A stretch of DNA of 64,000 nucleotides from Prevotella melaninogenica (GTDB lineage: Bacteria > Bacteroidota > Bacteroidia > Bacteroidales > Bacteroidaceae), in contig NZ_CP072347.1 in the NCBI RefSeq assembly GCF_018127925.1, positions 2,501 to 66,500 of the forward strand. Direction: 5' to 3'. Below, one piece after another: positions 1 to 64,000 of the stretch (positions are counted from its first letter, which is position 1; the number at the start of each line of letters is the position of its first letter). The position numbers and the translations under genes are program-made. Under the pieces are notes generated by a model. It saw nothing but the letters and a program-made list of their open reading frames with translations. It had not been told where the DNA came from and ran no database searches.

Positions 1-895
1 ACCTCTTATGGAAATCGTCGCACGCGGCACCTAAATGCCTTTCGGGGAGTACGAGCTATCTCCAAGTTTGATTGGCCTTTCACTCCTACACTCACCTCAT
101 CGGGAAGCTTTTCAACGCTTATCCGTGCGGTCCTCCATCCGGTGTTACCCGGACTTCAACCTGGGCAAGTGTAGATCACTTGGTTTCGCGTCTACCCCAT
201 CTGACTCGACGCCCTATTCAGGCTCGCTTTCACTGCGGATGCGCGTCTCATGACGCTTATCCTTGCCAGACATGGTAACTCGTAGGTTCATTATGCAAAA
301 GGCACGCCGTCACCGCTTACGCGGCTCCGACCGCTTGTAGGCGCATGGTTTCAGGAACTATTTCACTCTCCTCATCGGAGTGCTTTTCACCTTTCCTTCA
401 CAGTACTCGTTCACTATCGGTCTCACGGGAGTATTTAGCCTTACCGGATGGTCCCGGCGGATTCGCGCAGAATTTCACGTGTTCCGCGTTACTCAGGATA
501 CCACTACGTCTCGTCATGCTTCGAATACGGGATTATCACCCTCTATGATTGTTCTTTCCAGAACATTCTTCTCACAATCTAAGTACGACAGCGTGGTCCT
601 ACAACCCCTGCTAAGCGTTGCCACAAAGCAGGTTTGGGCTATTCCCCGTTCGCTCGCCACTACTAGGGGAATCATTATTTATTTTCTCTTCCTAAAGGTA
701 CTAAGATGTTTCAGTTCCCTTCGTTCGCCTCACTACGTCTGTAGTGATAACAGGTCTTCAACCTGCTGGGTTGTCCCATTCGGAAATCCTTGGATCAAAG
801 GTTATTTGCACCTACCCAAGGCTTATCGCAGCTTATCACGTCCTTCATCGCCTCCGTGAGCCAAGGCATCCGCCATGCGCCCTTTCTTACTTTCT
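1..895 (-). rRNA. 23S ribosomal RNA, 5' part (runs off the left edge)
   Basis: Read on the minus strand, the segment ending near 895 contains the conserved 23S 5' start, including the GGCGGATGCCTTGGCTC-type block (complement at about 858-880) that opens domain I. The strand, order and spacing after the 16S gene fit an rRNA operon transcribed leftwards. Only about 895 nt are present. The exact mature 5' end is estimated from alignment by eye and could be off by several bases. Short ORFs over this stretch are not genes. Confidence 0.95.
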
Positions 896-1310
896 TCGCC
901 TTCTCTGTAATTGCTTACAAAGAATGTAGCTCATACTTTCAGCTGTTGTGTGATTCTAAAGAATTTGAAGTTGTTTCTTCAATAATTAGAATGCTAATTC
1001 TTCCCATTATAGAAAGAATAGTTCTACATTACAGTCTTGCTTGTGTCAATATGTCAAAGATCTTATGCTGTTGCTCTGTGTATTCTGAGGCAGTGCCTCA
1101 GAAGCAGAAGACAGCGAAGTGGAGAATAAGGGCTTGAACCTTTATGTGAGCCTTAAACTCTAAACTCCTACATTTATATAATACAGAGTACAGTGAGTAC
1201 AAGAAGAAAAACGAACCAAAGGTTCTTTTATTTATCTTGATTACCGTTAACTTCTTGACTTGTATACTTACATACTTATCAACTAAATCAACTAATAAGC
1301 GAACTCTCCA
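896..1310 (-). other. 16S-23S internal transcribed spacer without tRNA genes
   Basis: About 415 nt between the 3' end of 16S and the 5' end of 23S. I looked for tRNA-Ile and tRNA-Ala, which commonly sit in Bacteroidetes spacers, and saw no cloverleaf or TTCGAATC-type T-arm. The spacer holds a perfect hairpin at 1085-1101 (CTGAGGCA/TGCCTCAG), a boxA-like GATCTTTGACAT at 1051-1062, and a short GAACC/GGTTC hairpin followed by a T-rich run (minus strand, about 1205-1225) that resembles a weak terminator. Confidence 0.85.
1051..1101 (-). promoter_or_regulatory. Candidate rRNA antitermination signal (boxB-like hairpin and boxA) in the spacer
   Basis: On the minus strand a perfect stem, CTGAGGCA with TGCCTCAG (1085-1101), is followed about 22 nt later by GATCTTTGACATATTG (boxA-like, about 1047-1062), which resembles the TGCTCTTTA core of bacterial rRNA boxA. 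The same hairpin core and spacing recur in the 16S leader. Function as a nut site is inferred from position and resemblance. Confidence 0.5.
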
Positions 1311-2843
<1,533 letters not shown>

Positions 2844-3174
2844 AAATATGTTTTGGTGATAAGTGATAGGTGATAAGTGATAATGAATACCATGTTAACC
2901 CAAACGCTTCACCGAGTAATCTCTGTTTCAGAACGCTTATCCTAAAAGTATCAAGTAAAAAGCACCTTTTCTTTTGTTCCTTAATTATTTTGAGGCGGTG
3001 CCTCAAAAGTAGGGACAACGAATTGATCGGTTCGTTTCTTTTACCCATCCATTTGATATAAAACCAAACAGACGCTTCTTGTACTACTTCTCTGTTTATG
3101 TAAATCTTTTCAAAGAACTCTTTCTTTAACCGCTTTAAGCAACTTGCCAGGTGGCTTGTTTTGTAAAGCGAGTG
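2844..3174 (-). other. rRNA leader with boxB/boxA-like signals
   Basis: The leader between the promoter and mature 16S is about 325 nt. It carries the hairpin TTGAGGCACCGCCTCAA (complement at 2989-3005), followed downstream by a TGCTTTTTACTTGAT boxA-like stretch (complement at 2950-2965), the same order as in the 16S-23S spacer. Close to 16S (2868-2884) there is a tandem GGTGATAAGTGATA repeat. It could pair with GTTGATAAGT after 16S to form a processing stem; that pairing is inferred. There is no gene here. Confidence 0.55.
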
Positions 3175-3206
3175 CAAAGGTATAGACTTTTCGTGTAACC
3201 TCCAAA
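3175..3206 (-). promoter_or_regulatory. rRNA operon promoter
   Basis: The minus strand has TACCTTTG (complement 3175-3182), a match to the Bacteroides -7 consensus TANNTTTG, and TTTG (complement 3203-3206) as the -33 element, with a 20-bp spacer. An A/T-rich block lies directly upstream (about 3210-3245) like an UP element. Transcription would start near 3168 and read through 16S and 23S. Confidence 0.8.
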
Positions 3207-3388
3207 TGTTTTGAAGGAAAATTTTATCAAAAAAGTGTTTTTTCTTCGTTAGAGAGAAGATAAACCCTATTTCACCTTATTATATATATAAGACCATGAT
3301 AAAACTTTTTTGTAATCACATCACTATGAGTAATCCCCCTTCAAGGTACTCAACCACTCACAAAAGAGACTTATAACACCCCATTCAC

Positions 3389-6259
3389 TTATTCTTTAAA
3401 CGATTTTATCAGATGCCAAGCCTCTCTAACCCATAAGACTAAAGAGGAACCAATCAAGATAATTGCCCAATCCTCAACAGATAATCCACCCTTAACGATA
3501 TTAAAGAACTTTTGCAGAATAGGAAGTTCCACCATCGCAATTTGTCCTATAAAGATAATTGAGATAATAAAGAGCAATCCACGACATCCCTTGAAATGAA
3601 GCGCACTCCGTCCAGTTTCAAAAGCACGCGCATTGAACAGATAGAAGAAATGCGTCATTACAAAGATAGTAAAAATCAAAGTCAACTCGTATGGGCTAAG
3701 TCCATTAACCTCACCAAGCTGCAAATGAAGAATATCTCTCAATGCAGTAATATCAGCATGTTCGAAGATATAAAGCAATACCAACAGCAGCACAAAGAAG
3801 AAACCACCCACACCAATGATATTCCAACCCATAGAACGATTGATAATAAAGGCATTCCTATCACGTGGACAGTCCTTCATCACCTTCTCTGATGGAGGCA
3901 AAGAAGCCAACGCCATTGCCGCAAAGGTATCCATAATAAGATTTACCCACAGCATCTGCGTTACTGTCAGCGGAGACTCCGTACCCATAAACGCACCAGC
4001 AAGTACGAGGAAACAAGCTGCAACATTGACGGTTAGCTGAAAGAGTAAGAAACGTTGTATATTCTGATAAAGCGAACGTCCCCACATCACAGCCTTCCCA
4101 ATACTACTAAAAGAGTTATCGATAATCGTAATATCCGAAGCCTCCTTAGCAACAGAAGTACCATCACCCATCGAAAGTCCCACATGTGCCGCTTGTAACG
4201 CAGGTGCATCGTTGGTTCCATCTCCCGTAACAGCTACCACCTCATTACAACGTTGCAACGATTCCACAAGACGTTTCTTATCCAACGGACGAGCGCGAGA
4301 GATAATCTTCAGATCCTTCACACGCTTATCCAATTCATCATCAGAAAGCGCAGCAAAGTCAGGACCACTTATAATATTCTTATCCGTATCACTACTTGTC
4401 CACAAGCCAATTTGTCTACCAATCTCCTTAGCCGTCCTTGCGGTATCTCCAGTTACTATCTTCACGTCAATACCCGCCTTCATACATTCAGCGACAGCCT
4501 CAGGCACATCACTTCTCACAGGGTCGCTAATTGCGACAATACCCTGGAACGTTAGATTATCAGCGACAACTCTTCCCTCCTTAAAGACCTCCGCTTTACC
4601 ATCTACAATCTGATAAGCAAAGCCCAACGTTCGCATAGCCTGCTCTTGATAGTCTTCCAACTGATGCTCAATCTCCTCTTTCGGCACATTGCAATCAGTT
4701 TGTTTGCAAAGGCCATAGACAATCTCTGGCGCACCCTTCACATAGAGAATCTGCTTACCTTCTATCAAAGCAGAGTTGACAAGCACTGCCATATACTTCC
4801 GTTCTGTGGTAAAAGGAAGCTCATCAATAACCTGCACAGCCTCTCTCAGTTCCTGATAAGAAACCTGATTATCCTTCAACCAAAGAAGTAATGCACCTTC
4901 AGTAGGGTTACCCAAAACCTTAAGATTACACGCATCGGTATAATCTATTGAAGCAGTAGAATTGACAGCTATCCCCTCTTTCAACAAACAAGAAGCAAGA
5001 CCATCATCTAATGCCTGATTAGCTAAAGCATAGAATTGAGTTTGATAAACACGCATCTGGTTCTGTGTCAGCGTACCCGTCTTATCCGTACAGATAACCG
5101 TTGTAGCACCCATTGTCTCACAAGCATGCATCTTACGTACAAGATTATTGGTCTTCATCATTCGGCGCATACTATAAGCCAAGCTCAATGTCACAGCCAT
5201 AGGAAGACCTTCTGGCACTGCAACAACAATCAATGTAACAGCAATCATCATTGTATTCAGCACATGAGAAAGCAATCCTGCCATACTCTTATCGGGCATG
5301 AGGCAATCATGAAAAACTATCACACACGCCATCAAAATACAGAAATAAGCAACAGTGCTGATTGTTTTCGAATACCACTTCCAGCCATCAAACTTCCTGA
5401 TAACAAGCCAAAAGAAGATGATAGTAGGAATGGTTAAAGTACAAACAATAGGACTCCAATGGAAAAACACCATTAATCTACCTACAATGATAAGTCCTGC
5501 AAAGACATAACTTAGTTTCGTAATAAGCACACTCAGTCCATCAAGTTGCTCACTAAGAGGTGTTTTAACGCTATCATCAATTTGTGCAGCCTCAAACACC
5601 TTACCATTTTCTGTCCTATCGCCTACAGCCTCAACCTGAAAGATACCATGCCCCTCCATTACCTTCGTACCACGTAACACCTGGTTCGTAGCGTATGAAG
5701 CATCCTTTTCAAACTCCTCCTCTTTTACCGATTTATAAGCAGGTACGCTCTCTCCATTCAGTGTAGACTCATCAACATGCAATGAGATTGCCTCCAACAA
5801 CCTACCGTCAGCAGGAATCTCAGCACCTGTATTGATAATAACAATATCGCCAACTACAATATCTTTTTTAGCAACAGTCGTTGTATTTCCATTTCTGATG
5901 ACCTCCACCTCCTCTTCATCGTTCACTTGATTGAGGATAGCAAACTCTTTATCCGCTTTTAATTCAAAGAAGAAAGCAATCGTCATAGCCAAGAAGATAG
6001 CGAGGAATATACCGACTGGTTCGAAGAAAACGGCTGTGCCATCTTCAACATGAAGGCCCCAATACTCCCAACAAGAGATAGCAATAGAGAGAAAACCCGC
6101 AATAAGCAGAATAATAATCAGTGGGTCTTCAAACTTTTCCAAGAACTGTTTCCATAGTGGATTCTTCTCTCGGGGCGTTAGCACATTAGCCCCATATTGC
6201 TCACGACTCTTCAACACCTCTGTGTCAGTCAATCCTTCATAATGTTTCTTTTGCTTCAT
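3389..6259 (-). CDS. Calcium-type P-type ATPase (P2 family)
   Basis: A 956-residue membrane pump that would use ATP to export Ca2+ (or a similar cation) from the cytoplasm. The N-terminal cation-ATPase domain (about 1-80) is followed by the actuator domain with LNGES near residue 170, the PEGLP ion-site motif in TM4 near 350, the phosphorylation motif DKTGTLT at about 392, TGDGTNDAP near 680, and six C-terminal helices. Length and motif order fit the eukaryotic PMCA/SERCA-like bacterial group; exact ion selectivity cannot be read by eye. It stands alone, downstream of its own promoter (TAACTTTG, complement 6383-6390) and converging on nothing; the rRNA promoter begins shortly after its 3' end, on the same strand. 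Confidence 0.93.
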   Translation of the reverse strand: MKQKKHYEGLTDTEVLKSREQYGANVLTPREKNPLWKQFLEKFEDPLIIILLIAGFLSIAISCWEYWGLHVEDGTAVFFEPVGIFLAIFLAMTIAFFFELKADKEFAILNQVNDEEEVEVIRNGNTTTVAKKDIVVGDIVIINTGAEIPADGRLLEAISLHVDESTLNGESVPAYKSVKEEEFEKDASYATNQVLRGTKVMEGHGIFQVEAVGDRTENGKVFEAAQIDDSVKTPLSEQLDGLSVLITKLSYVFAGLIIVGRLMVFFHWSPIVCTLTIPTIIFFWLVIRKFDGWKWYSKTISTVAYFCILMACVIVFHDCLMPDKSMAGLLSHVLNTMMIAVTLIVVAVPEGLPMAVTLSLAYSMRRMMKTNNLVRKMHACETMGATTVICTDKTGTLTQNQMRVYQTQFYALANQALDDGLASCLLKEGIAVNSTASIDYTDACNLKVLGNPTEGALLLWLKDNQVSYQELREAVQVIDELPFTTERKYMAVLVNSALIEGKQILYVKGAPEIVYGLCKQTDCNVPKEEIEHQLEDYQEQAMRTLGFAYQIVDGKAEVFKEGRVVADNLTFQGIVAISDPVRSDVPEAVAECMKAGIDVKIVTGDTARTAKEIGRQIGLWTSSDTDKNIISGPDFAALSDDELDKRVKDLKIISRARPLDKKRLVESLQRCNEVVAVTGDGTNDAPALQAAHVGLSMGDGTSVAKEASDITIIDNSFSSIGKAVMWGRSLYQNIQRFLLFQLTVNVAACFLVLAGAFMGTESPLTVTQMLWVNLIMDTFAAMALASLPPSEKVMKDCPRDRNAFIINRSMGWNIIGVGGFFFVLLLVLLYIFEHADITALRDILHLQLGEVNGLSPYELTLIFTIFVMTHFFYLFNARAFETGRSALHFKGCRGLLFIISIIFIGQIAMVELPILQKFFNIVKGGLSVEDWAIILIGSSLVLWVREAWHLIKSFKE

Positions 6260-6382
6260 AATAATCTTAGCAAGTTTATTTAGATGGACTTAATCCTATC
6301 CTACAATTAATAAGTAGATAGCAGTTCCTTTCACTAATTCCTAATCCTTTCATAACTTTATCAACTTTGATATATCTGTTTG

Positions 6383-6390
6383 CAAAGTTA
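6383..6390 (-). promoter_or_regulatory. -7 promoter element for the calcium ATPase gene
   Basis: The minus strand reads TAACTTTG, matching the Bacteroides -7 consensus, about 125 nt upstream of the ATPase start. No good -33 match is visible at the expected spacing. Confidence 0.5.
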
Positions 6391-6585
6391 CAAATAATCT
6401 GATTATTATCTGCATTTCTGTAACTTACAAATCATAAAATCATGTATTTCTTAATAAAATTCTGAAGTCATTAGTTCTAAACGATACCCACTCTCCTATT
6501 CTTTTCCTATCCTTTTAGTATTATTGTCATCCCAATACATATATGTTTTTGCGAAACTTAATCATAATGCTATGAATATTGCATA

Positions 6586-6729
6586 GAAACTATGGTAAAG
6601 ATAATAAACTTATGAGGAAGAAAAAATAATGGAGGAAAAACATTATTCAAGCAAAAATATCACGTTAACATAAGCAATAAACTATCATTATTTAACTTAA
6701 TAAACATTTGCTATCATACCATTTACCAA
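6586..6729 (+). repeat. Direct repeat copy A (downstream flank of the accessory block)
   Basis: About 144 bp starting GAAACTATGGTAAAGATAAT and ending CATTTACCAA. It aligns along its whole length, in the same orientation, with 10844-10993. By eye the identity is about 75-80% with small indels. Copy B is the natural upstream region of the DUF438 gene; copy A has no gene of that kind after it. The rest of the 6260-6800 gap is AT-rich and, apart from the ATPase promoter, I see nothing in it. Confidence 0.85.
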
Positions 6730-6800
6730 GAACACCGTAGCCTCAAACTGAAAGACTTTTTCTCAATAGCCATGCCGTTCCTTCTTTATAAAATTTTCCT

Positions 6801-7601
6801 TCACTTTGAAGGTTTCACGGCAACAACAGAAAACAGCAATGGTATCTCGCCATTCTTTCCTGCGACTTTGAATGTTCCATTCTTTTCAGCAGCCATATTC
6901 CCAAATAGGTTGAAAGGTGAGTAATCATACTCCCCGAAAGACTGGACCTGTAAGTCATTATTGAGCAAACCATTCAGCACTACAGCTAACCCATGATTCC
7001 ACGTAACGGTCTTTTGCCGATTGTCATTTTCCGAATCAGTGTAGGTAGATTCTTCCACAATGTAAGGCTCTTTGCGTGAATAAGCATATCGGACTTGCGA
7101 GAATTCTTCATTAAACATCCACAATATGGGATGGAATTCCACGATAACAAACTTTCCACCGTCTTTCAGCGTTTGTGAAATTACTTGTCCCCATTGGATT
7201 AAGTCTGGCAACCAATTAACTACACCATAAGATGTGTATACAATGTCGAACTTCTGCCCTTTCAACATAGTAGGCGCATCATAGATATTGCAGCAACAGA
7301 ATTGTGCATTCAGCCCTAACTCCTCATTCAACGACTTTGCTGTTTGTATAGCCTCTTCCGAGAAATCCACACCAACGATATTAGCTCCCATCTTTGACAG
7401 GGAAAGCGTATCCATGCCGAAATGGCATTGAAGATGCAGAATAGACTTTCCTCGAACATCTCCTAATAGAGACAAATCCAAGTCAGGAACAGACTTTACC
7501 TTTCTTTTAAACTTGTCCAAGTCGTAAAATGAAGAATACAAATGAATTTTTGTTCTTGCATTCCACGCTTCTTTGTTTATCTTATAATAATCTTCCATCA
7601 T
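6801..7601 (-). CDS. Class I SAM-dependent methyltransferase
   Basis: A 266-residue Rossmann-fold methyltransferase of unknown substrate. Motif I is recognisable as the LHLQCHFGMDTLSL stretch, followed by NIVGVDFSEEAI, where the acidic residue would bind SAM ribose. I chose the ATG at 7601 (MMEDYYKINKEAWN) because the longer frame to 7670 overlaps the HXXEE gene and adds an unlikely N-terminus; this start leaves a 7-base gap to that gene's stop. It is the last gene of the six-gene leftward block. Related proteins act on small molecules; nothing here fixes the substrate. Confidence 0.85.
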   Translation of the reverse strand: MMEDYYKINKEAWNARTKIHLYSSFYDLDKFKRKVKSVPDLDLSLLGDVRGKSILHLQCHFGMDTLSLSKMGANIVGVDFSEEAIQTAKSLNEELGLNAQFCCCNIYDAPTMLKGQKFDIVYTSYGVVNWLPDLIQWGQVISQTLKDGGKFVIVEFHPILWMFNEEFSQVRYAYSRKEPYIVEESTYTDSENDNRQKTVTWNHGLAVVLNGLLNNDLQVQSFGEYDYSPFNLFGNMAAEKNGTFKVAGKNGEIPLLFSVVAVKPSK

Positions 7602-7608
7602 GTATTTC

Positions 7609-8142
7609 TTATTTATTACCCTTCTCCCAACGTTGAAACCTATCCATAAAGAAGAATGCAGAAAACACACTTAGTATGGTAAGCACAATACCAATAACTG
7701 CCCATAAAACCATTTGTGAGAAGGATAGAACTGTTACTTTTGAGAATTCAACAAAAGAATAGATGCAGTAAGGCAATGTTAGGAGGCTTGTAATGATAAC
7801 TGGCACATACTTTCGATATACAATCCACTGTACGATATGCATTAACAAGTGAACGGAATATCCTGTCAATGCAGCAAACCACCATTGATATTGACCTGTC
7901 CAAACCGAGCAAAACGAAACAACAGAAATAAGTATGAACTCGTGAGCAGTACCAACGGCAAAGGTAGAAGTGGAATAATCAAAAGATCCTTGTCGAGTAA
8001 AAAACGATTCTATTTTAGGGAATCGTTTTCTCAATTCTTCCCTATTTCTGTCAATCCAACGCCTAAACATAATAATTTCCTCGTAATCATGAACCATAAA
8101 CACGAAAGGAAGAAGCATCATTATTAAGTTTATTTTTGCCAT
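7609..8142 (-). CDS. HXXEE domain membrane protein
   Basis: A 177-residue integral membrane protein with the defining HDYEE (HXXEE) motif at about residues 18-22 inside the first hydrophobic segment, then a basic stretch (FRRWIDRNREELRKRF) and about three further membrane segments. The family has no established biochemical role; the conserved His/Glu set suggests metal binding or hydrolase chemistry in the membrane, which is speculation. It lies 15 bases downstream of the GNAT gene and 7 bases upstream of the methyltransferase, so the three are probably co-transcribed. Confidence 0.8.
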   Translation of the reverse strand: MAKINLIMMLLPFVFMVHDYEEIIMFRRWIDRNREELRKRFPKIESFFTRQGSFDYSTSTFAVGTAHEFILISVVSFCSVWTGQYQWWFAALTGYSVHLLMHIVQWIVYRKYVPVIITSLLTLPYCIYSFVEFSKVTVLSFSQMVLWAVIGIVLTILSVFSAFFFMDRFQRWEKGNK

Positions 8143-8157
8143 AATTTCTCTTTTTAT

Positions 8158-8718
8158 TTATTTCAAACTACCATACTGTTTCTTCCAATCCTCTAAAGTG
8201 ATTTTAGTAAAATGTTCTGTGCGAACCTCATTTAACAGTGGAACAGGCTTATTATCTTCTGTATGACTGTAAACAAATCCGCATTTCTCTTGTGCTCGTT
8301 TCGATTTCTCGTTGCCATCGTAGTACCCACACCAAACTGTAGTTTTCCCTAAATCCTCAAACGCATACCGAAGCAATTCGTTTACGGCTTCGGGTATCAA
8401 GCCTTGTCCCCAATAGGGTTCACCAATCCAATAACCTATTTCACACTCATTGTCTGTCATTTGTGCGCTTTTGATTTCACTTCTTGCAGTCATTATTCCA
8501 ACGCTGCCGACAGCTTCACCAGTTTCTTTCAACACAACTGCATAGGTTTCAGGAGCAGAGAGTACTGTTTTTATAATTTCACGACTGTTCTCTACACTTG
8601 TATGTGGTGCCCAACCAGCAATCGGACCAACGTTTGGATTCTGTGCATACTTGTATAATGCTTCAGCATCGCTTTCTTTCCATGCTCTCAATAGCAGGCA
8701 TTTTGTTTGTAGTTCCAT
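8158..8718 (-). CDS. GNAT family N-acetyltransferase (RimJ/RimL-like)
   Basis: A 186-residue acetyltransferase. The N-terminal TKCLLLRAWKESDAEALYKY is typical of the RimJ/RimL-type GNAT fold, and the acetyl-CoA region IGYWIGEPYWGQGLIPEA (about 95-113, Q/R-x-x-G-x-A type loop) is intact. Such proteins acetylate ribosomal protein N-termini, antibiotics or other amines; the substrate cannot be assigned. It is in the middle of the accessory block, 60 bp downstream of the ClbS/DfsB gene. A GGAAGATAAGAAAAAAG purine-rich stretch precedes the start. Confidence 0.85.
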   Translation of the reverse strand: MELQTKCLLLRAWKESDAEALYKYAQNPNVGPIAGWAPHTSVENSREIIKTVLSAPETYAVVLKETGEAVGSVGIMTARSEIKSAQMTDNECEIGYWIGEPYWGQGLIPEAVNELLRYAFEDLGKTTVWCGYYDGNEKSKRAQEKCGFVYSHTEDNKPVPLLNEVRTEHFTKITLEDWKKQYGSLK

Positions 8719-8778
8719 ACTTTTTTCTTATCTTCCACGTTTCTTTATTAGCCTTATTATAAGATTTCTATTGTTTGT

Positions 8779-9312
8779 TTATTGTGTTTTAATATGTACT
8801 TTTATTTTCTTTATCGCCCAATCATAATGGCTTGAAGTTGCTGAAACACTATAAGAACCAAGCGTAGAGGTACCCGTCCAATCGAATATGCCCTTGTTAA
8901 AGAGTTCGTTGTCAGAGAAAGTTGCAATCAATTCCATTACTTGTTGATGGCTTTCTTTTAACATTGCCTTTGCATCTGATAGCGATGTGTTTTGATGTTT
9001 CTTCCAAAACTCCACGTTCATTACTGGATATGTTTTCCAATTATAAGGCTCAGGAAGAAAAGATTCGCATTCTCCCTCACGATTGGAGTTTATCCAATTC
9101 AGTAACAACTGATGCCATTCATACAGATGAATAAGTACATCGCGCAGATTTTTGTCCCTGCTCCAATGTGCTTCTTTGCCCATTGCAGCCATTTTTTCTG
9201 CAAAGGTTGCTGTCTGTAGCTCTTCGCTCATACTGTCTATGAGCTTCCACATCTTCTCAAATTGTCCATTAGCAGATGTTATTAAATCCACTTTTGTTGT
9301 TGCTCGTGCCAT
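8779..9312 (-). CDS. ClbS/DfsB family four-helix bundle protein
   Basis: A 177-residue cytoplasmic helical protein. MARATTKVDLITSANGQFEKMW and the later LRDVLIHLYEWHQLLLNW are characteristic of the ClbS/DfsB (DUF1706) family. ClbS protects colibactin producers by opening the cyclopropane warhead, and relatives are found in many non-producers, where the role is unknown. No pks-type cluster is visible nearby, so self-immunity to colibactin is not implied. The gene sits 8 bases downstream of the kinase-DUF3781 stop, a tight operon arrangement. Confidence 0.8.
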   Translation of the reverse strand: MARATTKVDLITSANGQFEKMWKLIDSMSEELQTATFAEKMAAMGKEAHWSRDKNLRDVLIHLYEWHQLLLNWINSNREGECESFLPEPYNWKTYPVMNVEFWKKHQNTSLSDAKAMLKESHQQVMELIATFSDNELFNKGIFDWTGTSTLGSYSVSATSSHYDWAIKKIKVHIKTQ

Positions 9313-9320
9313 TGTTTTTT

Positions 9321-10133
9321 TTATATTTTATCAGTTGAAATAACTCTGAATGTACAAGAGTTAACGGTGATACGGATATGTTCTGTATCATTAGTTATAT
9401 AATAGTTCTTTCCTTTTTTCAGGAAATGATTCGTATCTGTATGCATGATAATGTCTGAAATAAAACTTTCTATTTCTTGTGGCGATAGATAAAGTCCGAG
9501 CTTTCGGTTTATTCTGTCATACACAAATTTTGTATAACAGAGCTTTTCTATGATGGTTGCTTTCAGCGAATCGTCTATGCTTTCATATTCTTGACCATCT
9601 CCTTTTTGCGAAAGACTATCGGCAACCTTTTCTTTTAGTTCGGTTTGGCATTGTTTAATGGTCTTTCCTGCTGTGTCAATGATGATGCGGTTTTTGTGCC
9701 ACTCGTGATATTCTCGGTTTTCGATGTCGTCCCACACAGGGAGATTCATATTTGCTACTTCTGTACTTCTCTGTTCTGCACGCTTTTTGTGTTCTTTCTT
9801 ATCCGAACATATAACCTCAATATTTACAAAACGACAGTTGTTATTAACAGCAACCTCTTCCCATTCTTGCCTTGTCAGTTCAATAGGGTTACAACAATCA
9901 GCCACGACATTGTTGCCCAATTGCAAATTGTCGGCTGCCATACGATATGCCAACCGATAGCCTTCTCCCTCAACATTGATACGACACAAGTCTTTCAAAC
10001 CTTGTTCAATGGTATCAATGCGCAGATAAACAGCTCCAAACTCTTTTACTAAAAATCTTGCAAGTGTGGATTTGCCAACTGCTGGTAGCCCAGAGAAAAT
10101 AAAAAGAATGGCTTTGCCCATTGTAATATTCAT
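9321..10133 (-). CDS. P-loop kinase fused to a DUF3781 domain
   Basis: A 270-residue protein. The N-terminal part (about 1-165) is an AAA/zeta-toxin-like nucleotide-binding kinase with Walker A GLPAVGKST and a later acidic RIDTIEQ region. The C-terminal part (about 190-270, from DSLKATIIEKLCYTKFVYDR to VISTDKI) looks like DUF3781, which usually occurs as a small stand-alone protein. I chose the ATG at 10133 because it overlaps the stop of the HEAT gene as ATGA, suggesting translational coupling; the longer frame to 10211 lies inside that gene. An ATG at 10121 is the alternative. The phosphoryl acceptor is unknown. Confidence 0.75.
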   Translation of the reverse strand: MNITMGKAILFIFSGLPAVGKSTLARFLVKEFGAVYLRIDTIEQGLKDLCRINVEGEGYRLAYRMAADNLQLGNNVVADCCNPIELTRQEWEEVAVNNNCRFVNIEVICSDKKEHKKRAEQRSTEVANMNLPVWDDIENREYHEWHKNRIIIDTAGKTIKQCQTELKEKVADSLSQKGDGQEYESIDDSLKATIIEKLCYTKFVYDRINRKLGLYLSPQEIESFISDIIMHTDTNHFLKKGKNYYITNDTEHIRITVNSCTFRVISTDKI

Positions 10134-10744
10134 TTTAGCAGCTTGGCTGCAAGTTTGTAAGTAAACGAAATTCGAGGATTGGATAAATCCCATCGTTCCA
10201 CTTCCTGCCACACCAATTCTGCGTGCTTCTTGCTTATATCTCTTAAAGCATTTCCTACGGATTTCCGAAGATATTCGCTTTCGTATGCCTTATGCTTAGC
10301 AATGAGAGCAATAGCCACCGATGGATTTTCTTTGAAATACGGGCGACTTGTCCAAATCCTCAGTCCCTCAGTTACAGCACGGATAACATTTGGATTATCG
10401 TCTGTTATCCATTCTTCTATGAGAGGTAAAGAAACTTCATACCCTCTATGTCGGCAAACCTCATCGAAAGCCTTTGCAAGCATTTCCTGCACTCGCCAAT
10501 TCTCATCAGTGCTTACTCGCTCTTTCAGAAAACGAAGTGCGTTATTATCTTCTGTTGCCAATCTGCCTAAAATCGTTGTTGCCAACATTCGGGCTTGATA
10601 GGCTTCGCGCTTTAACAATTCAAGAGCAAATTCAAAGCACTGTTCCTTTGAGTATGTCGAAAGGATTCCATCAGCACCATCAATAATATGCTGAAAACCA
10701 TGTTCTATTAACAGTATTTTGTTCAAGACATTATCTATCCCCAT
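10130..10744 (-). CDS. HEAT-repeat protein resembling AlkC/AlkD DNA alkylation repair enzymes
   Basis: A 204-residue all-helical protein made of HEAT-like repeats. The segments ARMLATTILGRLA, WRVQEMLAKAFDEV, NPNVIRAVTEGLRIW and EYLRKSVGNALRDISKKH match the pattern of AlkC/AlkD-type DNA glycosylases, which remove alkylated bases without base flipping. Catalytic residues cannot be confirmed by eye, so DNA repair activity is a family-level inference. It is the first gene of the six-gene block, preceded by an SD-like AGAAAGGG, and overlaps the next gene by ATGA. No Bacteroides-type promoter is evident upstream. Confidence 0.7.
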   Translation of the reverse strand: MGIDNVLNKILLIEHGFQHIIDGADGILSTYSKEQCFEFALELLKREAYQARMLATTILGRLATEDNNALRFLKERVSTDENWRVQEMLAKAFDEVCRHRGYEVSLPLIEEWITDDNPNVIRAVTEGLRIWTSRPYFKENPSVAIALIAKHKAYESEYLRKSVGNALRDISKKHAELVWQEVERWDLSNPRISFTYKLAAKLLK

Positions 10745-10843
10745 TGTTATAAACCCTTTCTAAGATAAATCATATCTACAAGTTATATATACCCTTCGAA
10801 AATTAGAAGGTCATATTTGTCCGTGAAAAATGATCTATCCAAT

Positions 10844-10993
10844 GAAACTATGGCAAAGATAATAAATTATGAGGAAGAAAAGAAATGATAGAAGGGGAAA
10901 CATTAATCAGCCAAAAACATCACATTAATTTAAGCAATAAATTACCATTATTTAACTTAACATGGTCACATTTGTTATCTTACTATTTACCAA
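10844..10993 (+). repeat. Direct repeat copy B (upstream flank of the accessory block)
   Basis: About 150 bp in the same orientation as 6586-6729, from GAAACTATGGCAAAGATAAT to CTATTTACCAA. It lies directly upstream of the DUF438 promoter, so this copy looks like the native one. Confidence 0.85.
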
Positions 10994-11001
10994 TAACTCA
11001 G

Positions 11002-11009
11002 TATCTTTG
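11002..11009 (+). promoter_or_regulatory. -7 promoter element for the DUF438 gene
   Basis: TATCTTTG matches the Bacteroides -7 consensus and lies 32 nt upstream of the ATG. The nearest TTTG upstream is too far (about 27 bp) to be a standard -33 element. Confidence 0.55.
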
Positions 11010-11041
11010 CATTAGAAATAATAAAAATCAGTAACAAAGTT

Positions 11042-12580
11042 ATGGCAAATAAGATGAAAGACTTTCTCCCAGCAATTGAGATGGAGAAAATGCAGGCAAT
11101 GCTTGAGCTTGAAGAAAAGTATGAAACAGGACAGCTCTCATTAGAAGAGGCACGCGAAGTGATGAAGACAAAGGTAGGAAAGATTCGCCCTTATCACCTT
11201 GCCTTCATCGAACAGAATATGAAGTCGCGTGAGGACGACGAGTGTATCCGTGCAGACATGCGCAAGATTATTGAACTCGTTGAAGGTTTCATGGACTACA
11301 GCCGTCCTGATGTACCAGAGGATCACCCACTCTCACATTATTATAAAGAAAATGACGAGATGCGAAGACTGCTCCTTGCGGTCGAGGATCTTGTACAATA
11401 TCCTGTCATTAAAAACCAGTGGTTAGAACTCTACGACCAGATTCGTCAGTATCCTATTCACTATCACCGTAAGCAGAATCAGCTCTATCCACTTTTGGAG
11501 AAGAAAGGATTCGACCGCCCAACGACAACAATGTGGAACTTTGACGACATCGTTCGTGATGAGATTAAGGATTCACTCCGACTCTTAGAGGCTGGCGAAG
11601 ATGAAGCTTTCATCACTAAACAAAATGAGCTTATCGCCTATGCACGCGACTTGATGGAAAAGGAGGAGACTATCCTCTACCCTACTTCATACGCCCTTAT
11701 CTCTGCAGAGGAGTTTGAAGATATGAAGTCGGGCGACCAAGAGATTGGTTTTGCCTTCTTCAAAGTAGACACACCATCAACACCCAACACTCAACACTCA
11801 ACACCTCAAAAGGGCTTTGCAGAAGACCTGCAGGCATTGCTCAGCAAGTATGGCTACTCTGCAGGACCACAGCAGGAGTTGGATGTGGCAACAGGTAAGC
11901 TGACCTTAGAGCAGATAAACCTTATCTATAAGCATCTGCCAGTAGACATCTCATTCGTGGACGAGAACGAATTGGTGAAGTTCTATTCAGATACCGACCA
12001 TCGTATCTTCCCAAGATCGAAGAATGTTATCGGGCGACAGGTGTCTAACTGCCACCCACGTAAGAGTGTACACATCGTTGAGGAAATCGTAGAGAAATTC
12101 CGTAGTGGCGAACAAGATAAAGCCGAGTTCTGGATTAACAAGCCAGAAGTATTTATCTACATCGTTTACTTTGCTGTGCGCGATGCAGAAGGCCGCTTCC
12201 GTGGCGTACTCGAAATGATGCAGGACTGTACACATATCCGTGAGTTGACAGGTTCACAGACCTTGCTGACATGGGCTGGAAAAGAAGAGGAAAGTACTGC
12301 AAACACTACTCCTTCTGACAATGAGGACGACGAAGCGTCTGCTGCACAATCAGGCGCTCCTATTGAGATAACACCAGACACCCGTCTGAAAGACCTCTTT
12401 GCAGCTTATCCTAATCTGAAGAAAGAACTTGCTTCTCGCTATCCATCTTTCAAAATGCTAAACACACCATTGGGTAAGTTGATTCTCAAGAAAGCTACTG
12501 TCCGCACCGCTTCAGAGCGTTCAGGATTAGGCGAAGAGAAGTTTATCAATTTACTAAAGGAGTGCATCAAAGACGCCTAA
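11042..12580 (+). CDS. DUF438 / hemerythrin / PAS / DUF1858 protein
   Basis: A 512-residue cytoplasmic protein with DUF438 at about 8-75, a hemerythrin-like HHE domain at about 85-215 (HPLSHYYKENDE, HYHRKQNQLYPLLE, EKEETILYP), a PAS domain at about 285-405 (VDISFVDENELVKFYSD to DCTHIREL), and a C-terminal DUF1858 domain at about 438-510. Such proteins are thought to sense oxygen or NO through a di-iron site and redox state through PAS, but the target is unknown. A position often Glu in the HxxxE motif reads Gln here (HRKQN), which may alter metal binding. The linker before PAS contains an intergenic-type repeat. A terminator follows. Confidence 0.85.
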   Translation: MANKMKDFLPAIEMEKMQAMLELEEKYETGQLSLEEAREVMKTKVGKIRPYHLAFIEQNMKSREDDECIRADMRKIIELVEGFMDYSRPDVPEDHPLSHYYKENDEMRRLLLAVEDLVQYPVIKNQWLELYDQIRQYPIHYHRKQNQLYPLLEKKGFDRPTTTMWNFDDIVRDEIKDSLRLLEAGEDEAFITKQNELIAYARDLMEKEETILYPTSYALISAEEFEDMKSGDQEIGFAFFKVDTPSTPNTQHSTPQKGFAEDLQALLSKYGYSAGPQQELDVATGKLTLEQINLIYKHLPVDISFVDENELVKFYSDTDHRIFPRSKNVIGRQVSNCHPRKSVHIVEEIVEKFRSGEQDKAEFWINKPEVFIYIVYFAVRDAEGRFRGVLEMMQDCTHIRELTGSQTLLTWAGKEEESTANTTPSDNEDDEASAAQSGAPIEITPDTRLKDLFAAYPNLKKELASRYPSFKMLNTPLGKLILKKATVRTASERSGLGEEKFINLLKECIKDA

Positions 12581-12632
12581 AGTGGGCTTATCACTCATTG
12601 TGTAACAGGTTGTTTCTCAATAGAATCTCTTT

Positions 12633-12661
12633 AGGATGCACATTTCGTGCATCCTTTTTTT
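12633..12661 (+). terminator. Rho-independent terminator after the DUF438 gene
   Basis: AGGATGCAC pairs with GTGCATCCT around a five-base ATTTC loop, followed by a run of seven or eight T. It lies about 50 nt after the stop codon. Confidence 0.85.
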
Positions 12662-12663
12662 AT

Positions 12664-13044
12664 GGTTCTTCCGAAATATGGAGTGATAAAGTAAGCCTAT
12701 TACATATTAAAAGGCACACAGAGAGGGGGAGAACACGGAGGTGAATGCACAGACAATATCACGGAGGTGCCGAAGGCATAAAGAGCGACAGAGGCGTAGT
12801 GTACGTATTGCTGATAACTTTGGTAATAAACATTTTAAGAAATCTTGCAAAGCACTGCTTTGTAATAAAGTAGACAAAAACATTAATAAAACTCGCAAAT
12901 ATCCTCTGTTCCTCCACGCACCAACGGTGCCTCTGTGTCTAACGATTGCTACTATATAAAACCTCCGTGTTCTCCATTTCTCTGTGTGACCTTTTTTCAA
13001 AGTTTTAATCTCAAAAGGTATCACTCCAAATTGCTGAATGCCCT
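12664..13044. repeat. Foldback element, copy 1
   Basis: An element of about 380 bp starting GGTTCTTCCGAAATATGGAG and ending AATTGCTGAATGCCC. The left half (CACACAGAGAGGGGGAGAAC, then GGAGGTGCCGAAGG and GACAGAGG) is the inverse complement of the right half (CCTCTGTTCCTCC, ACGGTGCC, CCTCCGTGTTCTCC, CTCTGTGTG), so the whole can fold back on itself. It matches 26553-26917 nearly throughout and 37395-37740 more loosely. ORFs inside it are by-products of the repeat. Confidence 0.85.
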
Positions 13045-13069
13045 AAAATATTACTATGACAAACACAAA

Positions 13070-13129
13070 AAAGTTCGCGAACAAATTCAAAAAAGTTCGC
13101 GAACTTTTTTGAATTTGTTCGCGAACTTT
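13070..13129. repeat. Perfect 60-bp palindrome with three TTCGCGAA cores
   Basis: The two 30-base halves are exact inverse complements, centred at 13099.5, with GTTCGCGAAC at the centre and again in each arm. It lies between foldback copy 1 and the broken small gene. As RNA it would form a 30-bp hairpin; as DNA it offers three identical dyad sites. A bidirectional terminator or a repressor binding site are both possible. Confidence 0.9.
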
Positions 13130-13165
13130 ACATTGAATATCTTAGACTGACGAATTGTGCCTTTA

Positions 13166-13419
13166 TTAATCCGCAGGAACAGGACCAGGATTTTCGTTCT
13201 TTTTCTCTGTCTTCTTTTCCGTCTTTGCTTTCTTTTCCCCTGGTGTCACCTGCTCAAAGGTAACATCGTTCAGCGTGAAATACTTACGAGAGGCAAGAAG
13301 TTTCACAACAGGCTTCTCAATGTGCTGCTGCGCACGAAACTGTTCGCCTTTCAAGACTGCCTTACTCTTAAACAAAGGAGTTGCTCTTTTAAGAAGAACT
13401 GGATTGGTTTATTTGCCAT
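13166..13419 (-). pseudogene. Small hypothetical gene with a probable one-base frameshift
   Basis: The minus strand opens with ATGGCAAATAAA at 13419 (MANK), then leaves frame. Adding one A to the AAA run at about 13408-13414 joins it to a continuous frame that ends at 13166, giving about 84 residues (TNPVLLKRATPLFKSKAVLK onward, with a Lys-rich tail ending NPGPVPAD). Without the correction the downstream frame has only a TTG start at 13375. I do not recognise the family; the charged C-terminal tail recalls small DNA-binding proteins but there is no firm match. A sequencing error cannot be excluded. Confidence 0.45.
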
Positions 13420-13537
13420 ATCATCTTTAAGGTGGTCTCTCTTTGTGACAACTCCGTAGGCTCGAAACCTTTTAGCCCACGGAGCGTTTGTTAATAATAT
13501 TATTGCTTGCTATAATATCCTCATTGACTATAACATT

Positions 13538-15484
13538 TTAGAAATGAATGAAAGCGCGTACCTTTGCTCTTACATCCGTTACTTGATTCCACATTTGTTG
13601 CCCACTTCGATATTGGATATAATATATACTCGGATAGCTTGTACCATCATTTCCACTCCAACCTAAACTAGGGCTAATGGTAATTAGGTCTGGGGAGACA
13701 GTTCCTGAGCTATTTTCAAAGGAACTAGTAAAATAATCCATGAAAGCACCATAACTATTAGAATTTTGACCTCCGACAAGTACACCATTATTGCTGTAAT
13801 GGGCAGTGAGTGCATAATTTAGAATTACTGGGTCAAAACGTCCACCACCTGCTGCACCTTTACCACCATTATAACTCCAACTATTATTAATCTGACCCAA
13901 ACACATAGCGTCCATAGCGATTCTCCATTCACCTGATGCAGGGAGATACCACTTCTGATTAGCAATAGTACCTGTTAAAGTAACACCTGGATCATAATGA
14001 GCGGCATAATAGAAAGCAGGGAAAGCCCATTGATTGTTCCCTTTGGGCTGACCACCAGGTGAGTCAGGCATTGCATTAGTCGTAGGATCCCATGTCCAGT
14101 TATATCCGTTCATGTCAGAGACATTGTCAGTAAGTCCTGACCCTAAGCGTAGAAAGTTTGTTGTCATATAAACAGGATTAGAGCCAGGGACACTATAAAG
14201 GCTTTGTGTTGTCCATTGACAATCTGTATTCTTCACATTGCCAGTAGAAGGCGACCAAGAACTACCTAAATCTGCTTCTTTCAAAGCAATAGCTACACCA
14301 GAGTTCGGTGTTCCGTCATTGTCTTTTACAACAAAGGCTATCGGAGTCTTGCTTCGATTAGCTTTGAGCGTTCCTACAGTGCCATCAGAGAATAGATATT
14401 TGAATCCCATATAGACAAGACGAATTTTGAGTTTGTAAGTTGTATTTTCTTTGGTAACAAAACCTGAGAGAGCAGGATCTGTAGAATAAAGATGTGTACT
14501 TGGTGCAGCTGTCTTTCCGTAGAGCGTCAGTGAAGGTAAATCTAGACGCATATGGCGAAGTGGAGTTCCAGGAAGGAACCATGTGTAAGTAGTATCTCTG
14601 TTGATATAGTGCCACTCCATGTCATTCTTAGAATCTTCAGCAGCAAAATATACTATATCTGTAGAGCTGCCATACATAAAATCCTGCCAAAAATTAGCCG
14701 TTAGCGTTTTATTAACAGTCGTAACAGATGTAGCAACAGGGTTATAACCTTTCTCATCAAGTTTTACGCTAGTAGGTACATTGTTGTTAGGTGAAGTGAG
14801 CGTTGCACTGACAGCATGCTTTATAGGGAGGAAACTATGTAACTCAAGATATACGCGCGAACCAACATGCTTCATATAGAACGAAATATATTGAGTTTTG
14901 CCTGTGACATAAGTATTATCCAAACGTCCTACGTATGCAGTCTTCACATTTGCTTGTGTTACAGAAAGTGTCCCATCAGAATTCTGGCTTAGTTTGTCAT
15001 TGAAACAAACAAAGTCGTAATTCTGATTTGGATCAAGAATAATACAATCCTTTGAACCTGTAGCAGGCGTAAAGACTCCATAGTTTATATAACCTTTCAT
15101 CTCACCTTTGAGTGTATTACCTTGAAAAGCACGGATAGTGTAGAAACCATTGCTTAAAGGTTGTGAGGCACGCGTGCGTGGCTTCTTGAAGATAGTATCA
15201 CTCTTGGCATCAGCCTCAAGAGTCATTTGTGCTTCAATACCATTACCTAAATCTACAGACTTTGTTTGAGGTGCTTCTGCAGCCCCTCTCGTTATGGCTC
15301 CATCATCTTCACTGAATGGTGCTTCTGCAAATTTAAGCATTGTTGGTGTTATGACCACCTTGCCGTTAGTACTTTCTCCTGTACTTATGTTATCTTCCTG
15401 CTGACAAGCAGCTGCCATAATAAGCAATACGGCGAAAGCAAGCGGTTTTAAAAACGTTTTCAATATTAAATAATTACTTTTCAT
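13538..15484 (-). CDS. Fimbrillin-like surface lipoprotein
   Basis: A 648-residue lipoprotein. The signal peptide ends in the lipobox AAAC (Cys27, followed by QQEDN). A Mfa/FimB-like fimbrillin region follows (about 30-370, with ITPTMLKFAEAPF and RASQPLSNGFYTIRAF), then a C-terminal region with WYLPASGEWRIA and ending DVRAKVRAFIHF, a pattern shared by fimbrillin-like and FISUMP-type proteins. It would sit on the cell surface, probably as a fimbrial subunit or tip adhesin. A 71-residue gene lies 41 bases upstream on the same strand; the probable promoter is farther up at 16149-16179, beyond the (AG)26 tract. No fimbrial usher or anchor genes are adjacent, so it may be an orphan locus. Confidence 0.7.
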   Translation of the reverse strand: MKSNYLILKTFLKPLAFAVLLIMAAACQQEDNISTGESTNGKVVITPTMLKFAEAPFSEDDGAITRGAAEAPQTKSVDLGNGIEAQMTLEADAKSDTIFKKPRTRASQPLSNGFYTIRAFQGNTLKGEMKGYINYGVFTPATGSKDCIILDPNQNYDFVCFNDKLSQNSDGTLSVTQANVKTAYVGRLDNTYVTGKTQYISFYMKHVGSRVYLELHSFLPIKHAVSATLTSPNNNVPTSVKLDEKGYNPVATSVTTVNKTLTANFWQDFMYGSSTDIVYFAAEDSKNDMEWHYINRDTTYTWFLPGTPLRHMRLDLPSLTLYGKTAAPSTHLYSTDPALSGFVTKENTTYKLKIRLVYMGFKYLFSDGTVGTLKANRSKTPIAFVVKDNDGTPNSGVAIALKEADLGSSWSPSTGNVKNTDCQWTTQSLYSVPGSNPVYMTTNFLRLGSGLTDNVSDMNGYNWTWDPTTNAMPDSPGGQPKGNNQWAFPAFYYAAHYDPGVTLTGTIANQKWYLPASGEWRIAMDAMCLGQINNSWSYNGGKGAAGGGRFDPVILNYALTAHYSNNGVLVGGQNSNSYGAFMDYFTSSFENSSGTVSPDLITISPSLGWSGNDGTSYPSIYYIQYRSGQQMWNQVTDVRAKVRAFIHF

Positions 15485-15525
15485 TCTTGATGTCTTTTTA
15501 AATTTATAACTCTCATTCTGTAATT

Positions 15526-15741
15526 CTAGAACTCTATTGTTCCACTCTCTACATCTTCACGTTTCCAATCTGTATCACTGGCATGAGCATCCCATCTATT
15601 CTCCTCGAAATAGGTGTTATTCTTTGGTTCAAAAGAACCTGACACTTTGTGGTAAACGGAAGTGCAGACAGGGCTTTCTGCCTCAACGAAGAATACGCAA
15701 CACGTTGGTTGTAAATAGTCTTGTTTCCTTGTTTTTTTCAT
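15526..15741 (-). CDS. Small hypothetical protein upstream of the fimbrillin gene
   Basis: 71 residues, starting MKKTRKQDYLQPTCCVFFVE and ending in an acidic tail (DWKREDVESGTIEF). The pattern KK-x-Y-x-x-P, a hydrophobic strand with Cys residues, then a polar/acidic C-terminus with WD is seen in many small Bacteroidetes proteins that precede surface-lipoprotein genes. Function is unknown. The ATG follows an AT-rich stretch with no SD. It shares the leader with the fimbrillin-like gene. Confidence 0.55.
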   Translation of the reverse strand: MKKTRKQDYLQPTCCVFFVEAESPVCTSVYHKVSGSFEPKNNTYFEENRWDAHASDTDWKREDVESGTIEF

Positions 15742-15914
15742 AATCTGCTTTTTAATAGTAAAATTTATCGCTTAAATATTTTATATTTCGGTTTAAATAA
15801 AAATACAAAAAAGAACAAAGGAAACTCCTAAAAGTCCTTTGTTTACCTATGATTGTACACGGCGAGCCTCGCGCGCGTACGCAAGAAATTAAAAAGTTGG
15901 TTAAGCCTGCTCTA

Positions 15915-16124
<210 letters not shown>

Positions 16125-16148
16125 CGTTATTAATCTCGAATTCGGACG

Positions 16149-16179
16149 CAAAAGTAACAAAAAAGATTAAAATATCAAA
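16149..16179 (-). promoter_or_regulatory. Promoter of the fimbrillin-like operon and leader ORF
   Basis: The minus strand has TACTTTTG (complement 16149-16156) and TTTG (complement 16176-16179) with a 19-bp spacer, a full match to the Bacteroides promoter consensus. No other convincing promoter lies between it and the fimbrillin gene. Confidence 0.7.
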
Positions 16180-16211
16180 GCAAATCAAGAAAAAAATAAA
16201 AACAACTATTT

Positions 16212-16349
16212 ATGAAAGCAACAGAAGTCGTAGAAAGATTAAAACAGCGTTTTCCAAATGAGCCAAAGTATATTCAGGCCGTTTCGCAGGTATTAGACAC
16301 TATCGAGAATGAATATAATAACATCTACTATGAATGTTTGAAAGCATAA
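16212..16349 (+). pseudogene. gdhA: 5' fragment of NADP-type glutamate dehydrogenase gene
   Basis: ATG 16212 opens 45 codons. The first 34 or so (MKATEVVERLKQRFPNEPKY and IQAVSQVLDTIENEY) closely resemble, as I recall it, the conserved N-terminus of the Bacteroidetes hexameric glutamate dehydrogenase (about 445 residues). After IENEYNN the similarity stops and TAA follows at 16347-16349. The rest of the gene is absent from this locus, so this is a truncated remnant or a partial duplication; a complete gdhA is expected elsewhere. It is divergent from the fimbrillin operon promoter. Confidence 0.75.
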
Positions 16350-16432
16350 TAAAAGATTTTAGGTTGTGTGCTCCTACAATGCACCTTTATTTTCAGCATT
16401 TTCATCCTAACTTATTAGCATCGATAAGCTAC

Positions 16433-16494
16433 GTGTTAACGCCTGCGCACCAACGGTGTGGAGCGTCCGCACCATTGGTGCGCAGGGTCAACAC
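16433..16494. repeat. GCACC-GGTGC palindrome pair, locus 1
   Basis: Two palindromes, GCACCAACGGTG (from 16447) and GCACCATTGGTG (from 16469), are exactly 22 bp apart and flanked by GTGTTAACGC and GGTCAACACC, which are inverted copies of each other. The same arrangement occurs near 39891 and 48381. Otherwise the 16350-16651 gap is empty. Confidence 0.75.
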
Positions 16495-16651
16495 CATTTT
16501 AATAGTGACTTTATGATGAGCATACTAATGAGAGAATCATGTTTGATTAGCGATTTCAGGGAATAGAGAATCTACCTCTTTATATCCTATCCGTATCCTT
16601 ATAATCCAGTATCGTTACCCCACTTGAAAAGCTATCTTTTACACTTCATTC

Positions 16652-16682
16652 TTGCAGGGTTCAAAGAAAATACGTACTTTTG
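16652..16682 (+). promoter_or_regulatory. Promoter of the DUF4738 lipoprotein gene
   Basis: TTGC (16652-16655) and TACTTTTG (16675-16682) are separated by 19 bp, matching the Bacteroides consensus. This decides the start at 16702, since the longer frame begins upstream of the promoter. Confidence 0.65.
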
Positions 16683-16701
16683 CGAACAAGAATCACGTAT
16701 T

Positions 16702-17304
16702 ATGACAAGAAAAGTATTTCACATATTAAGCTTGGGTTTGATACTTTTTGGTATCACAGCCTGCAAGCAAGAAAAGAAATCAAACGATATTATCACAAAG
16801 ATATCACCAAAACCAAAGGTGCCGAGCGGACCTCAGCCAATGACCGACTTCAAATATGAGAAGAAGATAGAATGGATGGGTAGTACCTATACGATTCGTA
16901 TCCACCGCTTTGCAGACAAGTCATTGTCAATCGTCAGTGATGAAGACGGACGTAAATACTACGATAACAAGTTCCAAGTACAGATTCTTCGTCAAGATGG
17001 TTCATCTTTTTATGAGCGTACACTTACGAAAGATGATTTCAGAGAATACACTGATAACCAATATGGTAAGGATGGTGCACTGATTGGTTTCATGTTCGAC
17101 CGTGCAGAGGGTAACAAACTCTACTTTGGTGCAAGTGTGGGTTCACCTGATCCAAAGAGCGATGAGTATGTACCATTGGATGTAACCATTGATAATATGA
17201 GCCGCATGCGTATCAACAAGGCTACACAACTTGATACACCAAGCGACCAACCACAACAACAACCAAAGAGTGAGTTGGAGAAGGCTGAGGAAGAGGGGGT
17301 GTAA
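16702..17304 (+). CDS. DUF4738 domain lipoprotein
   Basis: A 200-residue lipoprotein when started at ATG 16702 (MTRKVFHILSLGLILFG). The lipobox is GITAC with Cys21, followed by a charged KQEKK. The body (about 45-180, including KKIEWMGSTYTIRIHRFADK, IQRQDG-like ILRQDGSSFYERT and SPDPKSDEYVPLDVTI) fits DUF4738, a family largely restricted to Bacteroidetes and without known function. It would be anchored in the outer or inner membrane facing the periplasm. The C-terminus is Gln/Pro-rich (QPQQQPKSELEKAEEEG). It is monocistronic; a C-rich palindrome follows. Confidence 0.75.
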   Translation: MTRKVFHILSLGLILFGITACKQEKKSNDIITKISPKPKVPSGPQPMTDFKYEKKIEWMGSTYTIRIHRFADKSLSIVSDEDGRKYYDNKFQVQILRQDGSSFYERTLTKDDFREYTDNQYGKDGALIGFMFDRAEGNKLYFGASVGSPDPKSDEYVPLDVTIDNMSRMRINKATQLDTPSDQPQQQPKSELEKAEEEGV

Positions 17305-17307
17305 AAA

Positions 17308-17347
17308 GCCTCCCCCAACCCCTCCGAAAGGAGGGGAGCCCAAATAG
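17308..17347. repeat. C-rich palindromic repeat, copy 1
   Basis: GCCTCCCCCAACCCCTCCGA continuing to AAGGAGGGGAGCCCAAATAG. It is identical to 60068-60107 except for one base (A or G after CCCCC). The CCCCTCC/GGAGGGG core folds as a hairpin. From about 17395 to 17469 a short CAAAGTTCAAACCT-type tandem follows. Confidence 0.85.
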
Positions 17348-17470
17348 ATTAAAGTGGGGTACAGTGAAGTTGATAAATAGATAAGGATAAAACTCAAAGG
17401 TCAAACCTCAAAGTTCAAAGGTTAAACGCAAATCATAAAGTTCAAAGTTCAAACCTCAAAGTTCAAAGGC

Positions 17471-18517
17471 TTACCCTTCTCTTACAAAGTCAAGGGCTTC
17501 CTTAACTTCATCCTCACTGACAGACTGGTTGATACGGACATCACCAATACCACCTAAGAGCGTGACATTGATTTCATTACCACGATTCTTTTTATCATGA
17601 TGCATGAACTCAATGAGCTTAGGATAATCATTACACGTAATAGGTAATGTACCATAATACTCACGAATGAAGTTGACCGTCTGGCGCATACGCTCAGTAG
17701 GGAAGCCAGTCTTCACAACAGACAGATAAAGCTCTGCTATCAAACCGAAAGCTACTGCATAGCCATGAAGAATTGGATTCTTTTCTAATGACCATGACTC
17801 AAACGCATGACCAAAAGTATGTCCAAGATTTAATGCCTTTCTAATACCCTTTTCATGTGGATCTTCCTGAACAATACACTCCTTTACACGCACACTCTTA
17901 GCAAGCATTTCGCTCAATTGCTGTAAGTCTGGCTGTGCAAGATTAAAGTTTATCAGCTCTGCCCACATAGCTTCATCAGCTATCAAACCATGTTTCAACA
18001 TCTCAGCATAACCACTTCTGATGTTTGCCGTATCGAGTGTTTTAAGCCACTCGGTATTAAGGAGGACGACATCAGCCTCACTAAACACACCAATCTCATT
18101 CTTTAATCCGCCGAAATTGATACCCGTCTTACCACCCACGCTGGCATCTACCATCGCAAGGAGTGTCGTTGGAATATTAATAAAGTTGATACCACGCTTG
18201 AAAGTTGAAGCCGCAAAGCCACCAAGATCGGTCACCATACCACCACCAAGATTGATAAGCAAAGAGTGGCGCGTAGCACCTCCCTGTTGCAATGCTTCCC
18301 ATACATGAGCTACCGTTTCAAGTGTCTTACTACTGTCAGTCGTACCAATCGTAATTACTTGTGCTCCTTTCAGACAGAAGTCATCCTTGACAAGTTCCCA
18401 GCACTTATCACGTGTCGTTTCATCAACGAGTACGAAGATTTTATCTTTCTCACATTCAGAGATGGCTGTAGCCAATTCACACTTGAACTGTTTTGATATA
18501 ATAATATTCTGTCTCAT
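17471..18517 (-). CDS. aroB: 3-dehydroquinate synthase
   Basis: A 348-residue cytoplasmic enzyme that converts DAHP to 3-dehydroquinate, step two of the shikimate pathway, using NAD+ and a divalent metal. The signature LINLGGGMVTDLGGF, the NIPTTLLAMVDASVGGKTGIN stretch (about residues 115-135) and the metal-site RKALNLGHTFGHAFE (about 227-241) are intact. Length is normal. The ATG is preceded by AAAGGAGAAAGC, a strong SD for this genome. A -7 element TATTTTTG (complement 18543-18550) lies just upstream. The gene stands alone. Confidence 0.97.
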   Translation of the reverse strand: MRQNIIISKQFKCELATAISECEKDKIFVLVDETTRDKCWELVKDDFCLKGAQVITIGTTDSSKTLETVAHVWEALQQGGATRHSLLINLGGGMVTDLGGFAASTFKRGINFINIPTTLLAMVDASVGGKTGINFGGLKNEIGVFSEADVVLLNTEWLKTLDTANIRSGYAEMLKHGLIADEAMWAELINFNLAQPDLQQLSEMLAKSVRVKECIVQEDPHEKGIRKALNLGHTFGHAFESWSLEKNPILHGYAVAFGLIAELYLSVVKTGFPTERMRQTVNFIREYYGTLPITCNDYPKLIEFMHHDKKNRGNEINVTLLGGIGDVRINQSVSEDEVKEALDFVREG

Positions 18518-18850
18518 AAGCTTTCTCCTTTAATATTCAATACAAAAATACGGTTTTTCCTACCACTAACAGACGAAACAGAACCTATATTTCACACTCT
18601 TTAATACTGATAACTCAAATATTGCGCACATTGCTTTCCCTATGTGCAATAAATCAAAAGATAAAATATAATCGAATAAAAAGAATACTCTATCATTCAT
18701 TCCGTCAAACTTTAACACTATTTTAACTTTTAAAGAAGCAAGTTATTTCAACTTTTGATTTTATAAAGCAGATTAGACATAAATTCAAGCAACAACTTAA
18801 AAATGAAAATGATTTAGTAAATTTGCAGTATTAACTAAAAAGGAATAAAT
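18518..18850. other. Divergent promoter region of aroB and the NigD-like operon
   Basis: AT-rich intergenic stretch of 333 bp. It contains TATTTTTG for aroB (complement 18543-18550) and TAAATTTG at 18818-18825 for the NigD-like gene (25 nt before its ATG). I see no repeat or RNA structure in it. Confidence 0.6.
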
Positions 18851-19534
18851 ATGAAAAAGAATCCATTATTTTATATTGTCCTCATCCTTGGAATAGTGTT
18901 AGGTACATTCTCTTTGCAATCTTGTTTAAACGATGACGATACTGATTATCCTACCAATATTCCCAATGCACTTGTGACAATCAAGACAAATAGTTCCACA
19001 GGACAGGTCTACTTCCAGTTAAATGATGAGACCACAATTCTTCCTACGAACATGAAGACTTCTCCTTATGGTAAAAAGGAACTACGAGCACTTACGAACA
19101 TCAAAGTTCAGGACGGAAAGACTGAAGGATACTCAAAGAGTGCATATGTAAACCGGCTCGACACTATACTTACCAAGAATATGGCACCAACTCTTGGTAA
19201 ACAAAACGAAACAGTATATGGAAAAGACCCTGTAGAAATAGTCAAAGACTGGACAACTGTTGTAGAGGACGGATACCTGACTTTACGCTTCAGAACTTAC
19301 TTCGGTAATGGAAAAACACATGTGGTGAATCTCGTCAAAGGAGATAATCCATATGAAGTTGTACTCCATCATAATGCTTCTGGTGATACAAAGGGTTTGA
19401 TTCGTGACGGACTTGTAGCATTCAGACTTAGTGATCTTCCTGACACACAAGGGAAAACAGTGGACCTGACATTGAAGTGGCAATCATTCTCAGGCGTAAA
19501 AACAGTCAAATTCAAATACAAAAGCCGTAAATAG
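18851..19534 (+). CDS. NigD-like lipoprotein
   Basis: A 227-residue lipoprotein with lipobox LQSC (Cys25, followed by LNDDD). The body has the NigD-like layout: an N-terminal strand region with PNALVTIKTN and FYFQLNDETTILP-like VYFQLNDETTILPTN, and a C-terminal beta domain. The founding NigD lies in a Prevotella bacteriocin locus, but most homologues are not bacteriocin-related. It heads a three-gene operon with an ECF-type sigma factor (26-base gap) and a membrane/beta-barrel protein, so it may be the envelope sensor or an immunity-like partner of that regulatory pair (inference). Confidence 0.75.
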   Translation: MKKNPLFYIVLILGIVLGTFSLQSCLNDDDTDYPTNIPNALVTIKTNSSTGQVYFQLNDETTILPTNMKTSPYGKKELRALTNIKVQDGKTEGYSKSAYVNRLDTILTKNMAPTLGKQNETVYGKDPVEIVKDWTTVVEDGYLTLRFRTYFGNGKTHVVNLVKGDNPYEVVLHHNASGDTKGLIRDGLVAFRLSDLPDTQGKTVDLTLKWQSFSGVKTVKFKYKSRK

Positions 19535-19560
19535 TATAGAGGAAAATCCACTGCTTGTCA

Positions 19561-20118
19561 ATGGGATTATTTGGGAATAATAGAGAACAGTATATTATAA
19601 GCCTTTTTGAAAAAGGTGATGCGCTCGCCATGGATAAACTCTATGGCGAGTATGCTGATTATTTAGCAAAAGTGTGTTCGAGGTATATTGGAAACCAAGA
19701 AGATAGACATGATGTTTTACAAGAGGCTTTCATCAGAATATTCACTAAGATACATACTTTTGAATATCGAGGGAAGGGGTCATTAAAGGCTTGGCTCACA
19801 AAGATTGTAATCAACGAATCTCTTCACTTTCTCAGGGACAATGACCCGGCTATTTTTATAGACAAGGCAACTGACATACCTGATTGTAGTACTGAGAACC
19901 CTGATATTGACAGTATGTCGATAACACAGATAACAGAGACAATACTTAAACTACCACCAGGCTACAGAGCTGTCTTCAACCTATATGTGGTAGAAGGCAA
20001 AAGCCACAAGGAGATAGCAGAAATACTCAACATAAAACCAGACACATCTGCATCACAATTCCACAAAGCAAGGAATATGCTTGCAAAGATGCTGAAAGCG
20101 CAAAACAAACTGAATTAA
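19561..20118 (+). CDS. RNA polymerase sigma factor, sigma-70 ECF-like
   Basis: 185 residues. Region 2 is at about 22-90 (YGEYADYLAKVCSRYIGNQE, DVLQEAFIRIF, LKAWLTKIVINESLHFLR) and region 4 at about 125-180 (LPPGYRAVFNLYVVEGKSHK, EIAEILNIKPDTSASQ), with no region 1 or 3, as in ECF sigma factors. I chose ATG 19561; a TTG two codons upstream is the alternative. The next gene begins 4 bases after its stop and encodes a protein with an anti-sigma-like N-terminus, so the two probably form a regulatory pair controlling envelope genes. Confidence 0.88.
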   Translation: MGLFGNNREQYIISLFEKGDALAMDKLYGEYADYLAKVCSRYIGNQEDRHDVLQEAFIRIFTKIHTFEYRGKGSLKAWLTKIVINESLHFLRDNDPAIFIDKATDIPDCSTENPDIDSMSITQITETILKLPPGYRAVFNLYVVEGKSHKEIAEILNIKPDTSASQFHKARNMLAKMLKAQNKLN

Positions 20119-20122
20119 AAGT

Positions 20123-21397
20123 ATGAAAGAAGATTGGCTTGACACATTGCGTACACGCATTCAGAATGAATGTGATGTAAAGGCACCAGATGGTCTTCTC
20201 AATGATATCAAACAGGAGATGAACCGTCGTGGAGTTACTCCTATACGCTCTACTCGGCAGAAGGCAAGCGTAGTACCTTTGTGGACCTACCGTGCTGTCT
20301 CTGCTGCAGCTATAATAGGTATCGGAATTTTTCTAAGTCACTTGCTTTTTGACCACACATCTCTCCCGAAGCAGTGCGCAATGATTATAAACAATAAGAT
20401 AAAGAACACTCTGCCTTCTCAAACCACAATTACAACTCCAGAGAACTATGTAACAAACTCCGTAAAGCTGGCTATCGCTACCCATCAAAGTATACAGAAT
20501 CCACTTGTTGACAACAACTTGTCTGGTAATACAGTCTACAATAAAGAAGAAGAAAAAGAAACGACTACAGATAATAATAATGTCACAGAAACTCAAGAAA
20601 CAACCAATAATACAAGACAAGACAAGATAGAAAATGTTGATAAACAACAGACTACAAAACCACAGTCGTGGGGGAATTCGGAAAGAATCTACGCAACAAA
20701 TGCGAAGAAGAATGACCCATCATCTCGCTTCTGCATAGGGACTTCCTATAATTATGGTACAGGAACTTCCCATAATTCTGACAAGATTCTATTGCCAGTA
20801 GCAAACCCTTATGGTGACTATGACCCAGAATTCTCTGGAAGAAACATACAAGACAGCCCAATAGGTACAAAAGATAGAAGAACGGGGACTAAACACCACC
20901 AACCAATAAAGTTAGGTGTTTCCATAAGGTATAATATCAACAATCGATGGAGCATACAGACAGGTCTCAATTACAGCCGACTTGCTTCCGACTTCTCTTA
21001 TGAAAAGAGAGGAACAGAATATGCCGTAGAACAAAAACTGCAATACGTCGGCATACCTGTAAATGCAAGTTACAGTTTCATCAAGACCAAAAGGTTAAAT
21101 GTTTATGCGACTACAGGTGCTGAAATAGAGAAACTCGTGAAAGGTGAAGCCAACTTATCTGCCGAAGCCACGTCACAAATAACTCCGACACATACAACTA
21201 TTAAAGAGGGTAGACCAGTATTCTCAACTGCTCTTTCCATTGGAGGAGAATTCAGAATTAGCAAAGATGTTAGTGCATATATTGAGCCCGGAATAAGCCA
21301 TCACTTCAATAATGGGAGCAACGTTGAGAATATTTACAAGGACAAGCCTACCAACTTCAATCTTAATATGGGTGTCAGAATCAACTTAAACAAGTAG
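20123..21397 (+). CDS. Anti-sigma-like protein with inner-membrane helix and C-terminal outer-membrane beta-barrel domain
   Basis: 424 residues. The first 50 are charged and cytoplasm-like (MKEDWLDTLRTRIQNECDVK), residues about 55-75 form one membrane helix (YRAVSAAAIIGIGIFLSHLL), about 80-255 are a Thr/Asn/Gln-rich linker, and about 260-424 resemble a PorT-type outer-membrane beta-barrel (IKLGVSIRYNINNRWSIQTG, then alternating strands to FNLNMGVRINLNK). It directly follows the sigma gene, which suggests anti-sigma control. A cytoplasmic end, an inner-membrane helix and a barrel in one chain would span the envelope, which is odd; the barrel-like part might instead stay periplasmic. Confidence 0.65.
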   Translation: MKEDWLDTLRTRIQNECDVKAPDGLLNDIKQEMNRRGVTPIRSTRQKASVVPLWTYRAVSAAAIIGIGIFLSHLLFDHTSLPKQCAMIINNKIKNTLPSQTTITTPENYVTNSVKLAIATHQSIQNPLVDNNLSGNTVYNKEEEKETTTDNNNVTETQETTNNTRQDKIENVDKQQTTKPQSWGNSERIYATNAKKNDPSSRFCIGTSYNYGTGTSHNSDKILLPVANPYGDYDPEFSGRNIQDSPIGTKDRRTGTKHHQPIKLGVSIRYNINNRWSIQTGLNYSRLASDFSYEKRGTEYAVEQKLQYVGIPVNASYSFIKTKRLNVYATTGAEIEKLVKGEANLSAEATSQITPTHTTIKEGRPVFSTALSIGGEFRISKDVSAYIEPGISHHFNNGSNVENIYKDKPTNFNLNMGVRINLNK

Positions 21398-21532
21398 GAA
21401 TAAAATAAGACTTAGTTCTAAAGTTTCCTACAAGCACCCATATTCTCATCTTTAAATAAAAATCTATTTGCCTATTAAACTTTTTGAAATTCTTAGCGTC
21501 ATATATACCATTATGAATTAGAAAAGGTTATT

Positions 21533-24508
21533 ATGGCAAAAAGATTGTTGATTTTCGTTCTACTGCTGACCAGCGCTGTTGTGATGCTGGCACAGAACAG
21601 AACCATTACGGGTACGCTTTATGATACGGAACTAAAGGAGAAAGTGCCATTTGCTGTTGTTCAGCTGTTGAAGCAGGACAGCAGTTATGTTATTGGTGCT
21701 ACATCAGATGAAGCGGGAAACTTTAAGATTACAGCTCCAACAAACGGACGATTCATTTTGAAAGCGTCTTATGTAGGCTACAAGACTATTTTTCAGAACA
21801 TTACCATTGCCAATGAGCAGGATGTGGCAGTGGGTCAGTTAGACTTCCAAGTAGACTCACGCACTTTGAAAGAGGTGAAAGTTGTAGCAAGTGCTCCGAA
21901 AGTTGTCGTAAAAGCCGACACTTTCCAGTACAATGCTTCGGCTTATCGCGTGCCAGAAGGTTCGACAATTGAAGCCCTTGTAAAGAGATTACCTGGTGCG
22001 GAAGTGTCGAGTGATGGAACCATTAAGATTAATGGAAAGGAAGTTAAGAAGATACTTGTTGATGGAAAGGAGTTCATGGTGGGCGACACCAAAACCGCTA
22101 TGAAGAACCTCCCAACCTCTATCGTACAAACTATTAAGGCTTACGATCAAAAGAGTGACTTGAGTCGTGTGACTGGTATCGATGATGGTAACGAGTCTAC
22201 TGTTCTCGACTTTGGTATCAAAGCGGGAATGAACAAGGGTTTATTCTCTAATATTGACCTCGGTATCGGTACGCATAACCGCTATTCAGAGAAGGCGATG
22301 GGCGCTTATTTCAATAATAAGTTCCGTATAATGGGCTTTGCATCAGCCAATAATGTCAACGACATGGGCTTCGGTGGTGGTCCACGTGGCGGTTTCGGTG
22401 GCGTAAGACAGGGATTGAATGCGACCAAGATGGTGGGTCTGAACATGAATTATGACAATGGAAACACCCTGCAGTGGGATGGTAGTGTGCGTTGGAACCA
22501 CTCTAATGGCGACTTAAACACACGTGTATCAAGTGAGAACTTCGTAGCAAGTCAGGGCTCATTTGCCAACCGTCTTTCACAAGAATACACCAGAACGAAC
22601 TCTTGGGACGGCCGTTTCCGCTTGGAGTGGCGACCTGACTCTGTATGGAATATTATGTTCCGACCAAACTTCAGACTCACTAAGAACGACGGACAGGTGG
22701 TTAGTTCTTCTGCTGCCTATAACGCTGACCCATACGAAACAGTGGATGATCCATTGTCAGCAGCCTCTATCGCACAGCTGAAAGCATTGGGAACGATGGT
22801 GAATACACAGCGTAATATGACCATAAGCTATGGCAATACAACCGCTTTGGGTGCTATGCTGCAGGTGAATCGCAAGCTCTCAAGCAACGGAAGAAACGTT
22901 ACTTTGCGCGTAGATGGTAACTATAGTGATTCGGATTCAAAGACCTTCTCAACGCAAGATATTCAGTATTTCCAGTTGCAAGATGCACTCGGAAACGACT
23001 CTACTTATCGTGCCTATCGTTACAACCTTATGCCAACAAAGAGTTGGGACTATGCCCTACAGGCAACTTATAGCGAGCCAATAGCCCGCAAGACTTACCT
23101 GCAGTTCAGCTATCAATTTAAGTATGGCTTCTCAAAGAGCGACCGTGACACCTACGATCTCTCTACTATGCCATCAGGAACATTCGGTAGTCTGCAACCA
23201 GCTTACCGTTCATGGGACAATTATCTCGGACTGCTGACCAATCCTTTGGCAAGCTATCTCGATGATAACTTGAGCCGTTACTCTGAGTATCGCACATATA
23301 CACACGACATGCAGGTAATGATGCGAATGATTCGTGACAAGTGGAAAATGAACGTGGGTGTGATGCTCCAGCCACAGCATTCTACCTATATGCAGGATTA
23401 CCTTGGTGTACACGTTGACACAGCACGCACAGTATTCAACTGGGGTCCTACTTTCGACTTCCGTTACAAGTTCAGTGAGCAGAGCAATCTGCGTATCAAT
23501 TATAAGGGTACGATCACTCAACCTACAATGAGTCAGCTGCTGAGCATCGTCGACAACACTGACCCACAGAATATTTCTATTGGTAACCCTGGTTTGAAAC
23601 CAGCCTTCACCAATAACTTCCGCTTGTTCTATAACACGTACAAGCAGAGTCATTCACAGGCGCTGATGACCTTTGCGAACTTCTCAACGACACGAAATGC
23701 AATTGGCAACAGTGTGACCTACGATGCGATTACAGGTGCTCGTACGATTCAGCCAGTGAACGTAAATGGTAACTGGGATGCTGATGCTGGATTGATGTAT
23801 AACACAAGTATCGACTCTGCTGGCGTATGGAATCTCCACACCTTTACGCGTGCTAACTTCAATCGTTACGTCAGCTATCTGCAGCTTAACAGAACAAGCA
23901 ACTTAGAGAAGAATATAACGAAGTCATTGACCTTAGGTGAACGACTTGCTGCCAGCTATCGCACCTCTTGGTTAGAATTGGAGTTAGACGGTTCAGTAGA
24001 TTATACGAACACGAAGAATAATCTTCAGAGTATGAGCAATCTACGTACATGGCAGTTTGCATACGGTGGTACGTTGAGTCTTAACCTCCCTTGGAACATG
24101 AGTATCTCGACCGACCTTCACCAGAACAGTCGTCGTGGATATAGCGATGCTTCATTGAACACCAATGAGTTGCTTTGGAATGCGCAAATTTCACAGAGTA
24201 TGTTGAAAGGCAATGCACTGACCTTCAGTTTGCAGTTCTATGACATCTTACGTCAGCAGAGCAACCTCTCACGTGTCATCAACTCTATGAGCCGTACAGA
24301 TACTGAATACAATAGTATTAACAGCTATATCATGCTGCGTGCTACCTACCGTCTGAACCTCTTTGGTGGTAAGAACGCTATGCCTAAACCAAAGGATAGT
24401 CCTGACTTCGACCGTAATGGTCCCGGTATGGGTCCACGTGAAGGTGGAAAGAAAGGCTTTGGCGGTGATCGTCCTTCAGGTGGTCCACCAATGGGCGGTG
24501 GATTCTAA
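21533..24508 (+). CDS. TonB-dependent-receptor-like outer membrane beta-barrel protein
   Basis: A 991-residue outer-membrane protein. Signal peptide about 1-20 (MAKRLLIFVLLLTSAVVMLA), carboxypeptidase-regulatory-like domain about 22-110 (TITGTLYDTELKEKVPFAVV), plug-like region about 120-230 (EALVKRLPGAEVSSDGTIKI) and a large C-terminal barrel of the OMP_b-brl family. These proteins resemble TonB receptors but often lack a SusD partner, as here. Gly-rich stretches occur at about 282-295 (MGFGGGPRGGFGGVR) and in the tail (RPSGGPPMGGGF), which may be surface-exposed. Ligand unknown. C-rich inverted repeats follow the stop. Confidence 0.85.
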   Translation: MAKRLLIFVLLLTSAVVMLAQNRTITGTLYDTELKEKVPFAVVQLLKQDSSYVIGATSDEAGNFKITAPTNGRFILKASYVGYKTIFQNITIANEQDVAVGQLDFQVDSRTLKEVKVVASAPKVVVKADTFQYNASAYRVPEGSTIEALVKRLPGAEVSSDGTIKINGKEVKKILVDGKEFMVGDTKTAMKNLPTSIVQTIKAYDQKSDLSRVTGIDDGNESTVLDFGIKAGMNKGLFSNIDLGIGTHNRYSEKAMGAYFNNKFRIMGFASANNVNDMGFGGGPRGGFGGVRQGLNATKMVGLNMNYDNGNTLQWDGSVRWNHSNGDLNTRVSSENFVASQGSFANRLSQEYTRTNSWDGRFRLEWRPDSVWNIMFRPNFRLTKNDGQVVSSSAAYNADPYETVDDPLSAASIAQLKALGTMVNTQRNMTISYGNTTALGAMLQVNRKLSSNGRNVTLRVDGNYSDSDSKTFSTQDIQYFQLQDALGNDSTYRAYRYNLMPTKSWDYALQATYSEPIARKTYLQFSYQFKYGFSKSDRDTYDLSTMPSGTFGSLQPAYRSWDNYLGLLTNPLASYLDDNLSRYSEYRTYTHDMQVMMRMIRDKWKMNVGVMLQPQHSTYMQDYLGVHVDTARTVFNWGPTFDFRYKFSEQSNLRINYKGTITQPTMSQLLSIVDNTDPQNISIGNPGLKPAFTNNFRLFYNTYKQSHSQALMTFANFSTTRNAIGNSVTYDAITGARTIQPVNVNGNWDADAGLMYNTSIDSAGVWNLHTFTRANFNRYVSYLQLNRTSNLEKNITKSLTLGERLAASYRTSWLELELDGSVDYTNTKNNLQSMSNLRTWQFAYGGTLSLNLPWNMSISTDLHQNSRRGYSDASLNTNELLWNAQISQSMLKGNALTFSLQFYDILRQQSNLSRVINSMSRTDTEYNSINSYIMLRATYRLNLFGGKNAMPKPKDSPDFDRNGPGMGPREGGKKGFGGDRPSGGPPMGGGF

Positions 24509-24512
24509 TAAA

Positions 24513-24712
24513 GCCTCACCCCCAGCCCCTCTCCGAATGGGAAGAAGAAGCCTCACCCCCAACCCCTCTCCGAAAGGAGAGGGGAGTGATTACCGTGACA
24601 CCCCTATAGAAGATGCTAAAAGGTATAATATTAATCTATAATACCAATCAATCTTGTAGGGTATATCGGTGACTACTCCCCTCTCCATTCGGAGAGGGGT
24701 TGGGGGTGAGGC
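24513..24712. repeat. C-rich palindromic repeats, three units with an inverted pair
   Basis: Two units in one orientation (from 24513, GCCTCACCCCCAGCCCCTCT, and 24550-24587) and one in the opposite orientation (24674-24712, ending GGGGTTGGGGGTGAGGC). The second and third units are inverse complements over about 38 bp around a loop of about 85 nt, and each unit also has its own hairpin. It lies between the barrel-protein stop and the esterase promoter and may end transcription of the former. Confidence 0.8.
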
Positions 24713-24720
24713 TGCAACTC

Positions 24721-24751
24721 TTGCACAGTTCTCTAAAAATGCTTACCTTTG
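24721..24751 (+). promoter_or_regulatory. Promoter of the secreted esterase gene
   Basis: TTGC (24721-24724) and TACCTTTG (24744-24751) with a 19-bp spacer match the Bacteroides promoter consensus; the start codon is about 70 nt downstream. Confidence 0.7.
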
Positions 24752-24821
24752 TCTACAAATCTAAATAATACAAGGGGTTAAGCCCAAATAAACAAATACA
24801 TTGAAAGGACAAAGACAGACA

Positions 24822-26237
24822 ATGAAGCATATCAATAACTTTATCGTAGCTGTGGGCTTGACGCTCGCACTCTCTGCTATCACTAACAACGTGTACGCAC
24901 AGGGAAGTAATATGCAGGAGAAAGTGAAAAACTACTTCCTTCAAACGCTTAAAAAGAAGCAGAATGAAGAACAGAAAAGCAAGGATGCCTTTCAACGTAA
25001 CAAGACTTATACGACGGATATACAGCAACTGATAAAGAACAAAGATATCGCTCAAAACCAAAAGATGGTGTGGGATGCATGGTGTGAGGCGAATCGCGAA
25101 CTAAATGAACAGAAGCTCGCAAAGCCTGAAGACTTGCAGAAAGGCATAAAAGCATCGTGGAATTTGCCTGAAACATTGGAAAAGAATGCCGTCATGCCTT
25201 ACTACTATGGTGTAAAGGGAAGCGCAGCAGGCAAGCTTCCGTTGTTCCTTTACCTGCATGGTTCTGGTCCAAAGGAACATGAATGGGCGACCGGACTTAT
25301 CTTAGGAAACAGATTCCAAGATGGCCCTTCTCTCTATTTCATTCCACAGATTCCTAATGAAGGCGACTACTATCGCTGGTGGCAAGTAGCTAAACAGTTT
25401 GCTTGGGAGAAGCTTATCCGACAAGCATTGGTCGAGGGTAATGTTGATGCTAACCGCCTCTACGTCTTCGGTATATCTGAAGGTGGCTATGGCAGTCAGC
25501 GTCTTGCCTCTTTCTATGCCGACTATTGGGCTGCAGCGGGTCCAATGGCTGGTGGCGAACCATTGAAAAATGCACCTGTAGAAAACTGTGCTAACATTGG
25601 TTTCTCATTTCTCACAGGGGCGGATGACACTGGTTTCTACCGTAATATTCTAACTCATTATACGCAGACTGCATTTGACTCTGCTCAGCTGGCACGACCG
25701 CTTGATGCCGACAAGCGTCCACTCTTTGTTCATCGCATCAACCTACTGCCTGGCATGCAGCATCATATTAAATACGACCTCACTACTCCATGGCTCAAGA
25801 ATTTCGTTCGTAATCCCTATCCAAAGACGGTTCTCTGGGAAGATTATGACATGGATGGGCGACATCGTTCGGGCTTCTACAACCTACAAGTGTTAGCCTC
25901 TCCATCGGAAAATCGCACCTACTATGATATGAATATTCACAACAATGTGGTGACGATTAATATCAAAGAGGTGGAATATACCGCTGTTGAACGAGACAAA
26001 CATTGGGGTATTGAAATGAGATTTAACCGCAGCTACACAGATGCAAAGGGTGGTAGACTACGTATTTATCTGAATAGCGAACTCATAGACATGAACAAGC
26101 CTGTGACAGTTATCGTCAACGGAAAAGAGCTCTATCGAAAGAATGTGAAGGCAAATCTCCAAGACATGATTAATAGCTGTACCGAGTATTTCGATCCTTA
26201 CAGAGTTTATCCAACTTCCATTGAGATTAATTATTAA
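24822..26237 (+). CDS. Secreted alpha/beta hydrolase (esterase-like)
   Basis: 471 residues from ATG 24822 (MKHINNFIVAVGLTLALSA). A signal peptide ends near NVYAQG. The hydrolase core has the oxyanion-region FLYLHGSGPKEHEWA, the nucleophile elbow GISEGGYG (G-x-S-x-G) and a likely catalytic His in PGMQHHIKYD. About 140 C-terminal residues (from TYYDMNIHNNVVTINIKEVE) form an extra beta-rich domain. The layout suggests a polysaccharide or polyester esterase acting in the periplasm or outside; substrate unknown. It stands alone; a 22-bp array and a foldback copy follow. Confidence 0.75.
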   Translation: MKHINNFIVAVGLTLALSAITNNVYAQGSNMQEKVKNYFLQTLKKKQNEEQKSKDAFQRNKTYTTDIQQLIKNKDIAQNQKMVWDAWCEANRELNEQKLAKPEDLQKGIKASWNLPETLEKNAVMPYYYGVKGSAAGKLPLFLYLHGSGPKEHEWATGLILGNRFQDGPSLYFIPQIPNEGDYYRWWQVAKQFAWEKLIRQALVEGNVDANRLYVFGISEGGYGSQRLASFYADYWAAAGPMAGGEPLKNAPVENCANIGFSFLTGADDTGFYRNILTHYTQTAFDSAQLARPLDADKRPLFVHRINLLPGMQHHIKYDLTTPWLKNFVRNPYPKTVLWEDYDMDGRHRSGFYNLQVLASPSENRTYYDMNIHNNVVTINIKEVEYTAVERDKHWGIEMRFNRSYTDAKGGRLRIYLNSELIDMNKPVTVIVNGKELYRKNVKANLQDMINSCTEYFDPYRVYPTSIEINY

Positions 26238-26305
26238 CTCAATGGGAGCTGGGGAAATCCCCCTTTACCCTTCATTTTGTAATAAAATTTCACTATCCCT
26301 ATTTC

Positions 26306-26410
26306 AAAAGATGCTCTTTTGGCTTCAAAAAGACGCCTAATTGGCTTCCAAGAGACGCCCTTTTGACCTCTTAAAGACGCCCTTTAAGAACCCAATTAAG
26401 CACCTTTTAT
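26306..26410. repeat. 22-bp-period array, locus 1
   Basis: Cores GATGC (26310), GACGC (26332), GACGC (26354), GACGC (26376) and the closing AAGCACC (26398) fall at exact 22-bp steps, each followed by CTTTT- or CTAATT-type bases and a variable spacer. The flank to about 26500 (TTTGTAACAGTCTGATTATA, then TTACAAAGGCT) also resembles the flank of locus 2. Confidence 0.85.
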
Positions 26411-26552
26411 CAACCAACTTTGTAACAGTCTGATTATAGGAAACTTACAAAGGCTGTAAAATACACGTTTTTCATACCGCTTTTAAGCCTTGGAAGCGGA
26501 ATTATTGTAAATAAATTTCACGCCACACTCTTTGATTTTTGGACATAATAAT

Positions 26553-26917
26553 GGTTCTTCCGAAATATGGGGTGATAAATTAAGCCTACTACATATAAAA
26601 GTCACACAGAGAGGGGGAGAACACGGAGGTGAAAGCAGACAATCTCACGGAGGTGCCGAAGGCACAAAGAGCAACAGAGCCGTAGTGTACGTGTTGCTGA
26701 TAACTTTAGTAATAATCTTGCAAACCACTGCTTTGTAATGAAGTAGACCAAAGTATTAATAAAACTCGCAGATATCCTCTGTTCCTCCACACACCAACGG
26801 TGCCTCTGTGCCTAACGATTACAACTATATAAAACCTCCGTGTTCTCCTTTGCTCTGTGTGACCTTTCTTCAAAGTTCTAATCTCAAATGGTATCACTCC
26901 AAATTGCTGAAGACCCA
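26553..26917. repeat. Foldback element, copy 2
   Basis: About 365 bp, GGTTCTTCCGAAATATGGGG to AATTGCTGAAGACCCA. It is close to copy 1 throughout, differing by scattered substitutions and one deletion in the middle. The halves are inverse complements. It lies about 145 bp after the 22-bp array. Confidence 0.85.
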
Positions 26918-26943
26918 TAATAATAGCATAATGAGCTAAACAT

Positions 26944-27070
26944 AACCCTGTTACTTTAAAGTGAAATACTATGTTATTATGTCTTTTATTACCCTGTTAC
27001 CATGTCTTGAATCCCCTGTTACCATGTCTCTTGGTACTCTGTTACCATGTCTTCCATTACCCTGTCTCCA
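26944..27070. repeat. Tandem array of 22-23 bp CTGTTACCATGTCT units
   Basis: About six units (starts near 26948, 26971, 26994, 27016, 27039 and 27062) sharing CTGTTACCATGTCT with variable 8-9 bp tails. From 27097 to 27170 there is an inverted pair GTTGACAAGTTAATT / AATTAACTTGTCAAC. I see no gene in 26238-27239. Confidence 0.75.
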
Positions 27071-27239
27071 TCAAGGAATGCAAAACCACAAAAAAAGAGT
27101 TGACAAGTTAATTATCCCAAGGAGCCATACCCCTCAAAACAATTAACTTGTCAACTCGTTTACTTGTGTACTCTGTCTACATAAAAAGACTCGTCCACTT
27201 AAAAAGAGTCGCCCTCTTAAAGCCTTCTCAAACCTTTCA

Positions 27240-28547
27240 TTATCTCTTCTTCATGAACGCAGCAGGCTTAGCCCTTGTGCTTAAAGGATGGAAAAGCATC
27301 ACAGGCTGAAGCAGGAACAGAGGACCATTAAGATATAACTGGCTTCCCTGCTGGTTGTACTTATAGATTGCAAAGACATTTCCATTAAATGAATTAAGAG
27401 GGAAACCTAAAGGTCCTAAATACGTTAAGCTCTTTATGTAAGCGGCATTCTTACCACTATCCTCAAGAATACCAGCAACCATCTTATCCGCCTTAGAGTA
27501 AGACATTCTTGCTGTCATTGTCAACTGATTTGATGCATAATAGTTATAAATACCAGGAACGACCTTCTGAAATTTAGCAAAATCAGCATCACTCACCTGA
27601 CCAGTACTATGTGCTTCAGTCTGCTGACGAATTAGCTTCATGAATGTACCGTAATGATTGATGTCCCAAATAGCAGTTCTGTAGAAATAAGTGGTATCAT
27701 TCACTCTCTTTGAAAGAACATATTCACCACCCTTCAATGTCAATGACACGTTAGCAGGGTCAAAGGTAAGCGTCATCTTCATACCAGTGTCACTTGAATT
27801 AAAGGTCAACTCGGTATCAGATTTCTTCTCAAGCGTACCAACAATCTGTGTTACCAATGTGTTAATATCAGTTGTAGATGATGTCATCTTAAGAAGGTCG
27901 TAACCATAGAGACTATAGGTCTTACCTGCGAGGTCGTCAATGCTACCCTGTGTTACAGTGATCGTATCACGATGCTCTTGGTTCTTCAAAACGAGTGAGA
28001 AAGTACGAATCTCACCTGTTGTATTAGCTCCAATATGTGCCACGAAAGCAGAGTCCTTATTCTCAATTGATGTCACACCAGAAGCATCGGCAGCATCAGC
28101 AAGTTCCATAGAAGGCTCAGCACCTAATGCGGTATAAGGTAGAGTGAGGGTTGTATCCTTATCACTCACAGCGTAATACTTAGCACCTTTGTACTTGAAA
28201 AGAGCTCCAGCCTGCAAGATTGGCAGATTAGTAGAATCATTACCATTCTTGATTGTCAATACAGCAGAACGACTGTCAATAGCTGGGTTGTTAGTAACAC
28301 TGACTACGATAGAATCGTTCTGCAGCTGAGCTGTTGCCCATGAATCACTGACAGAAACGGTTGAGCCAGCTGGTGCAGTAAACTTCACCCCACCCTTCTG
28401 TGCCGCAGCAGTAAAGGTGAGTTTTGAGTTTACCACCTGCACAGGATTCTCACGCAAGTAACTACTACCTGCATCGTTGTCGTCACTGCAGGCAACGAAG
28501 CCTGCAGTAACAGCAAGGAGAAGACAAATATTAAATATCTTTTTCAT
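27240..28547 (-). CDS. BACON-domain lipoprotein of the SusC/D import operon
   Basis: A 435-residue lipoprotein with lipobox FVAC (Cys20, followed by SDDND). The N-terminal half (about 35-115 and 130-205) has two BACON-like all-beta modules (LTFTAAAQKGGVKFTAPAGS, VSVTNNPAIDSRSAVLTIKN), which usually bind mucin or glycans or act as spacers. The C-terminal half (about 210-435) is unassigned. It is the last gene of a five-gene operon, 7 bases after DUF4302. Probably a surface ligand-binding accessory protein. Confidence 0.7.
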   Translation of the reverse strand: MKKIFNICLLLAVTAGFVACSDDNDAGSSYLRENPVQVVNSKLTFTAAAQKGGVKFTAPAGSTVSVSDSWATAQLQNDSIVVSVTNNPAIDSRSAVLTIKNGNDSTNLPILQAGALFKYKGAKYYAVSDKDTTLTLPYTALGAEPSMELADAADASGVTSIENKDSAFVAHIGANTTGEIRTFSLVLKNQEHRDTITVTQGSIDDLAGKTYSLYGYDLLKMTSSTTDINTLVTQIVGTLEKKSDTELTFNSSDTGMKMTLTFDPANVSLTLKGGEYVLSKRVNDTTYFYRTAIWDINHYGTFMKLIRQQTEAHSTGQVSDADFAKFQKVVPGIYNYYASNQLTMTARMSYSKADKMVAGILEDSGKNAAYIKSLTYLGPLGFPLNSFNGNVFAIYKYNQQGSQLYLNGPLFLLQPVMLFHPLSTRAKPAAFMKKR

Positions 28548-28554
28548 AAAACAT

Positions 28555-30303
28555 TTACTTGTTTAGTTTTACTTGAGACGCAGCAGATGTTGTGAGGAAT
28601 GAGTTCCAATCTACATCGAAGCGCGCAATACGGTTTGGTAGATACTGTGGCATCAATACTGACTCAGTATTGTCGAATGACTCCTCTGGCAAGATAGAAG
28701 GCTTGGCAGGAGAAGCGGTAGCCTTCTTGGTCATTACTGGGTTAATCCAGTAATCCCACCAACCAGCAAGGTTTTGAGAGGTGAATGGTTCGCCTGTATA
28801 AGCCCAGAGGATGATACGTTCAGTAGTTAGACCAGTATACTGTGCCTGTCCATTGATGATGCTGAACAATGGTCCACAGAGTGACGCACTGATATCGCCA
28901 TTGTCTGCTACTGTGAAGGAAATTAGGTTGTAAGCACCCGTACCCGTACCTGTACCTCTCTTCTCATCGATGTTAAAGGCATTACCGATGTTATAGCTTA
29001 CATTATTTCCATGGAAGGTCATCACCTTCTGACCACCCTGCATCAAGAATGCATTAGCAGAAGCCACATAGGTCAATGGGAATACATAGTCTGAGCCATA
29101 AGCACTGTGAACATTGAGGTAGAACTTGCGGTTCGCACCAGAACCTACATATCTCAATCGTGCTGTACGAGTATTCTCAAAGAAGCCCATCTTTCCATCC
29201 TTTGATACATATGAGGTCATCGTGAGTTCATAAGTACCCATGAGAGCAGAAAGGTCAAACTGCAAGATCTGTACCTGCGCCTCTTTTATACCATTTGAAA
29301 TCTTAAGTTTTGCACCACGTGCATTCGTTGCTATTGGATTAGCATCTACCTTAATAGTGAGCTTATCGCCATCCTTAGAGAGGTGAACCCATGATGCATC
29401 ACAAGTGATATCGAGTTTGTTAAGATATGGAATGGTCTTCGTAATAGTCTTCTCACCATTAGAAGCGTTGATAGCACCTATCATCTTCGCAATGAGATTT
29501 ACATCAACATTAGAAGCAGTAGACTCCACACCAGTTCCAGAGAACTTAGCAGTAGCCTTATCGAATGTTAAGTCGTACAACTGTACGCCATTCAACATAA
29601 TAGGCTCATACAAACGGATTCCCTTATCTGTAAAGGCGTAAGCAGACTCAGCAACAAGTTTATCACCATCATAGATAGCCAACTGACGATTGTTCTTATC
29701 GGTGACAACGAGTGTGTAAGGCTTTCCACCAATGTTAAGAGCAACATCAGAGAAAACAAAGAGGTTGGTAAGTTCTGTTACCTTCTCTATATATTCTGAA
29801 GCTTCGCCAGAGAGTTTATTGAGATACATAGTATTCAACGAACGCTTTCCGTGAATCTTGATACGGTCAGCACCAATGCTATCGATAACGAACTCGAAGT
29901 CGCCCTCCTTACCGCGATACTCACCATTCTTTGGAGTAGCATAAATGTGGAGGAAGGTATTGTAAGTATCAAACGACAAAACGGGGCCGTCGTCTTCCTT
30001 CATCTTATATAATGACTTTACTTCGCCATCATCAGGATTGTTTTCATAGCGTACAATAGCATTGTCACGGGTGAACTTGATGGTATAAGTCACACCACCA
30101 TAAGCCTGGTTTCTCTGTGGATAATAGTCTAAAACCCAACCATATTGCGATGCAACCAACGTTTCCTGTGCCTTCTGAAGGAATTCGTCCATACGCTCAG
30201 AGTAAGGCTTTCCAAAGACATTCTCTTCTTCTGTCTGGCATGACTGAAGGAAAAAGGCTGGCAAGGCAAGTAGGAGATATATAAATAATTTATTTGCTTT
30301 CAT
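28555..30303 (-). CDS. DUF4302 lipoprotein of the SusC/D import operon
   Basis: A 582-residue lipoprotein with lipobox LQSC (Cys22). The N-terminal region (about 35-260: YSERMDEFLQKAQETLVASQ, YGWVLDYYPQRNQAYGGVTY, VLSFDTYNTFLHIYATPKNG) fits DUF4302, a Bacteroidetes family found beside SusC/D pairs. A BACON-like stretch follows at about 285-345, and the C-terminal part resembles a lipocalin-like barrel. Probable role in surface ligand handling; no catalytic motif seen. It starts 15 bases after the metallohydrolase stop. Confidence 0.75.
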   Translation of the reverse strand: MKANKLFIYLLLALPAFFLQSCQTEEENVFGKPYSERMDEFLQKAQETLVASQYGWVLDYYPQRNQAYGGVTYTIKFTRDNAIVRYENNPDDGEVKSLYKMKEDDGPVLSFDTYNTFLHIYATPKNGEYRGKEGDFEFVIDSIGADRIKIHGKRSLNTMYLNKLSGEASEYIEKVTELTNLFVFSDVALNIGGKPYTLVVTDKNNRQLAIYDGDKLVAESAYAFTDKGIRLYEPIMLNGVQLYDLTFDKATAKFSGTGVESTASNVDVNLIAKMIGAINASNGEKTITKTIPYLNKLDITCDASWVHLSKDGDKLTIKVDANPIATNARGAKLKISNGIKEAQVQILQFDLSALMGTYELTMTSYVSKDGKMGFFENTRTARLRYVGSGANRKFYLNVHSAYGSDYVFPLTYVASANAFLMQGGQKVMTFHGNNVSYNIGNAFNIDEKRGTGTGTGAYNLISFTVADNGDISASLCGPLFSIINGQAQYTGLTTERIILWAYTGEPFTSQNLAGWWDYWINPVMTKKATASPAKPSILPEESFDNTESVLMPQYLPNRIARFDVDWNSFLTTSAASQVKLNK

Positions 30304-30317
30304 ATAATGATCCTTTC

Positions 30318-31244
30318 TTAATAATTAAGATTTGTCAGATTGTAACTGCCACTAACAACGTTGTTCTCACGCTCGATGACAGTATCACGCACCTTATCAA
30401 GGTCGACATTAAAGGTCTCTTTATAGTAACGTTTAGCAATCTCGAGCTTCTTCTCAATAGCTGTTACACCTGGCTGCTCTTTTGCTTCTGCACCTTTCGC
30501 ATCCACAATGGTTGCTTTCTTGAGGAGAGCATTCCACTGTGCATCGGTAGAGATAATGTAAGTACTTACCACCTCAGCAAAGTCCTCACGCTCTTCCTTC
30601 TGTGAGTAGGCTGTAACGAAACCACGCTTCTCATAGCCTGTTCCATACTTCTCAGAACTCCATGAGTCATTAACATAACCTGTTGGGGTTACCTTACCAA
30701 ACTCACGTGGGTAGTCCTTTGTCTGGTTAACGATGTGAACAAACTCGTGGTGAATCGTCTTGAGGTAGTATTCATCCAAGTAGGTGCGGTTGTTCTTGAA
30801 TCTATCAAGATGGTTAACACCCAAGAGACGAATCTTCTTTCCACCCTCAGCAGTACCGAGTTTTATATTACCATTGTTCTCATACTCGAACTCACCCAAG
30901 AAGCTGAAGAGCTTTGGGAAGAAGCGACGTGTGAAATCAATACCTGCAGCTTCGGTATAAGCCTCTACACAAGTGTACTTCACAATATGCGCTAACTCCA
31001 CAGACTGAGCTGAATCGGCTGGTACATCATAGTAAGACATATCCGACTCATTGTCCTCATAACGCCACTGTATTTGAATGTTATAAGGTACTACGAAGTT
31101 CTTGTACAGCCACTTGTCAAAGACAGTATTTGCCGTCTTAGAAGGCTTGATAACGCTCTCGCTTGACAAATTATCGTCTGAACAAGCAGTGAAGCCTGCT
31201 GCCACTGCCGCCAATAGCGATAAAGCTAATATGTTTTTCTTCAT
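30318..31244 (-). CDS. Zinc metallohydrolase lipoprotein associated with SusC/D import
   Basis: A 308-residue lipoprotein with lipobox FTAC (Cys21). The zinc motif HEFVH is at residues 166-170 (IHHEFVHIVNQT) and a likely third ligand is Glu224 in EDFAEVVSTY, as in gluzincin-type enzymes. It fits the family described as substrate-import-associated zinc metallohydrolase lipoproteins, encoded next to SusC/D. Probably a surface protease or peptidase that trims the imported ligand; substrate not known. It follows the SusD gene by 22 bases. Confidence 0.8.
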   Translation of the reverse strand: MKKNILALSLLAAVAAGFTACSDDNLSSESVIKPSKTANTVFDKWLYKNFVVPYNIQIQWRYEDNESDMSYYDVPADSAQSVELAHIVKYTCVEAYTEAAGIDFTRRFFPKLFSFLGEFEYENNGNIKLGTAEGGKKIRLLGVNHLDRFKNNRTYLDEYYLKTIHHEFVHIVNQTKDYPREFGKVTPTGYVNDSWSSEKYGTGYEKRGFVTAYSQKEEREDFAEVVSTYIISTDAQWNALLKKATIVDAKGAEAKEQPGVTAIEKKLEIAKRYYKETFNVDLDKVRDTVIERENNVVSGSYNLTNLNY

Positions 31245-31266
31245 TTCTTAATCCTTTAATTAGCTA

Positions 31267-32979
31267 TTAAAAAGAGTGTGCACTTACTGGAGCAGAATAC
31301 TGATTGACCGCTGAAAGTACTGGTAATTTGTACTGAGAGAGGTCAACGAGCTTTGCACCTGCTACAAGAGCCTTAGCTGGGTTGCCAGCAACACCAGCCT
31401 CACGAATACTCTGTGGAATCTGTACCACCTGACGTGGGTCGTCCTTCTCCAACCAATCAAGGTTCTTTGAAGGTCTACCATTAGCACCAATCAGACGACG
31501 TGGAATCTCGATGTTATAACGTCTGATGTCCATCCAACGCATTCCCTGGTGTACAGTTTCGATACGACGGAAGTTCAGCAAGCACTGTAAGAGTGACTCC
31601 TGCACTGAGCCTTCAACGTCAATTTTGAAGCGAGGGCTGATGTGTTTCTTGAAACTTGGTACCATCTTAGCAGCATCAGCGTATGCATATGGAACTGTCT
31701 TGAAGTAAGTTTGTACACTTGTTGGGGTAAGGGTCACATTGGTATTGAAGAAGTTCTTCATCCAAATAGTCATATCTGCACAAGCAGCATCATTCTGACC
31801 AAGCATGATTTCAGCCTCTGCACGATTGAGTAAAGCCTCATCCATCGTGAAGTTAACGTTCAATGTGCGGAGATAACCAGAGCCTGTCGTAGTATTACGA
31901 ATCTCAAACTCACGTGGAAGTTTCATCAATAAAGCGAAGTTACTCTCACCTGAATTAACAGTAAATGGCTTCCAAATGAGGTTTGACGATGTACCCCAGA
32001 TGTTATTACTCAGGAACAATTCTGTCTCTGCCAAATAGTTAGTGAGTGTATAACGCTTACTTATTAACCATGGTGCAAGAGCCATACCAGCATTGCTGAC
32101 ACTGGTCTGAACAAGGAGGTTACAGTCTGCAGAAGCACTACAATAAGCCTCAGCAATCTTCACAGCCTGATCAGACTGACTCAGTGGCATAGCCTGCAAA
32201 GCTCTATAATCACGCAAAGAAGCAGCAGGGTTACTACCTAAGAGTTTATCAGCATATTCCTTTGCCTTCTCCCACTTCTCATAATAGAGGTAGAAACGAG
32301 TTGCAAAAGCATAAGCAGCCTGCTTATTGAAGTGATACTTTGGCACCTCATATGTATCGTTAAGCAATGGGATACCAGCCTCAATATCAGCAGCAATCTT
32401 TGCATAGACATCAGCTACAGTACCACGATTACTCTGTTCTGCAGCTGCAGAGAAGTCTGCAATTCCTGTTGCATAATAGAGTCCAGCATCCTTTGTACTG
32501 GTCTTGCCATTATAAGGACGGCAGAATTCGTTAGCAAGGATAAAGTGGTCATAGGCACGAATGAGCAAAGCCTCACCCTTTGAATTACGAAGTATATCGT
32601 TCTTTGGACCGCCCTGATCCTCAATGGCAGCCAAAGCTTCATTAGCCTTATAGACACCCTCATAATAAAGCATCCACACCTGCTCAGGAGAGTCATTACC
32701 ACCCTCTGTCTGCTCTTGCCAGAAGAAGTACTGATCACCACCACGATTACCCTGGCTATTCTGTGCTCCCATGTAATCGGTATTGTCAGACATCCACTCG
32801 TTAAAGAGCGTCGGTGTACGGTCAGGATAGGCTGTCACAAGCAGACCCGCAATCTTCTTTGGTGTGTCCAAAGTCGTACGGTTGTCTGGCAACGTATCCA
32901 ATTGGTCAGAACAAGATGCAAGTATCGCTACTGATGCAAGCATCAAGCTGCCCTTATATATGATATTCTTAATTTTCAT
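31267..32979 (-). CDS. SusD/RagB-type surface nutrient-binding lipoprotein
   Basis: A 570-residue lipoprotein with lipobox LASC (Cys23). The SusD-like N-terminal region (about 25-200, with MLYYEGVYKANEALAAIED and ALLIRAYDHFILANEFCR TPR-type helices) and the C-terminal RagB/SusD region (about 350-520, including LLNFRRIETVHQGMRWMDIR) are clear. It caps its SusC partner and captures ligand at the cell surface. It follows SusC by 154 bases, with no hairpin evident in the gap. The partner gene set (metallohydrolase, no glycoside hydrolase) suggests a protein or peptide ligand rather than a glycan (inference). Confidence 0.92.
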   Translation of the reverse strand: MKIKNIIYKGSLMLASVAILASCSDQLDTLPDNRTTLDTPKKIAGLLVTAYPDRTPTLFNEWMSDNTDYMGAQNSQGNRGGDQYFFWQEQTEGGNDSPEQVWMLYYEGVYKANEALAAIEDQGGPKNDILRNSKGEALLIRAYDHFILANEFCRPYNGKTSTKDAGLYYATGIADFSAAAEQSNRGTVADVYAKIAADIEAGIPLLNDTYEVPKYHFNKQAAYAFATRFYLYYEKWEKAKEYADKLLGSNPAASLRDYRALQAMPLSQSDQAVKIAEAYCSASADCNLLVQTSVSNAGMALAPWLISKRYTLTNYLAETELFLSNNIWGTSSNLIWKPFTVNSGESNFALLMKLPREFEIRNTTTGSGYLRTLNVNFTMDEALLNRAEAEIMLGQNDAACADMTIWMKNFFNTNVTLTPTSVQTYFKTVPYAYADAAKMVPSFKKHISPRFKIDVEGSVQESLLQCLLNFRRIETVHQGMRWMDIRRYNIEIPRRLIGANGRPSKNLDWLEKDDPRQVVQIPQSIREAGVAGNPAKALVAGAKLVDLSQYKLPVLSAVNQYSAPVSAHSF

Positions 32980-33133
32980 ATTCGTTCTATATTAAATTAC
33001 TTCTGGTTCTGATTCAGCATCTCTTTCTTGCCTAAAGGCTGTATCATCTTACAACCATTTGCCTTGTTAGGAACTCCAATGTACTATCAACATTTGGATA
33101 TTCTCAGCTGAATCTGAAGCCTCCGTTAAAATA

Positions 33134-36100
33134 TTAAAGACCTAATCTCAATGTCAAGGTGAACTGCTTTGGAACTGGTGCAGCCACACCACCTGTATTG
33201 AAGAACTCTGGATCCTGACCGTTCAGCTTCTTATCTGAATAGAAAAGGAAGAGGTTAGTTGCCTGAAGCTTCAAAGCTAAACTGCTAACGCCAATAGTTC
33301 TAATCATTGCTGCAGGGAAAGTGTAACCCAATGAGATTTCCTTCATACGAATGAAGTCACCCTTTGCGATACGAACATCAGAATAGTTATAAGCATTGTA
33401 AGCTACATCCAACTGTGAGTTGTTGCGGTTCTGACGACGTGAAGCAATTACTGGGATATTAGTCATAGTCTCATCGCCACTGTATGTCCAGCGATTACGG
33501 AACTCCTTAGGCAGAGCATCCATATCGTCATAGCGGTTACTGAAGATATGGTTCAAACGAACCTTATTACCAAAGCTATAAGTAACGAATACGTTGAGGT
33601 CCCAGTTCTTATAACGGAAGACGTTACCGAATGATCCCGTTGTAGTTGGGTCGGCAGGACCTTCGAACTTCAGATACTTAATCTTCTCCTGATCACGCTC
33701 CTGGAGGTTAAGACCAGAGATTGTTCTTCTACCATCCTCGTTCATGAATGTAGGCAAACCCTCACCATTGAGTCCAGCAAATGGGATGCTAAAGATAGAG
33801 TTTACAGGATAACCTACAAGACTATAACCAGTTCCCTGTACGAGGTCGATAACACGTGCATGGGTAAAGAGACTTGTAATCTCATTGTGTGTCCATGAGA
33901 AGATAAAGTTAGATTCCCAACTGAAGTCCTTTGTCTTGATGTTATGTGTATTCAATGAAAGCTCCATACCATTAGACTTCATTGAAGCCACGTTAGCAAG
34001 GTTATAAGAACCCAACTGTGGATGGTTCACGTAACCAATAAGGTCACTGTTGCGACGCCAGTAGAAATCAGTTGTAAGATTGATACGGTTGTCAAGGAAT
34101 CCAAAGTCGAAACCAAGGTTGAACTCACGCTTCTTCTCGTAGGTAAGGTTCTTGTTACCGAACTGCTCATCGTAACCAGTCTCCTGAATAGAAGTGAATG
34201 GACGCCAAGGCACTGTTGCTGTGAAGATTGGCAATGAGTTAGTTACAGGAGGACGGTCACCAGTAAGTGAGTAGCTCAAGCGGAATGTAGCATGTGTCAA
34301 CGCCTGCTTAAACACCTTATTAAACCATTCTTCCTCATGTGCGTTCCATGCACCAGAAACGTTATAGGTTGGCAACCATCGAGCTGATGTAGCCTTACCC
34401 AGATAGTTAGTACCCTCATAACGGAAAGTACCAGTCATCTGGTAGCGACCCTTATAAGAATAGGTACCTGTACCGAAGTAAGCAAGACTGCGGATGTGGG
34501 TATTTGACAAACCATAGTAGTCTGATCCCTGCTCCTGGAACATCTTGAATGCACGGTAGTTGAGCTTAGCAATCTCACCAGCATCAAACATCATACCCCA
34601 CTCACGATCGAAAGTAGCCTTACGGTCAACGCTATTACTCTCAACACCGGCATAGAGGTTCACGATGTGTGTATCATTGAATACATCGTTGTAAGCAGCA
34701 GAAAGACGGGTATCCCAACCAAAGAAGTGGTTACCTGTTCTGTCAAGAATACCACCCTCTTTGAGGATTGACTCTGGAAGAGCAAATGGGTTGTCAGGAT
34801 CAGTATAAAGATAAGGATTGGCATCGCGGATAGTTGTTGTACCCATTGCACGATAAGCCAAAGCCTGATTAGAGTTTTCACGAACGATATGCTCCATCGT
34901 TGAAGCAGCACTCTTAACAGCTACCAAAGCAGTAAGCTTCAACTTTGTTATTGGCTTATAGTCAATACTTGTCTGTATACGGAAGTCGTGTACATTCAAG
35001 TCCATGTAGTTATTGTTCAACTCATTGAAGATATTGAACGGAGCATAGTTACGTGTATATGACTCGGTTGGGTCGAGTGTACGTGAAGTATTCAGAGAGT
35101 AAGAGTAAGGGTTGATATCGAAAGCACGACTAACAGCACCAGTTGATGGGTCAATCGTACGGCTCAACGAACCTGGAGCTCTCTGCTTACGGTAAGAAGC
35201 ATTAGCGATAAGGTTCAAACCTACCTGCTTATTAATGTTGTAAGTCGTGTTGATGTTACCTGTGTAACGCTGAACACGGCTTGACTTATACCATCCCGGA
35301 TCATACATCGCAGAGAGTGAAGCATAGTACTGACCCTTGTCTGTACCACCAGAAGCACTTACAGAGTGGTTGTGCATGATTGAACTTGAGAAAAGTTGGT
35401 CGAACCAGTCAGTATTGCGATACTCAGCAGCACGCAGATAAGCGTTACGTGCATCCTGTGTATTTTCAAGACCGAACTGTCCCTTAGTAGCGTCATACTC
35501 AGAGATGAGCTGATACATACGACCATAAACACCACTTGTAGAGGCGTTAGCAATCTCAGCATAATTCAAATAGCCCTTCTTCTCCAACTCACGATAAACC
35601 TCCATCTGGTCCTGTGAGTTCATGATATTAAAGTTCTTATAGCTTGGCTTCAAACGGAGGGTGTACTCACCGGTATAGCTCAAATGGCTCTGACCAGCCT
35701 TACCTTTCTTTGTTGTTACAACAATCACACCTGCCATAGCACGAGCACCATAGATAGATGTAGCAGAACCGTCCTTCAGAATCTGGAAACTTTCAATGTC
35801 ATCAGCATTCAATCCTGCAATAGCAGAAGAAATCAAAGTCTTTGCATCACCTGATGACAACGAACTTGCATCAACATTGGCAATGTCTTCCATGATGACA
35901 CCATCCACAACCCACAAAGGTTTTGATGAACCGAAGATTGACGTGTTACCACGAACACGAATCTTAGGAGCAGTACCGAACGTACCAGACACATTCTGAA
36001 CGCTCACACCGGCAGCACGACCTTCGAGTGAACGGCTCACGTCCGCCATACCATCGAGCTTAGCTTTTGAAGCATCAATCTTGGTAGCAGCACCAGAGAA

Positions 36101-36442
36101 GAGGCGTTTGTCTTGCTGGGTCATACCCGTTACGACGACCTCAGTAAGCTGATGATTGTCATTAGAGAGGACAACCTTCATGCCATCTTTTGCTGTTACG
36201 GTCTGAGTGACCATACCAATGTAACTGACTACGAGTTTCTTTCCTGCAGGAACGTCGATAGTGAAGTGACCATCAATATCGGTAACTGTACCCGTCGTAG
36301 TACCTTGTACCATGACAGATGCACCGATAACGGCTTCTCCATCGTCCTGAGAAACTACGGTTCCATTAATCTTTGCCTGACCAAACGCTGTTCCTAATGA
36401 CAGGATAAGACCAAACAAAAAGAGAGTAATTCTTTTCTCCAT
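33134..36442 (-). CDS. SusC/RagA-type TonB-linked outer membrane transporter
   Basis: A 1,102-residue outer-membrane importer. Signal peptide about 1-21 (MEKRITLFLFGLILSLGTAF), carboxypeptidase-regulatory-like domain about 23-105 (INGTVVSQDDGEAVIGASVM), a TonB-box-like segment and plug about 108-235 (IRVRGNTSIFGSSKPLWVVD, GSATSIYGARAMAGVIVVTT, the SusC signature), then a 22-strand barrel. It works with the SusD protein downstream and energy from TonB/ExbBD. It heads the five-gene operon; a full consensus promoter lies at 36598-36628, leaving a leader of about 150 nt. Length is typical. Confidence 0.95.
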   Translation of the reverse strand: MEKRITLFLFGLILSLGTAFGQAKINGTVVSQDDGEAVIGASVMVQGTTTGTVTDIDGHFTIDVPAGKKLVVSYIGMVTQTVTAKDGMKVVLSNDNHQLTEVVVTGMTQQDKRLFSGAATKIDASKAKLDGMADVSRSLEGRAAGVSVQNVSGTFGTAPKIRVRGNTSIFGSSKPLWVVDGVIMEDIANVDASSLSSGDAKTLISSAIAGLNADDIESFQILKDGSATSIYGARAMAGVIVVTTKKGKAGQSHLSYTGEYTLRLKPSYKNFNIMNSQDQMEVYRELEKKGYLNYAEIANASTSGVYGRMYQLISEYDATKGQFGLENTQDARNAYLRAAEYRNTDWFDQLFSSSIMHNHSVSASGGTDKGQYYASLSAMYDPGWYKSSRVQRYTGNINTTYNINKQVGLNLIANASYRKQRAPGSLSRTIDPSTGAVSRAFDINPYSYSLNTSRTLDPTESYTRNYAPFNIFNELNNNYMDLNVHDFRIQTSIDYKPITKLKLTALVAVKSAASTMEHIVRENSNQALAYRAMGTTTIRDANPYLYTDPDNPFALPESILKEGGILDRTGNHFFGWDTRLSAAYNDVFNDTHIVNLYAGVESNSVDRKATFDREWGMMFDAGEIAKLNYRAFKMFQEQGSDYYGLSNTHIRSLAYFGTGTYSYKGRYQMTGTFRYEGTNYLGKATSARWLPTYNVSGAWNAHEEEWFNKVFKQALTHATFRLSYSLTGDRPPVTNSLPIFTATVPWRPFTSIQETGYDEQFGNKNLTYEKKREFNLGFDFGFLDNRINLTTDFYWRRNSDLIGYVNHPQLGSYNLANVASMKSNGMELSLNTHNIKTKDFSWESNFIFSWTHNEITSLFTHARVIDLVQGTGYSLVGYPVNSIFSIPFAGLNGEGLPTFMNEDGRRTISGLNLQERDQEKIKYLKFEGPADPTTTGSFGNVFRYKNWDLNVFVTYSFGNKVRLNHIFSNRYDDMDALPKEFRNRWTYSGDETMTNIPVIASRRQNRNNSQLDVAYNAYNYSDVRIAKGDFIRMKEISLGYTFPAAMIRTIGVSSLALKLQATNLFLFYSDKKLNGQDPEFFNTGGVAAPVPKQFTLTLRLGL

Positions 36443-36596
36443 AGATCTCTTTTGATTATTAAAATATTATTGTGTAACTGTTTCGCTAAACTTTACGATT
36501 TTATTCCTTTCTGAAACATTTTATTAGAGATGAGTCTCAAACCTAAATATATTGCTGCTTTTTCACAATATAAAAAGATTATTACTTTCATGGGAT

Positions 36597-36722
36597 GCAA
36601 ATTTAAATATTATTTATATAAGTTGCAAGCATTTTTCGAGTAAAATTACATTTTCTATTAAAATTTAGTTGAATACTTACTGATTTCAACAAAAGAGTAC
36701 ATAAAACACTTATAATTATAAA
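36597..36722 (-). promoter_or_regulatory. SusC operon promoter and conserved upstream block
   Basis: On the minus strand TAAATTTG (complement 36598-36605) and TTGC (complement 36625-36628) have a 19-bp spacer. The block up to 36722 aligns with 47980-48107 upstream of the type IX cargo operon, and the outer 33 bp (36690-36722) are identical in the two. This suggests a shared activator site centred about 110 bp upstream of the start point. Confidence 0.7.
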
Positions 36723-37106
36723 CAGAAGGGTGTTTAGTAGACAAGTAAACAGGTTTTACTTGACAAGTTGACAAGTGAACATCTGAACAAGGTATTAGTT
36801 ATAAAAGAAGAATATGATTTTGTTTACAAGTTGATAAGTTTTGTTTACATGTAAATGGGCGTGTAAATGAACAAAATTGCTGATTTAAAAGAAGACAAGA
36901 GATTAGGGGAGACAGAATAAAGATAAGGTAAAAAAGACAAGGTAACAAAGTATACAAAGACCAAATAACAAAATAATATGGAACAAAGTAATAGCATAAT
37001 GAATTACTACTTAATCCCTACTCCCCTATCACAGACACCATAGAACAATGATATAATGTAAAGAAAAATCTAATATTCGAATTGAGAAGAGCATAAATTA
37101 GCTTGC

Positions 37107-37190
37107 AATTAACGCCCAATTGACTTGTAAAAGATGCCCTTTTGAGGGCTAACTAACGCCCTTTTGAAACCTTACTAAGCACCTTTTAAA
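37107..37190. repeat. 22-bp-period array, locus 2
   Basis: Cores AACGC (37111), GATGC (37133), AACGC (37155) and the closing AAGCACC (37177) are at exact 22-bp steps, in the same orientation as locus 1. Sequence to about 37265 (TTGATATTAAAGAAGTTACA and AAGGCT) also resembles the locus 1 flank. The region 36723-37100 holds loose TTGACAAGT-type repeats and no gene. Confidence 0.85.
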
Positions 37191-37394
37191 AAGCTACTTT
37201 GCAATAGATTGATATTAAAGAAGTTACAAAGGCTATTCAAAAAGAGGTTTTAGAGCCATTTGGGGCAAATAAACAACGAAATAATGTAAAGTAAATTCAG
37301 AGGCTTAAGGAGAAACTTTGTGGTAAGATAACAGATAGCTAAGGGCTTGTATTTAGAGTAAAAACATTCTCTCACACATTTAGGAGAATAAAAA

Positions 37395-37740
37395 GGTTCT
37401 TCCGAAACATGGAGTGATAAAGTAAAATTCGTATATTATAAGGCACACGGAGTCACGGAGAGGACGGAGATAATGCAACGTTACGGAGGTGCCGACGGCA
37501 CAAAGAGCGACGGAGGTATAGCGTACAGATTCTTAATAACTATTTTGGAATAAACGCTTTGTATATAAATTGCTAATAAAATTGGCAAACAAACTCTGTC
37601 GCTCTATGCACCGACGGTGCCTCCGTTACCCCATTGCTTTGTTTTAATAATCCTCCGTCTTCTCCTTTTCTCCGTGTGACATTACTTCAAACCCTAAACA
37701 CAAGTGGCAAACCTTATCACTTCAAAATCCTGAAAACCCA
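37395..37740. repeat. Foldback element, copy 3
   Basis: About 346 bp, GGTTCTTCCGAAACATGGAG to AAAATCCTGAAAACCCA. It has the same inverted-half design as copies 1 and 2 (GGCACACGGAGTCACGGAG with CTCCGTGTGACA; GGAGGTGCCGACGGCAC with CACCGACGGTGCCTCC) but is more diverged; base changes in one arm are often matched in the other. Confidence 0.8.
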
Positions 37741-37741
37741 A

Positions 37742-37777
37742 TAAAAATAGGGTGCATCAGAAATTTGATACACCCTA
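37742..37777 (-). terminator. Rho-independent terminator after the AspT/YidE-type transporter gene
   Basis: On the minus strand AGGGTGTATCA pairs with TGATGCACCCT around a short loop, followed by ATTTTTAT. It lies about 30 nt after the transporter stop. Confidence 0.75.
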
Positions 37778-37806
37778 ATTATTTTTCATTTTAAACTTAT
37801 TCTTTC

Positions 37807-39507
37807 CTAAATCTGGCAGAAGAATAGTACAATTACCTGCGCGAGGAAGATTCGAAGGAACATACTGAGCGGATAAACTGTTGAGTAACCTATAGCTGGA
37901 GCCTCACCTGCACAGATAGAGTTAGCATAAGCCAAGGCTGGTGGGTCGGTATAGGTTCCGGCAAGCATACCCATAATTGTGAAGTAATTGAACTTATACT
38001 TCAAACGAGCAATAGTGCCGACAATAAGGATTGGAACAATCGTTATGATAAAACCTGTGTACACATACTTCAATCCGTCACCCTGTACTACAGTGTCCCA
38101 GAAGGTTGCTCCTGCCTTGATACCTACAGAAGCCAAGAAGAGTGCCAAACCAATTTCACGGAGCATCATATTCGCTGACGTTGTAGTATAGGTCACAAGT
38201 CCCATTCGATAACCAAAACGACCAATAAGAATAGCGATAACCAACGGACCACCTGCAAGACCGAGTTTCATTGGTACAGGCATGTGAGGAATCGCAATTG
38301 GCAACGTACCGAAGATGATACCGACGATGATACCAACGAAGATGGTTGCAATATTTGGTGCGTTAAGGCGCTTTTCAGAGTTACCCATCATAGAAGCAAC
38401 GCGGTTTACGTTCTCTTCTGGACCAACAACCATGATACGGTCACCCACGATAAAACGGTGATTGCGACCAGCAAAGAGGTCCATACCCTGACGGCTGATA
38501 CGTGTTACGTTCACGCCATATACTGAACGGAAATGCATATCGCCCAAAGTCTTTCCGTTAATCTTGCTATTGGTGATAACAATACGACGGCTAACCAACT
38601 GTTGTGGCTGGTCTTCCTCGTGCCAGTCTACTTCAATCTCTGGACCGATGAAAGCACGGATAGCAGCTGCGTCACCCTCTGCACTGACAACGAGAATCTC
38701 ATCGCCTAACTCAAAAATATTATCTAAGGTAGGAACAGACAATACACCTTCGTGCATAAGACGTGTACAAACGAAGTCACGATTAAGGAATTCTGATATT
38801 TCTTCGAGCTTACGACCTGCGATATACGCATTTTGTACCTTCAAATACATTGTGTAAGGCTTTGCATGAGGATTCTCAGCTTCTTCCTCATTCAGCTTTT
38901 CATTCTCCTCTTGAAGGTTTACCTTGCAGATATAACGGATAGCAATCGTCGCACTGATTATACCAACCACACCCAAAGGATAAGCACAAGCATAACCAGA
39001 AGCGATGTCGAAGTCCATGCCATTCTTGAAGACACTGTGGAGTGCTTCATTCGCAGCACCAAGACCAGGAGTGTTCGTCACAGCACCATAGAGCGTGCCG
39101 ACCATCATAGGAAGATTTGTCTTGTCCTGCGTGTCAAAGAAAATGTAGTAACAAGCAAACATCACAAGGACGTTGAGCAGGATTGCCACCGTCGAAAGAA
39201 TGTTCAACTTCAGACCACCTTTACCGAAACTTTCAAAGAAGCCTGGTCCGACTTGCAGACCAATCATAAAGACGAAAAGAATCAATCCAAAGTCTTGTAC
39301 AAAGGTCAATACGGGGATAGGTCCTGTAAATTTAATGTGACCAGCAAGAATGCCCACAAACAACACAAAGGTAACGCCAAGCGAAATACCTCCAATTTTA
39401 ATTTTGCCAAGGTAGATACCCAAGGCAATGACAATAGAATACAATAGCATAATATGGGCTACCGTATCCTGTTTCGCTGCCGAAAAAATATCAATTAACC
39501 AGTCCAT
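37807..39507 (-). CDS. Putative AspT/YidE-type transporter with TrkA-C domains
   Basis: A 566-residue inner-membrane protein. About five membrane helices (residues 15-190, with [17 protein letters not shown]) are followed by two cytoplasmic TrkA-C (RCK-C) domains (about 205-375, [20 protein letters not shown]) and a second membrane block with the related motif [12 protein letters not shown] near the C-terminus. This duplicated layout is that of the aspartate:alanine exchanger superfamily (AspT, YidE, YbjL). Substrate unknown; small carboxylates or amino acids are plausible. Monocistronic, with TATCTTTG (complement 39527-39534) upstream and a terminator downstream. Confidence 0.88.
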
Positions 39508-39526
39508 AAGTATTATTTAGTGTGTG

Positions 39527-39534
39527 CAAAGATA
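39527..39534 (-). promoter_or_regulatory. -7 promoter element for the AspT/YidE-type gene
   Basis: The minus strand reads TATCTTTG about 20 nt upstream of the start codon, giving a very short leader. Confidence 0.55.
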
Positions 39535-39870
39535 AGGATTAAAAGGCATATAATCTAATCTTTTATGACGAATTTTAACCATGTGTCTGTTTTTGTATAC
39601 GTTACTTTCTTATTTACCTATGTAAAAACTGTTCGTAAGATGTTATTGAGCCTTCGGGATTATGAAATGATGAGATATTCTTTTCAATGTAGACAAATAA
39701 AGATGAAAGGCATTGTAGTATAATAACCTATGAGAGATTAAGATAGCCAAAGAAGTAATTGTCTACTTTCATCTTCATGCTAAGGACCTCTAAATCTTTT
39801 TTGTTGCTATTCTGGACATGACCTATTCTATTCATTCTAATGATTATAAAGTCCCTCTCCTACTCTCATC

Positions 39871-39942
39871 ACCTAACGTGTCGATGCTTAGCACACATCG
39901 TGCTGATGGTGAGCACCAATGGTGTTAGGTGCTAAAAGATTG
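39871..39942. repeat. GCACC-GGTGC palindrome pair, locus 2
   Basis: GCACACATCGTG (39891) and GCACCAATGGTG (39913) are exactly 22 bp apart, within ACGTGTCGATGCTTA and TTAGGTGCTAA flanks. The same design is seen at 16433 and 48375. The rest of the 39508-39960 gap is AT-rich and empty. Confidence 0.7.
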
Positions 39943-39960
39943 CGATAAGGCTACATAAAT

Positions 39961-40012
39961 AAAAGAATCCCCTTGTTTGTTGCCGAATAAGTATTCTACA
40001 ACAAACAAGGGG
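39961..40012 (-). terminator. Rho-independent terminator of the type IX cargo operon
   Basis: CCCCTTGTTTGTTG (39969-39982) and CAACAAACAAGGGG (39999-40012) are a perfect 14-bp inverted pair; on the minus strand the stem is followed by ATTCTTTTATTT. It ends the LRR gene transcript. Confidence 0.85.
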
Positions 40013-40036
40013 AATGACTATTTACTAACTACTAAT

Positions 40037-43000
40037 TTACTTTACGCTAATCTTTGCTGCCTTGTTTCCTACACGTACGATGTAGGTACCACGAGCAAGA
40101 GAGATGCGTGTGCTATCGTCAGCAACCTTACCTTGGTAAACGAGTTTACCATCGATTGAGTAGATAGCTGTTGTAGCATTCTTTGCACCAAGGATATTAA
40201 CAGCACCATCGAAGAACTGAATCTTAACATCCTTATCAGCTGTAACAGCATCAATGCCTGTTGGGTCAGGTGTAAACGCGATGTAGTTTGTATAGATAAG
40301 TGCATTAGGGAAGTTATCGTTCGACATCACACAAACAAGGTTGGTGATAGGCTGAGTGAGCTTCAATGTAGTTACACCATTCTCAACGGTATACTCATCA
40401 TTGACCTCTAACTTCTCACCTTGTAACTCGCCATCTTTATAGGTCACATTACCGATGAACCAGTGGTAGGTTGTCATCTCACCGCCAACGACAGCTTCAG
40501 AACTGAGGTCAACCTTACCATCAACGCACTTAACATCGATTGGTGCCTGAAGGTTGTAAGAGTATCTATCAAATCGTTTGCCGTTATTGCTTGGCAATGG
40601 CATTGTAGAGAACTTCAGACGGTTGCCAACAACGTTGAGAACTCTAAGGTTGGTATTCTTTGATACGTCAACCTTTGTCAGCTTATTAGCATTCAACCAC
40701 AACTGCTCTAACTGAGGAAGTTTGTCGAGTGACACGCTTTCGAGGTCGTTATCGCTCAAGTCAAGGTTCCAAAGCTTAGGGTTGTCAAGCTTGATTTCCT
40801 TCATCTTATTGCTTGAGAGATAAGCAATACCAAGGTTTGGTGCCTTTGATAAGTCGAAGTTCTTAATCTTATTACCCGTTAACGAGATAAAATTAAGTTT
40901 TGGGAAAGCTGACAAATCAATGTCAGTCAACTCATTTGCTTCAAGGTTCAAATCAGTAAGATTTGGTGCTGCAGGGAGCTTAACAGATGTCAGCCCTGCA
41001 TGAGTTATAGAAATGAGCTTTGCCTCCTTCAAACCAGTGAGGTCTACATCAGTCATATTAACGTTTGAAACACTGAAGACTTTCACCTTATCATCAGCCT
41101 CAGCAACAAGCACACGTACCTTTGTATTCGGCTTTGACTTAGCTCGGAAGATCTTGTAAGTCTCTCCAAGTGTATACTGTGTAACATTACCATTGCCGCC
41201 CCACTCGAAGTAAACAGACTTACCAGGAACATAGCTTGCAAGAGACAATACTACGCTATCGGTCTGGTTGACAGTAGTAAATGATGCTAACTCATATTTA
41301 GGGAAGGCAATAGGATGAACATAAGTAGTCTTAAAGACATTCTTTCCGTCGAAATCAGGATAAGCAGGATGTCTCATCTCACAATAGATAGAGTCGAGCG
41401 CAAGGTTGGTGAACTTAGCTGAACCATTGGTAATGGTATAGTCTGTACCCAACTGTAACGGTGTACCATCTTTCTTCTTCCATACAAAGTTAGTTGTTGA
41501 ACCATCCTTTGTTATATACTGCTCAGAGAGGTCGATACCTGGTGAAGAGGTTGAAATCTGCAGTACATGCTGTGGTGCATAGATAAAATTGCCACGAGTC
41601 AGACCGAAGTCGTTAGGCATATTAGCCAATGTGAAGTAGTTACCACTAACATTCAACTTCTTAACTGGTGCTACAGGTGGAATCTTCACCTCAGTAAGTT
41701 CGTTGTTTGCCACATTGATATCCTCTATAAGTTCGCTGTGGTTGAGGAGAAGACGAGTGAACTTATTGTAAGAGATATCAAGCATACGCAAGTTGTCGGC
41801 ATCCTTAAGATCCAACTTATTCAGTTTGTTATGACTTACGTTCAGCTTAGTTACGCCATAGATGCTATGGAAGAGCAATGAGTCAACTTGGTTATGACTA
41901 ATGTTGATATCAGTCAACTTACTCTTATTAAAATAAGAAGATGGACCACGAAGATCAACACGATTTAGCTGATTATGAGAGAGGTCGAGCTTCTCAAGCT
42001 TATTGTTGTAAGAGAGGTCAATAGTAGTAAGACCTGCATTCTTCAACGTCAATATGCGAAGTTCTGTAAGTGCAGAGAGGTCGATGTTATCAATGTATTG
42101 ACCATCAGACTCAAGACTTGTTACGTACTTATCTTGTGGAACATATATAATAATGTTACCTGCGCCTGTACGTGTAGTAGCAATATTTGCTGTAGCAGGA
42201 CGCTCTTCCTTAATCTGGAATGGCTTTGTTTCTCCATCACCTAAGTCAACCTTTACTGTTACAGGATTAGCTGCTGTAGCACCAAGGATACCCACTGACA
42301 TGTTAACAGGAGAACCCTCTGATCCAAGACTTGACATTTCAACAGCCTTCACATCCTTACCGAACTCGGCAACAGTCTTCACACGGAAGTTCTCTGTGCG
42401 GATAGGATAGTCTCTGAGTCGGCTATTAGTGAACTGAACAAAGACCTCTTCATCAAGAGCTTTCTTCAAAGTAACCTTACCTTTCTCGTAAGAATAATAG
42501 CTGTCATCTAACTCTACTGGCTTTGTTGGGTCAGCCTTTGGAACACGATAGAGTCTTGCCTGAGTTGTTGTATTTGCACGAAGCACACGCTTGCTAAGGT
42601 CGATAACATCACCTACCTTATATGTATCGTTCAGCTCCATAGGGTTTTGCTCGTGGTAATACTCAAACCAGTTGCCTGGCTCTGGCAGTGTAGCAAAGTC
42701 CATATAGTTATAACGTACGTTGACACTATAGAGTGCAGGGTTCTGACTAACGTCGAGCTTTCTCAAGAGGTTACGGTCACAAGAGAGTGTAAAGAGCTTT
42801 GGATTGCTTCTTAAATCAAGTTCCTTCAAGTTATTACCACCACAATAGAAGTAGTAAAGTTCAGGACAATGAGATACATCAATGGTCTCAAACTTCACGT
42901 CAGTATTGACAGTTCCAGAAGAGTGAGAGATATAGAGCTGTGTAATCTTAGGGTTATGACTGAGATCAAGTGTCTTTACACGAGAGTCACCCACGTTGAG

Positions 43001-43750
43001 AATCTGCAATTCTGGATTCTTTGAGAGGTCTACACTTTCAACACTTGTCATGTCAAGACTCAAACGCTGCAGATATGGACAGCCTGTTGGATCTGCTATC
43101 TTGAGACTGATAGTGTGGTAAGCATCAAACGAACGGAGATTAGGGAAGTTCTTCAGTGTGAAGTTTGGAGAGATATGTCCAATCTGTGGAACCTCCAACA
43201 CCATAAGATTAGGCATACGACCAATCATCAATGGAGTTGTAGCAGAGAAAGGATTATCCTGTAAATAGATAATGTTCAGACTCTGTAAACGGTCTATGTT
43301 GAGTGACTTTAAGTTGTTATGCTCTAAGTTCAAGACTTGGAGTTTCAAGTTGTCATTAAACTGAATTTGGTCGATCTCGTTACCAGAAGCATTGAAGAAA
43401 TAGAGGTCGTCTGGGTCACCAGAAATCGTTACCCAGCCTGCATCTGTCACAGCACTTGTACAGAGAGTACCCTTAATGGTCTGTTCACCATTATCATTCT
43501 CAACAATAGCTTTCTTAATCTCAACTTCGGTATCACCAGAACCATAGTCGATAGAAACATCGGCCTTGTCAGATTTAGAGCCCAACACAAAAGAAACCTG
43601 TGCTGCCACACCAGATTTTTTTGCCTTTTCAGGCACATTGGTGTGGAATCGAATCAAAACTTCGTCTTGCGCATGGGCAGCAAGCGAACTCCACAACATA
43701 GCCATCACTAAGAGGAGGAATGATGGAAAAAAAGTAAATTTGTGCTTCAT
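40037..43750 (-). CDS. Internalin-like leucine-rich-repeat protein secreted by the type IX system
   Basis: 1,237 residues. Signal peptide about 1-28 (ending LAAHAQ). Three modules repeat: a beta-sandwich-like head (such as VKVDLGDGETKPFQI or VYFEWGGNGNVTQYTLG), a run of about 20-22-residue LRRs (such as LTELRILTLKNAGLTTIDLS) and a cap ending in a proline-aromatic linker; LRR blocks lie at about 125-345, 540-690 and 930-1065. The last 75 residues (DGAVNILGAKNATTAIYSID to YIVRVGNKAAKISVK) are a type A T9SS sorting domain. It would be surface-attached, likely for adhesion. It is the last gene of a three-gene cargo operon, 116 bases after the S8 gene. Confidence 0.88.
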   Translation of the reverse strand: MKHKFTFFPSFLLLVMAMLWSSLAAHAQDEVLIRFHTNVPEKAKKSGVAAQVSFVLGSKSDKADVSIDYGSGDTEVEIKKAIVENDNGEQTIKGTLCTSAVTDAGWVTISGDPDDLYFFNASGNEIDQIQFNDNLKLQVLNLEHNNLKSLNIDRLQSLNIIYLQDNPFSATTPLMIGRMPNLMVLEVPQIGHISPNFTLKNFPNLRSFDAYHTISLKIADPTGCPYLQRLSLDMTSVESVDLSKNPELQILNVGDSRVKTLDLSHNPKITQLYISHSSGTVNTDVKFETIDVSHCPELYYFYCGGNNLKELDLRSNPKLFTLSCDRNLLRKLDVSQNPALYSVNVRYNYMDFATLPEPGNWFEYYHEQNPMELNDTYKVGDVIDLSKRVLRANTTTQARLYRVPKADPTKPVELDDSYYSYEKGKVTLKKALDEEVFVQFTNSRLRDYPIRTENFRVKTVAEFGKDVKAVEMSSLGSEGSPVNMSVGILGATAANPVTVKVDLGDGETKPFQIKEERPATANIATTRTGAGNIIIYVPQDKYVTSLESDGQYIDNIDLSALTELRILTLKNAGLTTIDLSYNNKLEKLDLSHNQLNRVDLRGPSSYFNKSKLTDINISHNQVDSLLFHSIYGVTKLNVSHNKLNKLDLKDADNLRMLDISYNKFTRLLLNHSELIEDINVANNELTEVKIPPVAPVKKLNVSGNYFTLANMPNDFGLTRGNFIYAPQHVLQISTSSPGIDLSEQYITKDGSTTNFVWKKKDGTPLQLGTDYTITNGSAKFTNLALDSIYCEMRHPAYPDFDGKNVFKTTYVHPIAFPKYELASFTTVNQTDSVVLSLASYVPGKSVYFEWGGNGNVTQYTLGETYKIFRAKSKPNTKVRVLVAEADDKVKVFSVSNVNMTDVDLTGLKEAKLISITHAGLTSVKLPAAPNLTDLNLEANELTDIDLSAFPKLNFISLTGNKIKNFDLSKAPNLGIAYLSSNKMKEIKLDNPKLWNLDLSDNDLESVSLDKLPQLEQLWLNANKLTKVDVSKNTNLRVLNVVGNRLKFSTMPLPSNNGKRFDRYSYNLQAPIDVKCVDGKVDLSSEAVVGGEMTTYHWFIGNVTYKDGELQGEKLEVNDEYTVENGVTTLKLTQPITNLVCVMSNDNFPNALIYTNYIAFTPDPTGIDAVTADKDVKIQFFDGAVNILGAKNATTAIYSIDGKLVYQGKVADDSTRISLARGTYIVRVGNKAAKISVK

Positions 43751-43803
43751 ATAAATATAAATATTATTGTGTTCTGATTTTATAGCTTATGTTTACTTAT
43801 CGT

Positions 43804-43844
43804 ATTCCCAAAGGTTAGGAGTGTTAGTCCTATCCTTTGGGAAT
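43804..43844 (-). terminator. Intergenic stem-loop between the S8 protease and LRR genes
   Basis: ATTCCCAAAGG with an internal TTAGGA pairs with TCCTATCCTTTGGGAAT (one two-base bulge pair). No T-run follows on the minus strand, so it is more likely a partial terminator or an RNA-processing or stability hairpin that sets the LRR gene level. Confidence 0.5.
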
Positions 43845-43866
43845 ATTATTCGATGTGTATCAAGTC

Positions 43867-46245
43867 TTAATAGATAACGATACGTTGTGCCTTACCGCCA
43901 TTTACTTGAATCAAGTAAACGCCCTTGTTCCATGAAGAAGCATTAACGTTAAGTTCGTCACCTTGTGCAGAGAGCGAGTGAACTAACTGTCCGCTGAGTG
44001 AGTAAGCACGTAGATTCAGCTGCTTTGCACCAGCAAGGAAGGCTGAGAAAGAGCGTTCGCCAGTCATTGTGATGACAGGTACTGCTTGACTCTCAGCGTA
44101 TCTTACGCCATTAATACCATTGGTTTCCTTTTCTTTTAGTACCTGCTTCAAACCTGCGTAAGCGTCAAACTTACCTGCACCCCACTGTACTGGGTCGCCC
44201 GTATTAGTAACATACTTATCCTTACGAGCGGTCTGCTGGATGATACGGACTACGTCCTTGACTGTCAAATTAGGGTTGGCTTCAAGCCAGAGGGCAATAG
44301 CACCAGCCACAACAGGCGTAGCCATAGATGTACCGAGTGATTGATGCCAGTAGTATTTCTTACCACCTTTCTCCAATCTACCCTGCAATGCCATGTCACT
44401 ATATCCTAACTCTTGATTCTCTACAGCGTATGTATTGACAGAAGAGATGATAGATGCACCTGGAGCACATACGTGTGGAAGGTTTCTACCATCGGCTAAT
44501 GTACCGAAAGAAGAGAAGCGTGAAGCCTCACCTTCAGGGAAGTCATCTTCGTCACCTCGCTTGTTGTAACCATAAACAAAGCCGTCGAGAGATGACCAGT
44601 GGTTGCGTACATTGTAGCTACCAACAGTAACGATGTTTGCAGCACATGCCATATCGCTGATAGAACCATTGCGTGTTCCGCTTACGAAACCCTCCTGCTT
44701 GTTACTATCGAAGTAGATAAACTGTGCATCGCTATAAACTTCAACACGCTGTCCAGGCTTCTTACTCTTTATTTCCAACGCCAGTTTATAGTGCCCATCC
44801 TGATTTTCTTTCTGGTTATCACTGGTCATTATCTGCGCCATAGCATAGTAACGGCCCGTTTCAGCATCTATAGCAGAAGCTGCTGTGACGTAACCATCAA
44901 ACGCTTTCGCAAAGTTTGGGTCAATCACAGCGCCTGACATTGAATAGTCATTACCACCTGATGCATAGGTCACAGGTTGACCATTTGTATTCTTTAAAAT
45001 AGGAATTCTGGCTACAGCACGATTACGACGATTTGCATTAGTAACAACGATTTGTAACTCGAATTCTGTAGAGTCATTACTATAAGCTGCTATCTGTCCG
45101 TTACGAAGATTAAAGTAGGTCTTACCTCCAGAACGCAAAGTATCTGGCTGCATTGGCGTGAGAAAAGTCTTAACTATCTCTCCCGCATCCTTAAAATCCT
45201 TCTTTAATGCGATGCCCATGTTCGCTTCGTTACCTGCAGCAACACAGATAATAGCGTGTTTTCCTTCCTCTGCAAGGAAACGATTCATTACACTTGTAGA
45301 GTCGTGTACACCAATGTTACTACCTAATGAAAGGTTGATAACACATGGCTTTGGCTTCTTTCCTGATAGTAGTGAATACTGTACGACATCATCAACACCA
45401 AATGCAATATACTGGTCACGCAAATCACCGCACGAAGCAACAAGCTCTGACTCTGTCGCACAACCATAGAAAGGATTAGGACCAATCACCTTATAAGACC
45501 TGTCGTTATCGTTAGTCTTAGCATAGGTGATATCGCCTTTATATCCACCTGCCATGATTCCAGTAGTGTGAGTACCATGGAACGTAGTGTAGGAATCGGT
45601 CGTAAAGTCCTCAATAGCGTATGCATTATCACGGTTAGTCATGGTGTCAAGCACGGCACGAGGGTAATAGTTATCAAATTGATAACCATCCTTATTCGAC
45701 TGACTGGCTGTGATCTTACTGATATAACCGAAACGTGTGCTGCCGTCTGGCTTGAGGAAGTTGATATGGTTAGGGTCAATACCACCATCAACAATACCCG
45801 TTACAACGCCTTTACCAGTGTAAGCCTGTGGGAGATCGAGACCTTGGTGAATCTTATCCACACCAATCTCCTTACGAACGACATCCATCTTCTGATAGAC
45901 ACGACGTGGGAGTTCCATACGACGAACGCACTTCAAGTCTGCAATACGCTCAATGTCTTTTATTGGAGCTACGACAATGGCAATATTACCACGTACTCGC
46001 AGCACCCTTACTCCTTGTGCCTCTAAGTCTGCACGGCCGTTCTGATCCTTCAGTTCGACCATTGCCATTGTGTTCTCTGGTACACTTTTTGGACGTTCAA
46101 ACGAACGTGTACGACTGTTGTAGGTAGGAATGGAAGTGTTACGGAGTTTGAACAGTTCCAACTGACTTTGTAGGTCAATCTTCGACTGACCGTAAGCTAA
46201 TCCTACCGAACATAAACAAAATACAGTGAGTAGAATTTTTCTCAT
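43867..46245 (-). CDS. Subtilisin-like S8 serine protease with T9SS sorting domain
   Basis: 792 residues. Signal peptide about 1-20 (ending LAYGQ), a propeptide-like stretch to about 130, then the peptidase with catalytic Asp153 (GIVDGGIDPNH), His223 (FHGTHTTGIMAG) and Ser640 (GTSMATPVVAG). A large insert lies between His and Ser (about 330-560). The last 80 residues (SFSAFLAGAKQLNLRAYSLS to KAQRIVIY) form a T9SS type A sorting domain. It would be a cell-surface or released protease. Its ATG overlaps the upstream gene's stop (ATGA at 46242-46245), implying coupled translation. Confidence 0.92.
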   Translation of the reverse strand: MRKILLTVFCLCSVGLAYGQSKIDLQSQLELFKLRNTSIPTYNSRTRSFERPKSVPENTMAMVELKDQNGRADLEAQGVRVLRVRGNIAIVVAPIKDIERIADLKCVRRMELPRRVYQKMDVVRKEIGVDKIHQGLDLPQAYTGKGVVTGIVDGGIDPNHINFLKPDGSTRFGYISKITASQSNKDGYQFDNYYPRAVLDTMTNRDNAYAIEDFTTDSYTTFHGTHTTGIMAGGYKGDITYAKTNDNDRSYKVIGPNPFYGCATESELVASCGDLRDQYIAFGVDDVVQYSLLSGKKPKPCVINLSLGSNIGVHDSTSVMNRFLAEEGKHAIICVAAGNEANMGIALKKDFKDAGEIVKTFLTPMQPDTLRSGGKTYFNLRNGQIAAYSNDSTEFELQIVVTNANRRNRAVARIPILKNTNGQPVTYASGGNDYSMSGAVIDPNFAKAFDGYVTAASAIDAETGRYYAMAQIMTSDNQKENQDGHYKLALEIKSKKPGQRVEVYSDAQFIYFDSNKQEGFVSGTRNGSISDMACAANIVTVGSYNVRNHWSSLDGFVYGYNKRGDEDDFPEGEASRFSSFGTLADGRNLPHVCAPGASIISSVNTYAVENQELGYSDMALQGRLEKGGKKYYWHQSLGTSMATPVVAGAIALWLEANPNLTVKDVVRIIQQTARKDKYVTNTGDPVQWGAGKFDAYAGLKQVLKEKETNGINGVRYAESQAVPVITMTGERSFSAFLAGAKQLNLRAYSLSGQLVHSLSAQGDELNVNASSWNKGVYLIQVNGGKAQRIVIY

Positions 46246-47843
46246 CGCTTGTTGACTATAAATTTTTTACCGTTAATAATATATACTCCATTAGGCAGTT
46301 GTGTGTCTTCTATGCGCTTCCCATCAAGACGATAGACTACAGCCTTGCCTTGCTTTACAGACTCTATGGCTTCAATGCCATTTGTTTCGCCCTTGAGAAG
46401 GACCTCCAGACGGTCGCCATTCTTCAAATCAAACTCAAAGCTTGTGCCGCCAGGATAAGATGGGTTAAGTTTCGTTCCATTGAGTTTAACCACCATCTTA
46501 CTCAAGTCGTTGCCGTATGCACCAAGCATGAAGTGATGATCGTCGGCTGAGAACATAACAGTGTTTTCGCCTGTCTGCATCTTTACCGTTGAGTGATCAG
46601 AGCGGTAGAAGTTGAATCCATAGTTCGCAAGGCTGATGTCGTCAATGAAAACCGTTGCCTTTTGGTCGCGTACAATGGCTGATGTCTTAACCTCAATCGT
46701 CATACCATCGGTTAATCTTATCTCGTATGCTCCTTCGTAATTGGCGGTTACGGGATTTCCATTTACCTTCAGTGATTCAACCTTACAACCGCTGTTTGGC
46801 TTTATTTGGATAACGTTGTTCTTCTCGCCTAACTCAATATTATTACTGCCATTCTGTAGCGTTATCACCTTATTATTATAGCTTTGTCCCTCATAAGCGG
46901 TAATATTTGCTGCGTTATCAACAGTCAACACAGCCTTTACAGTAGCATATTTATGTGCTTGAATATCAAAGACAAGATTGTCCTTCACGTAACATTCGTA
47001 GTTACCATATATCGTAACGGCAGTTCCATTGACCTTAAAAGCATCTAAGGCATAGTTACTTTGGTCGAAAGTTAATGACAATTTTGTTCCAGCTTTCAGC
47101 TTGAAATCAGCGTCATTGTAGTTCTTAACTTCCACACCATCAGCCATTACCTTTGAGATAACACCCTTCGCAGCCTCGTTAGAAAAGTTGAACTTCACTG
47201 GATAAGATACGTCTGGATAATCGGCTTTAATATCTACAACACAGCCTGCAGTCAACGTTACAAAGTATTGACCGCCTGAAGAAGCTACGTCATTACCGTC
47301 GATGGTCACTTTATATATAGGGGCATCGCCATAATTAGCATTGGTAATTACAAGCGTTTTCTCGGTATTAGGAATCCATTTAACCGTGTTTTCACCATTT
47401 TGCAACGCTACCGACGTGTGTGATTCATAGCGAGATACCCTCACTTTTGAGGCATTATCAACGTTTACAGTACATGAACCAGTGCGAGCAGCAGCTAAAT
47501 CAGCACTTTTAACAGTGAAGAGCTTATTATTGTCTGCATCCGAAACATAGATGTTGCAACTGGTTAGATTATTAATAGTCTGTGGTGCAGAGTTGTCATC
47601 ATCAATCGTCTTGAGAACGCTCTTTAAGTAATAACCCTGTTTCGCCTCAATGGTTAAGGCACCATATTGAGGCACAGTTATTTCATTTGTTCCGTTAGCA
47701 AGATTGACAACGGGCATGTAATTTACTTTGACAGAAACTCTGTTGATATCATCAACTTTGACTTTTACAGTAGTGTCAGCCTTTACGTTTACTGACGAGA
47801 ACGCCAGTAGCATTAAGAAAATAAAATAGTAAACCTGCTTCAT
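46242..47843 (-). CDS. Secreted four-repeat protein with T9SS sorting domain
   Basis: 533 residues from ATG 47843 (MKQVYYFIFLMLLAFSSVNV); an upstream ATG adds eight residues. After the signal peptide there are about four related beta-rich repeats of about 110-130 residues, each opening with a V-x-V-D-x-x-x-x-V strand (VKVKVDDINRVSVKVN, CTVNVDNASKVRVSR, AVLTVDNAANITAYEG, ATVFIDDISLANYGF) and containing N-G-x-N/E-T/N-x-I/V. The C-terminal 45 residues (GIEAIESVKQGKAVVYRLDG to KKFIVNKR) look like a T9SS sorting domain. Function unknown; it is the first gene of the cargo operon and overlaps the S8 protease gene, so it may be its partner or inhibitor (speculation). Confidence 0.75.
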   Translation of the reverse strand: MKQVYYFIFLMLLAFSSVNVKADTTVKVKVDDINRVSVKVNYMPVVNLANGTNEITVPQYGALTIEAKQGYYLKSVLKTIDDDNSAPQTINNLTSCNIYVSDADNNKLFTVKSADLAAARTGSCTVNVDNASKVRVSRYESHTSVALQNGENTVKWIPNTEKTLVITNANYGDAPIYKVTIDGNDVASSGGQYFVTLTAGCVVDIKADYPDVSYPVKFNFSNEAAKGVISKVMADGVEVKNYNDADFKLKAGTKLSLTFDQSNYALDAFKVNGTAVTIYGNYECYVKDNLVFDIQAHKYATVKAVLTVDNAANITAYEGQSYNNKVITLQNGSNNIELGEKNNVIQIKPNSGCKVESLKVNGNPVTANYEGAYEIRLTDGMTIEVKTSAIVRDQKATVFIDDISLANYGFNFYRSDHSTVKMQTGENTVMFSADDHHFMLGAYGNDLSKMVVKLNGTKLNPSYPGGTSFEFDLKNGDRLEVLLKGETNGIEAIESVKQGKAVVYRLDGKRIEDTQLPNGVYIINGKKFIVNKR

Positions 47844-47979
47844 ATATACATATTTATTAGTGACCAAATATCAGATGCAACTCTTATCTCTATGGTATCT
47901 TAACTCTTATTTGAAGAGTTTTTTAGACGAATGATGAGTAAATACTCTTACAGGTTATTCGTTCTATAACATATCTGGT

Positions 47980-48107
47980 GCAAATATAAATATTATTTAT
48001 AAAAGAAGCAATCTTTTTTCGATTAAAATTATACTTTAAATCATAAAATGTATTATTAATTTCTATTTCAAACAAAAGAGTACATAAAACACTTATAATT
48101 ATAAAAA
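47980..48107 (-). promoter_or_regulatory. Promoter of the type IX cargo operon and conserved upstream block
   Basis: TATATTTG (complement 47981-47988) and TTGC (complement 48008-48011) are spaced by 19 bp on the minus strand. The whole block aligns with 36597-36722 upstream of SusC, and 48073-48105 is identical to 36690-36722. Confidence 0.7.
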
Positions 48108-48374
48108 CCTCGTAGTTTGTAAGCTACAAAAGGGTTGAGCAGATATTTAGATAAAAGAGAACGGGATGTGGTTGTAAAAAGGACACATTTGAATATGTAA
48201 ATAAGTAGACAAAAGTATACGACATTAGTTTAAGAAAATAAAAGATATTAGAAAACGAAGTAAACAAGAAGAATTATACATATTGTGGTCTAATGACCGA
48301 TTTGGGTTAAATAGTATGACCCATTTCTTACAACAAATTAAACTCAAATCGCTAATATATTACAACGTAATTAG

Positions 48375-48431
48375 TACTCAGCACCATTGGTGCTAAGCAT
48401 CAGCACGACATGTGCGGGGCGTCAACACATC
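48375..48431. repeat. GCACC-GGTGC palindrome pair, locus 3
   Basis: GCACCATTGGTG (48381) and GCACGACATGTG (48403) are 22 bp apart, then GGGGCGTCAACAC. It reads as the inverse of locus 2. Confidence 0.7.
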
Positions 48432-48644
48432 ATTTGAAGACAAAAAGAAAGGGACGATAAGATTATGGTAATAAAGATAATAAGCCACTAATTTCTAACG
48501 GATATAGGGAATGTTTACCTGACGGCAATACTTAGAAAAGCTGTTATAGCCTATCTTTATCAATTCTTTTTGTATGAAAAAACAACCCGACAACGATTGT
48601 TTATCATTGTAGCAAAGGCAAAATAAAAGTTCTTCAAGCTAACT

Positions 48645-48740
48645 CAACAAACAGAACACACAACTCGTCTACTTGTCAACTCTTAACTCGTCAACTCCTC
48701 AACACATAACTCGTTTACTCGTCAACACGTAGACTCGTCA
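48645..48740. repeat. ACTCGTCAAC-type short tandem repeats
   Basis: About six loose units of 15-16 bp built from AACTCGTC, ACTTGTC and AACACGT. Related repeats on the other strand occur at 54122-54229. Between 48432 and 48644 I see nothing else. Confidence 0.6.
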
Positions 48741-48743
48741 ACT

Positions 48744-49826
48744 TTACAAAGTTATTTCTCCAGAACCAAAGCAGCGATGGTGCTGTTCATCATAGACAAC
48801 ACAGAATTGTCCAGGGGCAACGCCATGGATATTTTCGGTAGAGTGAATAATACACCTACCGTCCGACAACTGTTCAACAGTTGCTGGATGGTACTCAGGT
48901 GTGTGGCGAATCTTGAAGGTAATCTTCTCAGGTAAAGTTGTGATACCTTCTGTTAGGAAGTGGAAGTCATGGAGCGGGAAATCTTTTTTGTAGGCTGTAG
49001 CAGGGTCATAGCCATGACTTACATACAGGATATTTTTAGTTACATCTTTTTTAATAACGAACCAAGGGCCACCGCCAAGACCGAGTCCCTTCCGTTGCCC
49101 GATGGTATGGAACCATAGTCCTTTGTGTTCGCCAATCTTTTTTCCCGTTTCAAGTTCGATGACGTCGCCTATTTCTTCGCCTAAATAGCGGCGTACATAC
49201 TCATTATAGTCGATATTTCCAAGGAAGCAGATTCCCTGCGAATCCTTTCGGTGCGCATTGATAAGATTCTCTCGCTCGGCAATCTCTCGCACCTCATTCT
49301 TCTCGTAGTGGCCAATAGGGAAGATTGCTTTCTTCAGCTGCCAGTCGTAAATTTGTGCTAAAAAGTCGGTCTGGTCTTTGACTGGATCAGGACTTGTAGT
49401 GAGCCATTTACGTCCGTCAATCCATTCTGTCTGTGCATAATGGCCCGTTGCGATGAGGTCATAGTCATGTCCCATCTTCTCATCAAAAGCCCCAAACTTT
49501 ATCAGTCGGTTGCACATCACATCTGGATTAGGCGTAAAACCAGCCTTCACCTTCTCCATGGTATAGCGTGTCACCTGGTCCCAATATTCCTTATGACAGT
49601 CGATGACTTCCAACTTACAGCCAAAGCGGCGTGCCACAAGTGTAGCCATTTCAAGGTCTTCTTCAGAGTTACAGTCCCAGTCTTCCTTCTCTTCTGGTCC
49701 TATCTTTATATAGAAACAGTCGGGATGCAGCCCGAATCGTGCAAACTCATAAACCACAACCGAGCTGTCAACACCGCCAGAGAGGAGAACGGCAATACGC
49801 TTACCTTCGAGTTCCTGAATATTCAT
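48744..49826 (-). CDS. mnmA: tRNA-specific 2-thiouridylase
   Basis: A 360-residue cytoplasmic enzyme that thiolates U34 of the tRNAs for Lys, Glu and Gln using persulfide sulfur and ATP. The ATP-binding SGGVDS is at residues 16-21, the catalytic Cys105 in NPDVMCNRLIKF and Cys200 in DSQGICFLG, followed by HTIGQRKGLGLGGGPWFV and a beta-barrel C-terminus. Length and motifs are standard. It lies 22 bases downstream of the YitT-like gene and is probably co-transcribed with it. Confidence 0.95.
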   Translation of the reverse strand: MNIQELEGKRIAVLLSGGVDSSVVVYEFARFGLHPDCFYIKIGPEEKEDWDCNSEEDLEMATLVARRFGCKLEVIDCHKEYWDQVTRYTMEKVKAGFTPNPDVMCNRLIKFGAFDEKMGHDYDLIATGHYAQTEWIDGRKWLTTSPDPVKDQTDFLAQIYDWQLKKAIFPIGHYEKNEVREIAERENLINAHRKDSQGICFLGNIDYNEYVRRYLGEEIGDVIELETGKKIGEHKGLWFHTIGQRKGLGLGGGPWFVIKKDVTKNILYVSHGYDPATAYKKDFPLHDFHFLTEGITTLPEKITFKIRHTPEYHPATVEQLSDGRCIIHSTENIHGVAPGQFCVVYDEQHHRCFGSGEITL

Positions 49827-49848
49827 CTTTACAATCTTTCCTTCTTTC

Positions 49849-50778
49849 TTATTCTTTTGTTCTGACTTTCTCGTCAGCTGTTTTCTTCTTATGTGCTACT
49901 TTCATTCTATCAAATCCCATGCCATAGACACCATTGACAGCACCTTGTGATACAAAGGCATTCGGGTCTATTTCGTCAATCACTTGATAGATGGAGTGGG
50001 CTTCAGAACGGCGTGCGATGACAAAGAGCATTCCCACCTTCTTACCTGTATAGAATCCGCGTGCTTCAATCACCGTACAGCCACGATCAACATCGTTGTT
50101 AATGGCAGAACCAATCTCTCCCCAGTGTTCAGAGATAACAAAGAACTGCACCGAACCACGCATACCATTAATAAGGTAGTCCACTACATAGGTCATTACG
50201 AAGAGAACTATGTAACCATAGATAACCTTTTCCCAATTCGCTAAAACCAGATAACTGGAGGTAATGATACATAGGTCGCAAGCAAGAATGACACGTCCGA
50301 GTGACACATCACGATACTTGTGAATCATGGCTGCAATAACATCCGACCCGCCCGAACTGGCATTATACTGCAAGGCGATGCTGACTCCGACACCTAATAA
50401 CACACCACCTACAACGCAGGCGAGGAAAGGTTCGTCTGAAAACAACGGATGTCCAGCAAAGACCTCACGCAATACCGACGTCGAAAAGGCGAACACCAGT
50501 ACGGCAAAAATCGTCCTGACACAGAACTTCCAACCCAATATCTTTAACGCGACAAAGAGCAGTATGCCGTTGATAGTAAGGTAGGTATACTGCACTGGGA
50601 TATCAAGACCCCACTGAATAACCGATGCAATACCCGCAATACCACCAATCGTAATATGATGTGGCAATAAGAATGCACACCAGCCAAAGCTGCCGATGAT
50701 CATTGCCAATGCAATCATCAGGAATTCGCGTACATCTCTAAACTTGTTTTTTCTTTTTCTTACCATTGTGTTTGTCAA
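49849..50778 (-). CDS. YitT family membrane protein (DUF2179)
   Basis: A 309-residue inner-membrane protein with about five to six helices in residues 15-200 (ALAMIIGSFGWCAFLLPHHI, GVLLGVGVSIALQYNASSGG) and a C-terminal cytoplasmic DUF2179 domain (about 215-295: RGCTVIEARGFYTGKKVGML, IDPNAFVSQGAVNGVYG). The family is widespread and its transport role uncertain. A start at 50766 (MVRKRKN) is also possible. The -7 element TAACTTTG (complement 50793-50800) lies just upstream. Confidence 0.88.
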   Translation of the reverse strand: MTNTMVRKRKNKFRDVREFLMIALAMIIGSFGWCAFLLPHHITIGGIAGIASVIQWGLDIPVQYTYLTINGILLFVALKILGWKFCVRTIFAVLVFAFSTSVLREVFAGHPLFSDEPFLACVVGGVLLGVGVSIALQYNASSGGSDVIAAMIHKYRDVSLGRVILACDLCIITSSYLVLANWEKVIYGYIVLFVMTYVVDYLINGMRGSVQFFVISEHWGEIGSAINNDVDRGCTVIEARGFYTGKKVGMLFVIARRSEAHSIYQVIDEIDPNAFVSQGAVNGVYGMGFDRMKVAHKKKTADEKVRTKE

Positions 50779-50792
50779 CCATTAGCATTTTG

Positions 50793-50800
50793 CAAAGTTA
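50793..50800 (-). promoter_or_regulatory. -7 promoter element of the yitT-like/mnmA operon
   Basis: TAACTTTG on the minus strand, about 15-25 nt upstream of the start codon. TTGA lies 18 bp farther up as a weak -33. Confidence 0.5.
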
Positions 50801-50875
50801 GTGAAATAATTATGAAAGTCAAGTGAATAGCGAAAATTTTTGCGCACAAAACTTATATCTTTCAGATGTTTTTAT

Positions 50876-50883
50876 TATTTTTG
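50876..50883 (+). promoter_or_regulatory. -7 promoter element for the alanine symporter gene
   Basis: TATTTTTG followed by CGCATAA, 25 nt before the ATG. A second TTTTTGCGCA copy occurs at 50837-50846. Confidence 0.5.
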
Positions 50884-50908
50884 CGCATAATTTTTAGCCT
50901 TATATTAA

Positions 50909-52339
50909 ATGATAGAATTATTTTCCGCAGACGGCTGGCTGAATCAAGCCATAGTATCTATCAATTATTTTACATGGACATATATCCTCGTAGCAGGACT
51001 CGTTATTTGTGCTTTGTGGTTTACATGGCGGACGCACTTTGTGCAGTTTCGCATGGTTGGCGAGATGGTTCGCCTATTAGGAGAATCGACAGGAACACAT
51101 GACGAAGGTGAGAAACATGTATCATCTTTTCAAGCTTTTGCCGTCTCAATAGCCTCACGTGTAGGTACTGGAAACCTTGCTGGTGTGGCAAGTGCGATAG
51201 CTATTGGTGGTCCTGGTGCTGTCTTTTGGATGTGGGTTATTGCCCTCTTAGGCTCTGCGACAGCCTTCATAGAGTCTACACTTGCCCAACTTTATAAGCG
51301 TCGTCATGCCGACTCCTTCATTGGTGGACCAGCCTATTACATTCTACATGGTATGCATTGTAAATGGATGGCGAAACTCTTTGCCGTACTGATTACGATG
51401 ACTTTCTGTATGGCTTATATCTCCATACAGAGTAATACGATTTGTGGTGCAATGCAAAAGGCATTTTCTATTGATCCGACATGGATGGGTGCCGCCCTCG
51501 CTATACTCTCTTTAGCAATAGTTTTCGGTGGTATTCAGCGTATTGCCAAGGTCAGTAGCGTACTCGTTCCGCTGATGGCAGTGGGTTACGTGCTCCTTGC
51601 TTTGGTCATTATTGTAATGAATATTCAACTCATTCCACACGTCTTCCGCCTTATCGTTGAGAACGCTTTTGGCTTTGAACAGGTTGCAGGTGGTGGCTTA
51701 GGTGCTACGATGATGAACGGTATTAAGCGTGGACTATTCAGTAATGAGGCGGGTGAGGGTTCTGCTCCAAATATTGCAGCGACCGCATCTACTACTCATC
51801 CCGTGAAACAAGGACTCATCCAGTCGCTCGGTGTATTCACAGATACGCTCCTCGTTTGTAGCTGTACGGCTTTTATCATTATCATCAGTGGACTTTATGT
51901 CAACAATTCTGACTCAGGAATTCTCCTTACTCAGGTTGCTTTAGAGAGCGAAGTGGGTGCAGCTGGTCCAATCTTTATAGCGATAGCCATCTTCTTCTTT
52001 GCTTTTAGTAGTATTATCGGAAACTATTATTATGGTGAGGCAAACGTACGATTCCTTACTCAAAAGCCTTCAGCCATTCTCGCTTTGCGTGTGATAACAG
52101 GTGGTGTAATGGTGATGTTTGGTGCCATTGCCAGCCTCGACCTTGTATGGAGTATTGGTGATTTCTTCATGGCTCTCATCACGATTTGTAACCTCGTTGC
52201 TATCTTAACACTTGGTAAATATGCCTTCCGCCTACTCGATGACTATCGTCAACAGAAGCGCGCAGGCGTGAAGAGCCCTGTCTTCAAACGTGAGACAATG
52301 CCCGATATTGAGAAAGATATTGAATGCTGGGGGCTATAA
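50909..52339 (+). CDS. Sodium:alanine symporter family protein (AGCS)
   Basis: A 476-residue inner-membrane transporter with about 10-11 helices that would import alanine or glycine with Na+. The family signature region SSFQAFAVSIASRVGTGNLA and GVASAIAIGGPGAVFWMW (about residues 72-110), then GGLGATMMNGIKRGLFSNEA with GEGSAPN (about 262-290), are diagnostic. It is monocistronic and divergent from the yitT-like gene. Confidence 0.94.
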   Translation: MIELFSADGWLNQAIVSINYFTWTYILVAGLVICALWFTWRTHFVQFRMVGEMVRLLGESTGTHDEGEKHVSSFQAFAVSIASRVGTGNLAGVASAIAIGGPGAVFWMWVIALLGSATAFIESTLAQLYKRRHADSFIGGPAYYILHGMHCKWMAKLFAVLITMTFCMAYISIQSNTICGAMQKAFSIDPTWMGAALAILSLAIVFGGIQRIAKVSSVLVPLMAVGYVLLALVIIVMNIQLIPHVFRLIVENAFGFEQVAGGGLGATMMNGIKRGLFSNEAGEGSAPNIAATASTTHPVKQGLIQSLGVFTDTLLVCSCTAFIIIISGLYVNNSDSGILLTQVALESEVGAAGPIFIAIAIFFFAFSSIIGNYYYGEANVRFLTQKPSAILALRVITGGVMVMFGAIASLDLVWSIGDFFMALITICNLVAILTLGKYAFRLLDDYRQQKRAGVKSPVFKRETMPDIEKDIECWGL

Positions 52340-52350
52340 GCCTCAATTCA

Positions 52351-52611
52351 TAATTCAAAATTCACAATTCATAATTATGAACACTAATGTTAACTGTGGT
52401 TTATTGCTACAGTAACGTATTATCTCTCCAACTACGAATTACGCAAATGACACGAATTACATTACAATAAGCATTAACGAAATTCGTAGTCGGTAAAAGT
52501 GAGATAGAGTTTGCACATATCATAAAGCTCAAAGTTCAAATCTCAAGTTCGTAGTTAATGGTTCAAAGCTAATAATGGTAATCATAATTATGAATTGTGA
52601 ATTATGAATTA
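52351..52611. repeat. Inverted-repeat-bounded element, copy 1
   Basis: Arms of 30 bp (52351-52380, and 52582-52611 in inverse, one mismatch) built from AATTCACAATTCATAATTAT flank a core of about 200 bp starting ACACTAATGTTAACTGTGGT and containing ACGAATTACGCAAATGACAC and AAAAGTGAGATAGAGTTTGC. The core matches copy 2 at 56872-57068. No coding frame is seen. Confidence 0.8.
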
Positions 52612-52631
52612 TGAATTACAACCGTGAATTA

Positions 52632-53060
52632 TCAATTACCCCGGCTTATCTTGCTTCTGATGATGCCATCAACTGAGAACTTGCCAGCACCAGCAAACCA
52701 TGAAAGAACGAAGATGATAAGATAGAGGAAAGGTAATTCACCTGCACTGATAGATCCGCCAAACACAGTTGTGAAGGCAACTATCATGGTGAAAATCATT
52801 GGCAAGAGTGCTAAACGTGTGAGGAAACCAAAAACGAAAGCCAAACCGCATACTAACTCGCCGAAGATACTCAAGCCAACTGCCACCTCACCACTCATTC
52901 CGAAGGGTGCAGGGAAGTGTGTAGCCGTTTCTGAGAAGTGCTGTAACTTGTCGAGTCCGTGGCTTGCAAATGTCAATCCGAACACAAGGCGTGATGCCAA
53001 TAAAAGAAGTGATGCCTTTGTACTCTCAGCTTTTGGAAATAGTAATTCTAAACATTTCAT
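52632..53060 (-). CDS. DoxX family membrane protein
   Basis: A 142-residue protein with four membrane helices. LLLLASRLVFGLTFASHGLD and KLQHFSETATHF at the N-terminus, then EVAVGLSIFGELVCGLAFVF and a C-terminal FLYLIIFVLSWFAGAGKFSV are typical of DoxX. The family is linked to thiosulfate:quinone or redox reactions, but most bacterial copies are unassigned. Monocistronic, with a -7 element TATCTTTG (complement 53175-53182) about 115 nt upstream. Confidence 0.85.
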   Translation of the reverse strand: MKCLELLFPKAESTKASLLLLASRLVFGLTFASHGLDKLQHFSETATHFPAPFGMSGEVAVGLSIFGELVCGLAFVFGFLTRLALLPMIFTMIVAFTTVFGGSISAGELPFLYLIIFVLSWFAGAGKFSVDGIIRSKISRGN

Positions 53061-53174
53061 ATCTTACAATCTTTTATATTTATACGTTTTACCTACGGTG
53101 CCATGTCGCCCTACCTTATTATATAAGCGTGACTATGTGAAGAATAGCACTGCGGTCATATCTTTAATTCATTA

Positions 53175-53182
53175 CAAAGATA
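53175..53182 (-). promoter_or_regulatory. -7 promoter element for the DoxX gene
   Basis: TATCTTTG on the minus strand. No clear -33. The stretch 53183-53500 above it is AT-rich, with a small AATACCA/TGGTATT hairpin at 53237-53256 and nothing else recognisable. Confidence 0.45.
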
Positions 53183-53507
53183 GAGATAAATTCCCATTTT
53201 ATCCTAACAATACCCCAAAAGGTTTATCGAAAGCGACGAAAAATACCATATATGTGGTATTGACTTACAACGATTATTTATGCAACAATTCTTATCTTTT
53301 CATATCTGTAAAACAATGAATCCATCGCATAGAATGATTTTGCACTCGTCTCTAAAGAGATAATAAAGATAGCATTTACCGTTTTCAGACTCAGAAATAT
53401 ATTTACAAAGCAACCCCATAAAACACCTCTTTTCACACAAAAAACAGTATTTCTCATCACCCTCACAACTCTATAATAATCAACAAGTTACAGAACAAGA
53501 AAGCAAA

Positions 53508-53608
53508 AGGTGCTTACTTAGACTTCAAAAGGGCGTTAGTAAGGTTCTTAAAGGGCATCTTTTGCAAGCCAAAAGGGCGTTAATTCAAGTCTAAAAGATG
53601 CTCTTTAA
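53508..53608. repeat. 22-bp-period array, locus 3
   Basis: Opposite orientation to loci 1 and 2: AAGGTGCTT, then GGGCGTT (53531), GGGCATC (53553), GGGCGTT (53575) and a final AGATGCTC at about the next step, all 22 bp apart. A stretch of about 50 bp is nearly identical to locus 4 (two differences). Confidence 0.85.
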
Positions 53609-53639
53609 TTTTCAAGGTAGTGAATTTTATTTACAAACT

Positions 53640-53790
53640 TATATAATAAGTCACACGGTGAAACGGAGAGAACGGAGATAAGGAAATGGCACGGAGAGAA
53701 CGATGAAACTAAGAGCGACGGAGGTATAGCGTACAGATTCCTAATAACTTTGAGGATAAACGCCTTGTTTATAAATTGATAGTAGACATC
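53640..53790. repeat. Decayed foldback element, copy 4 (left half)
   Basis: GTCACACGGTGAAACGGAGA, GAGCGACGGAGGTATAGCGT and ACAGATTCCTAATAACTTTG match the left half of copy 3; the right half is missing. A 12-bp inverted pair TTGCTGTCACTT / AAGTGACAGCAA (53813-53824 and 53885-53896) follows. Beyond it to 54072 I see nothing. Confidence 0.65.
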
Positions 53791-54072
53791 TTGTCTTCTG
53801 TGTATTTCAGAGTTGCTGTCACTTCTGTCAGCCGCAATCACCACTTAACTCATTAATTTACAGTATTGTTACACAAAGTGTTAAAAGTGACAGCAAACTA
53901 AAACAAAACTATTCTTGTAGGTTTGGTGATAGTAGCTCTTTGTGTAAGGAAGCTTTTAGTACCTCATACCTCTGACAAGTGTATTGTTATTATTACATGA
54001 AGAAAAATACCTGTTATAGCCTTTTTTCTTGCCGTTACCTATCCCCATTATTAGGTATTTACTATATAAACA

Positions 54073-54103
54073 TTTCCTATTCTATTTTTTTTCATTACCT
54101 TTG
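54073..54103 (+). promoter_or_regulatory. Promoter of feoAB
   Basis: TTTC (54073-54076) and TACCTTTG (54096-54103), spacer 19 bp. The predicted leader is about 190 nt and contains two 42-bp direct repeats. Confidence 0.6.
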
Positions 54104-54121
54104 TTCGTTAAGATATGGGCA

Positions 54122-54229
54122 AGTTGACGAGTGAACGAGTAGACGAGTAAACAAGTTGCTTGATAAAAAGACAAAGGGACTTTGAAAAGTTGACGAGTGA
54201 ACGAGTTAACGAGTAAGCAAGTTGCTTGC
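54122..54229 (+). repeat. Pair of 42-bp direct repeats in the feoAB leader
   Basis: AAGTTGACGAGTGAACGAGT begins at 54122 and again at 54188; the two 42-bp copies differ at only a few positions and both end AAGTTGCTTG. A solo inverted-repeat arm (TAATCATAATTATGAATT, 54255-54295) follows, just before the start codon. Confidence 0.8.
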
Positions 54230-54301
54230 AGCAATAAATACAGCAAATAGTAGTAATCATAATTATGAATTTTTAATTATGAATTATGAATTATAGAGAA
54301 T

Positions 54302-56782
54302 ATGAAACTATCAGAATTAAAGACTGGAGAAACTGGTGTTATCGTAAAGGTATCGGGACACGGTGGTTTTCGTAAACGAATCATAGAGATGGGATTTATC
54401 AAGGGTAAGACCGTTGAGGTATTGCTCAATGCACCCTTGCAAGACCCCGTTAAATATAAGATTATGGGTTATGAGGTTAGTCTTCGTCATAGCGAGGCTG
54501 ACCAGATTGAGGTATTGTCGGATGTGAAGACTCACTCTGTTGGGAATGAGGAGGAGCAGGAAGACAATCAGGTTGAGATGGATTCAACCACATACGACAG
54601 CACGGACAAGGAGCTAACGCCCGAGAAACAATCAGATGCTGTGCGCCGTAAGGACCATACAATCAATGTGGCACTTGTCGGTAACCCTAATTGCGGTAAG
54701 ACATCGCTCTTCAACTTTGCATCGGGAGCACACGAACGAGTAGGTAATTATTCGGGTGTGACGGTTGATGCGAAGGTGGGACGTGCTGAGTTTGATGGCT
54801 ATGTTTTTAACCTTGTAGACCTCCCTGGTACCTATAGCCTTTCAGCCTATAGTCCTGAAGAACTCTACGTGCGTAAGCAGTTGGTTGACAAGACACCAGA
54901 CGTAGTCATCAATGTGATAGACTCGTCTAACCTTGAGCGCAACCTCTATCTTACAACCCAGCTGATAGACATGCACATACGTATGGTTTGTGCGCTAAAT
55001 ATGTTTGATGAGACAGAACAGCGTGGTGACCATATTGATGCACAAAAGCTTTCTGAGCTCTTCGGAGTGCCGATGATACCAACAGTATTCACCAATGGTA
55101 GAGGTGTGAAGGAACTCTTCCGCCAGATTATTGCCGTTTATGAAGGAAAAGAAGACGAGTCGTTGCAGTTCCGCCATATCCATATCAACCACGGACATGA
55201 GATAGAGAATGGTATTAAAGAGATGCAGGAGCATTTGAAGAAATACCCTGAACTCTGCCATCGCTACTCTACCCGCTATCTTGCCATCAAGCTGTTAGAG
55301 CATGACAAGGACGTAGAACAACTCGTTAGTCCGTTAGGTGATTCGATTGAGATATTTAATCATCGTGATACAGCAGCTGCTCGTGTAAAGGAAGAGACGG
55401 GTAATGATAGCGAAACAGCCATCATGGATGCCAAGTATGGTTTTATTAATGGTGCGCTGAAGGAAGCGAACTTCTCGACAGGTGATAAGAAAGACACCTA
55501 TCAGACCACCCATGTCATCGACCATGTCTTGACAAACAAATACTTTGGCTTCCCAATCTTTTTCTTTGTACTGTTGGTAATGTTCACTGCAACCTTCGTC
55601 ATTGGTCAGTATCCAATGGATTGGATAGAGGCTGGTGTGGGTTGGTTAGGCGAGTTTATTTCTAAGAATATGCCTGCCGGACCAGTAAAAGATATGATCG
55701 TCGATGGTGTTATCGGCGGTGTAGGAGCTGTTATTGTATTTCTTCCTCAGATATTAATACTTTACTTCTTTATCTCCTACATGGAGGACTGCGGCTATAT
55801 GTCACGTGCCGCCTTCATCATGGACCGACTGATGCACAAGATGGGACTGCATGGAAAGTCATTTATCCCACTTATCATGGGCTTCGGTTGTAATGTGCCA
55901 GCGGTGATGGCAACACGTACGATTGAGAGTCGGAGGAGTAGATTGATAACAATGTTGATTCTCCCCTTGATGAGTTGTTCGGCTCGTCTACCTATCTACG
56001 TAATGATTACGGGTTCGTTCTTTGCGCTGAAATATCGTTCGCTTGCCATGCTCTCCTTATATATAATAGGTGTATTGATGGCAGTGGCAATGAGTCGTTT
56101 GTTCTCAGCTTTTGTGGTCAAAGGTGAGGATACGCCATTTGTGATGGAGCTACCACCTTACCGTTTCCCAACATGGAAGGCAATTGGTCGCCATACATGG
56201 GAGAAAGGTAAGCAGTATCTTAAAAAGATGGGAGGTATTATCCTTGTTGCTTCTATCATCGTATGGGCTTTAGGCTACTTCCCTCTTCCAGACGATCCGA
56301 ACATGGATAATCAAGCACGACAGGAACAAAGCTATATCGGACGAATCGGTAAAGCCGTTGAGCCAGTGTTCCGTCCACAGGGTTTCAATTGGAAATTGGA
56401 TGTTGGCTTGTTGTCTGGTATGGGTGCAAAAGAGATTGTTGCATCAACAATGGGCGTACTCTATTCTAATGATGATAGCTTCTCTGACGACAATGGTTAT
56501 AGTAGTGAGATAGGCAAATACTCAAAGCTACATAATCTGATTACAAAGGATGTAGCAACTATGCATCACATCAGCTACGAGGAAGCAGAGCCTATTGCAA
56601 CGCTGACAGCCTTCTCGTTCCTTCTCTTTGTACTGCTTTACTTCCCTTGTGTAGCCACGATAGCAGCTATTAAAGGCGAAACAGGCAGTTGGGGTTGGGC
56701 TCTCTTTGCTGCAGGTTACACTACAGCATTAGCTTGGATCGTTAGTGCTGTGGTCTTCCAAGTGGGCATGCTATTCATGTGA
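54302..56782 (+). CDS. feoB: FeoA-FeoB fusion ferrous iron transporter
   Basis: 826 residues. FeoA domain about 1-74 (LSELKTGETGVIVKVSGHGG), a charged linker about 75-118, then FeoB: G domain with G1 GNPNCGKT at 127-134, a G3 DLPGTYSL and G4-like NMFDE, a helical spacer (about 285-400), and the membrane permease with two GATE regions (GFGCNVPAVMATRTIE and GLLSGMGAKEIVASTMGVLY) and about nine to ten helices. It imports Fe2+ at the inner membrane. FeoA-FeoB fusion is common in Bacteroidetes. The ATG at 54302 begins directly after an AT-rich repeat; no SD is seen. Confidence 0.95.
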   Translation: MKLSELKTGETGVIVKVSGHGGFRKRIIEMGFIKGKTVEVLLNAPLQDPVKYKIMGYEVSLRHSEADQIEVLSDVKTHSVGNEEEQEDNQVEMDSTTYDSTDKELTPEKQSDAVRRKDHTINVALVGNPNCGKTSLFNFASGAHERVGNYSGVTVDAKVGRAEFDGYVFNLVDLPGTYSLSAYSPEELYVRKQLVDKTPDVVINVIDSSNLERNLYLTTQLIDMHIRMVCALNMFDETEQRGDHIDAQKLSELFGVPMIPTVFTNGRGVKELFRQIIAVYEGKEDESLQFRHIHINHGHEIENGIKEMQEHLKKYPELCHRYSTRYLAIKLLEHDKDVEQLVSPLGDSIEIFNHRDTAAARVKEETGNDSETAIMDAKYGFINGALKEANFSTGDKKDTYQTTHVIDHVLTNKYFGFPIFFFVLLVMFTATFVIGQYPMDWIEAGVGWLGEFISKNMPAGPVKDMIVDGVIGGVGAVIVFLPQILILYFFISYMEDCGYMSRAAFIMDRLMHKMGLHGKSFIPLIMGFGCNVPAVMATRTIESRRSRLITMLILPLMSCSARLPIYVMITGSFFALKYRSLAMLSLYIIGVLMAVAMSRLFSAFVVKGEDTPFVMELPPYRFPTWKAIGRHTWEKGKQYLKKMGGIILVASIIVWALGYFPLPDDPNMDNQARQEQSYIGRIGKAVEPVFRPQGFNWKLDVGLLSGMGAKEIVASTMGVLYSNDDSFSDDNGYSSEIGKYSKLHNLITKDVATMHHISYEEAEPIATLTAFSFLLFVLLYFPCVATIAAIKGETGSWGWALFAAGYTTALAWIVSAVVFQVGMLFM

Positions 56783-56807
56783 TAAGAGGGGAGAATAGAC
56801 GCTGTAA

Positions 56808-57132
56808 TAATTCAGAATTCATAATTCACAATTATTCGAACGAAGTTCTCATCAGTACGTCATAATTATGAATACTAATGTTAACTGTGGTTTATCGCTA
56901 CAAGTAACGTGTTATCTCGTCAACTACGAATTACGCAAATGACACGAAATCTTTTGTAATAAGGATTCGCATAATTAGCGAAATTCGTAGTAGGTAAAAG
57001 TGAGATAGAGTTTGCACATATCATAAAGCTCAAAGCTCAAAGTTCAAAGCTCAAAGCTAATATGGTAATCATAATTATGACGTACTGATGAGAACTTCGT
57101 TCGAATAATTTTGAATTATGAATTCTGAATTA
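56808..57132. repeat. Inverted-repeat-bounded element, copy 2
   Basis: Arms of 64 bp (56808-56871 and 57069-57132), inverse complements with one mismatch; the inner 42 bp are perfect. The core of about 200 bp matches copy 1. Compared with copy 1 each arm carries the same additional block of about 25 bp (TCGAACGAAGTTCTCATCAG and its complement). Confidence 0.85.
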
Positions 57133-57142
57133 CCAACGCCTT

Positions 57143-58087
57143 CTAAAAAGAGTACGCCAAGTTCACCAATATTGAGTTGCTGGCTGCATGATACTTACCG
57201 TAGGCAAGGTTGAGTTTGAATTGTTCAAGGTTGATACCAGCTCCGACACTGAATCCTGCCCCATGCGCACTGGCGTTCTCATCCTTACCAATGGTCATTT
57301 CGTCTGCCTTACGGAAGTTGTAACCACCACCAACCCAAATACTTTCAGACAGTAAGACTTCTGCTCCGAGATTGAGGTGATTGATAAAACGATAGTCATA
57401 ATGCGTAAGATCGACGAGCGTAGCAGACACTCTGACAGGGAGGGCAGCAAAAGTCTTGCTCACACCCACCTGCACATCAATCGGCATCTTACCATACTCC
57501 TCTTCGTATGCCTTAATCTGTCCACCGAGGTTCTTGGCAACTAAGGATACCGACCACTCTCTTTCAGGTTCATACCAGTTGAGACCAAGGTCTACGCCCA
57601 CCGCCATAGAATTATAACTACCAATGTAAGAAGTAATGAATTTTGCCGTGATACCACCCACCAGATTACGTGCTAATTCGTAGGAAAAGATACCTTCAAC
57701 AGCAATTTCGCTGGCATTGAAAGTACCAGTTTGTACGTTGTTAGCATCAACTTCCTTCATCTTTCCGTAGTTCATATACTGCACACCACCTGCAAGCGTA
57801 GCTTTCTCACCCAATGCTTTCGTATAAGAAGCACCCATATAATGAGCTCCACGCATATAATTCATGTAACTAAGTCCCACGGTTTTATCGCTTACGGAAG
57901 AAGCCAAAGCAGGGTTAGAGAACATCAGTGAAGGGTCGTCTTCAATGATAGTAATATTCTCTCCACCCAATGCAGCAGCATGCGCACTCACTGGAAGACG
58001 TAGGAAGTTGTATTCAGTTTGACTCTCCTGCGCTCGTATTACAACCGCAAAAAGGGTTAACAGGAGGGTGAAAACGATTTTTTTCAT
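57143..58087 (-). CDS. porQ: Type IX secretion system protein PorQ
   Basis: A 314-residue outer-membrane beta-barrel protein. Signal peptide about 1-19 (ending VIRAQ), then the PorQ-typical FLRLPVSAHAAALGGENITI and IIEDDPSLMFSNPALASSVS, and alternating strands to ILVNLAYSF with a C-terminal Phe. In P. gingivalis PorQ works with PorU, PorV and PorZ in the attachment complex that cleaves sorting domains and links cargo to A-LPS. The three cargo genes at 40037-47843 fit its presence. Transcribed away from tonB from overlapping promoters. Confidence 0.9.
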   Translation of the reverse strand: MKKIVFTLLLTLFAVVIRAQESQTEYNFLRLPVSAHAAALGGENITIIEDDPSLMFSNPALASSVSDKTVGLSYMNYMRGAHYMGASYTKALGEKATLAGGVQYMNYGKMKEVDANNVQTGTFNASEIAVEGIFSYELARNLVGGITAKFITSYIGSYNSMAVGVDLGLNWYEPEREWSVSLVAKNLGGQIKAYEEEYGKMPIDVQVGVSKTFAALPVRVSATLVDLTHYDYRFINHLNLGAEVLLSESIWVGGGYNFRKADEMTIGKDENASAHGAGFSVGAGINLEQFKLNLAYGKYHAASNSILVNLAYSF

Positions 58088-58109
58088 TTAATCTAAATTA
58101 ATTTCTCGG

Positions 58110-58147
58110 CAAAGTTACATCTTTTTCCGAATATCTTATTACTTTTG
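58110..58147. promoter_or_regulatory. Divergent promoters of porQ (minus) and tonB (plus)
   Basis: TAACTTTG on the minus strand (complement 58110-58117) for porQ and TACTTTTG on the plus strand (58140-58147) for tonB. They are close enough to interfere with each other. Confidence 0.6.
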
Positions 58148-58228
58148 TCGTTGCAACTTATAATGAGGCGTTTTTGTGCCCATTATGGTTTGTATAACGG
58201 CAGAAAAAGGTGTTTAGTATATCTTATC

Positions 58229-59026
58229 TTGGAAATAAAGAAGTCAAATAGAGCAGATTTAGAGAATAAGCGGTGGATTGGTTTCCTCTTGGGAATCATC
58301 GTTGCACTGTCTTTCTTCTTTGTTGCCATGGAGTATAATGCAACGGGGAGTGACGATGATTCGGCTAATACTAAAGCCATCAAGAATGTCACACTCCACG
58401 ATATGGACATGCTGCCTGCCATTGACCAGCAGGATCTTGCCAAGACACAAGAAGACAAGAAGCCTACGATGGAGGACCTGCTCAACCTTAAACGCCGTGA
58501 TATTCCGAATAAGGTTACGCCGCATGATGCGGGCAGTATGAACTCGAACGATAAGAAGACGGGTGCTCCACAGGTGAGTAACGAACCGATTGTTATGCCG
58601 ATGGTGACCACAACTCCTGAACCTCCGAAGATAAAGGAAGAGGCTAAGAAGGAGATGGAAAAGATGACCGATGACTATTCCGACAAGGTTGTAGAACGCT
58701 ATGACGACAAGGTTAGCAAGCGAATCCTCTCTGAGACACCAACACCACCAGGCGGATGGGTGGAGTTTATGAAGTGGCTTACAAAGACATTGCAATACCC
58801 TGCTGCAGCAAAGGAGAACAAACTGCAGGGAACGGTGAATATTACGTTCATCATCAATGCTGATGGTACGGTTGATGATGTCAGAATCAAGAGTGGTAAG
58901 GTACCTGTCCTCAACGACGAAGTACTGCGCGTTCTCAAGACAATGGGTAAGTGGAAGCCAGGCATTGAGAAGAATAAACCATGCCGTTCGCTGATAGAGA
59001 TTCCGTTTGTCTTCCAACTTGCATAA
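58229..59026 (+). CDS. tonB: Energy transducer TonB
   Basis: 265 residues if started at the TTG at 58229 (LEIKKSNRADLENKRWIGFL), which matches the usual Bacteroidetes TonB N-terminus; an ATG at 58163 would add 22 residues and also lies after the promoter. One membrane helix at about 15-35, a Pro/Lys/Glu-rich periplasmic linker, and the TonB C-terminal domain at about 180-265 (QYPAAAKENKLQGTVNITFI, ADGTVDDVRIKSGK, IEIPFVFQLA). It transfers proton-motive force to TonB-dependent transporters such as the SusC protein. No exbB/exbD here. Confidence 0.85.
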   Translation: MEIKKSNRADLENKRWIGFLLGIIVALSFFFVAMEYNATGSDDDSANTKAIKNVTLHDMDMLPAIDQQDLAKTQEDKKPTMEDLLNLKRRDIPNKVTPHDAGSMNSNDKKTGAPQVSNEPIVMPMVTTTPEPPKIKEEAKKEMEKMTDDYSDKVVERYDDKVSKRILSETPTPPGGWVEFMKWLTKTLQYPAAAKENKLQGTVNITFIINADGTVDDVRIKSGKVPVLNDEVLRVLKTMGKWKPGIEKNKPCRSLIEIPFVFQLA

Positions 59027-59091
59027 GACTTTTGACCCGCCAAAAAGTCTTCAATGCTTATTTTGAAAATAACTTTTAACTCCAACTCTAT

Positions 59092-60066
59092 ATGTACACT
59101 GCTGATGAAATTCTGAGTAAAGTAAACGAGTATATAAACAACCTTACTTATGACCGCAAGCCACAAAGCTTGTACGAACCGATAAAATACGTCCTCTCAT
59201 TGGGAGGAAAGCGCATACGTCCTACGCTGATGCTGCTTTCTTACAATCTTTTTAAGGACGATCCAGAGACGATTCTCTCACCGGCTTGCGCCCTTGAGAC
59301 CTATCATAACTATACACTCTTGCACGATGACTTGATGGATGATGCTCCGCTTCGCCGTGGACAGCAGACTGTTCATGTGCGTTGGGATGCCAATACGGCT
59401 ATCTTATCGGGTGACTCAATGCTTGTTTTGGCTTTCGAAAGAATGGCACAGTGCGACAGCAGACACCTCAGTGAAGTGCTTCGACTCTTCACCGTTACGG
59501 CACTTGAAATTGGTGAGGGTCAGCAGTACGACATGGAGTTTGAGAATCGTAATGACGTAAAGGAGGAAGAATACATCGAGATGATTCGTCTGAAGACCAG
59601 TGTTCTGTTGGCTTGTGCGATGAAGATTGGTGCTATCCTTGCCGATGCTCCTGCTGAAGATGTGGAGAACCTCTACAAGTTTGGCGAGCAGATTGGTCTT
59701 GCTTTCCAGCTACAAGACGATTATCTTGACGTCTATGGCGACCCAAAGGTATTTGGCAAGAAGATAGGTGGCGATATTATTTGCAACAAAAAGACCTACA
59801 TGCTCATCAATGCTTTCAACAAGGCGAATGCTCGTCAACGTAAGGAGTTAGAGAAGTGGATTGGCTGTGAGAACTTCAATCATGAGGAGAAGGTTGCCGC
59901 TGTCACTGAGTTGTATAACAGTATCGGCGTTGACAAGTTAGCTATTGAGCGCATCAACTATTATTTTGATGAAGCAAACAAATATATTGCGGCAGTAAAC
60001 CTTCCTGATGAACGCAAGGCAGAACTGTTAGCGTATGCACAGAAGATGCTGCATAGGAAGTGGTGA
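59092..60066 (+). CDS. Polyprenyl (prenyl diphosphate) synthase
   Basis: 324 residues; builds a prenyl diphosphate chain from IPP for quinones or carrier lipids. The first aspartate-rich motif DDLMDD is at 79-84 (LLHDDLMDDAPLRRG), the second is in LAFQLQDDYLDVYGDPK near 210, with KTYMLINAF following. The spacing in the first motif (two residues between the Asp pairs, DDxxD) is that of all-trans prenyl synthases; product chain length cannot be called. It follows tonB by 65 bases and a C-rich repeat comes after its stop. Confidence 0.92.
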   Translation: MYTADEILSKVNEYINNLTYDRKPQSLYEPIKYVLSLGGKRIRPTLMLLSYNLFKDDPETILSPACALETYHNYTLLHDDLMDDAPLRRGQQTVHVRWDANTAILSGDSMLVLAFERMAQCDSRHLSEVLRLFTVTALEIGEGQQYDMEFENRNDVKEEEYIEMIRLKTSVLLACAMKIGAILADAPAEDVENLYKFGEQIGLAFQLQDDYLDVYGDPKVFGKKIGGDIICNKKTYMLINAFNKANARQRKELEKWIGCENFNHEEKVAAVTELYNSIGVDKLAIERINYYFDEANKYIAAVNLPDERKAELLAYAQKMLHRKW

Positions 60067-60067
60067 A

Positions 60068-60107
60068 GCCTCCCCCGACCCCTCCGAAAGGAGGGGAGCC
60101 CAAATAG
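60068..60107. repeat. C-rich palindromic repeat, copy at the polyprenyl synthase stop
   Basis: GCCTCCCCCGACCCCTCCGA and the rest match 17308-17347 in 39 of 40 bases. It follows the stop codon by only two bases. Between it and tatD (60175-60250) lies a CACCCAACA-type short repeat. Confidence 0.85.
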
Positions 60108-60250
60108 GAAAGGCTGGGGAGACTGGGGGGATGTGTATCTCTTAGAATAACTTTCTTAGGAACACTTCATTAATACTCAACAGTTAACACCCATCACCCA
60201 CTACCCAATAAACACTTCATCAACACCCAACATTCAACACCCAACACCCA

Positions 60251-61063
60251 ATGATAATAGACACTCACGCCCATTTAGATGTAGAAGACTTTGCTGACGA
60301 CCTCCCAGAGGTTATCAGTCGTGCTCACGAGGCAGATGTAGGAAAGATTTTCCTACCAGCTATCAACCTCAAGTCAGTGGATACTGTATTGGCTGTTTGC
60401 CGACAGTTTCCTGACACCTGCTATCCAATGATAGGACTGCAGCCAGAGGAGGTGCGCGATGATTGGCGTGAAGTGTTGGACGCTATGCACGAACGAATCC
60501 TACTCTCGCTTCGCCAGAAGGCAGAAGGAACAGCCAAACCGGGTGAGACAGTGATTGCGATTGGTGAGGTAGGACTTGATTTCTATTGGACACGTGAATA
60601 CGAAAAACAGCAGCTTGCAGCCTTTGAGGAGGCTGTGAAATGGAGCGTTGAGACACATCTTCCGCTGATGATTCACTGTCGTAAGGCACAGAACGAGATG
60701 CTACATATCATGCGCCCGTACGCAAAAGAACTGCCGGGTGGTGTCTTCCACTGCTTTACCGGTAATCAGAAGGAGGCAGAGGCATTCCTTCGTTTCGACC
60801 GCTTCGTACTTGGAGTGGGTGGTGTATCAACCTTTAAGAGCAGTCATCTGCGCGAAGATCTCCCTGCCGCAGTACCCCTTGACCGCATCGTTCTTGAGAC
60901 CGATAGCCCCTACATGGCTCCCGTTCCTCATCGTGGTAAGCGCAACGAGAGTGCTTTCATCGTTGAAGTTATGCGCACACTTGCCCTTAGCTATGGTGTT
61001 GACGAGGCAGAATTTGCCCGCCAAACCAATGAAAATGTACGTAGAGTGTTTGGTATTGGGTGA
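60251..61063 (+). CDS. tatD: TatD family metal-dependent hydrolase
   Basis: A 270-residue TIM-barrel DNase/hydrolase. The HxH metal motif is at residues 6-8 (DTHAHLD), with IGEVGLDFYW (metal Glu), PLMIHCRKAQ, GVFHCFTG and ETDSPYMAPVPHRGKRNES (Asp of the last strand). It fits TatD/YcfH family size. It lies between polyprenyl synthase and cmk in a plus-strand run, but repeats on both sides suggest separate transcripts. Confidence 0.92.
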   Translation: MIIDTHAHLDVEDFADDLPEVISRAHEADVGKIFLPAINLKSVDTVLAVCRQFPDTCYPMIGLQPEEVRDDWREVLDAMHERILLSLRQKAEGTAKPGETVIAIGEVGLDFYWTREYEKQQLAAFEEAVKWSVETHLPLMIHCRKAQNEMLHIMRPYAKELPGGVFHCFTGNQKEAEAFLRFDRFVLGVGGVSTFKSSHLREDLPAAVPLDRIVLETDSPYMAPVPHRGKRNESAFIVEVMRTLALSYGVDEAEFARQTNENVRRVFGIG

Positions 61064-61146
61064 TGGGTGTTAGATGTTGGGTGTTGATGATTTGTTGAAT
61101 AATGGGTGTTAGATGTTGGGTGTTGATGATTTGTTAAGTTATGGGT
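61063..61146 (+). repeat. 39-bp tandem repeat after tatD
   Basis: ATGGGTGTTAGATGTTGGGT starts at 61063 and 61102, and the third partial copy starts at 61141: two complete 39-bp units and a stub. A solo inverted-repeat arm (TAATCATAATTATGAATT, 61197-61238) follows before cmk. Confidence 0.85.
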
Positions 61147-61244
61147 GATAATGAATTAACAAACTGCGTATATTAATAAACACAGCAACTTACGGTAATC
61201 ATAATTATGAATTGTGAATTCTGAATTCTGAATTAATACAGTAT

Positions 61245-61937
61245 ATGAAGAAAATAACTATCGCCATCGACGGCTTTTCATCATGCGGAAAGAGCACAAT
61301 GGCAAAAGACCTTGCCAAAGAGATTGGCTATATCTATGTAGACACGGGTGCTATGTATCGCTCCGTTACACTCTATGCGCTACGTCATAACCTCTTCAAT
61401 GCAGACGGAACCATCCGCGAAAAGGAGTTGCAGGCACAGATGAAGGATATCAATATCAGTTTCAAAATCAATAAGGAGACAGGGCGTCCAGACACATATC
61501 TCAATGGTGAGAACGTTGAGAATGAAATCCGTACGATGGAGGTATCATCTCATGTTAGCCCTATCGCCACACTCGCTTTTGTGCGTAAGGCACTTGTCGA
61601 ACAGCAGCAGCGCATGGGAGCAGAGAAAGGTATCGTTATGGACGGTCGCGACATCGGTACGGTGGTATTCCCGAATGCCGAACTTAAAATCTTCGTTACC
61701 GCCTCAGCAGAGGTACGTGCGCAACGTCGTTACGACGAGTTGAAGGCGAAGGGAATGGAAGCAGACTTTGCCGACATCCTTAAGAATGTGCAAGAGCGTG
61801 ACTATATCGACTCTCATCGTGAGACATCACCGCTTCGCAAGGCTGATGATGCCCTCGAACTCGACAACAGTCAGCTCACAATTGCCGAGCAAAAGCAGTG
61901 GCTTTACAACCAGTATCTAAAGACTGCAGAAGCATAA
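61245..61937 (+). CDS. cmk: Cytidylate kinase
   Basis: A 230-residue cytoplasmic enzyme that phosphorylates CMP and dCMP. P-loop GFSSCGKST at about 10-18, [15 protein letters not shown] (NMP binding), [16 protein letters not shown] and the LID-type [10 protein letters not shown]. Length is typical. The ATG is preceded by AATTAATACAGTAT with no SD. A long-stem terminator follows. Confidence 0.96.
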
Positions 61938-61963
61938 TAAGCTAACAAAAGGCTTATCTTTTC

Positions 61964-62026
61964 AGGTCCTTTCGTTAAATGTGCGTACGTTTATCATACC
62001 ACTTTAACGAAAGGACCTGTTTTTTT
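61964..62026 (+). terminator. Long-stem terminator after cmk
   Basis: AGGTCCTTTCGTTAAA (61964-61979) and TTTAACGAAAGGACCT (62003-62018) form a perfect 16-bp stem around a 23-nt loop, followed by GTTTTTTT. The stem is longer and the loop larger than usual. Confidence 0.85.
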
Positions 62027-62245
62027 ACTATCCAAAGCTATCCAAAATACTGCCAAAACTCTATCTCGCCCCACCCTTTCACCCTAAAAACCACTCTATC
62101 TTGACATCGCAAAAACAACAACAAGAGCCTGAAAAAACCTTACATAATTTCATTGAAAACAACTCCTAAAAAGACAAAAAACACCTAAGAAAACCACGTT
62201 TACAACCATCAGTAAATCAAACAGTTATAAAGAAGTAAAACAAAA

Positions 62246-62342
62246 GGTGTTTAATTGGACATCTAAAGGGCGTTAGTAAGAGTCTTAAAGGGCATCTTTT
62301 GCAAGCCAAAAGGGCGTCTTTAAGAAGCTAAAAGAGCATGTA
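62246..62342. repeat. 22-bp-period array, locus 4
   Basis: AAGGTGTTT, then GGGCGTT (62268), GGGCATC (62290), GGGCGTC (62312) and GAGCATG (62334): exact 22-bp steps, same orientation as locus 3. No foldback copy is adjacent. The rest of 62027-62640 is AT-rich with no gene. Confidence 0.85.
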
Positions 62343-62656
62343 CTGCGTTCGAACCGTTAGAAAATAATTGACAAAGTTCCTATCACAAGAAAACTATCAG
62401 ATTGTATTGAACGACAGAAAACACTGAATGAAAGCATAGTAACAAACCGCTTTTCCCACAGTTTCGTCTGGCTATTTCCCCCTTTCATAAGCCGATTTTG
62501 ATTTATTCATCATGCCCTATAAATTTATAAATCTTACGCCTCTTTTCGCTCTACGCACTAACATTAAGACACAATAAATCTAAGATTTATGAATTAAGAA
62601 ATACTAAAATCAACAGAATTATACTTTGTTCAGACTGCTATCTCAACTTAAAATGT

Positions 62657-62664
62657 TATCTTTG
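62657..62664 (+). promoter_or_regulatory. -7 promoter element of the GH25 gene
   Basis: TATCTTTG ends 6 nt before the ATG at 62670, so the transcript would start at or within a few bases of the start codon (leaderless or nearly so). Confidence 0.55.
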
Positions 62665-62669
62665 CATCT

Positions 62670-63377
62670 ATGAAGTTAAAAAAGATAATATTGCTCATCG
62701 CCTGCATATTCTCTTTTGCAGGTCTGAAGGCACAATATACTATCCAATGCGAAGACACCTGCAGCCATGTTCATGGGCTTGACATGAGCCATTACCAAGG
62801 CGATGTGTGGTGGGAGACAGTAGCTGAAAACAGCAATCATAAGCTCAATTACGTTTACTTAAAAGCCACTGAGGGCGGTTCACGTATTGACCAACGCTAT
62901 CTTGATAATATTGAGGCAGCACAACGTTATGGTATGAATGTCGGTTCTTACCACTTCTATCGCCCTGCCGTTCCACAAGAGGAGCAGCTACGTAATTTCC
63001 GTATGCAGTGTCGTCCACAAGACCAAGACCTCATCCCAATGGTAGATATTGAGACTACTGGCGGACTGAGTACGGAGGCTTTACGCGATAGTTTACAGAG
63101 GTTCCTCGTACTTATGACACAGGAATATGGTGTTAAACCATTGGTTTACACATATACAAACTTCTATAACAGATATCTCAGCGGTGCACTCAACGGCTAT
63201 AAACTTTTCATTGCACAGTATAACGGACGCGAGCCAGAGCTGAACGATGGAAGAGACATCTTTGCTTGGCAGTACACTGGCAAGGGACGTATCAACGGTG
63301 TGAGAGGATATGTTGATAAGTCTCGACTGATGGGTAACCACAGTATGCGTGAGTTGCGATTCCGACGAAAGCGTTAG
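62670..63377 (+). CDS. Secreted glycoside hydrolase family 25 lysozyme
   Basis: 235 residues. Signal peptide about 1-21 (MKLKKIILLIACIFSFAGLK). GH25 features: Asp38 in HGLDMSHYQGDV, YLKATEGGSRID, GSYHFYRP, and the catalytic pair Asp126/Glu128 in MVDIETTG, then AWQYTGKGRINGV. It would cut the beta-1,4 bond between MurNAc and GlcNAc in peptidoglycan. The basic tail (LRFRRKR) is unusual. It lies 64 bases upstream of the zinc-ribbon gene, probably the same transcript. Confidence 0.9.
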   Translation: MKLKKIILLIACIFSFAGLKAQYTIQCEDTCSHVHGLDMSHYQGDVWWETVAENSNHKLNYVYLKATEGGSRIDQRYLDNIEAAQRYGMNVGSYHFYRPAVPQEEQLRNFRMQCRPQDQDLIPMVDIETTGGLSTEALRDSLQRFLVLMTQEYGVKPLVYTYTNFYNRYLSGALNGYKLFIAQYNGREPELNDGRDIFAWQYTGKGRINGVRGYVDKSRLMGNHSMRELRFRRKR

Positions 63378-63441
63378 CTTCAACACCAAGAGAAAAGGAA
63401 ATAGATAATTATCCACACTACTATAATCTTACGTTAGATAA

Positions 63442-64000
63442 ATGATCATCAAATGCCCTGAATGTGGCCATCAAGTGAGCGACAAGGCTCCCGTATGCCC
63501 AAGCTGCGGTGTAGAGATTGCCGGACATATCATTAAATGTTCTCATTGCGGTGAATTATACCTCAAAGAAGAATCATCATGTCCAAACTGTCATCATACG
63601 GAACACCATGTAGAGAGTTCTGTAACGGCTGCAGAGCATCACACAAGTGAAGCTACGAACGATAGTAAGGTGCAAGAGCCTGTTGTTCTCATGTCAGTTG
63701 ACAAGGAGGCAGCAACAGGAAACGATGATGTTATCATCCCAGTAGAGGATACGGAAGAACACGAAACGGATAATTACGACGATAAGACACAAGACACGAT
63801 CAACGAGCCAAACACGGAGGAAGAGGCTGTCGATGCCGACTTCATCATGGATGATAATGCTGACGAGGAGGTGATTGCTAATGCCGAGGCTATAGCTGAG
63901 GACGAGGAGGAAAGCACTCCAGATAAGAATAATCATCTGTCATTGGCAGTCTCACTGCTCATCGCTGCTATCACTGCAGCCGTATTGCTATTCCTCTACA
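63442..64000 (+). CDS. Zinc-ribbon protein with acidic linker and membrane helix (cut by the right edge)
   Basis: At least 186 codons from ATG 63442 (MIIKCPECGHQVSDKAPVCP). Two zinc ribbons lie in the first 55 residues (CPEC-CPSC and CSHC-CPNC), followed by a long Asp/Glu-rich linker (about 60-165) and a hydrophobic helix (about 170-185, LSLAVSLLIAAITAAVLLFL). The C-terminal part is missing. Zinc-ribbon plus membrane-anchor proteins of this type are common in Bacteroidetes, and their role is unknown. Confidence 0.8.
   Translation, partial: MIIKCPECGHQVSDKAPVCPSCGVEIAGHIIKCSHCGELYLKEESSCPNCHHTEHHVESSVTAAEHHTSEATNDSKVQEPVVLMSVDKEAATGNDDVIIPVEDTEEHETDNYDDKTQDTINEPNTEEEAVDADFIMDDNADEEVIANAEAIAEDEEESTPDKNNHLSLAVSLLIAAITAAVLLFLY

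Follow-up and report, generated by a model that had tools for sequence, protein, structure and literature searches.

A horizontally acquired operon fragment between two old direct repeats beside a DUF438-type gene of Prevotella melaninogenica

According to our sequence comparisons, a block of six leftward genes next to a DUF438-type gene of Prevotella melaninogenica is horizontally acquired, and the pair of direct repeats that encloses it is old. We consider it fairly probable that a piece of an operon from a pool circulating in Prevotella was captured beside this gene in an ancestor, and that the block stayed open to later exchange. The features of the locus are collected in Table 1; the window means the whole stretch of DNA analysed (64,000 nucleotides), and the name "DUF438-type" is kept as given in an earlier note on this DNA.

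Table 1. Features of the locus, in window coordinates
Feature	Position	Strand	Remarks
P-type cation ATPase gene	3389-6259	-	left flank; Pfam Cation_ATPase domains
TAACTTTGC, Bacteroides-type -7 motif ahead of the ATPase	6382-6390	-	pattern search
Repeat copy A	6586-6739	+	second copy of the DUF438 upstream region; ends in the rightward -7 box
Left junction	6740-6753	.	between copy A and the foreign block
Foreign block	6754-10843	-	placed by left edge, right edge and GC
SAM-dependent methyltransferase, 266 aa	6801-7601	-	Pfam Methyltransf_31/25/11; reading frame checked
HXXEE protein	7609-8142	-	Pfam PF13787, 110.6 bits
GNAT acetyltransferase	8158-8718	-	Pfam PF13302, 104.9 bits
Probable imported tract	8684-9723	.	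edges approximate; ClbS and 3' end of the kinase-DUF3781 gene
ClbS/DfsB-family protein (DUF1706)	8779-9312	-	Pfam PF08020, 201.7 bits; PDB 6anr (ClbS), E 2.5e-9
AAA_33 P-loop kinase-like domain fused to DUF3781	9321-10121	-	Pfam
AlkD2-like HEAT-repeat protein, first block gene	10130-10744	-	match to PDB 6m9m (AlkD2)
Acetyltransferase 3' end remnant and right junction	10745-10843	-	homology to about 10830; whole gene in L173
Repeat copy B	10844-11003	+	DUF438 upstream region; homologue in P. jejuni
TATCTTTGC, -7 motif facing the block	10853-10861	-	about 109 bp from the AlkD2-like start codon
TATCTTTGC, -7 motif of DUF438	11002-11010	+	pattern search; lost in copy A
DUF438-type gene	11042-12580	+	Pfam hemerythrin, PAS_10, DUF1858 (the last below its cut-off)

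Composition and origin of the block

All six leftward genes and the families that the earlier note had named were found by a Pfam scan. Its "HEAT/AlkC-like" label for the first gene can be refined: the nearest PDB match is AlkD2 (6m9m, 180 bits), against 46 bits for AlkC and 17 bits for AlkD. The genes are separated by gaps of 7, 15, 60, 8 and 8 bp, and no NCBIfam family was matched by the block proteins at or above its cut-off. A search with the kinase-DUF3781 fusion gave matches at E <= 1e-20 in 5 of 295 genomes of the order, the source genome included; in the other four genomes (genera) of these five, one half alone matches. On the left, the 3' flank of the methyltransferase gene is conserved in two loci of relatives (L161 and L172) up to position 6754. 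On the right, the acetyltransferase remnant abuts copy B; it is 83% identical to G389 in its bin, and the intact gene of L173 matches Acetyltransf_7.

The reading of these families as members of mobile gene pools is supported by identity to distant species. Over 1.9-3.9 kb the block is 89-95% identical to six of them (G329, G171, G100, G108, G146 and G232), whose aroB genes are only 65-70% identical, whereas in the two sisters carrying it at the same site the block and aroB are alike in identity (94-96 versus 95% for G156, 93 versus 92% for G170). The comparison of codon use and GC with the neighbouring genes, proposed earlier, was also carried out: the block has a GC content of 38.4%, while host ORFs have a median of 44.3% and a minimum of 40.0%, although three of the six genes (40.1-41.1%) fall within the low end of the host range; in codon use, four of the six score lower than any of the 21 host ORFs. 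Closer to distant species than a core gene is, and deviating in composition, the block has both properties expected of a horizontally acquired island fragment.

In relatives the genes follow the order AlkD2, kinase-DUF3781, ClbS, GNAT, HXXEE, methyltransferase, with members often missing, and this order is the same in all 15 loci, out of 20 fetched, that have at least two adjacent block genes. Tyrosine recombinases of one family are present in 8 of the 20 (Pfam was run on the two in L157) and a Mob relaxase cluster in two (Pfam on one); because the other 12 showed no recombinase of the tested family, mobile carriage can be stated for a part of the pool only. This part resembles integrative and mobilizable elements of Bacteroidales, with tandem tyrosine recombinases, a VapE-like protein, a Toprim/CHC2 primase-like protein and a Mob_Pre relaxase in the vicinity, whereas in the window copy recombinase, relaxase and element ends are all missing, leaving a fragment between repeats of host DNA. 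In agreement with the earlier statement that integrase and transposase are missing, the six block proteins contain no Phage_integrase domain, and the recombinase family of the relatives (c6/c8 HMM) has no match in ORFs of window positions 1-18000; no relaxase or mobilization gene is found among the eight locus proteins scanned. The block DNA was without match in phages, and its plasmid matches were short (1-9% of the query, 7 records).

Several other explanations of the gene set were dropped. Integron cassettes look improbable, as four of the five gaps are 7-15 bp, too short for a typical attC, and adjacent genes keep a fixed order instead of being shuffled. Edges of similarity at gene ends were not taken as a sign of single-gene modules, since copies that are 70-87% alike give such edges anyway. 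As for a defence system, PADLOC on five block proteins (GNAT left out) gave only mad2 for the methyltransferase and a very weak VakA for the kinase.

The repeats, their promoter motifs and their age

The imperfect direct repeats of about 145 bp described in the earlier note are real. The best local alignment of A and B, in the same orientation, scores 160, with a maximum of 32 in 300 dinucleotide-preserving shuffles, and the best score of A with other window stretches that do not overlap B (those near A being left out) is 38. BLAST of B against its own genome returned B itself (E 1e-99), A (E 1.5e-35, 81% identity) and two short weak matches of 35 and 52 bp. The left ends had been placed correctly, but the right ends (6729 and 10993) fell about 10 bp short.

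That copy B is the natural upstream region of DUF438 is borne out by P. jejuni, where a B-like region lies directly upstream of this gene (local score 97, shuffle maximum 27, n=200). The block is absent from there, and no second repeat copy shows up between the B-like region and the ATPase gene (scores 23 and 28). With regard to the empty site that had been suggested for comparison, P. jejuni has one repeat copy and no block, but another insertion lies in between; an otherwise identical empty site was not seen among the genomes examined, P. jejuni being the nearest case. The ATPase gene is the left neighbour also in G156 and P. jejuni, and in G170 the sequence left of copy A reads N.

The picture of a recent insertion is not supported. 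Presence of the block in all relatives, at the same place and with both repeats, had been named as the observation that would speak against the earlier reading. The two nearest genomes examined do show it: an IS66-type element splits copy A in G156, no more than the first ~37 bp of A are left in G170, and both have copy B and some of the block. It does not extend to P. jejuni or to G334, whose block is on contig C1 (377588) and DUF438 region on contig C2 (884171). By this comparison the repeat pair is old. Easy loss through the repeats, which had been raised as a possibility, is not supported either: the losses in G156 and G170 are internal deletions and not A/B recombination, A and B are 19% different, and because their longest shared exact run is only 15 bp, loss by recombination between them looks unlikely.

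Between the source genome and G170 copy B itself diverges by 13-15%; the A/B divergence is only modestly higher, so that the repeats may equally well stem from simple duplication during the insertion or include one copy of foreign origin. The same difference could be taken to mean that the repeats are an older tandem duplication of the DUF438 region, whose left copy later had its body replaced by the block, so that repeats and block have separate histories, and G010 does possess two DUF438-type genes, though on different contigs. However, no genome was found with A but without the block at this site, and the possible left gene copy amounts to a few bases only; we regard such a course of events as unlikely.

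A search with the Bacteroides-type -7 consensus gave 22 sites in the window versus 12.6 expected, a number reached in none of 100 shuffles. The absence of a Bacteroides-type promoter ahead of the first gene, as claimed earlier, is accordingly disputed with respect to the -7 motif, which is present and is kept in its leftward orientation in copy B of both G156 and G170, but stands for the full -33/-7 pattern, whose four window matches (7 of 100 shuffles reach 4) include none in either repeat. A sigma-70 type scan gave 15 promoters versus 16.1 in shuffles, without excess. Copy B, with its -7 motifs in both directions, may drive the block leftward.

Proposed capture beside DUF438 and probable later exchange

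We propose that the operon circulates among Prevotella species, in part carried by integrative elements that encode tandem tyrosine recombinases, and that a piece of it would have been captured beside DUF438 in the common ancestor of the source genome, G156 and G170. At one end the joining would have relied on homology with the upstream region of DUF438, at the other on a short stretch of microhomology within the gene's first codons. The truncated copy A would remain on the left and the intact copy B on the right, the latter then acting rightward for DUF438 and leftward for the block. A circle that carried such a region and integrated by a single crossover would produce a similar arrangement. 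The left junction of the proposal is one 11-bp exact match, in which TGAAA (6749-6753) and the first bases of the block, GACTTT, correspond to DUF438 codons 5-8; matches as long as this arose in 5 of 2000 Markov simulations and in 4 of 1070 control stretches, and six of the 11 bases also belong to the block's own flank, which leaves TGAAA as the one part that would come from DUF438.

That the block arrived by recombination and duplicated the target region is possible. The locus resembles insertions made by homology-facilitated illegitimate recombination in having chromosomal direct repeats on both sides of foreign DNA and one junction that may be microhomologous; the event here differs in being old and reconstructed. 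For Streptococcus pneumoniae, transformation is reported to generate merodiploids with duplications of about 100-900 kb through alternative pairing of repeats (PMC3784515).

The block might instead be the remnant of one integrative element that inserted site-specifically beside DUF438, used a DUF438 upstream region of its own for attachment and later lost its integrase. The tandem tyrosine recombinases close to block relatives in some of the loci would suit this, as would the end of copy A at the rightward -7 box, with copy B restoring the promoter. But among 398 genomes of the genus the repeat region matches at full length only in G000, G156 and G170 (G334 matches about half, the rest short pieces), and for this reason the repeat does not look like a part of the mobile pool, an idea that we dropped. 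The right edge moreover cuts through the acetyltransferase gene, and an imperfect repeat of ~155 bp greatly exceeds the length of usual attachment cores. We find such a remnant improbable.

Following its proposed capture from the pool, the block in the source genome probably got ClbS and the DUF3781 end back when it recombined, by homology, with a further copy of the pool. The tract of ~1.04 kb has 5 mismatches in 1039 bp with G100 and G108 (99.5% identity), whereas 80-bp windows outside it are 76-98% identical to these genomes; with G156, a few 80-bp windows outside the tract dip to 86-90%. The direction of the change is taken by parsimony over three genomes. It could be reversed if the version with ClbS were ancestral at the locus and G156 and G170 had each received the deleted version from G232-like elements, and G232 indeed has the same deletion junction at ClbS as G156, that of G170 differing by one base. 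This would need two imports versus one, and it sits poorly with the closeness of the tract to G100/G108, considering that the 275 bp at its kinase end which are kept in G156 are 88.8% identical to G156 and 91.4% to G232; we hold it to be rather unlikely.

Predicted function and meaning

ClbS has cyclopropane hydrolase activity on colibactin, and the block protein is assigned to the ClbS/DfsB family by its Pfam and PDB matches, being distant from E. coli ClbS and a member by sequence only. Similarity to the solved structure places the first gene product in the AlkD2 family of HEAT-like repeat proteins without alkylpurine excision activity; by our own count on the alignment, it has a Glu and an Asn eight residues apart, as are Glu158 and Asn166, named for SmAlkD2 (PMC4433238). 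What differs here is its place as first gene of a travelling operon. Titles and abstract openings of the literature on DUF1706/HXXEE/DUF3781, ClbS with mobile elements, Prevotella integrative elements and P. melaninogenica islands do not describe the operon.

A probable function of the operon would be to repair and detoxify damage caused by small molecules, which is the weakest step of our proposal. We may even speculate, with little confidence, that the six genes are a coherent, order-preserving Prevotella operon against a DNA-damaging small molecule, which would travel on integrative elements, be parked beside host promoters and, through recombination with mobile copies, be repaired where it stands, the near-identical ClbS segment of the source genome, G100, G108 and G146 reflecting a recent spread of the ClbS function.

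We see this locus as a readable case of mobile-element cargo turning into ordinary Prevotella chromosome, with an old capture next to a host promoter, decay in sisters and apparent repair by recombination. Should the operon protect against a genotoxin, a ClbS tract so nearly identical across species whose aroB is about 66% identical would point to a recent selective pressure.

The repeat pair and the edges of the block

Six genes, all leftward, lie between copies A and B, and the coordinates of the features discussed here are collected in the table. The two imperfect direct repeats in the same orientation proposed in the earlier note are real: copies A and B align with a score of 160 (shuffled sequences reach at most 32), are 81% identical by BLAST within the own genome, i.e. 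19% divergent, and are the only two places there where the full repeat length is matched. Pfam also bore out the family names given to the six genes, but the first, previously called HEAT/AlkC-like, has AlkD2 proteins and not AlkC as its nearest relatives.

At the left edge two loci of relatives (L161 and L172) keep the flank 3' of the methyltransferase gene to about 6754, and similarity breaks beyond; at the right edge copy B begins within a few bases of an acetyltransferase remnant. Since the flank breaks on one side and a truncated gene stands on the other, the block looks like a piece cut out of a longer array, rather than a unit with its own ends.

Features of the locus and of stretches fetched from relatives
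Stretch	Coordinates	Feature	Remark
Window	6586-6739	Copy A	
Window	6754-10843	Foreign block	
Window	8684-9723	ClbS tract	Intact in this genome
Window	9321-10121	Fused kinase and DUF3781 domains	One half alone matches in four further genera of the order
Window	10745 to ~10830	Truncated acetyltransferase 3' end	Same gene whole in L173 (G389)
Window	10844-11003	Copy B	
Window	13070-13129	Perfect 30-bp inverted repeat, no spacer	Downstream of DUF438
L133 (G156)	7800-9278	IS66-type transposase gene	Within copy A
L133 (G156)	9749-12619	ATPase gene as three ORFs	Gene broken or assembly errors there
L026 (P. jejuni)	2499-8014	Reverse transcriptase-like ORF; small accessory ORF; proteins with alike, variable-looking C-terminal stretches	
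L169	6789-8479	AbiEi- and AbiEii-type genes	Immediately precede an AlkD2-like gene; array with recombinases in the fetched stretch

Foreign origin and the wider pool of block genes

Block DNA was matched in 60 of the 398 genus genomes, this one counted, at E <= 0.001. The core-gene yardstick aroB had a match in 19 of the 22 genomes searched for it, the exceptions being G317, G192 and G389. Six genomes (G329, G171, G100, G108, G146, G232) are 65-70% identical in aroB, a comparison covering only 204 bp in G329 and 290 bp in G171, and 89-95% identical over main block stretches of 1.9-3.9 kb, with a separate methyltransferase piece of 87% in G146. In G156 and G170, which carry the block at the same site, aroB and block diverge to a similar extent; G334, which carries the block at another place, lies in between (94% block vs 82% aroB). 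Composition was also compared: the GC of the block is 38.4%, the median for host ORFs being 44.3%. Gene by gene the values run from 36.0 to 41.1%, three of them falling inside the host range, at its low end, and four of the six genes score in codon use under every one of the 21 host ORFs used.

Among 20 loci picked by us from the stronger block-DNA matches, 15 have at least two block genes adjacent (identity >=55%, gaps <400 bp, methyltransferase labelled by cluster), always in the order AlkD2, kinase-DUF3781, ClbS, GNAT, HXXEE, methyltransferase with members missing, and five have block genes only apart. Strict collinearity is contradicted by L167, where the ClbS gene is about 6 kb upstream of the kinase gene, and by additional separate AlkD2 and HXXEE genes in L164. 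Tyrosine recombinases of one family occur in eight of the loci, as adjacent pairs in six of those (the L157 pair being Pfam Phage_integrase), and were absent from the other 12 in a search covering that family alone. Some recombinase loci also encode VapE-like, Toprim/CHC2 and Mob_Pre proteins, one member per cluster being Pfam-tested.

The same site in relatives and exchange within the block

The order ATPase, A, block, B, DUF438 is identical in G156, where an IS66-type transposase element splits copy A; the element has terminal inverted repeats and is accompanied by an 8-bp target duplication. Between this genome and G156, 220 of 221 aligned positions agree in copies A and 267 of 271 in copies B. 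G170, whose ATPase side is N in the fetched stretch, keeps the first ~37 bp of A, GNAT, HXXEE, short methyltransferase and kinase pieces, B and DUF438; in G334 block and DUF438 region are on different contigs. P. jejuni has a single repeat copy, at DUF438, and a second was not detected from DUF438 back to the ATPase, between which lie a reverse transcriptase-like ORF and other genes. We take this gene set, from its ORFs, to be reminiscent of a diversity-generating retroelement. Loss of the block through the repeats, as the earlier note had it, is possible in principle, though the longest exact run common to A and B is just 15 bp.

ClbS and the kinase 3' end are absent from G156 and G232, which have an identical junction at that point; the G170 junction departs from it by one base. 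The tract intact here shows 5 mismatches in 1039 positions against each of G100 and G108, 6/1040 against G146, 18/1039 against G329 and 39/1040 against G171; beyond its edges, 80-bp windows match G100 and G108 at 76-98%. The kinase-end 275 bp of the tract kept by G156 are 88.8% identical, its two long matching stretches being 94-96% overall and a few other 80-bp windows also falling to 86-90%. One homologous import into this lineage is the simplest reading, and exchange after capture of the block is probable.

Origin of the duplication and possible function

Past copy A, the left junction matches DUF438 codons 5-8 exactly over 11 bp; a match this long turned up in 5 out of 2000 simulations and in 4 of the 1070 stretches used as controls. 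Since six of these bases belong at the same time to the presumed block start, about five would derive from DUF438. We propose that microhomology may have linked one block end to the beginning of a DUF438 copy, with homology serving for the other end, a combination that would fit this one short match.

The TATCTTTGC motif occurs twice in copy B, once per strand, pointing toward DUF438 in one case and toward the block in the other. Of the three copies A, those of this genome and G156 have the leftward motif altered and that of G170 retains it. A pattern search did not find the full -33/-7 pattern in either repeat, so promoter activity at copy B is putative.

The AlkD2 proteins that PMC4433238 describes have no alkylpurine excision activity. 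The AlkD2-like, ClbS-like, acetyltransferase, methyltransferase and kinase families together suggest a role in repair and chemical detoxification, judging by family membership. The fragment is real, old and horizontally acquired, and with its unusual flanking duplication the locus is interesting as a case and ordinary in kind.
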